Below the pieces are notes generated by a model that saw only the letters and a list, made by a program, of their open reading frames with translations, was not told the origin of the DNA and made no database searches. From positions 1 to 42,054 of the forward strand of contig JACSRI010000059.1 of the NCBI GenBank assembly GCA_014879845.1: a stretch of DNA of 42,054 nt. Reading direction: 5' to 3'. Within the stretch, counting starts at the first letter, position 1. Each line of letters begins with the position of its first letter. This DNA comes from Opitutaceae bacterium. GTDB taxonomy: Bacteria; Verrucomicrobiota; Verrucomicrobiia; Opitutales; Opitutaceae. The translations under genes and the position numbers were made by a program. Positions 1 to 42,054 of this stretch are shown here, in pieces.

Positions 1-59
1 CGGAGATCGCCCGGCTCGGCGCCGAACTCGCGAAACTCCGCCACGCCCTCGGCGGGTGA
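1..59 (+). CDS. C-terminal tail of a truncated upstream gene, probably coiled-coil
   Basis: An open frame enters from the left edge (codons in frame from base 3) and ends at TGA 57-59. The 18 visible residues (EIARLGAELAKLRHALGG) have Leu/Ala heptad spacing like a short coiled-coil tail. Too little is visible to name the protein. It could also be a chance open frame. Confidence 0.4.
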   Translation, partial: EIARLGAELAKLRHALGG

Positions 60-252
60 ACCGCGGGAAATCGCAGACGGGGCAGCACGGCGGGGTCGGA
101 AATCGGCAGGCCGACACCGCACGCACCAGGATTCGATCTGCACCCCCGAGGCTTCGGTCAGCCGGCTTCCGTGCGTCCAACTCCCGTCGGTGCCACTTGC
201 AAACTTGAAGCCCTCTGTCGAATATCCGTCTTAACAGGAGTAAATTACGTCC

Positions 253-777
253 ATGGGCAACTCCCTCAAATGCGACCTCTGCGGCAAGCCGGCCACCGTT
301 CACCTCACGCAAATCGTTAACAACCAGATTCATAAACTGGACTTGTGCGAGGAGTGTGCGGCCGCCAAAGGCGTGACCGACCCGACGGGGTTTTCGCTCG
401 CCGACCTGCTCGTCAAGACGGCCGGGACCGCCACGCCCGACCCGAGCGCGACGCAGCTCGTGTGTGAGCATTGCGGGTTTTCCCAGGCTGACTTCAAGAA
501 ACTGGGCCGCCTCGGCTGCCCGGCTTGTTACGAGCGCTTCCGGCCGATCCTCGAGCCCGTCCTCGCCAACATGCACAAGGGCGTGGTCCATGTCGGCAAG
601 GTCCCGGCCCGCTCGATCGAGCGCCGCAGCATCCAGGAAAAGATCTGGCGCCTCGAGGAGCAGTTGCAGGCCGCCATCAAGTCTGAGCGCTACGAAGACG
701 CCGCCCACCTGCGCGACGAACTCGCCGCCACGCGCGCCACCCTCGCGGTCCGCGCCCGCGCCACCACCGCGCCATGA
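253..777 (+). CDS. mcsA: McsA-like zinc-finger/UVR protein, activator of protein arginine kinase
   Basis: A 174-residue protein. It has CxxC pairs at C7/C10, C32/C35, C71/C74 and C89/C92, expected to bind zinc. A UVR motif lies at about residues 132-165 (EEQLQAAIKSERYEDAAHLR). In the characterised Firmicute family McsA binds and activates the arginine kinase McsB and helps deliver substrates to ClpC. The ATG at 253 follows an AGGAG at 236-240, and the stop overlaps the start of mcsB (ATGA), so the two are translationally coupled. A ctsR repressor gene, which precedes mcsA in Bacillus, is not present in the 252 bases upstream. Family, domain order and neighbours all agree; direct function in this lineage is inferred. 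Confidence 0.93.
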   Translation: MGNSLKCDLCGKPATVHLTQIVNNQIHKLDLCEECAAAKGVTDPTGFSLADLLVKTAGTATPDPSATQLVCEHCGFSQADFKKLGRLGCPACYERFRPILEPVLANMHKGVVHVGKVPARSIERRSIQEKIWRLEEQLQAAIKSERYEDAAHLRDELAATRATLAVRARATTAP

Positions 778-1910
778 GTCCCAAGGAACCGCGTCCGCTG
801 TTGATCGCCCCGCTGCTCGAGCACCCCGCGCCCGAGCCGACGGAGGCGTCCGCGCCGAAGAGTTCGGTCGTGCTGAGCACGCGCATGCGCTTCGCGCGCA
901 ACCTGGCGAAGTTTCCCTTCCCCGGCTGGGCCAAGGAGGCCCAGCGCCGCGATGTCTTCGCCGCCTGCGTCAGCTCCATCGCCGGCGCCAAGGAGATGAA
1001 GAAGGGCATCTCGGGTGAGATGTCCGACATCACCGATCTGGAGAAACAGATCCTCTTCGAGCGCCACCTCATCTCGCGTGACCTCATGGGCATGAAGGCC
1101 GGTTCGGGTTTTGTCATCAGCCGCGACCAGGCCTGCGCCGTGATGATCAACGAGGAGGACCATCTTCGCATCCAGGTGATCAAGCCCGGTTTCAACTTCC
1201 GCCGCGTCTGGACCGCGATCAACTCGATCGACACCCAGCTGGAGGAGAACCTCGACTTCGCCTTCTCGCCCACCCTCGGCTACCTCACCGCCTGCCCGAC
1301 CAACGTCGGCACCGGCCTGCGCGCCTCCGCCATGATGCACCTGCCGGCCCTGGTCATCGCCGGCCAGATGGACAAGGTCGTGCGTGCCGTGAACCAGCTC
1401 GGCATCGCCGTGCGCGGCCTGTTTGGCGAAGGATCCGACGCCACCGGCAGCATTTTCCAGATCTCGAACCAGACGACTCTCGGCGAGAGCGAGGAGGAGA
1501 TCCTCAAGCGCCTCACCGCCGTGCTCAACACCGTGATCGAGCAGGAGTCGAACATGCGCGAGCACCTGCTCGAAAAGGAGCCGGCCAAGATCTTCGACAA
1601 GATCGGCCGCGCCTACGGCATCCTCCGCGGCGCCTACGTGCTCAGCTCCTCGGAGGCGATGAACACGCTCTCGCTCGTCCGGCTCGGCGTGGACATGCAA
1701 ATGCTTCCGGCCGAACTCCGTCCGGCGGTCGACCGCCTGTTCATGGAGTGCCAGCCCGGCCACATCCAGTACGCCGCCAAACGGTCGATAGACTCCGGGG
1801 AGCGCGACGTCCTCCGGGCCGCCTTGCTGCGCTCGGAGTTTGAGAAAGTGGCGCCCCCGACATTTACTACACACCACGACACCAACCCGAACGACACCAC
1901 CGAACGCTAG
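774..1910 (+). CDS. mcsB: McsB, ATP:protein-arginine kinase
   Basis: A 378-residue ATP:guanido phosphotransferase-family protein. Family landmarks are present: STRMRFARNL at about 35-44, EEDHLRIQ around the catalytic glutamate, the CPTNVGTGLRAS segment, and a FGEGSDATG nucleotide-binding loop. Near the C terminus (about 344-349) RDVLRA matches the RDxxRA phospho-arginine-binding motif that separates McsB from creatine and arginine kinases. McsB phosphorylates arginines on proteins, tagging them for ClpCP in the cytoplasm. Its ATG overlaps the mcsA stop by four bases, and clpC follows after 72 bases. A small GC hairpin (1913-1928) without a T tract lies in that gap. No key residue appears missing. 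Confidence 0.95.
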   Translation: MSPKEPRPLLIAPLLEHPAPEPTEASAPKSSVVLSTRMRFARNLAKFPFPGWAKEAQRRDVFAACVSSIAGAKEMKKGISGEMSDITDLEKQILFERHLISRDLMGMKAGSGFVISRDQACAVMINEEDHLRIQVIKPGFNFRRVWTAINSIDTQLEENLDFAFSPTLGYLTACPTNVGTGLRASAMMHLPALVIAGQMDKVVRAVNQLGIAVRGLFGEGSDATGSIFQISNQTTLGESEEEILKRLTAVLNTVIEQESNMREHLLEKEPAKIFDKIGRAYGILRGAYVLSSSEAMNTLSLVRLGVDMQMLPAELRPAVDRLFMECQPGHIQYAAKRSIDSGERDVLRAALLRSEFEKVAPPTFTTHHDTNPNDTTER

Positions 1911-1982
1911 GCCGCCCGCCCACGGGCGCCCCCCGCCTTCGGAACCACACCCGAATCTCGCGCTCAACTCCCCTTTCTCCAC

Positions 1983-4502
<2,520 letters not shown>

Positions 4503-4529
4503 GGCCCGCGTCGCCCGCTGATTGACTTC

Positions 4530-4563
4530 AAAGGCCGGTCCGCCAGGACCGGCCTTTTTGTTT
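4530..4563 (+). terminator. Rho-independent terminator after clpC
   Basis: A perfect GC-rich stem (AAGGCCGGTCC pairing with GGACCGGCCTT around a short GCCA-type loop) is followed at once by a run of T residues. It lies about 28 bases after the clpC stop, where the operon should end. Confidence 0.9.
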
Positions 4564-4579
4564 TCGGATGGATCCGTGG

Positions 4580-4849
4580 GTCACAGAGAACACAGAGGAG
4601 ACACAGAGATCACGGAGCACGGACCGAGGTAGGGCGAACCCTCCGGGTGAGCCGGGTCCGCCCGGGTTTCAGAAAGGTGGTCGGGCTGGTCCCCAGCCCG
4701 ACGTTCGGCGCACCGGTTGACGTTTCGTTCCCGACCCGACCACGTCCCTTTCGCAAGACCTCACCGGTTCCCACGGCTCGGCCAGAGGCCTCGCCCTACC
4801 CCCGCACTCTCCTCCGTGACCTCTGTGCCTCCTCAGTGACCTCTGTGAC
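4580..4849. repeat. Large nested imperfect palindrome (CACAGAG outer arms, GGTAGGGCGA inner arms)
   Basis: This fills most of the gene-free stretch 4564-4874. The outer arms (4580-4617 and 4812-4849) are CACAGAG-rich on the left and the near reverse complement on the right. The inner arms GGTAGGGCGA (4628-4637) and TCGCCCTACC (4791-4800) are exact reverse complements. Further in, GAAAGG..TGGTCGGG matches the complement of 4736-4753, and a perfect small hairpin GTCGGGCT/AGCCCGAC sits at 4680-4702. It looks like one folded, MITE-like or REP-like unit with no coding capacity. Related pieces occur elsewhere in the window. Confidence 0.75.
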
Positions 4850-4874
4850 TGGATCGATTCCGTCCGGCGTCCAC

Positions 4875-6362
4875 TCACCGATGATCCCAAGGCAGCCGGA
4901 TCTTGATCGGGCGGTGTTTCCAGACTTCGAATACCTCGAAGATCTTCCCGGGGTTCATGATCCCGCGCGGATCGAGCGCGTGCTTGATCGCCAGCATCGC
5001 GCGCACCTCGGCCTCCGAGCGGTCGAGGCGCAGGAACGGCGTCTTGGCGAGGCCGATACCGTGCTCGCCCGTGATCGTGCCGCCGAGCGCGACGACCTTG
5101 CGCATGAGTCGCTGCACGACCTTTTCGGCACGCTTGGACTCCGCCGCGTCGTCGCGGTGATACATGATGTTGACGTGGAAGTTCCCGTCGCCGGCGTGGC
5201 CGAAGGTCGCGATCGGCAGGCGTGAGCTGCGCTGCAGTTCGTCGAGGAATCCCGCGAACGCCACCTGGCTGAAGAGCGGCACCACGACGTCCTCGTTGAG
5301 CTTGGCGTCGCCGAGCTCGAACATCGCTCCTGAGCACTTGCGGCGGACTTCCCAGAGTTTCTCCGCCTCCTCGCTCGTGCGCGCCTCGGCCGAGGCGACG
5401 GCATGCTCGGCGGCCCAGGCGAGCACGTCCTGTTGTTTCGCAGCCACTTCGCCCGCTGTCCCGTCGATCTCGACGAGCAGGAGCGGCTTGCCACGCTGTT
5501 CCGGGAAAAGCGAGCGACCCGTCGCGCGCTCCGCGCACTGCACGCTGTGGCGGTCGAGAAACTCGAGGATCGACGGCAGCAGACGCCGGCCGATCAGCGC
5601 TTGCACGGCGCCGAGCGCGACGGCCTCCTCGGCGAAGGCGGCGACGAGCGTCCACTTCGCTTCGGGCTTCGGAACGAGCTTGAGCACGGCGGATGTCACC
5701 ACACCGAGGGTACCTTCGCTGCCGATCCAGAGGTCGCGCAGGTTGTAGCCGCAGGCGAATTTCTTGAAACGCCCGCCCCACTTCACGCGCTCGCCGGTCG
5801 GGAGAAAGCCGGTGAGCGCGAGGACGAAGTCGCGGGTCACGCCGTACTTCGCGCCGTGCATGCCGCCGGCGTTGCACGCGATGTTGCCGCCGATCGTGCT
5901 GTGGTCCTTCGACGACGGGTCGGGCGGATAATACCATCCAGCGTCTTCAGCGGCCTTCTGGATCGCGGAAATCTTCGCGCCGACACCGACCTCGGCCATG
6001 CCCTCACGTTCGTAGATCACGATCGAGTCGAGCGCGCTGACGTCGAGCACCCAACCGCCGCGTATCGGCGAACCCGATCCGGTGAGAGAGGTCCCGCCGC
6101 CGCGCACGGTGACAGGAACGCCATGTTTGTTCGCCAGCGCGAGCACAGTGCCGATGTCGCGCTCGGCGCGCACGGCGATCACCGCGTCGGGGAAATAGCA
6201 AAGCTTGCTGCCGTCGAACGAGGCGCGAAAGAGCGACTCCTCGTCGGTACGCACGCGCGAGCCGAGGGCGCGTTTCAGGGCGGACGTCGCTGCGTCGTAG
6301 GACTCTCGGGATCGATCAATGTTGTGTTTCCGGGCTGCCATCGGACCTGCGATTCCATGCAT
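4875..6362 (-). CDS. FAD-linked oxidase, GlcD / D-lactate dehydrogenase family
   Basis: A 495-residue protein. The FAD-binding domain (about 55-230) carries the PVTVRGGGTSLTG flavin loop and CNAGGMHGAKYGVTRD. The C-terminal oxidase domain contains GHAGDGNFHVN (metal-binding His-x-x-x-x-x-His) and TGEHGIGLAKTPFL, ending near NPGKIFEV. Family members oxidise D-2-hydroxy acids such as glycolate or D-lactate and pass electrons to the respiratory chain. The exact substrate cannot be read from sequence. GlcE and GlcF partners are absent, which slightly favours a stand-alone D-lactate type. The 5' end overlaps the upstream transporter gene by 47 bases. An inner ATG at 6341 would still overlap. Confidence 0.88.
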   Translation of the reverse strand: MHGIAGPMAARKHNIDRSRESYDAATSALKRALGSRVRTDEESLFRASFDGSKLCYFPDAVIAVRAERDIGTVLALANKHGVPVTVRGGGTSLTGSGSPIRGGWVLDVSALDSIVIYEREGMAEVGVGAKISAIQKAAEDAGWYYPPDPSSKDHSTIGGNIACNAGGMHGAKYGVTRDFVLALTGFLPTGERVKWGGRFKKFACGYNLRDLWIGSEGTLGVVTSAVLKLVPKPEAKWTLVAAFAEEAVALGAVQALIGRRLLPSILEFLDRHSVQCAERATGRSLFPEQRGKPLLLVEIDGTAGEVAAKQQDVLAWAAEHAVASAEARTSEEAEKLWEVRRKCSGAMFELGDAKLNEDVVVPLFSQVAFAGFLDELQRSSRLPIATFGHAGDGNFHVNIMYHRDDAAESKRAEKVVQRLMRKVVALGGTITGEHGIGLAKTPFLRLDRSEAEVRAMLAIKHALDPRGIMNPGKIFEVFEVWKHRPIKIRLPWDHR

Positions 6363-7308
6363 TCACCAAAAGGCCGCAAGCGATGAGCTGTAACGGATGA
6401 TAGATCATGATCGGCAAGAGGATCATCCCCAGGCCCGGCGACGCGCCGAAGATCAACTTCGCCATGGGGACACCCGAGGCCAGGGTCTTTTTCGAGCCGC
6501 AGAACATCGCCGCGATCGTGTCCTCGCGCGGGAAGCCCATCGCCCGCGAGATGCGCGCCGTGAAGATCATGACGAGGGCGAAGAGTGCGCCCGAAGCGAG
6601 GATGACCAGCGCGATCGTCCAGACTCCATGGGCCGACCAAAACTGGTTCTTGAACGAATCGCAGAACGACGTGTAGACAAGCAGCAGGATCGTGCCGCGG
6701 TCGGCCAGATGCACGCCGGATTTGTGACGCTTGATCCACGCACCGATCCACGGCCGGCACACTTGGCCGAGCACGAGCGGCAGGATCAGCCAGCGCACGA
6801 GATCAAAGATGACCGGGCCCAGCGCGAGCCCCTGCCCGCTGACCTTCAGCACCGCGCCGATCCATAGCGGCGTCAGGAAAACACCGATGATGCTCGAGAG
6901 CGTGGCGTTGAACACCGCGACCGCGACATTGCCGCGCGCTGCCGCAGTCATCGCAACCGATGAAGAAACCGTCGACGGAAGTGCACAGAGGAAGAAAAGT
7001 CCGATGCGCAGGTCGGCGCCGATGCGCCCCTCGAGACCAAAATACGCCGCCAGGCCGATGAGCGGAAACACAAGAAACGTCGTGGCCTGCACCACGGTGT
7101 GCACGCGCCAGCGGAGGGCACCGGACTTGAGCGCGTCGAACGACAGGCCGGCCCCGTGCAGAAAAAAGATGAGCGCGACGCCCGCCTTAGTCAGCAGTTC
7201 CGGATGCAGCCACCCGCCAGCAGCACCGGGTGCGGGAAACAGCCAAGCGAGCACCACGGCGGCGATCATGCCTCCCATGAACCAATCAACAGGAAGACGC
7301 TTCATCAT
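6316..7308 (-). CDS. Bile acid:sodium symporter (BASS) family transporter
   Basis: A 330-residue, very hydrophobic protein with about ten predicted membrane spans from start to finish. Its opening (MMKRLPVDWFMGGMIAAVVL) and the segment with GVALIFFLHGAGLSFDALKSG, FFLCALPSTVSSSVAMT and GSKKTLASGVPMAK match the SBF-like (YfeH/PF13593) branch of the BASS superfamily. It should sit in the inner membrane and move an organic anion with sodium; the substrate is unknown. The gene overlaps the 5' end of the GlcD-like oxidase on the same strand, so the pair may be one transcript, possibly for uptake and oxidation of a carboxylic acid (inference). ATG 7308 and ATG 7305 are both possible. Confidence 0.85.
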   Translation of the reverse strand: MMKRLPVDWFMGGMIAAVVLAWLFPAPGAAGGWLHPELLTKAGVALIFFLHGAGLSFDALKSGALRWRVHTVVQATTFLVFPLIGLAAYFGLEGRIGADLRIGLFFLCALPSTVSSSVAMTAAARGNVAVAVFNATLSSIIGVFLTPLWIGAVLKVSGQGLALGPVIFDLVRWLILPLVLGQVCRPWIGAWIKRHKSGVHLADRGTILLLVYTSFCDSFKNQFWSAHGVWTIALVILASGALFALVMIFTARISRAMGFPREDTIAAMFCGSKKTLASGVPMAKLIFGASPGLGMILLPIMIYHPLQLIACGLLVNAWNRRSDGSPETQH

Positions 7309-7314
7309 TCCGAT

Positions 7315-7391
7315 GGTAGGGCGAACCGTCCCGGTGAGCCGCCCGGGCGGATCGCAACACGACGCGGCTCGGCCGGAGGCCTCGCCCTACC
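7315..7391. repeat. Short GGTAGGGCGA inverted-repeat element
   Basis: GGTAGGGCGA (7315-7324) and its exact reverse complement TCGCCCTACC (7382-7391) bound a 77-base unit containing GGTGAGCCG and CGGCTCGGCCGGAGGCC. The same terminal words and inner phrases occur in the longer element at 4628-4800. The right end overlaps the last codons of murJ, whose TAG stop is read from the repeat end. Confidence 0.75.
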
Positions 7392-8988
7392 CTTCATCTC
7401 CGCCTCCACGCGTCCGCCGCAATCTACGCACCACGAGTTCACGCACGTCCTCGCGACCCTCGATCTTCAGCGCCCACAGCAGCGCCGCGTACACCGCGCA
7501 TGCCGCCGGGATGAGCGCGATCAGCTGCACAAGGTCGCGCCCCTTGCCCGCCGCGATCACCGCATCGAGGCCGCGCGCGCCTGCCCAGACACACGCGCCC
7601 ATGATGACCGAGGCCACGACGATCTTCACCACGCTGCCGAGCAGCGGCGCGAACCCGAGGGCCGCGCCCTTTTTCGAGAGATTGATCTGCAGATACACCG
7701 CCTGCACGACGACCGCGATGTTGGTCGCCGCCGCCAGCATGGCCGTGGAATCGACCCGCACCGCGACGACGCTCAGCACCAGGTTCGTGATAAAACTCAG
7801 CACGGCCGCGCGCACCGGCGTGCCCGTGTCCTTGAGCGCATAGAAGCCACGCAGCGCGAGGCTGGTGAAGGACAGGAACGGCAGTCCCGCCGCGTAGATC
7901 GCGAGGATCGGTGTCATCAGCGCCGTATCCGAGGCATGGAACGCGCCGCGCTGGAAGAGCACGCGCGTGATCGGCTCGCTCAGCAGCGCGAGTCCGATGG
8001 CCGCCGGCACATTCAACAACAGCACCAACCGCATGCCCTTCTGGTAGTCGGCGCCGAGCGCCACCATGTCGCCCCGCGCGGCGTGCCGCGCGATGAGCGG
8101 GAACACCACCGTCGCGATGGCCGCGGCGAATACGCCGATGGGCAGCTCCATCACGCGATTGGAGAGATTGAGCACCGAAGCGGCATTGTCGTTGAGCGAG
8201 AGTCCGACGAGGCGCTGCACGACGATGTTGATCAGGTAGATCGCTGAGCCAATGACCATCGGCCCCATGAGCCGCGCGATCTCGCCCACCTTCTCGTCGC
8301 CGCGCAGGTCGAACCGCGGCCGCCAGCCGAGTCGCACGAGCACGCCGGCCGGCACGATCATCTGCAGGAAACCACCGAGCAGCACGCCCGCGCAGAGCAG
8401 GTGCATGTGCGCCAGGGGTGCGAGCGCGAGGGCGCCGCCGAGCAGCAGCGCGCCGATGATCGCGAGGTTGAGCCAGATCGGCGAGAGCGCCGGCTCGGTG
8501 AAACGCCCGAGGATCTGGCACGCCGCGCTGAACGCCGCCGCGAGGCAGACGAACACCATGTAGGGAAACAGGATCACCGCCAGGTCCGCGCCGAGGAGCA
8601 GGCGGCGCCCGGTGTCCTCGCTCATGCCCGCGCGCTGGAGCAGCGCGAGCGCGGTCTCGGCGTTGGCGAAGGTGAGCATGCCGAGCGCGACGATCGCCGT
8701 CGTGACCACCGCGAGCCGCGTGGACACCTTGCTGAGCAGGGCGAAGGCACCGTCGCGTTGCCGGCTCTCCAACTCGTCCGACATCGTCGGCACAAACGCC
8801 GCGGTCAACGCCCCCTCGCCCAGCAGCCGGCGAAACAAGTTCGGCAGCGTGAAAGCCGAGACAAACGCCGAGTTCAGCGCCGCCGTGCCGAAGTAGGCCG
8901 CCACGACGATCTCGCGCACCAACCCGAGCACGCGCGAGATGACAGTCGCGAACGCGACGATGCTGATGTTCTTGAGGCTCTTCGACAC
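7387..8988 (-). CDS. murJ: MurJ, lipid II flippase
   Basis: A 533-residue, multi-span membrane protein of the MVF/MurJ family. The opening VSKSLKNISIVAFATVISRV and the following GLVREIVVAAYFGT are the characteristic first-helix signature, and about 14 membrane helices follow. MurJ flips the peptidoglycan precursor lipid II across the inner membrane. The GTG at 8988 is chosen because family homology begins exactly there. An upstream start at 9099 would add 37 residues of non-homologous low-complexity sequence overlapping the divergent gene. With this start the divergent neighbour begins 65 bases away. The stop codon lies within the GGTAGGGCGA repeat. Confidence 0.93.
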   Translation of the reverse strand: MSKSLKNISIVAFATVISRVLGLVREIVVAAYFGTAALNSAFVSAFTLPNLFRRLLGEGALTAAFVPTMSDELESRQRDGAFALLSKVSTRLAVVTTAIVALGMLTFANAETALALLQRAGMSEDTGRRLLLGADLAVILFPYMVFVCLAAAFSAACQILGRFTEPALSPIWLNLAIIGALLLGGALALAPLAHMHLLCAGVLLGGFLQMIVPAGVLVRLGWRPRFDLRGDEKVGEIARLMGPMVIGSAIYLINIVVQRLVGLSLNDNAASVLNLSNRVMELPIGVFAAAIATVVFPLIARHAARGDMVALGADYQKGMRLVLLLNVPAAIGLALLSEPITRVLFQRGAFHASDTALMTPILAIYAAGLPFLSFTSLALRGFYALKDTGTPVRAAVLSFITNLVLSVVAVRVDSTAMLAAATNIAVVVQAVYLQINLSKKGAALGFAPLLGSVVKIVVASVIMGACVWAGARGLDAVIAAGKGRDLVQLIALIPAACAVYAALLWALKIEGREDVRELVVRRLRRTRGGGDEG

Positions 8989-9052
8989 CGCCGGCAGTCT
9001 CCGAGGCGAGCCCCGTGCCGCACAAGACCTTTGCGGGCGGGCCACCCCTGCC

Positions 9053-10432
9053 ATGCCTTGGACCACGAGAAAGAAGCTGCTCGTCGGCGTACCCGCCACC
9101 TTGGTGGGCGTTGCCTTGCTGGTCTTCGTTGCGGGACGCGCATTCTGCTATCATTCGCTGGAGCGCGCCACAGAGGCCTTCCGCAAGCGCGGTTTTCCGA
9201 CGCAGATCGCCGAGATTGTGCCCACCTCGGTCTCGGAGTCTGACAATTCAGCCCCGCTCCTCGCGCAAGCCACAGCACTTCTGCAGGCATTGGAGCCCGA
9301 CTCCACCGACGCGCAGGCCATCGATGCCTTGATCGAACAGGATCGCACCAAGCAGAACCTGCCAGTCGCGGAGGCCGCTTTGAAGTTCGCTCACTACGAC
9401 CGCCAGCCGATACACGAGCTCGTCCTCCTTGCCCGCGAGGCAGCGCAGCGCCCGCTGAACCTGCCGAATCGCGACTATGCTCTCGGCCCTGCACTTGAGA
9501 TGCCTGAGCTTGGGACAACGCGCACGCTGTCCCAAATCCTCGCGACACGCGTCTATCTGGGCCTGATCCTTGAGAACTCCGTCGACGAAGCTTGGTCGGA
9601 CATCTCGGTCCAGTTCGGCTTGGCCGAACTGGCTTCGCAGCCACCCACGCTGATCGATTCCCTCACTGGTGTCGCGTGCCGAAGGATCACCTTTGGTTCG
9701 CTTCAGGCCACGATCGATGCCGGGCAGTTCGTCAGGGCGCACGATTCTCTCCTGAAGGCCATGCTGCAATCGGACCTCCGGTGGCACGACCACATGGTCA
9801 ACATGCTTCACGGCGAACGCTTCGTGTTCCTCGATTGGTTCACGACCGAGTTCATGGCGCACGATGACTGGGTGAACGAGATCGCGGCTCTCGCCGCGGG
9901 AAACGACGGACGACCGCGGCGCCGCGTGCCGCAACTCGTGGGCTCACTTCTGCGTCCGCTCGCAGCCTTCGACCTCTCCCATGCCTACCGGTACCACTTC
10001 GAGATCGTCGATGCTGTCGCCAGTCAACCTTCGCATGAGGTATATCCGGCGATTGCCAGCGCGGAACAGCGCGTGACTTCGACCCGATGGCCCCTCACCG
10101 CGATTTCCGCGCCGATGCTGGGCAAGATCCTAAAGACCCACCATGCTGCCTGGTCCGAACAGCGCGTCTGGACCATCGCGCTAGCCTCGGCCAGCCTGCG
10201 CGCATCGTCGGGCCAATGGCCCCAAACGATCACCGAGCTTTGCCTGCCTCCCGAGCTTCTCCTCGATCCCTGTTCGGGGAATCCGATCCACTTCGTGGCA
10301 ACCGCGGAAGAGATCGTGATCTACGCTGATGGACTCGATCGAAAGGATGATGGCGGCACGCCGTGGCAGTCGTTGGCTGAAGCTTCTGTTGAGCGCGGCG
10401 ACATCGTCGTTGCGCTCAAGCTGTCGCGTTGA
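9053..10432 (+). CDS. Uncharacterised membrane-anchored protein
   Basis: A 459-residue protein I do not recognise. Lys/Arg residues then a hydrophobic helix (about 11-30, LLVGVPATLVGVALLVFVAG) predict a signal anchor with the bulk outside the cytoplasm. The body is helical and Leu/Ala-rich. The C terminus (ASSGQWPQTITELCLPPELL, DPCSGNPIHF, YADGLDRKDDGG) resembles the pseudopilin-like tail seen in many planctomycete and verrucomicrobial proteins (grow-P..L, DPfsG.pl.y, G..DDGG). The ATG at 9053 is preferred over 8939, since it puts the helix at the N terminus and leaves a clean divergent gap with murJ. It ends 33 bases before pta. Function is unknown. Confidence 0.75.
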   Translation: MPWTTRKKLLVGVPATLVGVALLVFVAGRAFCYHSLERATEAFRKRGFPTQIAEIVPTSVSESDNSAPLLAQATALLQALEPDSTDAQAIDALIEQDRTKQNLPVAEAALKFAHYDRQPIHELVLLAREAAQRPLNLPNRDYALGPALEMPELGTTRTLSQILATRVYLGLILENSVDEAWSDISVQFGLAELASQPPTLIDSLTGVACRRITFGSLQATIDAGQFVRAHDSLLKAMLQSDLRWHDHMVNMLHGERFVFLDWFTTEFMAHDDWVNEIAALAAGNDGRPRRRVPQLVGSLLRPLAAFDLSHAYRYHFEIVDAVASQPSHEVYPAIASAEQRVTSTRWPLTAISAPMLGKILKTHHAAWSEQRVWTIALASASLRASSGQWPQTITELCLPPELLLDPCSGNPIHFVATAEEIVIYADGLDRKDDGGTPWQSLAEASVERGDIVVALKLSR

Positions 10433-10465
10433 CGCTCCCCGCGCACCGAACCAAGCTCCGCCGCG

Positions 10466-11494
10466 ATGTCTCTGATCCAAAATCTCATTGGGAAACTCCA
10501 GCGCCACCCCAAGCGCTTCGTGTTCCCCGAGGGTGCGGATCCGCGCATCCTGCAGGCCGCCCGCCAGATCGCCACGCGCCGCATGGGCGTGCCCGTGCTG
10601 CTCGGCGACCGGGCGCAGATCAAGTCGATGGCCCGTCGCCTCGACATCGCCCTCGACGGCATGCGCCTGGTCGAGCCCAAGCGCAGCGACGAACTCGAGC
10701 AGTTCGCCGCCGACTTCCAGCACTTGCGCCAAGGCAAGGTCGACCGCGACGAGGCTCGCCGCCTCGTGAGCACGCACAGCTATTTCGCGACCATGATGCT
10801 CGCGAACAGCCAGGTCGACGCGATCGTCTCCGGCGCCACCGCCTCGGCCTCGAGCGCCCTGCGCCCGCTCTTCCAGATCATCCCGCGCCAGGCCGGCGTG
10901 AAGACCGCCTCCTCCCTCCTGGTGCTCGACATGGAGGCTCGCAACGTCGGCATCGACGGCGTGCTCTTCCTCGCCGACTGCGGCGTGCTCCCCGAACCCA
11001 CGGTCGAGCAGCTCGCCGACATCGCGGTGACGACGGCGACCCTCGCGCACCATCTGACGAATACGCTGCCGCGCGTGGCCATGCTCAGTTTCTCGACGAA
11101 GAGCTCCTCGGATCACCCCTCCGTCGTCCGGATGCGCGAGGCCACTGTGCTCGCACGCGAGAAGTCGCGCCTGCTCAGCGTGCCGATGGAGATCGACGGC
11201 GAGATGCAGCTCGACGCCGCGCTCGATCCGGCCACGGCCATCGCGAAAAACATCAGCGGCCCCGTCGCCGGCCAGGCCAACGTGCTCGTTTTCCCCGACC
11301 TCAACAGCGCCAACATCGGCTCCAAGCTCGTGACCCTCCTCGCCGGTGCCAACGGTTACGGCCAGATCATCACCGGCCTCTCCCGGCCCGCCGCCGAGAT
11401 CAGCCGCGGCGCCAGCGCCCACGACATCCTCGGCGCCGCCGCCATCGTCGGCTGCCAGGCCACCGACCGCCGCCTGCTCTACGGCACGGCGTGA
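10466..11494 (+). CDS. pta: Phosphate acetyltransferase (catalytic PTA/PTB domain only)
   Basis: A 342-residue protein of the PTA_PTB family, the usual length for the short, catalytic-only form. Landmarks include FVFPEGADPRILQAA at the N terminus, DAIVSGATASASSALRP, MLSFSTKSSSDHPSVVRMREA and VLVFPDLNSANIGSKLV near the C terminus. It interconverts acetyl-CoA plus phosphate with acetyl phosphate plus CoA. The next gene on the same strand encodes the domains that form the N-terminal half of long Pta enzymes. AckA, the usual partner, is not in the window. A phosphate butyryltransferase activity is possible in this superfamily, but the signature fits Pta better. Confidence 0.93.
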   Translation: MSLIQNLIGKLQRHPKRFVFPEGADPRILQAARQIATRRMGVPVLLGDRAQIKSMARRLDIALDGMRLVEPKRSDELEQFAADFQHLRQGKVDRDEARRLVSTHSYFATMMLANSQVDAIVSGATASASSALRPLFQIIPRQAGVKTASSLLVLDMEARNVGIDGVLFLADCGVLPEPTVEQLADIAVTTATLAHHLTNTLPRVAMLSFSTKSSSDHPSVVRMREATVLAREKSRLLSVPMEIDGEMQLDAALDPATAIAKNISGPVAGQANVLVFPDLNSANIGSKLVTLLAGANGYGQIITGLSRPAAEISRGASAHDILGAAAIVGCQATDRRLLYGTA

Positions 11495-11515
11495 CGAGCG
11501 AACCCAAGCCAGGCT

Positions 11516-11683
11516 AAACCACAGAGGACACAGAGAGCACAGAGCAAGGCAGGAGGAGCCGATGGCCACATGAGGCACAAAAGGCTCAAGAGTTCAGAGT
11601 TCTCGATCCTGTGCCCTATGTGCCTCTTGTGGCCAGTCCCGCCGTTTTCCATTCCCTCCGTGCCCTCTGTGTCCGCTGTGGTT
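11516..11683. repeat. Nested CACAGAG palindrome between the two pta-related genes
   Basis: The left arm 11516-11544 (AACCACAGAGGACACAGAG then GCACAGAG) matches the reverse complement of the right arm 11656-11683 (CTCCGTGCCCTCTGTGTCC then GCTGTGGTT). A second inner pair, starting GGCCACATGAGGCACA near 11563, matches the complement of TGTGCCTCTTGTGGCC (11620-11635). It is non-coding and fills the gap 11495-11703. Confidence 0.75.
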
Positions 11684-11703
11684 CAAAATCATATTCCGTC
11701 CGC

Positions 11704-12855
11704 ATGATCCCGCAAATGCCCGCCGCCGGCCAGCCGCACCTCACGCGGCCGGTCAACAACCAGACCAAGCGCATCTTCGTCGCCGCGACGCGCATGAACG
11801 ACGGCAAGACGACGACCTGCCTCGGCCTCTTCGAGGCGCTGCGCACCCTGTATCCGCGCATCGGGTTCATCAAGCCCGTGGGCCAGCGCTACGTCACGGT
11901 CGAGGGCCATCTCGTGGACGAGGACTCGTTTCTCTTCGACCAGATCTACCACGTGCAGGTGCCGATCGAGAGCATGAGCCCGGTGACGATCGACGCGACG
12001 TTCACCCGCCGCTACCTCGAGGATCCCGGCAAGCATCGCGCCGTGATCGTCGATCGCATCTGCCGCGCCTTCGACCGCGTGTCGTGGGAAAAGGACTTCA
12101 CCCTCATCGAGGGCACCGGGCATGCCGGCGTGGGCGCGGTCTTCGAGCACTCCAACGCCCGCGTGGCCCAGCTCCTCGACGCCAAGGTGATCATCGTCGC
12201 GCAGGGCGGCATCGGCCGGCCCGTCGACGAGATCGCGCTGAACAAGGCGTTGTTTGACCAGCAGGGCGTGGAAGTCATCGGCGCGGTGCTCAACAAGGTG
12301 CAGCCGGAAAAGATCCCGCTCGTGGCCGACTACGCCGGACGCGGCCTCAAGCAGCTCGGCGTGCCGCTGCTCGGCGTGCTGCCGATCCAGAACATGCTCT
12401 CCGCCCCGAATCTCCTGCAGATCGCCGAGGAAACGGAAGGCCGCTGGATCAACGCCGAGACCCAGGGCCGCAGCCAACGCATCCTGCGCGTGGTCATCGG
12501 CGCGATGACAGCCAAGGGCATCATCGACTACCTCCTGCCCGGCACCCTCGTGATCACGCCGGGCGACCGCGACGACGTGATCCTCGCGGCCATCGCCTCG
12601 GCCGGGCTTTCCGGCCAGCAGGGCATCTCGGGCATCGTGCTCACGCAGGACATCCTGCCGCATCCGAAAATCCTCGAGCTGCTCGCGCAGACGGACATCC
12701 CCGTGATCGCCGCGCGCTCCGACAGCTACACCGTCGCCTCGCAGATCCACAACATGACGGTGAAGACCCAGCCGCAGGACTCGGACAAGATCCCGGTCAT
12801 CAAGAAGCTGATCCAGGATCACGTGGACCTGAAACAGCTGCTGAAGGCATTCTGA
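11704..12855 (+). CDS. Stand-alone Pta regulatory half: BioD-like P-loop (AAA_26) plus DRTGG domain
   Basis: A 383-residue protein. The N-terminal part (about 20-230) is a dethiobiotin-synthetase-like P-loop fold with MNDGKTTTCLGL as its nucleotide loop and IGFIKPVGQRY behind it. The C-terminal part (about 255-375, from AMTAKGIIDYLLPGTLVITPGDRDD) is a DRTGG domain. In long-form Pta these two domains precede the catalytic domain and mediate allosteric control and oligomerisation. Here they follow the catalytic gene as a separate protein, so a regulatory-subunit role for Pta is likely but inferred. The ATG at 11704 lies just outside the palindrome. Longer readings run through the repeat and are unlikely. 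No clear Shine-Dalgarno is visible. Confidence 0.85.
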   Translation: MIPQMPAAGQPHLTRPVNNQTKRIFVAATRMNDGKTTTCLGLFEALRTLYPRIGFIKPVGQRYVTVEGHLVDEDSFLFDQIYHVQVPIESMSPVTIDATFTRRYLEDPGKHRAVIVDRICRAFDRVSWEKDFTLIEGTGHAGVGAVFEHSNARVAQLLDAKVIIVAQGGIGRPVDEIALNKALFDQQGVEVIGAVLNKVQPEKIPLVADYAGRGLKQLGVPLLGVLPIQNMLSAPNLLQIAEETEGRWINAETQGRSQRILRVVIGAMTAKGIIDYLLPGTLVITPGDRDDVILAAIASAGLSGQQGISGIVLTQDILPHPKILELLAQTDIPVIAARSDSYTVASQIHNMTVKTQPQDSDKIPVIKKLIQDHVDLKQLLKAF

Positions 12856-12864
12856 TCGCCGACT

Positions 12865-12888
12865 GCGGCCGGCGGCCCCGCCCTACCC
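12865..12888. repeat. Solo half-copy of the GGTAGGGCGA-type repeat
   Basis: GGCCGGCGGCCCCGCCCTAC resembles the right half of the 7315-7391 element (CGGCCGGAGGCCTCGCCCTA). There is no matching left half. It sits between two convergent genes. Confidence 0.4.
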
Positions 12889-12899
12889 GCGGAGCACAA

Positions 12900-13550
12900 T
12901 CACACCGCGTCGTGCACCTCGCCGCGCAAGTCGCGCAGGTGCGGCTGGACCAGGTCGCTCAACGGCTGAGGATCGACCTCGACGGCGACGACCACGAGTT
13001 CGCCGTCGGCGAGCACGACGACACAGAGCTCGAGCGTCGAGGGATCGTCGTCATCCGTGACGGGTGTGAGCACCACGACCGACTCATCGCCGTCGCGCAC
13101 GCAGACCACGCGCGTCCACTCGCGACCGCCGACGCGGACCACCGACTGGCCCCCGGCCATGTGCCGGCGCATGGCGGCGATGTCGGCTCCACGCCACTGA
13201 TACACACCCACCGAGGCCGACCGCGCGGCGCGCAGCGCCTGGCGCGCCTCGTCGGGCAGATCCGCGCATCGGGTCACGAGCCGGGCCAGCCCGAACGCGC
13301 AGGTGCCCAGGCGCACCTCGATGCGCGGCGACCAGCCTTCCATCGCGTGGCCGGAGAGGGAGCCGACCACGGCGTCGCGCAGGCGCACCGTCTCGCGCTC
13401 GAGACGGAGCGAACTCACGACCAGGTAGGGCACGGCGACGAGCATGCTCGCGACGCTCACGCCGACAAACCAGACGATCATCGCGCGCCAGGGCGAGCGG
13501 CGCGGCGCGGTCGGCGCCGGCGTGGGTGTGAAGGATGGCGAGGTGCTCAT
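12900..13550 (-). CDS. Uncharacterised single-pass membrane protein paired with a DUF4252 protein
   Basis: A 216-residue protein not recognised as any named family. A Pro/Thr/Ser-rich N-terminal tail (1-20) is followed by one hydrophobic helix (about 24-46) and a roughly 170-residue domain rich in Val and Arg with several beta-strand-like stretches (VVRVGGREWTRVVCVRDGDE, VVVLADGELVVVAVEVDP). The bulk is probably on the outer face of the inner membrane. It starts 22 bases after the stop of the DUF4252 gene on the same strand, so they are probably co-transcribed. In other phyla DUF4252 genes sit beside ECF sigma/anti-sigma genes, but no anti-sigma signature is visible here. Confidence 0.7.
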   Translation of the reverse strand: MSTSPSFTPTPAPTAPRRSPWRAMIVWFVGVSVASMLVAVPYLVVSSLRLERETVRLRDAVVGSLSGHAMEGWSPRIEVRLGTCAFGLARLVTRCADLPDEARQALRAARSASVGVYQWRGADIAAMRRHMAGGQSVVRVGGREWTRVVCVRDGDESVVVLTPVTDDDDPSTLELCVVVLADGELVVVAVEVDPQPLSDLVQPHLRDLRGEVHDAV

Positions 13551-13572
13551 GACCGGTGCCTCCAGTCCGCGG

Positions 13573-14145
13573 TTACTTCTCCACCGCGGCGGTTACCGCG
13601 GCCAGGTGAGGCACGTCGACGTGCAGCGCCCCGGCGATCTCGGCGATCTGCTCGGGCCGGATCGAGCCGACGACGTTGACGAAGACGGCCTCGGCATCGC
13701 CATCGAGCACGGTCACGACGACGCCCTCGATCAGCTCGTCGCCCTTCGTGCGCATGAAGATCGCGACGTCGTCGCCGTTGTCCTTCGCCGTGACGACCTT
13801 CTGCCACCCGCCCTTGGCGAGGTCGGCCCGGATCTCGCCCATGCGCTTCTCGACGGCGGCGCGGTTGCCCTCATCGAGGCTCACGACACGGACGTGCACG
13901 GAATCGACCGAGGCCAGCAGCTTCGCGACCTCGGGCTCCTGCTTCGCGACGATCTTCGTCGCGATGGAGATGAGGTTGCGCGGGACGTGGATCTCGACCT
14001 GCTCGCCGTCGCCGGCGGGGCCGGGGATGCTGCCGAAATCCACCGCGGAGGACGGTTCGGCCGCGACGAGCGCGGACGTGGCGAGCACGAGACACGCGAC
14101 GGCCGGAGCCGCGCGACGCAGGAGAGAGCGAGTGATGGGTGTCAT
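13573..14145 (-). CDS. DUF4252-family secreted protein
   Basis: A 190-residue protein with a signal peptide (MTPITRSLLRRAAPAVACLV, then ending near ALVAA). The mature region follows the DUF4252 pattern: VEIHVPRNLISIATKI, then a long helix, then GWQKVVTAKDNGDDVAIFMR, GVVVTVLDGDAEAVFVNVVG and SIRPEQIAEIAGAL. This family has no established biochemical function. The ATG at 14145 is chosen rather than a TTG at 14157, because it begins directly at the charged part of the signal peptide. It is followed closely by the single-pass membrane protein gene and is divergent from glpK. Confidence 0.75.
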   Translation of the reverse strand: MTPITRSLLRRAAPAVACLVLATSALVAAEPSSAVDFGSIPGPAGDGEQVEIHVPRNLISIATKIVAKQEPEVAKLLASVDSVHVRVVSLDEGNRAAVEKRMGEIRADLAKGGWQKVVTAKDNGDDVAIFMRTKGDELIEGVVVTVLDGDAEAVFVNVVGSIRPEQIAEIAGALHVDVPHLAAVTAAVEK

Positions 14146-14364
14146 GGGTGAAAACAAAGGCGGGTTGAGTGATGAAGGATGGGGCCGTCATGGCCTCCTG
14201 ATGCGACAACACAGGCCGCCCCGGCTGAGTTGCAGATTTCGCGCAGGCGCCGCCGGCGCGGGCGGCACAGGGCGTCGCGTCGGGGCTGCGGCGGGCGAAC
14301 GCGCGGCCACGGCTCGACGGGCCCATCGCGATCGCGCTACGCTTCGCCGCGTTCCCTCCGCCCC

Positions 14365-15858
14365 ATGAAGAAAGCCGTCCTCGCCCTCGACCAAGGCACG
14401 ACCAGCTCACGCGCGATCCTCTTCGACCACGACGGGCGCACCCTCGCCGTGGCGCGGCGCGAATTCACGCAGCACTACCCAAAGTCGGGCTGGGTCGAGC
14501 ACGACCCGGACGAGATCTGGTCCTCGCAGATCTCCGTCGCGGCCGAGGCGATGGCGCGCGCCGGCCTCGCGCCGGCCGACCTCGCGGGTATCGGCATCAC
14601 CAACCAGCGCGAGACCACGCTGCTCTGGGATCGCCGCACCGGCCGTCCCGTCCATCCGGCGATCGTCTGGCAGGACCGCCGCAGCGCCGCGGCGTGCGAC
14701 GCGCTGCGGGCCAAGGGCGTGGAGGGCGTCTTTCGCAAGCGCACCGGGCTCGTGCTGGACCCGTATTTCTCCGGGACGAAGCTCGCGTGGCTGCTCGAGC
14801 ACGTATCCGACGCTCGGGCACGGGCCGAGCGCGGCGAACTCGCCTTCGGCACCGTCGACACCTGGCTGCTCTGGCAGCTCACCGGCGGCCGGGTCCACGC
14901 CACCGACCCCTCCAACGCCTCGCGCACGCTGCTCTACAACATCCACGCGCACCTGTGGGACGACGAGCTGCTGCGCCTCCTGGACATCCCGCGCGCCGTG
15001 CTGCCCGAGGTGCGGCCCTCGAGCGGCACCTTCGGCACGGCCACGGTCGCGGCGCTGGCGGGCGTGCCGATCGCCGGCATCGCGGGCGACCAGCAGGCGG
15101 CGTTGTTCGGCCAGGCATGCTTCGAGCCGGGCATGGCCAAGAACACCTACGGCACCGGCTGTTTCCTTTTGCTCAACACCGGCACGCGGCCGGTGGAATC
15201 GAAGAACAAGCTCCTCACCACGGTCGCGTGGACGATCGACGGCCGCACCGAGTATGCGCTCGAGGGCAGCGTGTTCATGGGCGGCGCGGTCGTGCAGTGG
15301 CTGCGCGATGAGATGAAGCTCATCCCGCGTTCGGCGGCGGTCGAGCCGCTCGCGGCCTCGGTGCCCGACGCGGGCGGTGTCGTGCTCGTGCCGGCCTTCG
15401 CCGGTCTGGGCGCGCCGTACTGGGACCCGTATGCGCGCGGCACGCTCGTGGGCATGACGCGCGGCACCGGCGCGGCGCACCTCGCGCGCGCGGCGCTCGA
15501 GAGCATCGCGCTGCAGTCGCACGACGTGCTGCGGGCGATGGAGCGCGACGCGGGTTTCGGGCTCAAGGAACTGCGCGTCGACGGCGGGGCCTGCGCGAAT
15601 GACCTGCTCATGCAGATCCAGGCCGATCTGCTCCAGGTGCCGGTCATCCGCCCGGCCAACACCGAGACGACGGCCTTCGGCGCGGCCTGCCTGGCGGGGC
15701 TGGCCACCGGCTTCTGGCGCGATCGGGCGGAGCTGGCCTCACGCTGGCGGGCGGAACGCAGGTTCGCCGCGGCGCAATCCCCGGATGCCGTCCGGCCCGT
15801 GCTGCGGCGTTGGGAGCGGGCCGTGGCTCTCAGCCGCGACTGGGCGCGCGAGCCCTGA
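14365..15858 (+). CDS. glpK: Glycerol kinase
   Basis: A 497-residue FGGY-family kinase, the usual length for GlpK. The ATP-site opening is [11 protein letters not shown] (about 7-17). The segment [14 protein letters not shown] carries the glycerol-binding Arg-Glu pair, and [11 protein letters not shown] matches the first FGGY signature. [27 protein letters not shown] and [15 protein letters not shown] complete the set. It phosphorylates glycerol to glycerol-3-phosphate in the cytoplasm. The ATG at 14365 begins exactly at the conserved N terminus; the longer upstream reading is Arg-rich nonsense. No glpF or glpD lies alongside, so the gene stands alone. Confidence 0.96.
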
Positions 15859-16134
15859 ATCGTCGCCGGGCGAGTGAACCTCCCCGGGGCAGGATTGCTC
15901 AGGGTCGGGCCGACAGCGGCGCACGCAGGTCGGGGTCTCCCGGAGGGCTCTGTGCATGCCGATTTTCGCGTTCGCCGACCGGTCTTTCCACGAGCGAGAC
16001 CGGGGCATTTGTAACAAGCGTCAAATTACTGCGAACGGGGCCTCCGAAATCGGGATTTCCGTGAGGTAAAGCTCCTAGCGTCGAAGGGAATTCGTCGGGA
16101 AAAACAACCCAGACGCTCGGGGAGGATTAAGTCG

Positions 16135-16821
16135 ATGATGGTTCGGTCGTTCTACGAGGGCACAAGACGTATCTACTCTATGAAGCGTGTCGTAGTAATT
16201 GAGGACCAAACGGCGGTCAGGGAAATGCTCGCGGAGTTCATCCGCCAGATTCCCGGCTATGAGGTCGCCGGCGCCTTCGGGGATGGCCAGGAAGGCCTCA
16301 CCCGCTGTCTTTCCATCAGGCCCGACATCGTGATCCTCGATGTCGGCCTCCCGGGCCTCAATGGCATTGAGGTGCTCAAGCAGCTCACCGCGAACCTCTC
16401 CAGCGTGAAGGTGCTGGTGTTCTCGGGCCGTGGCTCGCCCGGCAACATCCGCGAGTTGCTCGCCGCCGGCGCGCAAAGCTACGTGGACAAGATGGACGGC
16501 TTCGCGGAATTCAAGAAGGCGCTCGATATCATCGCGGCCGGTGGGACGTTCATCGGCCCGCGCATGGCCTCGGCGATGCGCACCCTTATCCGGAATCCGG
16601 AGACGGCCCGCACCACGCATCCGCTCTCCAACCGCGAGAAACAGATCCTGCAGCTCGTCGCCGAGGGCTTCTCGACGCGCGAGATCGCCGGCCGATTGAG
16701 CCTGAGCGTCCGCACGGTGGACAACCACCGCACCAACATCATGCGGAAACTCAACCTGCACAACGTCGCCGCACTCACGCGCTACGCCATCCAGAACGAA
16801 CTGGTCAGCACGCTGGCCTGA
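16135..16821 (+). CDS. NarL/FixJ-type response regulator (REC + LuxR HTH)
   Basis: A 228-residue response regulator. The receiver domain (about 17-135) has the acidic pair in VVVIEDQ and the phospho-acceptor D69 in PDIVILDVGLPG. A GerE/LuxR helix-turn-helix lies at about 157-220 (LSNREKQILQLVAEGFSTRE, VDNHRTNIMRKL). It should bind DNA after phosphorylation. The ATG at 16135 has a good GGAGG at 16121-16125. The inner ATG at 16180 would remove 15 non-conserved residues but lacks a ribosome site. A strong terminator separates it from the hybrid kinase downstream, so pairing with that kinase is possible but unproven. Confidence 0.9.
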   Translation: MMVRSFYEGTRRIYSMKRVVVIEDQTAVREMLAEFIRQIPGYEVAGAFGDGQEGLTRCLSIRPDIVILDVGLPGLNGIEVLKQLTANLSSVKVLVFSGRGSPGNIRELLAAGAQSYVDKMDGFAEFKKALDIIAAGGTFIGPRMASAMRTLIRNPETARTTHPLSNREKQILQLVAEGFSTREIAGRLSLSVRTVDNHRTNIMRKLNLHNVAALTRYAIQNELVSTLA

Positions 16822-16828
16822 TGTTTCC

Positions 16829-16856
16829 CCGGCGCGGACCGAAAATTCCGCGCCGG
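16829..16856 (+). terminator. GC-rich hairpin after the NarL-type regulator
   Basis: A perfect 10-bp stem CCGGCGCGGA/TCCGCGCCGG with an 8-base loop lies directly after the stop codon and just before the T-tailed hairpin at 16861. It has no T run of its own and probably assists termination or protects the 3' end. Confidence 0.5.
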
Positions 16857-16860
16857 CTCG

Positions 16861-16893
16861 AGTCGGCGCGTTTCCCCGCGCCGACTTTTTATT
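16861..16893 (+). terminator. Rho-independent terminator
   Basis: A perfect 10-bp stem AGTCGGCGCG/CGCGCCGACT with a six-base loop, followed by TTTTATT. It lies between the response regulator and the hybrid kinase and separates them into two transcripts. Confidence 0.88.
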
Positions 16894-16906
16894 AGACTCC
16901 CGCACG

Positions 16907-19033
16907 ATGGCTTCACGTGCTTCCACTGCCCAAAAGAAAGCCCCAGCCGCCCGACGCAAGAAACGCCCGGCGGCCTCGTCGCGTCCGGCCGGCACCACGA
17001 AACGCAAGCGGGCCCGCCGCACGCGCGCGCCGGCCGCAGCCGCGGAGCCGCCGTCCGGACCCACCCGGCCCCCCGGCCTCACGCTCCCGGCCCAGGCCCT
17101 CGAGACGCAGGATGCTATCCTCGAACTGACCCACGCGCTCTTCGCCGCGATCGATCGCGTCGGCCGCATCCACACCTGCAGCTCCGCCTGGGCGGAGTGC
17201 CTGCATCTCTCCCGCGAGCAGATCGTCGGGCGCGAACTGCCGGCCTTGCTCGATCCTGTCGACCGCGCTCGCTGGGACCATTGGCTGAACCGCATCCTCG
17301 CCGGCCACGTCGAGGAGGAGCTCTCGCTGCGCTTCGCGGCCAACGGCCGCGGCCAAGTCTGGCTGGCGGTCCGTCCGCGCCTCAGCCCCTCGCGCGAGAC
17401 CATCCATCTCGTCGCACGCGACGTCACGGCGGAAAAGCTCACCGCCGACCACCCGCCCCCGGCAGACCTCGTGCTCGACGAGATCGAGGAAGGCGTGCTC
17501 GTGGCCGACGCCACACGCGCCGGTTTCCCAGTCGTCAGCGTCAACGCGGGGTTCACCCGGCTCACCGGCTACTCCGCGGCCGACGCGGTCAACCGCTCGC
17601 TGGCCTTCGTCGCCGGCGCGGGCACGGCGATCGATGCGCTGGAGCACGCGATCAGCGCCTGTGTGGACGGGCGACGCTCCGCCACCGATCTCTGCCTCGC
17701 GCGCAAGGACGGCTCGCCCTTCTGGGTGCGGATGCGGCTGCGGCCCGTGACCGACGCATCCGGCCGCGTGCGCCAGGTCGTCGCCGTGCTCGTCGACACG
17801 ACCGAGCGACACATGGTCGTCGACGCGCTGCGCGAGAAGAACCTCGCCCTGACCGAGGCCCTCGAGTCGCTGCAGAAGACCAAGGAGGCGATCGTCCAGC
17901 GCGAGCGCATGCACGCGCTGGGCAAGATGGCCAGCGGCATCGTGCACGACTTCAACAACCTGCTCGCGCCCATCCTCGGGTTCACCGAGCTGCTGCTCAC
18001 CATCCCGGACCTCATCAAGGACACCGAAAAGGTGCAGCTCTACCTGCAGAAGATCCGCACCGCGGCCAACGACGGCGCCGCCGTGGTTTCGCGACTGCGC
18101 GAGTTCTACCGGTCGCGCACGGACATCGAGCCGGCCCACGAGTTTTTCGTCCAGTCCGCCATCCAGGAGGTGCTCGAGTTCACGCGGCACCGCTGGAAGA
18201 ACGAGGCGCAGGCCCAGGGCAACCACTTTGACCTCGTCGTCGACCTGCAGGAAACGCCCGCGATCCACGGCTACGAGTCGGAGATCCGCCAGGCCCTGAC
18301 CAATGTCGTGCTCAACGCGGTCGACGCCATGCCCGACGGCGGCACCCTGCGCGTGCGCTCCTACCAGGTCGGCCACTGGGTCTGCCTCCAGGTCGCGGAT
18401 ACCGGCCACGGCATGAGCGAGGAGGTGCGACGCCGCTGCTTCGAGCCGTTCTTCACCACCAAGGGCAAGGCCGGCACCGGGCTCGGGCTGTCCATCGTCT
18501 TCGGCATCATCGAGCGCCACGGCGGACGCGTGGACCTCCACTCCGAGGAGGGCCACGGCACGACCTTCACCTTCTGGCTGCCGATCGAGCGAGCCGGCGA
18601 TTTCGCCGGCGGCGAGGACCCGGTGGCTCCGGCCACACCCAACAGCGAGGAAGGTCGCGCGCTGCGCGTGCTCGTGGTCGACGACGAGGACCTGCTCCTC
18701 GAGATCGTCTCCCTCAATCTCCAGCAGATGGGCCACACGGTGGACTGTTTCACCGACCCGAAGCAGGCGATCGAGCGCTTCTACAAACAGCACTACGACC
18801 TCGTCATCACCGACCGCGCCATGCCGGGTATGTCCGGCGACCAATTCGCCGCGCGCGTGCGCGAGCTGCACCCGGAGACCCCAGTCGTGCTGCTCACGGG
18901 CTTCGCGCACATCATCCGGCAGAATGGCGAGAAGCCGGCCAACATCGACGAGGTGCTTTCCAAGCCGCTCTCCCAGCAGACGCTGCGCGACCTCATGGCG
19001 CGGCACGGCGGCCGTACCACGGTCGCGGGCTGA
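16907..19033 (+). CDS. PAS hybrid sensor histidine kinase with C-terminal receiver domain
   Basis: A 708-residue protein without clear membrane spans, so probably cytoplasmic. A Lys/Arg/Ala-rich tail (1-48) resembles histone-like DNA-binding tails. Two PAS domains follow (about 68-175 and 188-300), then a HisKA region with the phospho-accepting H347 (GIVHDFNNLLAPILG). The HATPase has its N-box around N470, VADTGHGM and GTGLGLSIV. A receiver domain from about 586 has D636 in DLVITDRAMPG. The order fits an input-kinase-receiver phosphorelay; the signal is unknown. The basic tail is unusual for a kinase. It is convergent with the GT39 gene, 6 bases apart. Confidence 0.92.
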   Translation: MASRASTAQKKAPAARRKKRPAASSRPAGTTKRKRARRTRAPAAAAEPPSGPTRPPGLTLPAQALETQDAILELTHALFAAIDRVGRIHTCSSAWAECLHLSREQIVGRELPALLDPVDRARWDHWLNRILAGHVEEELSLRFAANGRGQVWLAVRPRLSPSRETIHLVARDVTAEKLTADHPPPADLVLDEIEEGVLVADATRAGFPVVSVNAGFTRLTGYSAADAVNRSLAFVAGAGTAIDALEHAISACVDGRRSATDLCLARKDGSPFWVRMRLRPVTDASGRVRQVVAVLVDTTERHMVVDALREKNLALTEALESLQKTKEAIVQRERMHALGKMASGIVHDFNNLLAPILGFTELLLTIPDLIKDTEKVQLYLQKIRTAANDGAAVVSRLREFYRSRTDIEPAHEFFVQSAIQEVLEFTRHRWKNEAQAQGNHFDLVVDLQETPAIHGYESEIRQALTNVVLNAVDAMPDGGTLRVRSYQVGHWVCLQVADTGHGMSEEVRRRCFEPFFTTKGKAGTGLGLSIVFGIIERHGGRVDLHSEEGHGTTFTFWLPIERAGDFAGGEDPVAPATPNSEEGRALRVLVVDDEDLLLEIVSLNLQQMGHTVDCFTDPKQAIERFYKQHYDLVITDRAMPGMSGDQFAARVRELHPETPVVLLTGFAHIIRQNGEKPANIDEVLSKPLSQQTLRDLMARHGGRTTVAG

Positions 19034-19039
19034 GCCGCC

Positions 19040-20614
19040 CTACTCTCGGTCCACCGCGGCCGCGGCGTCCGCCGGCAGGCCGTAGCGTTCGAGAAACGGC
19101 GACGGCTTCGACCAGCGAGCGAGCCACGCGGGCATGCGGTGGTAGCGCGCCACGCGCGGCTCGAGCACGGTGTCGCGATACGTGCCGAACTGAAACCCAT
19201 CACCCAGCACGATGGAAAACGCCGCGCCACGCACGTCGACGGTGTGCACCTCCGACCGGTCAAACCACGCGCGGCTCGCCGCCACGCGCGCCGGCGTGTC
19301 GCACAGCACCATGAGTTTCTTCCCGTCGAAGGCGCGCCAGTCGGTGAGGAAGTCGTCCTGGCGCCCGTGGTAGGACCCGGGCCCGAGCACGGGCACGTAG
19401 CGGCCGCCATAGAAGCTGAGCATGGCGGACTTCGTGTAGCTGGGGGTCGTGAGCACGTACTCCGCGCGGTAGGGCTCGAGCGCCGCCAGCACATCCTCCA
19501 TGTGCGTGCCAAGGACGACGGAGTCGTAGCTCTTGTGCCCGCGCATCAGCTCGACGGGCAGGAGCACGGCCACCGCGCCGACGGTGCAGAGCGAGCCGCC
19601 AAAGAGCACCATCGGGCGCAGCATGCGCCGCAACGCGTCCGTCGAGAAGAGGCCGGCCAGTGCGATGAAGAAGAACGGGAAGAAACCCAGCACCCAGTGC
19701 GCGCCCACGGTCTTCTGCAGCGAGACCAGGAGCAGCAGCGCCATCGGCACGGCGAAGCACAGGACAAACGCCAGCGTGCCGTCCGCGCGCCAGCCACGCC
19801 ACGCCTCACGCCAGGACAGGCGTCCCTCGGCCTGGGGCTTGAGCACCTGCCACGCGACCGGCCCGAGCGGGAGCACGCTGATCGCGACAAACACGAGCGG
19901 GTTGGCGAGTGAGAACCCGGCATCGCGCGTGCGGTTGTAGAGGTTGAAGAGGATGTTCGGCCAGCCGTGCTGGTAGTTCCAATACACATTCACGGCGATG
20001 GACGGGGCGGCCCCGAGGAGGATGAGCATGAGCCCGCCCCAGCGCGGACGACCGGCGAAACCGAGCAGCAGCACCGCCATCCCCACGCCGAGCAGCACGG
20101 CGAAGTACTTGGCCAGGAACGCGAGGCCGATGAACACGCCCGCAAGCAGGTAGTCGAACGCGCGATCCGCGCGCACCGCCCGATACGTGAACAGGCCGGC
20201 GATGACGCCGAAGAGCAGCACCGGGGTGTCGGTGGTGGTGAAGAAGTTGACGACGTTGTGCGGCGACCAGAGGTAGAGCGCCCCGATCCAGCCGGCCTTG
20301 TCCGCATCGCGCTCGCGGACGACGCGCCAGATGAGCAGGGCCACGACGATCGTGGTGAGGAGCGCCGGCAGCCGCATGAGCCACGCCGACTTTCCCACCA
20401 ACAGCATGGCCGCGAGCCACCAGCCCGCCATCGGAGTGTGATCGTAATAGCCGAGATCGGGAAACTCACCCCAAAGGACGAAGTAGGCCTCGTCGCCGGT
20501 CAGCGGCACGAGCGCCGCCAGCACGGCGCGGATGAGCGTGGTGATCAGGAGGGAGCGGAAAAAGACGCGATCGGGGGTGAGCCGATCCGGCGATGTCGCG
20601 GTCATGGGAAGCAT
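19040..20614 (-). CDS. GT39/PMT-2 family membrane glycosyltransferase (ArnT-like)
   Basis: A 524-residue integral membrane protein with about 10-12 predicted spans followed by a soluble C-terminal domain. The first periplasmic loop carries GDEAYFVLWGEFPDLGYYDH then TPMAGW, matching the catalytic DE motif and YYDHPP-type segment of the PMT_2/ArnT family. These enzymes use polyprenyl-phosphate sugars to modify lipids or proteins outside the inner membrane. The acceptor here is unknown; nearby flagellin sugar genes make a glycosylation role tempting but are not evidence. Starts at 20614 and 20605 are both possible. The upstream sigma-54 activator gene is on the same strand, 105 bases away. Confidence 0.85.
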   Translation of the reverse strand: MLPMTATSPDRLTPDRVFFRSLLITTLIRAVLAALVPLTGDEAYFVLWGEFPDLGYYDHTPMAGWWLAAMLLVGKSAWLMRLPALLTTIVVALLIWRVVRERDADKAGWIGALYLWSPHNVVNFFTTTDTPVLLFGVIAGLFTYRAVRADRAFDYLLAGVFIGLAFLAKYFAVLLGVGMAVLLLGFAGRPRWGGLMLILLGAAPSIAVNVYWNYQHGWPNILFNLYNRTRDAGFSLANPLVFVAISVLPLGPVAWQVLKPQAEGRLSWREAWRGWRADGTLAFVLCFAVPMALLLLVSLQKTVGAHWVLGFFPFFFIALAGLFSTDALRRMLRPMVLFGGSLCTVGAVAVLLPVELMRGHKSYDSVVLGTHMEDVLAALEPYRAEYVLTTPSYTKSAMLSFYGGRYVPVLGPGSYHGRQDDFLTDWRAFDGKKLMVLCDTPARVAASRAWFDRSEVHTVDVRGAAFSIVLGDGFQFGTYRDTVLEPRVARYHRMPAWLARWSKPSPFLERYGLPADAAAAVDRE

Positions 20615-20719
20615 GGAGTCGGCGAGTGTCGCGGACAGGACGGCGACGAGGCAACTTAGGATTGGCGGCGCTCCTCGCGGAAGACGACCGCGCCGACGCG
20701 AGCCTCCGGTCGCGGGGCC

Positions 20720-22228
20720 TCAGTCGTCGCCGGCGATCGGCGTGCCCTGCTCGCGGTAGAGAGCGATCTTGTTGCGCAGGGTGCGGATGCTGATCGCGAG
20801 GATGCGCGCGGCTTCGGTGCGGTTGCCGCCGGTGTGCTCGAGGGCGCGCAGGATCTGGCGTTTCTCGAGTTCGTCGAGCGTGATGATCGGCTCCTCGGCG
20901 GGTGGCTCCGGAAGCGTCGGCATCACCGGCAGAGCGGGGGCAAAAGCCGTCGGCGGCGCGCCCGGCGTCTGCGGAAGGGGGGCGCCAAAGTCCATCGCCC
21001 CAGGCACCACGCCACCTGCCGCGACCGCAACCGGCGCGGCCACCGCCGGCAACGGCGCACTCGGCATGAGCAGGCCGAGCGAGGGGCCGCGCAACATCGA
21101 GCCGCTCTCGGTCAGGATGACCGCGCGCTCCATGGTGTTTTGCAGTTCGCGGACATTGCCCGGCCAGGTGTGCGCCAGCATGAGGGCGAGGGCGTCGTCG
21201 GCGATGCCGCGCACGCGCACCCCGTGCTTGCGGGCGAAGCGCTCGACGAAGAACTCCGCCAGACGCGCGATGTCGTCGCGGCGCTCGCGCAAGGGCGGCA
21301 CGTGGATGGGAAAGACGTTGAGCCGGTAATAGAGGTCCTGGCGGAACTCGCCGCGTTCGACGGATTTTTGCAGGTCGCGGTTGGTCGTGGCGATGACGCG
21401 GACGTTGACCTTGATCGTCTTGTTGCCTCCGACGCGCTCGAACTCGCGCTCCTGCAGCACGCGCAGGAGCTTGGCCTGCAGGCGAGGCGAGATCTCCGAG
21501 ATCTCGTCGAGCAGGATCGTGCCGTTGTTCGCGAGTTCGAAGCGGCCCTCGCGCTTCTGCAGCGCCCCGGTGAATGCGCCCTTCTCGTGGCCGAAGAATT
21601 CGCTCTCGATGAGCGTCTCGGAGACCGCGGCACAGTTGACGCGGATGAACGGCTGGTTCGCGCGATTGCTGCGGCGGTAGAGTTCGTTGGCGACGAGTTC
21701 CTTGCCGGTGCCGTTTTCCCCGCTCACGAGCACGGTGGCCTCGGTCGGGGCGACCTTGGCGATGAGCTGGCGGAGTTTCCTCATCTGCACGCCCTCGCCC
21801 ACGAGATCGGTATCGCTGCCGCCCGCCTCACGCGTGAGGTACTGATTGACCTTCACGAGCTGGCTGAAGGCCTCGGCCTTCTTCAGGATGACATCGATCT
21901 GCGAAAGGGAGAAGGGCTTGATCAGGTAATCAAACGCCCCGGCGCGCATGCACCCGACGGCTGACTCGATCGTGCCGTGCCCGGTGATGACGATGAACAA
22001 CGGGCCCTCCGGGCGGCGGCCGAGGCGCTCGAGGATCTGGGTGCCGTCACCATCGGGCAGGTGCACGTCGAGCAGGACGACATCGAACTCGTCCTTCGCG
22101 AGATACTCTTCGGCGCGTGCGACGCTGTCGGCGCCCGCGACCGTGTAGCGCTTGCGCCGGAGATGCTCCTCCAGGGTGCGGCGCAGCACAGGCTCGTCGT
22201 CGAGCACCAGGATTTTCTCCAGGGCCAT
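20720..22228 (-). CDS. NtrC-family sigma-54-dependent response regulator
   Basis: A 502-residue protein. Receiver domain about 1-120 with D54 in FDVVLLDVHLPDG. AAA+ sigma-54 interaction domain about 150-375 with Walker A SGENGTGKE and the sigma-54-contacting GAFTGA loop (GHEKGAFTGALQK). A Pro/Ala-rich linker (about 385-445) follows, then a Fis-type helix-turn-helix (RTEAARILAISIRTLRNKI). It activates RpoN promoters when phosphorylated. The ATG at 22228 places the receiver at the N terminus. It is divergent from pseB across 149 bases, so a role in flagellar or glycosylation control (FlgR/FleR-like) is plausible. However, I found no convincing -24/-12 site in that gap. Confidence 0.93.
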   Translation of the reverse strand: MALEKILVLDDEPVLRRTLEEHLRRKRYTVAGADSVARAEEYLAKDEFDVVLLDVHLPDGDGTQILERLGRRPEGPLFIVITGHGTIESAVGCMRAGAFDYLIKPFSLSQIDVILKKAEAFSQLVKVNQYLTREAGGSDTDLVGEGVQMRKLRQLIAKVAPTEATVLVSGENGTGKELVANELYRRSNRANQPFIRVNCAAVSETLIESEFFGHEKGAFTGALQKREGRFELANNGTILLDEISEISPRLQAKLLRVLQEREFERVGGNKTIKVNVRVIATTNRDLQKSVERGEFRQDLYYRLNVFPIHVPPLRERRDDIARLAEFFVERFARKHGVRVRGIADDALALMLAHTWPGNVRELQNTMERAVILTESGSMLRGPSLGLLMPSAPLPAVAAPVAVAAGGVVPGAMDFGAPLPQTPGAPPTAFAPALPVMPTLPEPPAEEPIITLDELEKRQILRALEHTGGNRTEAARILAISIRTLRNKIALYREQGTPIAGDD

Positions 22229-22377
22229 TGCGCTGACAGAAAGGAGCGGCCTTGCGCACGGCAAGCGAAGAAGCGGCAATTTCTGCCGACCGCGCTCATG
22301 GGAGGAAAAATGTGGCCTCGCCGGCGACACCGGGTATCCATGCCGGAGCGTCGCACGTGCCGACGCCATCCCCGCCC

Positions 22378-23385
22378 ATGCTCAACGGCAAGTCGATCCT
22401 CGTCACGGGAGGCACCGGGTCCTTCGGCCGCGAGTGCATCCACCAGATCCTCAAGAAATACAAGCCGGCCCGACTGATCGTCTTCTCGCGCGACGAGCTC
22501 AAGCAGTCGGAGATGCAGCAGGACCCGCGGTTTCACTCGCCGGCCATGCGCTACTTCCTGGGCGACGTGCGCGACCCGGAGCGCCTGCAACGCGCGTTCC
22601 GCGGCGTCGACTTCGTGATCCACGCGGCCGCGCTCAAGCAGGTGCCCGCCGCCGAGTACAACCCGCACGAATTCATCAAGACCAACATCGGCGGCGCGAT
22701 GAACATCGTCGAGGCCGCCGTGAACTGCGGCGTGCAGCGTGTGATCGCCCTGAGCACCGACAAGGCCGCGAACCCGATCAATCTCTACGGCGCGACCAAA
22801 CTCTGCTCGGACAAGATCTTCGTCGCGTCCAACAGCTACGCGGGCCGCAGCCCGACGCGTTTTGCCGCCGTGCGCTACGGCAATGTGATCGGCAGCCGCG
22901 GCAGCGTGATCCCGGTGTTTCTCGAGCAGCGCAAGCGCGGCCGCATCACGATCACCGACAAGCGCATGACGCGCTTCCTCATCTCGCTGAACAACGGCGT
23001 GGAGTTCGTGCTCGCCTGCCTCGAGTCCATGGTCGGCGGCGAGATCTTCGTGCCCAAGATCCCGAGCTGCAAGATCGTCGACCTCGTCGAGGCGATGGGC
23101 ACGGGGTGCACGATCCAGGAAATCGGCCGACGCCCAGGCGAAAAGCTCCACGAGATCCTCGTCTCCGAGGACGATGCACCGATGACCGTCGAGCTGCCCG
23201 ATCGTTTCATCATCACGCCCGCGCATCCCTACTGGTCGTCGCACATGCAGGAACTCGGTGGCATGCCCTGCCCCGACGGTTTCTCCTACGTGAGCAACAC
23301 CAACCCGTACCAGCTGCCGATTCACCGCGTGCGCGAGATCTGCCGCGAGATCGCGCGCAAGCTCGGCTACGACGACAGCTTCTAG
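22378..23385 (+). CDS. pseB: PseB, UDP-GlcNAc 4,6-dehydratase (inverting)
   Basis: A 335-residue extended SDR protein. The NAD(P) loop TGGTGSFG is at 10-17, and the catalytic segment STDKAANPINLYGATK (126-141) carries D128, K129, Y137 and K141, the pattern of PseB/FlaA1-type inverting dehydratases. It performs the first step of pseudaminic acid synthesis, turning UDP-GlcNAc into a 4-keto-6-deoxy-altro sugar. The ATG at 22378 begins exactly at conserved sequence. The GTG of pseI follows 12 bases after the stop, so they form an operon. CapD-type dehydratases are related, but the length and flanking pse genes favour PseB. Confidence 0.93.
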   Translation: MLNGKSILVTGGTGSFGRECIHQILKKYKPARLIVFSRDELKQSEMQQDPRFHSPAMRYFLGDVRDPERLQRAFRGVDFVIHAAALKQVPAAEYNPHEFIKTNIGGAMNIVEAAVNCGVQRVIALSTDKAANPINLYGATKLCSDKIFVASNSYAGRSPTRFAAVRYGNVIGSRGSVIPVFLEQRKRGRITITDKRMTRFLISLNNGVEFVLACLESMVGGEIFVPKIPSCKIVDLVEAMGTGCTIQEIGRRPGEKLHEILVSEDDAPMTVELPDRFIITPAHPYWSSHMQELGGMPCPDGFSYVSNTNPYQLPIHRVREICREIARKLGYDDSF

Positions 23386-23397
23386 CGCCCCCTGCCC

Positions 23398-24516
23398 GTG
23401 CCCGCCCGCCGCCCGCGTCTCGCGACCGTTCCTTCGTCCACGTCGCACACGAAACTCCCGCGCTGGCCCGCGACCTTTCGCGTCGGCCGCCGCACGATCG
23501 GCGAGGGATGCGCGCCGTTCCTGATCGCCGAACTCTCGGCCAACCACAAGCAGCGCTTCGAGGAGGCCGTCGCGCTGATCGACGCCGCGGCCGCCGCCGG
23601 AGCCGACGCGGTCAAGCTCCAGACCTACACGCCCGACACGATCACGCTCCCCGCGCGCACCGCACCCTTCCGGGTCGGCAAGGGGCTGTGGGAGGGACGA
23701 TACCTCTACGATCTTTACGGCGAGGCGATGACCCCGTGGGAGTGGCATGCCGATCTCGCCCGACACGCGCGGAGCCGCGGGCTGATCTGCTTCAGCACGC
23801 CGTTCGACGAATCGGCCGTCGATTTTCTCGAGCGCGAGATGCGCCCGCCCGTCTACAAGATCGCCTCCTTCGAGGTGAACCACATCCCCCTGCTCCGCCG
23901 CGTCGGCGCGACACGCAAGCCCGTGATCATGAGCACGGGCATGGCCACCGAGGCGGAGATCTCCCTCGCCGTGCGCACGCTGCACAAGGCCGGCTGCCCC
24001 GCGCTGGTGTTGCTCAAGTGCGTGAGCGCCTACCCCAGCCAACCGCGCGACTTCAACCTGCGCTCGTTGACTGCACTGCGCGACACATTACTCGCGCCGG
24101 CCGGCCTCTCCGACCACACCATGACCGAGGAGGTCGCGCTCGGCTCCGTCGCGCTCGGCGGCTGCGTGATCGAGAAGCACTTCACGATCGACCGCGCCAC
24201 CGGCGGCGTGGACAGCGGCTTCTCGCTCGAGCCGGCGGAGTTTGCCCGCATGGCGCAGGCTGTGCGCGCGCTCCATGCCTCGCTCGGGCGGCCCATCCTT
24301 GGACCGACGCGCCAGGACCTGAAGCAACGACGCTTTCGCCGCTCCATCTTCGTCGCCCGGGACGTGGCACGTGGTGCCGTGCTCACGACCGCGAATCTGC
24401 GCATCGTGCGCCCGGCCGACGGCCTGGACCCGGCCCGCTGGAACGAGGTGCTGGGCCGCAGGGCCCGCCGTGCCCTGAAAGCGGGTACGCCGCTGAAACC
24501 GGGCGACTGGAGCTGA
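23398..24516 (+). CDS. pseI: PseI, pseudaminic acid synthase (NeuB family)
   Basis: A 372-residue protein beginning with GTG 12 bases after pseB. The NeuB TIM barrel covers about 30-300, with FLIAELSANHKQ, AVKLQTYTPDTITL, ISTPFDE-like FSTPFDESAVDFLE, KIASFEVNHIPLL, MSTGMAT, the SDHT motif, and VIEKHFTIDR. A C-terminal SAF (antifreeze-like) domain spans about 312-370. It condenses 2,4-diacetamido-trideoxy-altrose with phosphoenolpyruvate to form pseudaminic acid. ELSANH and SDHT fit the Pse branch. Legionaminic or sialic synthase activity is less likely given PseB, PseC and PseG nearby. The first 25 residues are a non-conserved basic extension, so a later start is possible. Confidence 0.92.
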   Translation: MPARRPRLATVPSSTSHTKLPRWPATFRVGRRTIGEGCAPFLIAELSANHKQRFEEAVALIDAAAAAGADAVKLQTYTPDTITLPARTAPFRVGKGLWEGRYLYDLYGEAMTPWEWHADLARHARSRGLICFSTPFDESAVDFLEREMRPPVYKIASFEVNHIPLLRRVGATRKPVIMSTGMATEAEISLAVRTLHKAGCPALVLLKCVSAYPSQPRDFNLRSLTALRDTLLAPAGLSDHTMTEEVALGSVALGGCVIEKHFTIDRATGGVDSGFSLEPAEFARMAQAVRALHASLGRPILGPTRQDLKQRRFRRSIFVARDVARGAVLTTANLRIVRPADGLDPARWNEVLGRRARRALKAGTPLKPGDWS

Positions 24517-24578
24517 GCCCGTCTCAACCGAAAGAGTGCCTGTAACCGTCGGGGCGGGACTGCATCTCCTCCCCAGCC

Positions 24579-25250
24579 ATGACCACCATGCACCTTTCCC
24601 AAATTGCCCTCGTGGCCCTCGCGGCCACCGTCTGCTTCGCCACCGTCTCCGAGGCCCGCCCAGGATCCCGCACTCGCTCCGGCCAGGTCCACACCTCCGG
24701 CGGCCGCACCGGCTCGGTGGTGGAAAACACTCAGCGTGACCGCGGGTCTTTCCACCGCGATCGTACGGTCACCGGCGAAAACGGCCGCACCGCCACCCAG
24801 ACGGTCGACCGGACATGGGACAAGGACAACGGTACCGGCACGTTTGACCGCACGCAGACCGGACCAGCCGGCAACACGCGCGGCGTGCACGGCTCGGCCG
24901 TGCGCAACGACGACGGCTCCGTCTCGAGCACCGGCACCTACGAGCGCAAGAACGGCAACACCGGCTCCTTCGCGACCACCACGCAAAAGACCGAGAACGG
25001 CCGCACCTCGACCGGCACCTACACCAACGCCCAGGGACACACCGGCACGATCGACCGCACCGTGACCCACGAGGGTAACACCACGACGCGTTCGACGACC
25101 ACGACCGGCGCGAACGGCCAGACGCGCTCCGGCGAGACCGTGACGACCGTCGAGAACGGCGCCGCCACGCGCACCCATACCGTCACCAACCACGGGGGCG
25201 AGACCCGCTCCCGCACGGTCACCGTGACGAAGGATCAGCCCACGCCCTGA
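24579..25250 (+). CDS. Secreted Thr/Gly/Arg/Asn-rich repeat protein
   Basis: A 223-residue protein of no recognised family. A signal peptide (MTTMHLSQIALVALAATVCF, cut near SEARP) is followed by about 190 residues of degenerate repeats built on T-G-x-R-T, such as TVTGENGRTATQTVDRTWDK, GSFATTTQKTENGRTSTGTY and TGTIDRTVTHEGN. There are no cysteines or hydrophobic stretches after the signal peptide. The mature part is polar and beta-prone, likely extracellular or periplasmic. The gene sits inside the pse cluster, 62 bases after pseI. Its last 16 bases overlap the end of pseG on the other strand. The many Thr residues could be glycosylation targets, which is speculation. Confidence 0.75.
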   Translation: MTTMHLSQIALVALAATVCFATVSEARPGSRTRSGQVHTSGGRTGSVVENTQRDRGSFHRDRTVTGENGRTATQTVDRTWDKDNGTGTFDRTQTGPAGNTRGVHGSAVRNDDGSVSSTGTYERKNGNTGSFATTTQKTENGRTSTGTYTNAQGHTGTIDRTVTHEGNTTTRSTTTTGANGQTRSGETVTTVENGAATRTHTVTNHGGETRSRTVTVTKDQPTP

Positions 25251-26233
25251 ACCATCGCGTCGGCCACCCGCTCCGCGCCGCGCCCGTCCACTCCGGAGAG
25301 CGCGGCGCGCGCGTTTCCGAGATCGCCGCGCAAGCGGCGCACCGCCGTGGCCAGATCCTTGCGCAGCCCCGACCCGACTCCCACGCGCGGCATGCGCCAG
25401 CGCGCCTCCATCTCGGCCGAGAACCGAGCCTGGTTCTCGGCGACGACGACCGAGACGAAGGGCAACCGCAGCATCGCCAGCTCATAGAGCGTACCGCCGG
25501 CAGCCGACACGGCGAACCGGCACACGCCCGCCCAGCCGGCGAGCTCGCGGGCGTTGACTTGACCAAGCCATACAGCGCGCGGGAATAGTCGCAAGGCCGC
25601 GGGCTGTTCGCCGCCCGGCTGGACGACGACTGGAGCGATCCTTGCAGCATCCACGTCGGCCAGCGCCTCCAGCACGGTCGAGGTGAGACCGGCCGGATCG
25701 GTTCCACCCAGCATCACCAGGACGGACTCGACATCGGCCGGCGGCTGCCACTCCGGCGCAACCGGTGAGCGCAGGCCGGACCGCAGCAACGCATATCGGG
25801 CGCCCAGCAGCGTCGCGACACCCGCCGCATAGCAGGATGCATCGAGCCCGAGCCGCGCATTGAGCACGAGGTCGGCACTCACCAGATGCCGCTTCGCCTC
25901 GTCGTCGATCGCCAGGATCCTTCCCACAAACACACACCGCCACGCCCCCAATTCCGCGTCCGTCGTACCGTAGTGATCGACGACCAGCCAGTCCCAGCCC
26001 CGAGGGGGGCCGGCAGGTCGCTCGAACGCCACGACGTGGTCAAACGGCTCGCGCAACTCGGACGGCAGACCTTCGGTCGCGCTCGACGTCCAGAGGCCGC
26101 AGCGCCAGCCACGCGCCCGCAGTTCCGCGGCGAGCGCACCGCTCCGCACGAGATGCCCCCACCCGTTCGCTCCACCGAACTCGAGACGGAAGAGCGCCGC
26201 GCGGCCGCCCGGCGGATGCTTCACCTCAGCCAT
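25235..26233 (-). CDS. pseG: PseG, UDP-2,4-diacetamido-2,4,6-trideoxy-altrose hydrolase
   Basis: A 332-residue GT-B-fold protein. The N-terminal glycine loop with GWGHLVRSGALAAELRARGW corresponds to the PseG GH(V/L)xR catalytic-histidine region. The C-terminal half has VLVMLGGTDPAGL and FAVSAAGGTLYELAMLRLPF followed by AENQ, as in the family. It removes UDP in the fourth step of pseudaminic acid synthesis. The ATG at 26233 lies inside the end of pseC (8-base overlap), showing translational coupling. Upstream starts would run further into pseC. It is convergent and overlapping with the secreted repeat protein. Confidence 0.88.
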   Translation of the reverse strand: MAEVKHPPGGRAALFRLEFGGANGWGHLVRSGALAAELRARGWRCGLWTSSATEGLPSELREPFDHVVAFERPAGPPRGWDWLVVDHYGTTDAELGAWRCVFVGRILAIDDEAKRHLVSADLVLNARLGLDASCYAAGVATLLGARYALLRSGLRSPVAPEWQPPADVESVLVMLGGTDPAGLTSTVLEALADVDAARIAPVVVQPGGEQPAALRLFPRAVWLGQVNARELAGWAGVCRFAVSAAGGTLYELAMLRLPFVSVVVAENQARFSAEMEARWRMPRVGVGSGLRKDLATAVRRLRGDLGNARAALSGVDGRGAERVADAMVQGVG

Positions 26234-27443
26234 GGGTCTGCGCAAACGCGCGCAACGCATCGACGACGCGCGCCTGGTCGGCCACGGTCATCTTGGGAAA
26301 GAGCGGCAGGCTCAGGCAGCCTTCGTACCACGATTCCGCACCCGGCAGGCGGATCTCGCCGCTCACACGCCGATAGTGCGGGTGACGATAGACCGGGATG
26401 TAATGGACCTGCGACCGGATCCCCCGCGCCGCGAGAAAATCGTAGGCTGCGCGCCGCAGTTCACGCGAGCGAAAGTGCACGACATAGAGATGGTAGGCGT
26501 GATCGCCCTCAAACGCCGGCGCCCGGAGCACCCGATCGAACGGCGCCCCCGTCAGGCTCTCCGCATAGCCGCGCGCGATCTCGCGACGCCGCGCGAGAAA
26601 CTCAGGCAGCCGCGCCAGCTGGCTCGCGCCGAGCGCCGCCTGGATGTCGGTCATGCGGTAGTGGTAGCCGAGTTCGCGCTGTTCGTAGAACCAGCCGCCC
26701 TCGCCCGCCGGCAGTTCCGCGGAGTCCGGCTTCTCGATCCCGTGCGTGCGCAGCCGGCGCAGGCGCTGGGCGAGAGCGGCATCGTTGGTTACGATCGCAC
26801 CACCTTCGCCGGCGCAGATATGTTTGACGGGGTGGAAACTCAGGATGGCCGCGCGCGTGTGCGTGCAGGAGGCGCTCGATCGGGTCGCGCCCGTCGCCGG
26901 ATCACGGTAGGTCGCTCCGAGGCTGTGCGCGGCGTCCTCGACGAGGGTCCACCCGTGCCGCGCGCACACCGCGGCAAGTTCGGGCAGGGCGGCCGCGCGG
27001 CCTGCGAGCGACACGGCGACGACCACACCCGGCGGCGCGCCGAGCGCGGCGAACTCGTGCAGTCGCTCATCGAGCGCCGCGGGCTGCAGCGCCCCGGTGG
27101 CCGGATCGACGTCGGCAAACGCCGCCGCACCGCCGGCATAGAGGAAACAGTTCGCGCTCGCGGCGAACGTGATCGGACTGGTCACGCCCGTCCGCCCCGG
27201 ACCGAAGTCGAGCGCCAGACAGGCGAGGTGCAGCGCGGCCGTACCGCTCGACACCGCCACCGCATGGCTGGCGCCCGTGGTGGCGCACAGCGCTCGTTCG
27301 AAGCGTTCGATCGCCGGACCCTGCGTGAGAAAATCGGAGCGCAGCACATCGGCCACGGCCGCGATGTCGCTCTCGTCGATCCACTGGCGGGCGTAGGGAA
27401 GGATCGGATGCGGATCTGGATCAGAAGCGCCGGAGGGACTCAT
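26226..27443 (-). CDS. pseC: PseC, UDP-4-amino-sugar transaminase (PLP)
   Basis: A 405-residue DegT/DnrJ/EryC1-family aminotransferase. D170 in LVEDAAHSLGA should contact the PLP ring nitrogen, and K207 in ILSFHPVKHICAGEGG is the PLP lysine, in the SFHPVKxxxxGEGG form typical of PseC. SSGTAALHLACLAL binds phosphate. It aminates the PseB product at C4. The ATG at 27443 starts at the conserved PYARQWIDESDIAAV region; a longer reading runs through a repeat and into the FliT-like gene. It lies downstream of fliS and the FliT-like gene on one strand and overlaps pseG, so sugar synthesis may be co-expressed with the filament chaperones. Confidence 0.92.
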   Translation of the reverse strand: MSPSGASDPDPHPILPYARQWIDESDIAAVADVLRSDFLTQGPAIERFERALCATTGASHAVAVSSGTAALHLACLALDFGPGRTGVTSPITFAASANCFLYAGGAAAFADVDPATGALQPAALDERLHEFAALGAPPGVVVAVSLAGRAAALPELAAVCARHGWTLVEDAAHSLGATYRDPATGATRSSASCTHTRAAILSFHPVKHICAGEGGAIVTNDAALAQRLRRLRTHGIEKPDSAELPAGEGGWFYEQRELGYHYRMTDIQAALGASQLARLPEFLARRREIARGYAESLTGAPFDRVLRAPAFEGDHAYHLYVVHFRSRELRRAAYDFLAARGIRSQVHYIPVYRHPHYRRVSGEIRLPGAESWYEGCLSLPLFPKMTVADQARVVDALRAFAQTHG

Positions 27444-27454
27444 GCTGGGTGCGG

Positions 27455-27508
27455 AGGCCTGCACCTTCGCCGAGGCTTCGGCGGGCAGGCGGCGAGGCGT
27501 CCCTACCT
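27455..27508. repeat. Repeat-like GC-rich segment upstream of pseC
   Basis: Read on the minus strand it begins AGGTAGGGACGCCTCGCC and continues into a perfect small hairpin (CGCCGA/TCGGCG around AGCC). The first word resembles the GGTAGGGCGA termini of the other intergenic elements. It occupies most of the 97-base gap between the FliT-like gene and pseC. Confidence 0.4.
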
Positions 27509-27540
27509 GTGTCAGCCCGGACCGGAAACTCGATCCCAAA

Positions 27541-27930
27541 TCAGGCCTGGCCGAGTACGCTCGCGCCGCTCGCGCGAAGGCCGGTGCCGAGGCCCGAGTA
27601 GCCGCGGCGCACCTTGCGGGAACGCTGCACCGCCTGCCCGATCTCATCGAGCGACCGGCGGACCTGAGTCATCTGCTCGCGCAGGGCGCTGAGATTTCCC
27701 GTCTCGCGCGCCTGCAGCGTGCGCACGCGCTGGTCGAGCGCGGCGGAGTCATCCACCGAAAGTTCGATCGAGTGCCGCGCCGCCTGCAGCGACTCGGTGA
27801 GGCGGGCCTTGCGCTCCTGGATGGCGAGCACGTAGTCGATGTCGCCTCGGCGCAGGGCGCTGCTCTCGCGTTCAGTCAGGTCCTCGTACGCGCCGAGCAG
27901 CACGAACAGGCGGCGTCGCGCGGGCGTCAT
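27541..27930 (-). CDS. FliT-like flagellar export chaperone candidate
   Basis: A 129-residue, mainly helical, Arg/Leu-rich protein. Heptad-like helices run from about 1 to 105 (LFVLLGAYEDLTERESSALR, QVRRSLDEIGQAVQRSRKVR) with a flexible Gly/Ser tail. There is no strong signature, but size, helical hairpin character and position 24 bases after fliS fit a FliT- or FlgN-type chaperone. FliT normally binds FliD and keeps it from assembling early. The call rests largely on context. It is followed by pseC on the same strand. Confidence 0.6.
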   Translation of the reverse strand: MTPARRRLFVLLGAYEDLTERESSALRRGDIDYVLAIQERKARLTESLQAARHSIELSVDDSAALDQRVRTLQARETGNLSALREQMTQVRRSLDEIGQAVQRSRKVRRGYSGLGTGLRASGASVLGQA

Positions 27931-27954
27931 GTCTGGAAAACCAGGCGGAGCGCG

Positions 27955-28380
27955 TCAGGCGCTCAACGACATGCCGGCGGCCTGCGCCGGGGCACTGTGC
28001 TGCTGGAGCATCTCGTCCCAGGCCCCGCGGATCTCGCCGAGGAGCTGGATGACGACGCGCACGCCCTCGGGATCCTTCTTGGTGTTGGATTCGATGAGGC
28101 GCGTGAGCATGAAATCGTAGAGCCGGAACATGTTTACGGCGAACTCCCCGCCGTCGCGCACATTGAGGCAGCGCTGCAGCTCGAGGAGGATGTTCTGGGC
28201 CTTGATGATGTTGTTGTGGACGGTCTCCTGGCGGACGCGCAGGTCGCCCTGCCGGAAGCCATCCTCGGCCGTATGCAGGAACCGCAGCGCGCCGTCGAAG
28301 AGCATGAGGATCAACTTGCCCGGGCTGGCCGTGTCGACCGAGACCGAACGATACGAGGCAAGTTTCTTCGCGGGGAGCAT
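27955..28380 (-). CDS. fliS: FliS, flagellin export chaperone
   Basis: A 141-residue helical protein of the FliS family: ASYRSVSVDTASPGKLILML (family YxxxxVxTASPxxLixmLydG), then FDGALRFLHTAEDGF, NNIIKAQNILLELQRCLNV, and YDFMLTRLIESNTKKDPEGV followed by VIQLLGEIRGAWDEM. FliS holds newly made flagellin unfolded in the cytoplasm until export. The ATG at 28380 matches the conserved start; a longer reading from 28419 overlaps the FlgM-like gene. It lies between the FlgM-like and FliT-like genes. Confidence 0.93.
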   Translation of the reverse strand: MLPAKKLASYRSVSVDTASPGKLILMLFDGALRFLHTAEDGFRQGDLRVRQETVHNNIIKAQNILLELQRCLNVRDGGEFAVNMFRLYDFMLTRLIESNTKKDPEGVRVVIQLLGEIRGAWDEMLQQHSAPAQAAGMSLSA

Positions 28381-28405
28381 GGGAGATCCAATCGGCCTGA
28401 ATCGA

Positions 28406-28693
28406 TTACTCTTCAGCACCGAACGGCGTAATCATGCCGGCGATGTTGTTGATGATCTCGGGCGTCGGCCAGTTCGGGTTGGCGAGGAGCTGACGGCCGC
28501 GCTCGACGACCTCCGGACGGATCTCCGGCATGGCGGCGAGGGACGCACGCACGTTGTCGGTCATCTCGGCGGAGAGCTTGTCCGACTCGTCCTGCGCGGC
28601 GGGGGCCGGCTGGGCGGCGGCATTCTGGTTCTGGCCGAGCGACTGCAGCGTGTAAGCCTGATTCGACGAGGTCTTGAGAGGGTCGATGTTCAT
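28406..28693 (-). CDS. FlgM-like anti-sigma-28 candidate
   Basis: A 95-residue protein, the normal length for FlgM. The first half is low-complexity and Gln/Ala/Asn-rich, hence probably unfolded. The C-terminal half has TDNVRASLAAMPEIRPEVVE then RGRQLLANPNWPTPEIINNI and AGMI, which can be laid over the FlgM pattern R-x-E-K-V-x-x-(I/L)-(R/K)-x-x-I-x-x-G-x-Y ... I-A-x-x-(M/L)-I. FlgM binds sigma-28 and is exported when the hook is complete, releasing late genes. A sigma-28-type promoter about 100 bases upstream and fliS directly downstream fit this. Similarity is modest, so another small flagellar protein remains possible. Confidence 0.5.
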   Translation of the reverse strand: MNIDPLKTSSNQAYTLQSLGQNQNAAAQPAPAAQDESDKLSAEMTDNVRASLAAMPEIRPEVVERGRQLLANPNWPTPEIINNIAGMITPFGAEE

Positions 28694-28741
28694 GGGAGAC
28701 GAAAGGTGAAGATTGGAGGGAGACTTGAGCCTTATGTTTTC

Positions 28742-28782
28742 TCCTATCGGATCCGGTTCGGCCGGAGTGATAGGATCTTTTT
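28742..28782. other. Hairpin in the leader of the FlgM-like/fliS operon
   Basis: TCCTATC (28742-28748) pairs with GATAGGA (28769-28775). Inside it CCGG pairs with CCGG around a TTCGG loop. On the plus strand it is followed by TTTTT, but the nearby genes read the other way, so on the minus strand it would be a leader hairpin about 50 bases before the FlgM-like ATG. Confidence 0.5.
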
Positions 28783-28793
28783 GACAAGCCCTC

Positions 28794-28820
28794 TAATCGG
28801 AACCCTCTGACAAAAGTTTA
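28794..28820 (-). promoter_or_regulatory. Sigma-28 (FliA) promoter for the FlgM-like/fliS operon
   Basis: On the minus strand TAAA (28820-28817) is followed after exactly 15 bases by TCCGATTA (28801-28794). The consensus is TAAA-N15-GCCGATAA. It lies between the lipoprotein stop and the FlgM-like gene. Confidence 0.72.
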
Positions 28821-28837
28821 GCAAAAATCTGGGGTGA

Positions 28838-29542
28838 TCACCTTGTTTGCCTGGGGGGAAGTGTCCCAAACATCGCATGGGCAACATACTTCGCGAACCG
28901 GGAGGGGCTTTGCATAATGCCCGAAGAATTTTCCAGCGGATGCGCCGGACGCCCCTGCGTGAGATAGTAATCGCGAGCCGCGACCGCGACAGACGGCTGC
29001 GCGCCGTCGAAAAGCGTATCGAACGACCAGAGCACGGTGCCATCGATCGTCGACACGAGCTTGGCTCGCACGCCGATGGAGATCGGCTGGTAGGGCGCGT
29101 AGTGCGTGAGATCCTGGAAGAGGATGGCATCCGCCCCGTGTGAGGCCCGCAGGCGCGCCAGCACGTCGGCCGGCAGGGCCGCGGACGAGATGACGGATTC
29201 GGCGCCGAACTCCTCGCGCATCTGCACGCGCGAGACTGAAACGACTTCGAAGCGCTCGAACTTTTGCAGCTCCGAGGCAAAGGCCGCCTCAACGGGTCGG
29301 ATCGTCGTGGCCTCCCACGCTTCGGCGTGAAGGGGAAGGACGGCGACGCGCCGCACCTGTGCGGGAATCGCACCGACGCTCGAGAAGTTGGTCGGGCGAA
29401 ACGCCGGACCGGTGGGCACATCCCACTCCTGGTGGACGGTGCGGCAGCCGGACAAGAGCAACCCCAGGCCCAGGGTCGCCAGGGCGGAGGTGCGGATCAG
29501 ACGTCGTATCGCGTGGCGCGAGGCAGTTTTTTTATGGGACAC
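28838..29542 (-). CDS. Flagellar-locus lipoprotein, TolB-N/CsgG-like fold candidate
   Basis: A 234-residue protein. A basic N terminus and hydrophobic stretch end in the lipobox LLSGC, so it should be lipid-anchored in the cell envelope. The mature part has alternating strands and helices (VRRVAVLPLHAEAWEATTIR, ADAILFQDLTHYAPYQPISI, AKLVSTIDGTVLWSFDTLFD), resembling TolB-N, CsgG and similar lipoproteins that bind other envelope proteins. GTG at 29542 is preferred: it is 20 bases after the fliD stop and gives a normal signal peptide. The GTG at 29581 would overlap fliD and add non-signal residues. It may be an outer-membrane component linked to the flagellum (FlgP/FlgT-like by role), which is inference. 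Confidence 0.72.
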   Translation of the reverse strand: MSHKKTASRHAIRRLIRTSALATLGLGLLLSGCRTVHQEWDVPTGPAFRPTNFSSVGAIPAQVRRVAVLPLHAEAWEATTIRPVEAAFASELQKFERFEVVSVSRVQMREEFGAESVISSAALPADVLARLRASHGADAILFQDLTHYAPYQPISIGVRAKLVSTIDGTVLWSFDTLFDGAQPSVAVAARDYYLTQGRPAHPLENSSGIMQSPSRFAKYVAHAMFGTLPPRQTR

Positions 29543-29561
29543 CGGGAAGAGGAAACCGCGC

Positions 29562-31277
29562 TCAGCTGCTGAGCATGCCACTCAAGGCCGAGAGCTGGCT
29601 CTGAATCTTGGATTGTGCCTCTTCCATGGCAATAAAACTGGCTTCGAGCCTTTCCTGCTCAGCCGTGATCCGCCGCTCGAGATCCGCGATCTGCTTATCG
29701 AGGGAGGTATTCTGTTTCTCGAGCGAGTTCTCCTGGTTGTCGATCTGCCCGCCCGTGAGCGTAATCCGCGAAATGTAGGCATCGACCCGCCCGGAGATGC
29801 CGGTGGTCGACGTGGTGAAGAGCGCGCTGACCTTGCTCAGATCGTTGGTCAGGGCGTCCGTGAGCTTGGCGCTGTCGCGCACGGCGAGCGTCGAGCCTGT
29901 GCCCTCGAAATCGATGCCGATCGACTCGAGCCGCGACATGTCGGCCGAGGCGCCGCCCACCGCGCTGAACACCTGGCTGCGCAGCTGGCGCGCGATGTCG
30001 GTGAACTCGCGGTTGCCGGCCATCAGCCCGGCCGTGACCTTGCCATCCGCGCCGACCGTGACCTTGGTCTGCGAGTCGATGTAGTTTTGGACGTCGTTGT
30101 AGGTCGTGATCAGCTTGTCGATGCCGGTGCGAATCGCCTCGGTGTCGTTGGCCACCGTGATCGTCTGGGAGCCGAGCTCGGACGCCGTGACGGATAGCCC
30201 GGAAATCCCGTGGGCCGAGGCGTCGAGCACGTTGGACGAGGCGATGATCGTGCCGCCGCCGTTGACGCTGAACTCCGCGTTGGTCCCGCGCGTGACCGTC
30301 GCACCCGTGGTCAGGCGAAGCGCAGTGAGCAGGTTGCCCGAGCCGTCGCTCGCTGAGAGTCCAAGGTCGCCCGAGCCCTTGTTCGTGAGCGAGAAGCGAT
30401 CATTCGGCGCGTCGTAGCTCATGGTCACGCCGGCATCCGAGGCGTTCACGCGAGCCATCAATGCGGAAAGCGAGTCGTCGTTGACGTTGTAGTCGATCGT
30501 GACGCCGTTGATCGTGAACGAGCCGTTGCCCTCGGCGTCGAGGCCGGTCAGCGCCGTGCCCAGTCCGGCGGCGGCGATGTCGTCGCGCAGACCGATCGTG
30601 CCGAGCGTGGTGCTGCTCGTGATGGTCGAGCCGTTGTTGTTGTAGAGCTTGAGCGCGTAAAGGAAGTTGCTCGTGTCGCCGCCGCCCCCGAGCGTGATCG
30701 TCCCGGAGCCGGTGAGCGTCACCCGGTCGCTCGCCGCACTGTAGGCCGCGGTCACGGCGCCGCCGGTCGCGGTCGAGATCTTGTCGAAGACGTCGTCGAG
30801 CGTGTCGGTCGACTCGACCTCCACAGTGGAGCCATTGATCGTGAAGGTGCCGGCCGTGACGGCCACGGCCGTGCGCATCTCCGATACGAGCAGGCCGGAG
30901 ACGTCGTCAGTCGCGTTGAGCGAGCCGGCCACGTCCGACGCACCGCGGCGCACGGACTGCGTGGCAAGGCGCGTCACGTTGAACGCGTACTCGCCCGTCA
31001 CGGCGCTGCTCGAGGCGGTGGCGGACCAGTTCAGGTCGGCGTCGCCCATCGACACCGTGCGCTGGCCAAAAAGCGAGGTCGACGAGAGCGCCTTGGCGGC
31101 ATCCTGGAACGCCGTGAGCTTCGTCCGCAGGTTGGTGAAGACCGAGAGCTTGTTGGTGTTGGCTGTCTTCTCCGTCCGCATTTTCTGCTGCGGCACGCGC
31201 TCAATTTGAATGAGCTGCTCGACGACTGATTTCCAGTCGAAGCCAGATGCGAGCCCGGAGAGTTGAAGACCAGCCAT
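29562..31277 (-). CDS. fliD: FliD, flagellar filament cap (hook-associated protein 2)
   Basis: A 571-residue protein. The FliD N-terminal domain opens with LQLSGLASGFDWKSVVEQLI and QIERVPQQKM. A Ser/Thr/Gly/Asp-rich central beta region (about 90-400) follows, including repeated DRVTLTGSG/DRFSLTNKGSG-type phrases. The FliD C-terminal domain (about 400-571) has SRLESIGIDFEG-like text and the terminal coiled-coil (LEKQNTSLDKQIADLERRIT and AEQERLEASF). It caps the growing filament and guides flagellin folding. A sigma-28-type promoter lies 42 bases upstream of the ATG. The lipoprotein gene follows closely on the same strand. Confidence 0.95.
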   Translation of the reverse strand: MAGLQLSGLASGFDWKSVVEQLIQIERVPQQKMRTEKTANTNKLSVFTNLRTKLTAFQDAAKALSSTSLFGQRTVSMGDADLNWSATASSSAVTGEYAFNVTRLATQSVRRGASDVAGSLNATDDVSGLLVSEMRTAVAVTAGTFTINGSTVEVESTDTLDDVFDKISTATGGAVTAAYSAASDRVTLTGSGTITLGGGGDTSNFLYALKLYNNNGSTITSSTTLGTIGLRDDIAAAGLGTALTGLDAEGNGSFTINGVTIDYNVNDDSLSALMARVNASDAGVTMSYDAPNDRFSLTNKGSGDLGLSASDGSGNLLTALRLTTGATVTRGTNAEFSVNGGGTIIASSNVLDASAHGISGLSVTASELGSQTITVANDTEAIRTGIDKLITTYNDVQNYIDSQTKVTVGADGKVTAGLMAGNREFTDIARQLRSQVFSAVGGASADMSRLESIGIDFEGTGSTLAVRDSAKLTDALTNDLSKVSALFTTSTTGISGRVDAYISRITLTGGQIDNQENSLEKQNTSLDKQIADLERRITAEQERLEASFIAMEEAQSKIQSQLSALSGMLSS

Positions 31278-31318
31278 GATGAGGACGCGGGAGTGGAACT
31301 AGGTTACGTCACCAACGA

Positions 31319-31345
31319 CTATCGGCCAATGGGGGAGATACCTTA
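31319..31345 (-). promoter_or_regulatory. Sigma-28 (FliA) promoter for fliD
   Basis: On the minus strand TAAG (31345-31342) is followed after exactly 15 bases by GCCGATAG (31326-31319), differing from TAAA-N15-GCCGATAA at one base in each box. It sits in the 75-base gap between the maf stop and the fliD start, giving a leader of about 35 bases. Confidence 0.82.
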
Positions 31346-31352
31346 GCGCGGT

Positions 31353-33164
31353 TTACGTGTTTTTCGCGGGTGCCGGCGCAACAGCCGACACGGCAGGGGA
31401 CAGGACACGATCGAGTTGGTTGAGCAGGAACCAGGCACCCTCCGCCATGGCCCAGGCATACTCGCGCTCGAGCAGGAACCGACGGAGGTTCGGTCCAGCG
31501 CCGGCCGGCAGCGAGTTTTCCATGGCCCGCGCCTTGAAGAGCTCGAGACGTGTGCGCCCGGCCTCGAGAATCGCATCATCGTCCGGGCGGGTCGCCACGT
31601 ACGTGCGCAGCTCGTCGACCGCTGCAAACACGGGTGCGAATCGAGCCGCCGAACTCTCATCCTCGCGCATCGTATCCTCGACGAGTGGCTCGGACAGGCC
31701 CGCGGCTTTGAGGGCAAGCCGAAGCACGTCCCGCGTGAACGACCGGGTCGTGGACAACACGGAGCGCGTCCGGGCCGCTCCGAGCGCATACGCGCCCCCG
31801 GTGCGGTGGCGCTTGGCCAACGCGTCCATGGCACCGCTCGTCGACTTGGTGCCGAGCCACGCGATGGCTTGGTCCAACGGCAGATACGGGATGCCCTCGA
31901 TGCGGGCGCCCAGCCGCGACGTGTTGCAGAAACGCGCCTGCGGCCGGTGGGCAGCCAGTTGCTCGAACGTCTTGAGGTAGACGTAGAGCTTACCCTCCAC
32001 AAGCACCTCGGGCAGGGTGTTCCCCGGAAGGCGCCGACACGCCTCCGTGTCCGCGCGATTCGCGTTCATGTCGCTGTAGAAGGAGTCCGAGGCGTGGCTG
32101 CGCCCATCCGGTCGGACGGCCAGGTCCTGCCCGACCAGGCAGATGCGATCGCAGCCCATGATGATACCCAAATCGATCGCGCAAGCGGACACGGTCCCCT
32201 GCTCCACAATCCGGATACCCGGCGGCATCTTCAGCCGTCGACGCAGCTCCAGGAACAGCTCGTTGGCGCCACTCCAGATGAAGGTGCGGCCGGCGAACAT
32301 GCGCGGGACGTCGGGATGCACGATGGGCGTGGTGACCAGCCAGGTGCCGTCTGTCGGCACGGTGGCGAATCCCCGTGCCGTGAACTCACGCGGATCCGCC
32401 GCGAGCACCAGATGAGGTACGACACCGGCGTTGCGCACCGCGCGGTAGGACGAGTTCACCGCGACGATCACCGCGACCTTGCTCGCCGCGCGCAGGAAAT
32501 CGAGCGACTCGTCGAGCGACGGCCCCGCCGAGACGAGAACCATCGGCCGACCGCGAAAAACCTCGCCGAGCGCGGGCAACTCCGGCGCGTCGGCCAGCAG
32601 CTCAAGGTTGGCAAAGGAGTTCGCCTGCCACAGCGGGGCGTCCGCGATGCGCGTGCCTTCGAGCTTGCGGCGAAAATCCACGAAACGCGCGAACTCGGTG
32701 AAGAACCGGGCGTAGTACTCCGGCGCGAGATTGTAACACGGGGCGAAAACCCAGGGCGCGACGTCGGTCATTTCGGCCGCCGCCGAGGCAGGCAACACCT
32801 GCAGGAAAGCATCGTCGATCTCGCCCACGCCAACATACAGACGTTGATCGCCCAGAATGTCGCTGAGGTCCGCCTGCTCCAGCGCGGCACGCAGGCGCGC
32901 CGGCGATTCCTCCGCCGCGAACACCGTCGTCCGTTCAGGCAATACGCCGAGAAGTGCGCGAAGGTGGATGGCATCGCCGAAACCAGACACAGCGAGAAGC
33001 GCCCCCTGTCGAATTCGACGGCCCGCCAGCCAACGCGCCGCAAGGATCGACGCATCCTCGGGCGACCGCACCCAGGCGGGCTGTGGCGCCACGCGCGTGA
33101 TCCGTCGCGCGACCTCGGGAAACCGCACCGAAAGGACTGAGACGTTGCGGGCGAGGAAACTCAT
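31353..33164 (-). CDS. Maf/DUF115 motility accessory factor, flagellin glycosyltransferase
   Basis: A 603-residue protein of the motility accessory factor family. The DUF115 core (about 205-380) starts at GRPMVLVSAGPSLDESLDFL and includes VAVNSSYRAVRNAGVVPHLV, AADPREF and GCDRICLVGQDLAVRPDGRS. Maf proteins transfer nonulosonic acids such as pseudaminic acid from CMP-sugar onto flagellin Ser/Thr in the cytoplasm, in agreement with the pse genes and adjacent flagellin. The ATG at 33164 overlaps the stop of the preceding 186-residue gene (ATGA), so the two are coupled. The C-terminal 230 residues are less conserved and helical. Catalytic details of this family are only partly known. Confidence 0.88.
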   Translation of the reverse strand: MSFLARNVSVLSVRFPEVARRITRVAPQPAWVRSPEDASILAARWLAGRRIRQGALLAVSGFGDAIHLRALLGVLPERTTVFAAEESPARLRAALEQADLSDILGDQRLYVGVGEIDDAFLQVLPASAAAEMTDVAPWVFAPCYNLAPEYYARFFTEFARFVDFRRKLEGTRIADAPLWQANSFANLELLADAPELPALGEVFRGRPMVLVSAGPSLDESLDFLRAASKVAVIVAVNSSYRAVRNAGVVPHLVLAADPREFTARGFATVPTDGTWLVTTPIVHPDVPRMFAGRTFIWSGANELFLELRRRLKMPPGIRIVEQGTVSACAIDLGIIMGCDRICLVGQDLAVRPDGRSHASDSFYSDMNANRADTEACRRLPGNTLPEVLVEGKLYVYLKTFEQLAAHRPQARFCNTSRLGARIEGIPYLPLDQAIAWLGTKSTSGAMDALAKRHRTGGAYALGAARTRSVLSTTRSFTRDVLRLALKAAGLSEPLVEDTMREDESSAARFAPVFAAVDELRTYVATRPDDDAILEAGRTRLELFKARAMENSLPAGAGPNLRRFLLEREYAWAMAEGAWFLLNQLDRVLSPAVSAVAPAPAKNT

Positions 33165-33721
33165 GCATCGCCCTCCCCCTTCGCCTCGCCCGCGACGCAC
33201 CTGAGACACGGAAGCACGGCCTTTTCCAGGGCCAGGCAGACGCCGGCCGCGTCGCGAGCAGTCACGGCATCGAGCCAGGTGCCCAGCGCCGCGCTCAGAT
33301 CGTGTGCCCAGGCCGAATACGGAGCAGCCTCACCGAGACTTCCCAGATCGTTCAAGAGTGCCGCAAGCGGTTCGCCGGAGGCAACCAACTGGGATGCAAC
33401 GGACGGCCACGGCTCTCGGAGCACCTCGACCGAGAGCGGAGCGAGTCGGTCAAGCAGGCCGGAGGCACGTTCGCGGCATGACCCGGCCAGGCGCTGAATC
33501 GCCTCCGCGACGGAGAGCGATAGAAACTCAATTCGTCTCGCCCCACAAAACGCCGCCTCATCCAGCTCCCCCTCGCTCGGGCTTCCGTCGACGCTCACGC
33601 CCACAAGGACACGCCCCGAAACCGCGACGCCGCGTTCCAGGACCGCCAGCAACTCGGAAAACGAAGTCGGAAACGGCCCGTCAAAGCGGACCTGCTCACC
33701 ATCGAGATAAACTTCAGGCAC
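33161..33721 (-). CDS. Uncharacterised protein coupled to the Maf glycosyltransferase
   Basis: A 186-residue protein I do not recognise. The first half looks alpha/beta (VYLDGEQVRFDGPFPTSFSE, VLVGVSVDGSP). The second is helical with Leu/Ala repeats, ending in a short Cys-containing stretch (LPCLRCVAGEAKGEGDA). No signal peptide or membrane segment is visible, so it is cytoplasmic. It starts with GTG, is divergent from flagellin, and its stop overlaps the maf start by four bases. Tight coupling suggests a partner or chaperone of Maf or flagellin, by context only. Confidence 0.75.
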   Translation of the reverse strand: MPEVYLDGEQVRFDGPFPTSFSELLAVLERGVAVSGRVLVGVSVDGSPSEGELDEAAFCGARRIEFLSLSVAEAIQRLAGSCRERASGLLDRLAPLSVEVLREPWPSVASQLVASGEPLAALLNDLGSLGEAAPYSAWAHDLSAALGTWLDAVTARDAAGVCLALEKAVLPCLRCVAGEAKGEGDA

Positions 33722-33764
33722 GTGGAGAGGCCTGAGGAAAACGCCCCGCGTGGCAATTTGCAGC

Positions 33765-33790
33765 TAAAGAATCACCCGGCCGGCCGATAA
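33765..33790 (+). promoter_or_regulatory. Sigma-28 (FliA) promoter for flagellin
   Basis: CTAAA (33764-33768) and a perfect GCCGATAA (33783-33790) are separated by 14 bases (consensus 15). It lies about 105 bases before the flagellin ATG in the divergent 174-base gap. Confidence 0.85.
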
Positions 33791-33895
33791 ACACACCCGT
33801 TCGGGAAAGGATTCCCGGCAGGTGAGGCCAAGCACCACAAAAAACCCAATGGCCCGTCGCGGCACGGAAGTCGCATCAGATCAAGGAAGATCACC

Positions 33896-34705
33896 ATGTC
33901 TATCGTCATCAATACCAACTCGTCTGCAACGGCTGCGTATGGCAATCTCGCGACTGCCAACTCGATGCTGCAGAAGAGCCTCAATCGTCTCTCCTCCGGC
34001 TACAAGATCGTGCAGCCGTCGGACGACGCCGGTGGTTTGGCCGTGTCGATGAAGTTGTCCGCCGCCCTCAAGCGCACGGACGCCGCCTCGACCAACGTTG
34101 CGAACGCCCAGTCCTTCCTCCAGGTGCAGGACGGCGCGCTCAAGACCTCGGGAAAGATCCTCGAGCGTATCTCGGAACTCAAGACGCTCTCTCAGGACGT
34201 CACCAAGTCCGACAGCGACAAGGAAAACTATCAGACTGAGTTCGAAGCCCTCCAGGCGCAGCTCACGAGCATCACGAACGAGAAGTTCAACGGTGTCTCG
34301 GTGTTCGCCGGCGGCGAGACTCTCGCCGTGAAGATCAACGAGCTCGGTACCGAGGAAGTCGATATCACGATCGCAGATCTCGCGACGGCCGTGAATAGCA
34401 TCACGGGCGCGGGCAGCCTCGCGAATGATACCGAGATCTCCATCGACGATATCACCACCGCGATCCAGTCGGTTGCGACCAGCCGCGCGCAGAACGGTGC
34501 GGAGTTCAGCCGCTTGTCCTTCGCCAGCGAAATGCTGCAGGCCAATCGTCAGAACCTCGAGGCCGCGAACAGCCGTATCATCGACGTCGACGTCGCGAAG
34601 GAGTCCACACAGCTCGCTCGCTACTCGATCCTCGTGCAGTCCGGCACCGCGATGCTGTCCCAGGCCAACGCCTCCAGCCAGATCGCCCTCCGTCTGCTCG
34701 GCTAA
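33896..34705 (+). CDS. fliC: Flagellin, short form
   Basis: A 269-residue flagellin. The N-terminal D0/D1 helices (IVINTNSSATAAYGNLATAN, LNRLSSGYKIVQPSDDAGGL) and C-terminal helices (EMLQANRQNLEAANSRIIDV, ESTQLARYSILVQSGTAMLS then LRLLG) are complete. The centre is only a short segment, with no D2/D3 variable domain. It polymerises into the filament after FliS-assisted export. A clear AAGGAA (33883-33888) precedes the ATG by 7 bases, and a sigma-28 promoter and a strong terminator bracket the gene. Neighbouring Maf and pse genes predict modification on D1 Ser/Thr residues. Confidence 0.96.
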   Translation: MSIVINTNSSATAAYGNLATANSMLQKSLNRLSSGYKIVQPSDDAGGLAVSMKLSAALKRTDAASTNVANAQSFLQVQDGALKTSGKILERISELKTLSQDVTKSDSDKENYQTEFEALQAQLTSITNEKFNGVSVFAGGETLAVKINELGTEEVDITIADLATAVNSITGAGSLANDTEISIDDITTAIQSVATSRAQNGAEFSRLSFASEMLQANRQNLEAANSRIIDVDVAKESTQLARYSILVQSGTAMLSQANASSQIALRLLG

Positions 34706-34736
34706 TAGAAGTCACTTTCGACTTCGTGCCGCCTTC

Positions 34737-34769
34737 AAACGCCGCGTCACTGCCGACGCGGCGTTTTTT
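34737..34769 (+). terminator. Rho-independent terminator after flagellin
   Basis: A perfect 12-bp stem AAACGCCGCGTC/GACGCGGCGTTT with a six-base loop, followed by TTT. It starts 31 bases after the flagellin stop. Confidence 0.9.
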
Positions 34770-34844
34770 CCAACCACCGGGCCACTCTCACCGCCGGAGC
34801 GGCCCGGGTTGACTCTGTCGTCGGTCCGCCGTCGTCCATCACCG

Positions 34845-35480
34845 ATGTCCACCGGGATCGCACCTCCCACTGCCGGGCGCTATCGCGCCGCGATGCATCG
34901 AGCCGTCGCGTTCACACGCGAGCTCGGCTGCACCAGCCGCACCAGCTTCGAGGCGACTCCCGCAGTCATCACGCCGGAGTTCAGCGAGATCATCCGCGAG
35001 TGGGCCCGGATCAACATCTGCAGCCGCTCCGACGAGCTGATCGCCGGCATGTGCATGCAGATCACCCACGAGCTCGTGGAGTTTTTGCAAGGCGCGGGCG
35101 TCGCGGCCATCTATACCCTCGGCTGGATGTCCTACCACGACCATCCCGTCTATCGTTTCGACCAGACCGATGTCCGGCGCTGGATCGAACGCGGCATCCC
35201 CAATCGTCGCAAGGTCGACGTCCACGCCTGGGCGACACTGCCCTCCGCCGAGATCATCGATCCCTCGTGGCTGTCGACGGTCGGAATCGTTCAGAACAAA
35301 CGCGACCTCATCGGCGCAGTGATCATCGCCGACGCCGACCAGCGCACCGCGCATCAGTATCATCCGGTCGCGGCCGACGCCCAGGTCCTGTTTCGCATCG
35401 GCCTGCTCAATCCTGTCTCGGTCATGGATGTGCCGCGCCAGTCACCACCGACACAGGATTTGCTCGCGATGGTGACCTGA
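34845..35480 (+). CDS. Uncharacterised protein with possible transglutaminase/papain-like Cys-His-Asp triad
   Basis: A 211-residue protein of no family I can name. It is cytoplasmic by appearance. The order C70 at the start of a helix (GMCMQITHELVEFLQGAGVA), H127 in VDVHAWATLPS, and D139 in EIIDPSW is that of transglutaminase-like/papain-fold enzymes (GxC...HAW...DP). Fold and activity are inferred from these motifs alone. The ATG at 34845 is used because upstream codons read through the flagellin gene and its terminator. It follows flagellin on the same strand and precedes the ATP-grasp gene by 97 bases. Confidence 0.7.
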   Translation: MSTGIAPPTAGRYRAAMHRAVAFTRELGCTSRTSFEATPAVITPEFSEIIREWARINICSRSDELIAGMCMQITHELVEFLQGAGVAAIYTLGWMSYHDHPVYRFDQTDVRRWIERGIPNRRKVDVHAWATLPSAEIIDPSWLSTVGIVQNKRDLIGAVIIADADQRTAHQYHPVAADAQVLFRIGLLNPVSVMDVPRQSPPTQDLLAMVT

Positions 35481-35520
35481 GCCGCCTCGCTCGCGGTCGG
35501 GTTTTCCTCTCGAAGTTTTT

Positions 35521-35557
35521 CGGCGCCGCGCCTCACATGGCGGGCGCCGCGTCGTTT
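35521..35557 (+). terminator. Possible weak terminator
   Basis: CGGCGCCGCGCC folds with GGCGGGCGCCG around TCACAT with one bulge, and TTTT follows a few bases later. It lies in the gap before the ATP-grasp gene. Confidence 0.35.
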
Positions 35558-35577
35558 TCCGGCGGCGGCATCGCTCC

Positions 35578-36558
35578 ATGCCCGACTCCGGACCGCATGT
35601 CCTGATCCTCTCACCCGGCTCGAAGATCGCGCTGACCCGAGCGCTCGCCGAGGCCACGTCGGCTCGCGGTGGGAGGCTGTCAGGATGGGAAGCCGATCCG
35701 TTTTCTCCAGCCGCAACCTTGTGCAGTGCCCGTGTCCAGGGCGGACCGGTCGAAGATCCGGACTCCGCCGAGCAGCTGCTCGAGTGGTGTGTGCGCAAGC
35801 ACGTGAACCTGGTGGTACCATCGCGCCACGACGACCTTCCCACGCTCGCTCATGCCGCCGCTCGCTTCGCCGCCGCCGGCGTGACGCTCGCGATATCCGC
35901 ACCGGAGACGATCGCCCTTTGTCTCGACAAAGTCGCATCGCACGCGTGGCTGCGTGGCGGTGGGTTTCCAGTTCCGACTCAGGCATCGGTCGCCGAGCTC
36001 GCGACCAGTCCGCTGGCCGGCGGTTTTCCGCTCGTCGCCAAATACCCGCGCGGCAGCGGCAGCAGGCATGTGCGCGTCTGCCGAAACCCGTCCGACCTCG
36101 CTGGACTCGATCCCGACTGGATCGTGCAAAGCCATGCTCCCGGAGTGGAGTATACCATCAACACCTACGCCGCCCGCGACGGGCGCTGTCTGTGTGAAAT
36201 CCCGCACGAGCGCCTGCTCATCGGCGACGGCGAAGTTGTGCGCGGCCGCACTGCGCGCCAGCCCGCGCTCATGGATCTCGCCCGACGCATCACCGAGGCG
36301 CTGCCCGGCGCGCGCGGCCCGCTCAACATTCAGGCCTTCTGGGACGAGGGCACGCGGACGGCGACTGTCATCGAGATCAACCCGCGCTTCGGCGGCGGTT
36401 ATCCCCTCGCCCACGAAGCCGGCGGTCGTTTCGCCGAGTGGTTGATCGCCGAATACCTCGACGGACGCACGCTCCCACGGGTGGAATCGTGGGAGGACGG
36501 GCTGCTGATGGTGCGTTACCGCGAAGCGAAGTTTTTCCGCGCGATGCCACCTCGATGA
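35578..36558 (+). CDS. ATP-grasp enzyme (CarB-like), substrate unknown
   Basis: A 326-residue ATP-grasp protein. The pre-ATP-grasp domain (about 1-110) begins HVLILSPGSKIALTRALAEA, the nucleotide-binding part includes FPLVAKYPRGSGSRHVRVCR (about 151-169), and the metal-binding end is VIEINPRFGGGYPLAHEAGG (about 270-290). This layout is that of carbamoyl-phosphate-synthase-like single-copy ligases, which activate a carboxylate and join it to an amine or other nucleophile. Such genes recur in flagellin-modification islands. Here it lies between the Cys-His-Asp protein and a glycosyltransferase, so modification of a sugar or of flagellin is a reasonable guess. The ATG at 35578 matches the conserved start. 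Confidence 0.85.
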   Translation: MPDSGPHVLILSPGSKIALTRALAEATSARGGRLSGWEADPFSPAATLCSARVQGGPVEDPDSAEQLLEWCVRKHVNLVVPSRHDDLPTLAHAAARFAAAGVTLAISAPETIALCLDKVASHAWLRGGGFPVPTQASVAELATSPLAGGFPLVAKYPRGSGSRHVRVCRNPSDLAGLDPDWIVQSHAPGVEYTINTYAARDGRCLCEIPHERLLIGDGEVVRGRTARQPALMDLARRITEALPGARGPLNIQAFWDEGTRTATVIEINPRFGGGYPLAHEAGGRFAEWLIAEYLDGRTLPRVESWEDGLLMVRYREAKFFRAMPPR

Positions 36559-36591
36559 GTATCCGCGCACGCGGTCCTGCAACATCCTAGA

Positions 36592-38919
36592 ATGATCTCC
36601 ACGCTTCGCCCGCTCGATAAACTCGGCCGCTCTGAGGACAGTTGGCGGATCGTTCGAGATCTCTACGAAACGCCCGACCACCGCTTTGATCCCAGGCTGC
36701 TCGCTGATACGTCGGCACGAGCAGAACTTCAGTTCATCGACTCGCTCGTCCACGGGCTCACGACGGATCCGGTGGTGAATTGGTCGGCACTCGCAGCGAC
36801 CGCCTTGGGCCGCGACACCGGCTCGCGAAAACGTGAGTGGTATCTAGCTTGGGCGGAGCGTGCCTCGCAGCGGCTCGCCTGGAGCCAATCAAACGCACGC
36901 GCGAAGCCTCAGCTTGGCACCTGCTCCCAGGAGGACCTTTGGGCTCTGGCGGAACTCGACGCAGCGCGACTCGCCAAGCGTCTGGGTCTTTCTTCCCCGC
37001 CACCGCTCGACGCCACGCCCGAGGAGCGGCGCGCCGACTTGATTTGGCGTCGAGGATTGGTGCTCCTTTCGTCGAAGGGTTCACCGGTCAGCCTCCAGGA
37101 TCTGCACACGCCTTGGGTGCCGTTCGCCTACCGAACTCCACCGGCAGTCTCGGAGGATTGGCAGAAAGCGATCCGCGCGGCAGCCGACCCGAAGCAAACG
37201 CCCCTGCTGGTGGTCGAGCCTTACGACTTTTGGTCAACGGCCGACATCTCGGCCCTGGACGAGCGCTACGCCATCTTTGCCTTCTCCTCGCACCATGCGA
37301 TGTGGCACGCGCTATCGTGTGACAACCTCTTCAGGTCCCTCCTCATCCAGCGTCATGCCATAGTCGTAGGCGGCGAGTATCCCGACGAGCATGTGTTCGG
37401 CCCCTGGCTCGGATCGGCGCGATGCGCCCCGGTCCGTTCAGTCATCTCTCCGACGGCGTCCGCTTGGGTGAAACGAGTCGACTCAATCAGCGAAGCGGCC
37501 ACGGCGGTACTCACTCGCTTCCTCGGCGGCGAATCTACGCGCAATCCCGATGCGCAATGGTTCTTCGAACTCGGACTGAACCTCAAGCACGAGATCATGC
37601 GCCAGCGCTTTGGCGCGGCGCGTGCCTGCACGTTGCATCGGATGGCCGGGACTGAACGGTGGTTCAGCCCGTTCAAGGACCGCCCGACCTCAGGCCGCGA
37701 TACGCACCCGCCCGTCGACCTGCTGGCCGTGCTCACTGGACCCGAGACGAGGCGACCGGCACGTCGCGCCCTGTCTGGCGGGACTCGCCGCCGTCTGGTC
37801 CATATCGTCAGTCAGGTGATCGACGGCGGCCACGCACCATCGACGCTGGTCCGGACCCTGGTCGAGCGTGCGAATCGCGCCCGGTGGGACATTTCGGTGG
37901 TTTCACTCGAGTCCGCCGTCATCCGTGCCGCAGAGTATCCGAGAAGCAACTTCGTCACTGAAGATTCGTCCAAGCGCGGCGCACGCACCATCGACTCGTG
38001 GCGCTCGGCCGGCGTGCACGTTCACCTCTGTGGGGCGGCGGGCTCGATCGACGACTGCATTCGCGAGGCCTGCGAGGTGATGGCGGCACGGCAGGCCGAC
38101 GTCGCCATCTGGCACGGCAACGATCCGTCGCTCCTCGTGTGCGCCGCACGCTCGGACATACCGCGGCGCGTCTTCTTTGAGCACTCCGGCCTGGTGTTCC
38201 AACCGGATTTCGATCTGGCCATCGCATCCCTCGCCGATGCCGAGAAATCATTCGCTGCCGAATCGGTGCGATCGGGAGTCGCCATTGCCGCATTGCCGTA
38301 TTGCTCCAATGCGCGCGCCACCTGGGATGACAAGCCGCCGGATCTCAAGACTGGGCCCAACGTTCGAATATTAACGACCATCTCCAACCACCTCGAAAAC
38401 CGCGTCGCGGGAACTTTCGTGGAGGCGGTGGCGACTATTCTGCAGATTTGCCCAAATGCCATCTACGCACCGATCGGACCGGTTCAGGACAGGGCGGCAT
38501 TCCAACGTCGATTCGCTCCCTGGGGAGTCGCCGATCGGATCATGTGCACAGGCCCAAGTTCAGCCCCGAGCCAACTCTGCCGCGGGATGCATCTGTATCT
38601 GAACGAATTCCCGTTCGGGTCAGGCATCGCGATCCTCGACGCCATGGCAGCCGGGCTGCCCGTCGTGACGATGTACGATCCGAATGGACCCATGCAGGCC
38701 CAAAACGGAGGCAACTACATCGGACATGATCGCGCCATTCGTTCGCTTGACCCAGTCGACTACGTCACGCTCGCCTGCCAGTTGATACAGGACCCGGCAA
38801 TGTATCAGGAATGGTCGGCGCACTCCCACGCCCGATTCGAGTGTTTTGGACCTGAGCCGTACGTCCGCCGATTCGAGGAGATACTCGAAACCCGCCTCCT
38901 CGCTCCGCAGGCGGGTTAG
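36592..38919 (+). CDS. Large GT-B glycosyltransferase, candidate flagellin-modifying enzyme
   Basis: A 775-residue protein. The first 390 residues are unlike anything I recognise. Residues about 400-775 form a GT-B glycosyltransferase: VHIVSQVIDGGHAPSTLVRT-like start, VFFEHSGLVFQ, VRILTTISNHLENRVAGTFV, and the donor-site segment LYLNEFPFGSGIAILDAMAA then GLPVVTMYD. That last motif resembles the SPINDLY/OGT/HMW1C group (NPFPFGG..LDALAAGLPVVT), whose members glycosylate proteins in the cytoplasm. Its place 33 bases after the ATP-grasp gene and near flagellin suggests a flagellin target. Start at 36592 has no strong ribosome site. The coding sequence looks slightly less GC-rich than its neighbours. 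Confidence 0.82.
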   Translation: MISTLRPLDKLGRSEDSWRIVRDLYETPDHRFDPRLLADTSARAELQFIDSLVHGLTTDPVVNWSALAATALGRDTGSRKREWYLAWAERASQRLAWSQSNARAKPQLGTCSQEDLWALAELDAARLAKRLGLSSPPPLDATPEERRADLIWRRGLVLLSSKGSPVSLQDLHTPWVPFAYRTPPAVSEDWQKAIRAAADPKQTPLLVVEPYDFWSTADISALDERYAIFAFSSHHAMWHALSCDNLFRSLLIQRHAIVVGGEYPDEHVFGPWLGSARCAPVRSVISPTASAWVKRVDSISEAATAVLTRFLGGESTRNPDAQWFFELGLNLKHEIMRQRFGAARACTLHRMAGTERWFSPFKDRPTSGRDTHPPVDLLAVLTGPETRRPARRALSGGTRRRLVHIVSQVIDGGHAPSTLVRTLVERANRARWDISVVSLESAVIRAAEYPRSNFVTEDSSKRGARTIDSWRSAGVHVHLCGAAGSIDDCIREACEVMAARQADVAIWHGNDPSLLVCAARSDIPRRVFFEHSGLVFQPDFDLAIASLADAEKSFAAESVRSGVAIAALPYCSNARATWDDKPPDLKTGPNVRILTTISNHLENRVAGTFVEAVATILQICPNAIYAPIGPVQDRAAFQRRFAPWGVADRIMCTGPSSAPSQLCRGMHLYLNEFPFGSGIAILDAMAAGLPVVTMYDPNGPMQAQNGGNYIGHDRAIRSLDPVDYVTLACQLIQDPAMYQEWSAHSHARFECFGPEPYVRRFEEILETRLLAPQAG
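38889..38917 (+). terminator. Weak hairpin at the end of the glycosyltransferase gene
   Basis: AACCCGCCT (38889-38897) pairs with AGGCGGGTT (38909-38917) and the hairpin overlaps the stop codon. There is no T run, so its action as a terminator is doubtful. The next gene is convergent, 39 bases away. Confidence 0.4.
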
Positions 38920-38958
38920 TCTGTCGCGTCAGAGTGGGCGGCCCGCCCGGCGTCCGCT

Positions 38959-40770
38959 TCAGTGCCCCGCGCCCGTCTGGTGTTCCTGGATATACTCCTG
39001 CTTGAGGCCGAGTTTCTCGGGCGCGTGGAGGACGAGCATCTTCATGCGGATGTCCGACGGCACCGCGGCACGCGTGGCCTTCGAGACGACGATCATCAGC
39101 GTGATCGCGAGTGGCACAGCCCAGATCGCCGGCTGCTCGCAGAGGATCCGAAGCAACGGGTGGTCCTTCCAGAAATCATTCAACGGAGCAAAGACCGCGA
39201 ACACCTTGCCCATCGGTCCCTTGTCGAGCGCGAGCGTGCTGGCATTGGTCAGGGTCGCCGCGGCGAGCGCACTCAGGCCGCCCACAAGCATGCCCGAAGC
39301 CGCGCCCTTCATCGTCATGCCACGCCACCACACGCTCATGAAGAGCAATGGGAAGTAGCTGGCTGAGGCGATGGCGAAAGCCTGGCCGACCATGAAGTTG
39401 ATCTCCAGCGTCTCCACCAGCGTGCCCAGCCCGATCGCGACCGTGCCGATGAGCACGGCTGCAATCTTGAACATGCGCATGCGCTCTTGCGCCGTGGCCT
39501 TCGGTCTGAGCATGCGGCCGTAGACATCGTGGGCGAGCGCGCCGGTCATCGAAACGAGAAGACCGCTGAAGGTGCTCATGAACGCGGCGAACGCGCCTGC
39601 GCAGGTGATGCCGCTGAGGATGGAGCCGAGCGGGCCATATTTCTCGCCCAGCAGGGTCGGGAGTTTGAGCACGACCTGGTCGGTGCCCTTGATGCCCGAG
39701 AGACCCGTGTAGAGTTCGGGCATGAAGTTGCGACCGAGCACGCCAAACACCGGCGGGAAGACATAAAACACGCCGATCAGGATCATCACCCACATCGTCG
39801 TGCGCTTGGCGGCCACGCCGTCGGGATTGGTGTAGAAGCGCACCAGGATATGCGGCAGGCCGGCCGTGCCGCAGACGAGCGCGATGATGAGCGAGTAGGT
39901 GTAGAGCAACGAATACGGCCGGGCCTCCTCCGCGGAGAGGCCGGCGGCCTTGGCCGCCTTGGTCGTGAGCGGACCAAAGGGTGATATCCAGGTCTCATCG
40001 GCCGGCGCCTTCTCGACAAGCGGCTGCCGACCGATCTCCTGCGCGACGCTCTGCACGAGGGCGGGCTGCTGGGTGGACTCGATCGGCGTGGCGTTGGCGG
40101 CGAGTTGCGTGTTGTAGAACCCGTAGACCGAGAGCAGCACGAAGACGGGCACGCTGATCGCGAACATCTTGGCCCAGTACTGAAAGGCCTGCACGAGGGT
40201 GATGCCCTTCATGCCGCCGAGCGCGACATTGAGCGTGATCACCGCGCCGACGAGCACGACGCCACCCCAGTAGGGCATGCCTGGGAAGATGTAGGCGAGC
40301 GTCGTGCCCGCGCCCTTCATCTGCGGCATGGTGTAGAAGAAGCCGATGAAAAGCACGAAGCAGACGGCGATCTTGCGGAAGAGCGGGGAGTCGTAGCGGC
40401 CCTCGGCGAAATCCGGGATGGTGTAGGCCCCGAAGCGGCGCAGCGGACCGGCGATGAAGAGCAGCAGGAACAGGTATCCACAGGCATAACACACGGGATA
40501 CCAGAGCGCATCGTAGCCGCTCGACATGACCATGCCCGCCACGCCCATGAAGGAGGCGGCCGAGAGATACTCGCCGGAGATGGCCGAGGCGTTCCACCCG
40601 ACCGAGACGGAACGGCCGGCGACAAAATAGTCGCTCGCCGTCTTCGACTGTTTCGCCGAGCGGAAGCCCATCCACACGGTCACCGCGACCGTGATGAACG
40701 AGAAGGCGAAGATCCACGGATCCACTCCGCCGAGCATGGCAAGCGCGACCAGACCGGTGTCGTGCAGCAT
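38959..40770 (-). CDS. actP: ActP-like sodium:solute symporter (acetate/monocarboxylate)
   Basis: A 603-residue SSS-family permease with about 13 membrane spans. Signatures include SDYFVAGRSVSVGWNASAIS, GEYLSAASFMGVAGMVMSSG, GFFYTMPQMKGAGTTLAYIF and GMKGITLVQAFQYWAKM, matching the ActP/VC_2705 group. It should take up acetate or a similar small carboxylate with sodium or protons. A DUF485 gene lies 3 bases upstream, the classic yjcH-actP arrangement. Pta is elsewhere in the window. An extended loop (about 220-275) between spans is typical of this subgroup. The precise substrate is not provable from sequence. Confidence 0.9.
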   Translation of the reverse strand: MLHDTGLVALAMLGGVDPWIFAFSFITVAVTVWMGFRSAKQSKTASDYFVAGRSVSVGWNASAISGEYLSAASFMGVAGMVMSSGYDALWYPVCYACGYLFLLLFIAGPLRRFGAYTIPDFAEGRYDSPLFRKIAVCFVLFIGFFYTMPQMKGAGTTLAYIFPGMPYWGGVVLVGAVITLNVALGGMKGITLVQAFQYWAKMFAISVPVFVLLSVYGFYNTQLAANATPIESTQQPALVQSVAQEIGRQPLVEKAPADETWISPFGPLTTKAAKAAGLSAEEARPYSLLYTYSLIIALVCGTAGLPHILVRFYTNPDGVAAKRTTMWVMILIGVFYVFPPVFGVLGRNFMPELYTGLSGIKGTDQVVLKLPTLLGEKYGPLGSILSGITCAGAFAAFMSTFSGLLVSMTGALAHDVYGRMLRPKATAQERMRMFKIAAVLIGTVAIGLGTLVETLEINFMVGQAFAIASASYFPLLFMSVWWRGMTMKGAASGMLVGGLSALAAATLTNASTLALDKGPMGKVFAVFAPLNDFWKDHPLLRILCEQPAIWAVPLAITLMIVVSKATRAAVPSDIRMKMLVLHAPEKLGLKQEYIQEHQTGAGH

Positions 40771-40773
40771 GGC

Positions 40774-41094
40774 TCAGATCTCCTTTCGGCCGGCACTGCG
40801 CGCCTGCTCGACCTCGTCGTTCTCCAGCCAGATTGAACGGCGGATGAAGTAGAAGGAGATCACCCAGACGGCCGGGAAAAACAGCACGCCCAGCAGCAGC
40901 CACGACAGCGTGAAACCCGCGATGCGGGTGGCCATCAAATCCGGAGCCACGTAATTCGCGACCGGCAGGCCGAAGAGCACGACGAGAAACGCCGAGGCAC
41001 AGGTGATCGAGAGGACGAGTTGGCGGCGCATGAGCGAGCGCAAAAATGACTCGCTGTGCACGACGTCGTCCGTGGGGGCTTGGGGGGCGGACAT
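40774..41094 (-). CDS. DUF485 membrane protein (YjcH-like), partner of ActP
   Basis: A 106-residue protein with two membrane helices (about 28-46 and 56-82) and the DUF485 layout: SESFLRSLMRRQLVLSITCA, then LPVANYVAPDLMATRIAGFT, and a basic/aromatic end (FYFIRRSIWLENDEVEQARS). Family members are nearly always next to actP, and their role is presumed to be accessory. The ATG at 41094 is preferred over 41214, which would add 40 basic, non-conserved residues running through the intergenic palindrome. The stop lies 3 bases before actP. Confidence 0.85.
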   Translation of the reverse strand: MSAPQAPTDDVVHSESFLRSLMRRQLVLSITCASAFLVVLFGLPVANYVAPDLMATRIAGFTLSWLLLGVLFFPAVWVISFYFIRRSIWLENDEVEQARSAGRKEI

Positions 41095-41159
41095 GCGGGC
41101 ACGAGAGATGGCACGAGGTCTCTCCTGTGCAATCCGGATTTTCCGGAGTCTCTCGCGAG

Positions 41160-41215
41160 GTTGGCGGCGCACCGGGGACTGTTGCTCCCCACCCCGGTGC
41201 GCCACCCCAGCCAAC
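41160..41215. repeat. Strong inverted repeat between DUF485-actP and tatA
   Basis: GGCGCACCGGGG (41166-41177) and CCCCGGTGCGCC (41192-41203) form a perfect 12-bp stem. GTTGGC (41160-41165) and GCCAAC (41210-41215) extend it after a six-base bulge. It lies in the 298-base divergent gap (41095-41392). No T run follows on either strand, so it is more likely an operator or leader structure than a terminator. Another small palindromic run (CCCCCAAAATTGGGGG, 41289-41304) lies nearby. Nothing else is visible in this gap. Confidence 0.6.
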
Positions 41216-41392
41216 GGGGTTCAGGCCGGAAGTCTCGCAAACGAGAGTGAGATCATTCCATCACCGCACCTCCGGCAAGTGGGCCGTCCCCCCAAAATTG
41301 GGGGCTCGTCGTGCCTCATCGTCCTTGACCGCCTTGGACGACACCCGGGAGTTCGAGTGGACAAGCGTCGGTGACCCGCCTTCATTTCCGGC

Positions 41393-41821
41393 ATGCATTC
41401 CTGCACCATCGCCATCCTCGACGGCCTTGGCGGGCCCGAGTTGCTCGTCATCGCGGTGGTGGCATTGCTGCTTTTCGGTTCGAAGCGGATGCCCGAGATC
41501 GGACGCGGTGTGGGCCGTGCGATCCGGGAGTTCAAGCGCGCGACCAGCGGCGTGGAGGAAAACATCCGCGAAGTGCTTTATGAGGAACCGGCGCGGCCGA
41601 AACTGCGCCCGCCCGCGCACCGTCGTCCGCATCGCGATGTGACGGCCCATGCATCGGCATCGGATGCGACGCCGCCACCGTCACCGACCTCGGCCCCGCG
41701 CAGCGAAGCCGACTTCAACGAACCCGCGCCGCTCGAGTCCGGCGCGGAAGACTCCACTCGCCCGGGCACCTCCGCCCCCGAAGCCTCACCGCGCGACAAC
41801 GACGCGGCCGGGCGCGGCTGA
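41393..41821 (+). CDS. tatA: TatA/TatE-family twin-arginine translocase subunit
   Basis: A 142-residue protein. One N-terminal membrane helix (LLVIAVVALLLF, about 17-28) is followed by the FGSKRMPEIGRGVGRAIREF hinge and amphipathic helix, the hallmark of TatA/B/E. The remaining 90 residues are a Pro/Ala/Ser/Asp-rich, probably disordered tail, longer than in E. coli TatA (89 residues). Tat moves folded proteins across the inner membrane. The FG hinge and lack of the Pro-rich TatB helix pattern favour TatA. No tatB or tatC follows within the remaining 230 bases. Confidence 0.88.
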   Translation: MHSCTIAILDGLGGPELLVIAVVALLLFGSKRMPEIGRGVGRAIREFKRATSGVEENIREVLYEEPARPKLRPPAHRRPHRDVTAHASASDATPPPSPTSAPRSEADFNEPAPLESGAEDSTRPGTSAPEASPRDNDAAGRG

Positions 41822-42054
41822 GCGCATCATCGCAACGTCGATTCGCAGACTCGCGTGGCGCGCGGCGTGCACGCCGCACACATCACACGGCGTCGCGACG
41901 CGATCACGCGAGCTCGGTGCGCCGCCGCGCATTCGTCACGCGTGCACGCGAGGAGCGCGCGAGGCAAAACATCACGGCGCGCCGTTCTCGGCGGACTTCC
42001 ACGTCCGTCGCGCGCACGCAAGCCCGCGCATGGCGAACACAAAATCCGCGAATA
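41822..42054. other. Gene-free right edge with CACGCGWG motifs and a 16-bp palindrome
   Basis: No convincing gene was found. CACGCGAG/CACGCGTG occurs at 41905-41912, 41937-41944 and 41945-41952, and in reverse (CTCGCGTG) at 41850-41857. A perfect 16-base palindrome GCGGCGTGCACGCCGC lies at 41862-41877. The region may be upstream DNA of a gene beyond the edge. Confidence 0.4.

Follow-up and report, generated by a model that had tools for sequence, protein, structure and literature searches.

Several bacteria require glycosylation of their flagellin for motility and, to our knowledge, the timing of the sugar supply to flagellin export has been little studied. In the window analysed here, a stretch of 42,054 nucleotides from an Opitutaceae bacterium (contig JACSRI010000059.1), the flagellar chaperone genes are followed by two sugar genes, and a sequence resembling a sigma-28 promoter stands ahead of them. 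We asked whether the late flagellar sigma factor could also direct sugar synthesis. The data make it quite probable that three class-3 promoters of the window are read by FliA and that the third starts a flgM-fliS-fliT-pseC-pseG transcript, coupling the sugar to the late flagellar genes. With somewhat less confidence, we favour a broader proposal for this group of Opitutales, namely that a single operon under sigma-28 control unites the flagellar chaperone genes with those for the middle of the pseudaminic-acid pathway and that, in one clade, its promoter lies in the last codons of the flgM-like gene. The features concerned are collected in Table 1.

Table 1. Genes and predicted promoters of the window, in order of position.
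Feature	Position	Strand	Evidence or match
pseB	22252..23385	+ (opposite strand)	TIGR03589, 478 bits; without upstream sigma-28 site
pseI	23398..24516	+ (opposite strand)	TIGR03586, 428 bits
pseG, hydrolase	25235..26260	-	Overlaps pseC end; TIGR03590, 119 bits, below cut-off 153.6
pseC, aminotransferase	26226..27443	-	TIGR03588, 443 bits, cut-off 423.5
FliT/FlgN-like chaperone gene	27541..27930	-	Weak Pfam FliT (2e-4) and FlgN (4e-4), both below gathering score
fliS, flagellin chaperone	27955..28419	-	Pfam FliS 2.7e-33; TIGR00208 above cut-off
FlgM-like gene, putative anti-sigma-28 factor	28406..28693	-	Conserved family A1
Predicted sigma-28 promoter before flgM-fliS-fliT-pseC-pseG	28794..28820	-	TAAA-N15-TCCGATTA, two mismatches
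Lipoprotein-like gene	28838..29581	-	Overlaps fliD end; no Pfam match
fliD, filament cap	29562..31277	-	Pfam FliD_C 9e-40, FliD_N 3e-22
Predicted sigma-28 promoter before fliD	31319..31345	-	TAAG-N15-GCCGATAG, two mismatches
Predicted sigma-28 promoter before flagellin	33765..33790	+	TAAA-N14-GCCGATAA, exact match
fliC, flagellin	33896..34705	+	NCBIfam flagellin models, best E 6e-39

The sigma-28 motif was defined as a −35 box TAAA and a −10 box GCCGATAA separated by a spacer of 14–16 nt, and the three sites of the window have this layout, one exactly and two with two mismatches each. The coordinates and strands given for them in the initial annotation were confirmed in the sequence, and the gene map bore out that they are intergenic and aimed at fliC, fliD and the flgM-like gene, respectively. 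The description of all three as matching the motif was too strong, as it holds for the flagellin site, the sole exact N14 match in the 5.44-Mb genome, but not for the other two. When the window was searched with the N15 pattern at up to two mismatches, three matches were obtained versus 0.4 expected, one of which was the fliC site aligned with an incorrect spacer. By arithmetic from the genome density, the chance of finding one site in each of the specific gaps (75, 144 and 174 nt) on the right strand is about 1e-8. The genome-wide enrichment that had been suggested as a check did not appear for the raw motif: the same N15 pattern gave 68 matches in the whole genome versus 80 for the reversed control. 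Since this loose pattern shows no genome-wide excess, the two weaker sites cannot be proved from sequence alone. In addition, no convincing sigma-28 site was identified on the flagellar contigs C160 (carrying fliA) and C74 (carrying flgK), so that among the three flagellar contigs compared (the window's, C160 and C74), good sites were found at the window's genes only. Other N15 matches of the genome with one mismatch were considered as targets and rejected, most of them being within long ORFs and without a recognisable flagellar target. Separately, a one-mismatch sigma-28-like site was observed at 1501–1527 of locus L012 (own genome, C92:40663–40689), 78 nt before a response-regulator-like ORF; it is a possible further sigma-28 target, although an ORF of the opposite strand covers it.

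The genes flgM-fliS-fliT-pseC-pseG are located on one strand and are tightly packed, the start of fliS being probably the ATG at 28380. Neither a sigma-70-like promoter in 25000–34000 nor a terminator-like site on this strand from the flgM site to the pseC start was identified by consensus. In most relatives in which both genes were recognised, pseC starts 7–24 nt after fliT. In L100, which belongs to the window's lineage, and in the sister clade, which consists of 18 loci plus genome G481 and includes every member found among the 252 family genomes searched, fliT is followed on its own strand by pseC and pseG, and pseI-pseB runs convergently. The fliS-pseC linkage was found in three families of the order; fliS lies beside pseC in two further families (f5, loci L054 and L058; f10, L056/L182), and there the flgM-upstream site is poor or absent, with two mismatches at best. 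In the PseC tree the fliS-linked proteins were placed in one half (100% SH-aLRT), and the PseC proteins from three genomes of another type in the same family were placed outside it.

These data bear on whether the late sigma-28 transcript could end at fliT, with pseC and pseG as mere neighbours transcribed from a house-keeping promoter of their own in fliT or in the gap. Such an arrangement would suit the window itself, where the fliT-pseC gap is 97 nt long (27444–27540) and has a strong predicted fold (−43.9 kcal/mol), as well as the other genera that keep the predicted flgM-fliS promoter without pse genes and the several sister-clade genomes in which the pse genes are lost or broken and the flagellar genes and the site are kept. 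However, the short fliT-pseC distances of most relatives, the lack of any recognised terminator or sigma-70-like promoter and the conservation of the fliS-pseC neighbourhood in three families all speak against it, and we regard it as rather unlikely. The claim that the operon continues into pseC and pseG gained partial support instead, from this spacing and lack of signals, from the conserved gene order and from the intragenic site of the sister clade described below, all of which are sequence data. The folded gap is possibly an attenuator or an mRNA processing site, and the fold could uncouple pseC from the upstream genes; an interspersed repeat was ruled out, as the hairpin is unique in the genome. 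It was also observed that L110, L111, L116 and L117 bear broken pse remnants beside an otherwise kept flagellar operon, which are apparent losses of the sugar part.

The identity of the FlgM-like protein was studied at several levels. The window protein alone gave no Pfam match, the FlgM domain (PF04316) included. Within family A1, weak Pfam FlgM matches were obtained for 5 of the 26 members (best E 0.046), and hhalign of the family against the FlgM profile gave a probability of 65% (E 6e-5), the aligned region being the conserved C-terminal part. The FlgM-like profile found no FlgM among solved structures, the genome yielded no further FlgM, and a regular-expression search for FlgM relatives in other loci was also negative. 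The gene product is regarded here as a putative anti-sigma-28 factor. A stem-loop is present in the flgM leader (28736–28774), with TTTTT after it on the + strand, and might stop antisense transcription.

In all 19 sister-clade genomes (L099, L101–L107, L109–L118 and L163) a predicted sigma-28 site was identified within the coding sequence of flgM, at its 3' end and immediately ahead of fliS, which starts 55–76 nt past the flgM stop where its start was located. The last flgM codons, GCT AAA ... G[C/A]C GAT GA, read as TAAA-N15-G[C/A]CGATGA, one or two mismatches from the consensus; other relatives also have GCCGATGA as the −10 match ahead of fliD. This internal site is absent from the window and from L100. 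Codon changes in 18 of the 19 genomes were mapped on a tree built from FliS, FliD and the lipoprotein. Third-position changes numbered 0 and 0 at the −35 codons (GCT AAA), 8, 3, 5, 7 and 3 at the spacer codons, and 0 and 0 at the −10 codons (G[C/A]C GAT); among 908 codon columns of the neighbouring genes, 4 were without changes and the mean was 5.5. It could be argued that the C-terminus of the FlgM-like protein is what is constrained here and that no promoter exists, as the residues KLIVPFADDE are themselves conserved, but third positions are invariant at the −35 and −10 codons only and free in the five codons between, on a background where zero-change columns are so scarce. Since the invariant synonymous sites are confined to the two boxes, protein constraint offers no explanation for them, and we consider this alternative very improbable.

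The contrast between unchanged boxes and 3–8 changes per spacer codon suggests that sigma-28 probably drives the chaperone-sugar operon, and in the sister clade the anti-sigma-like gene seems to double as the promoter of that operon. If this is true, one stretch of DNA encodes both a brake of sigma-28 and a target of it, and the embedded promoter separates the chaperone-sugar operon from flgM. The predicted promoter would also be a clear and alignable case of dual coding, in which protein and promoter share their bases and leave a signature that can be measured. The site upstream of flgM is weaker in this clade, being present with two mismatches in 6 of 18 loci and better in none. Upstream of flgM in L099, L101, L104, L111, L113 and L116, a shared AT-rich element resembling TAAA..TTAACAAAT..CCTGAA was noticed, which occupies the expected sigma-28 position.

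The upstream regions of relatives were scanned at up to two mismatches, with expectations from dinucleotide shuffles. FliS is present in about half of the family's genomes, and nearly all loci compared have the order fliD-lipoprotein-flgM-fliS; the lipoprotein-like gene has kept its place between fliD and flgM in almost every relative and, given its overlap with the fliD end, is probably in the fliD transcript. Upstream of fliD the motif was found in 25 of 39 loci (0.95 expected), mostly 30–45 nt upstream of the match, and upstream of fliC in 24 of 61 copies (2.5 expected), mostly at 95–105 nt. Before flgM it was present in 38 of the 51 loci outside the sister clade, where the sites mostly end 65–82 nt before the ATG, and the reversed motif gave 0/69. 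Upstream regions of pseB (0/19), pseI (0/15), pseC (0/16), pseG (0/13), maf (0/17) and the lipoprotein gene (0/68) contained no motif. That the three matches of the window are chance sequence of AT-rich gaps and not promoters is hardly credible and appears already largely refuted since, against the two mismatches of two of the three sites and genome-wide matches equalled by the reversed control, there stand a conservation of position that greatly exceeds the shuffles in dozens of genomes, the lack of any motif at six negative-control genes and the synonymous-site invariance of the sister clade. Conservation in relatives is, at the level of sequence, stronger evidence for the sites than the motif match.

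As the positions of the sites are conserved in relatives, the sites can be taken as selected elements, and together with the fliA gene this makes sigma-28 promoters the natural reading. That gene, whose presence the initial annotation had named as a requirement, was located at C160:6317–6988 with 236.7 bits, above the curated cut-off of 189.6. The FliA gene and the fixed-distance conservation in many relatives give good support to sigma-28 control of flagellin, cap and the flgM/fliS operon, and likewise to the view that the three sites are ordinary class-3 flagellar promoters, presumably read by FliA.

With regard to the sugar, PseB, PseC and PseI scored above the NCBIfam equivalog cut-offs and PseG below its own, and no strong match to PseF was found in the genome, the best reaching 72 of 205.7 bits on another contig. 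Because of the PseG score and the lack of a strong PseF match, the sugar is called putative pseudaminic acid only. Sigma-54 sites before pseB, fliD, fliC and maf were not found above chance. A gene for a sigma-54 activator response regulator (20720–22228, − strand) adjoins pseB and is divergent from it. Finally, a PylC-like ATP-grasp gene and a large glycosyltransferase gene were observed 3' of flagellin (35578–38919, + strand) and may belong to the flagellin sugar system.

From these results we infer the use of FliA, read-through into pseC-pseG, a timing logic and the placing of the sugar on flagellin. Once freed from its anti-sigma factor, FliA would read fliC, fliD-lipoprotein and flgM-fliS-fliT-pseC-pseG together, the last as a single transcript started at the third site. 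The anti-sigma-like factor, the filament chaperones and two pseudaminic-acid enzymes would then be made in the same late period as flagellin and cap, and the sugar supply would be timed to flagellin export. Since the steps of PseC and PseG are mid-pathway ones, synthesis of the sugar would be completed only once FliA is free, and this sugar probably coats the flagellar filament protein. Chaperone and sugar genes in one sigma-28 operon would be a simple and testable answer to the problem of timing, in a phylum that has received little study.

That sigma-28 governs flagellin, cap and chaperone is textbook knowledge, and the enteric class-3 FliA promoters (fliC, flgMN, fliDST) have the consensus TAAA-N15-GCCGATAA; the wiring of flagellin, cap and flgM-fliS is ordinary flagellar biology, and the less ordinary part is its extension into sugar genes. 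In Campylobacter, a sigma-28 promoter has reportedly also been assigned to pseB (Cj1293). No report on this phylum was found in the literature searched. The link between chaperones and sugar had been called unusual, which is only partly right, as at least three families of the order share it and a FliA site has been predicted in Shewanella (PMC3765264). As in the FliA/FlgM scheme described for enteric bacteria (PMC10578931), flagellin, cap, chaperones and the anti-sigma gene are downstream of the sites; unlike there, the chaperones share an operon with FlgM-like and sugar genes, and the phylum is different. In Shewanella oneidensis a predicted FliA site, TAAAG-N14-GCCGTTAA, located 57 bp upstream, likewise heads the flagellin-modification genes sfmABCDE, but these modification genes are different ones and make up a separate operon of five genes, and fliS, fliT and flgM are not described there (PMC3765264). 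In Escherichia coli, according to the summary in PMC10578931 (citing Fitzgerald 2018), motAB-cheAW is transcribed from a conserved FliA promoter that lies within flhC. The predicted sister-clade promoter resembles this one, as there summarised, in lying within a flagellar regulator gene, in reading into a downstream operon and in its conservation across species, and differs in its restriction to one clade and in leading from the 3' end of the flgM-like gene into fliS-fliT-pseC-pseG. In Aeromonas caviae, Maf glycosylates flagellin with pseudaminic acid, and the FliS-type chaperone FlaJ, which binds glycosylated flagellin about 5 times better, then takes it over (PMC4065374). This is a hand-over between proteins and not a shared transcript, promoter control not being the subject of that work; given the preference of such a chaperone for glycosylated flagellin, joint production of chaperone and sugar, as proposed here, would make sense.
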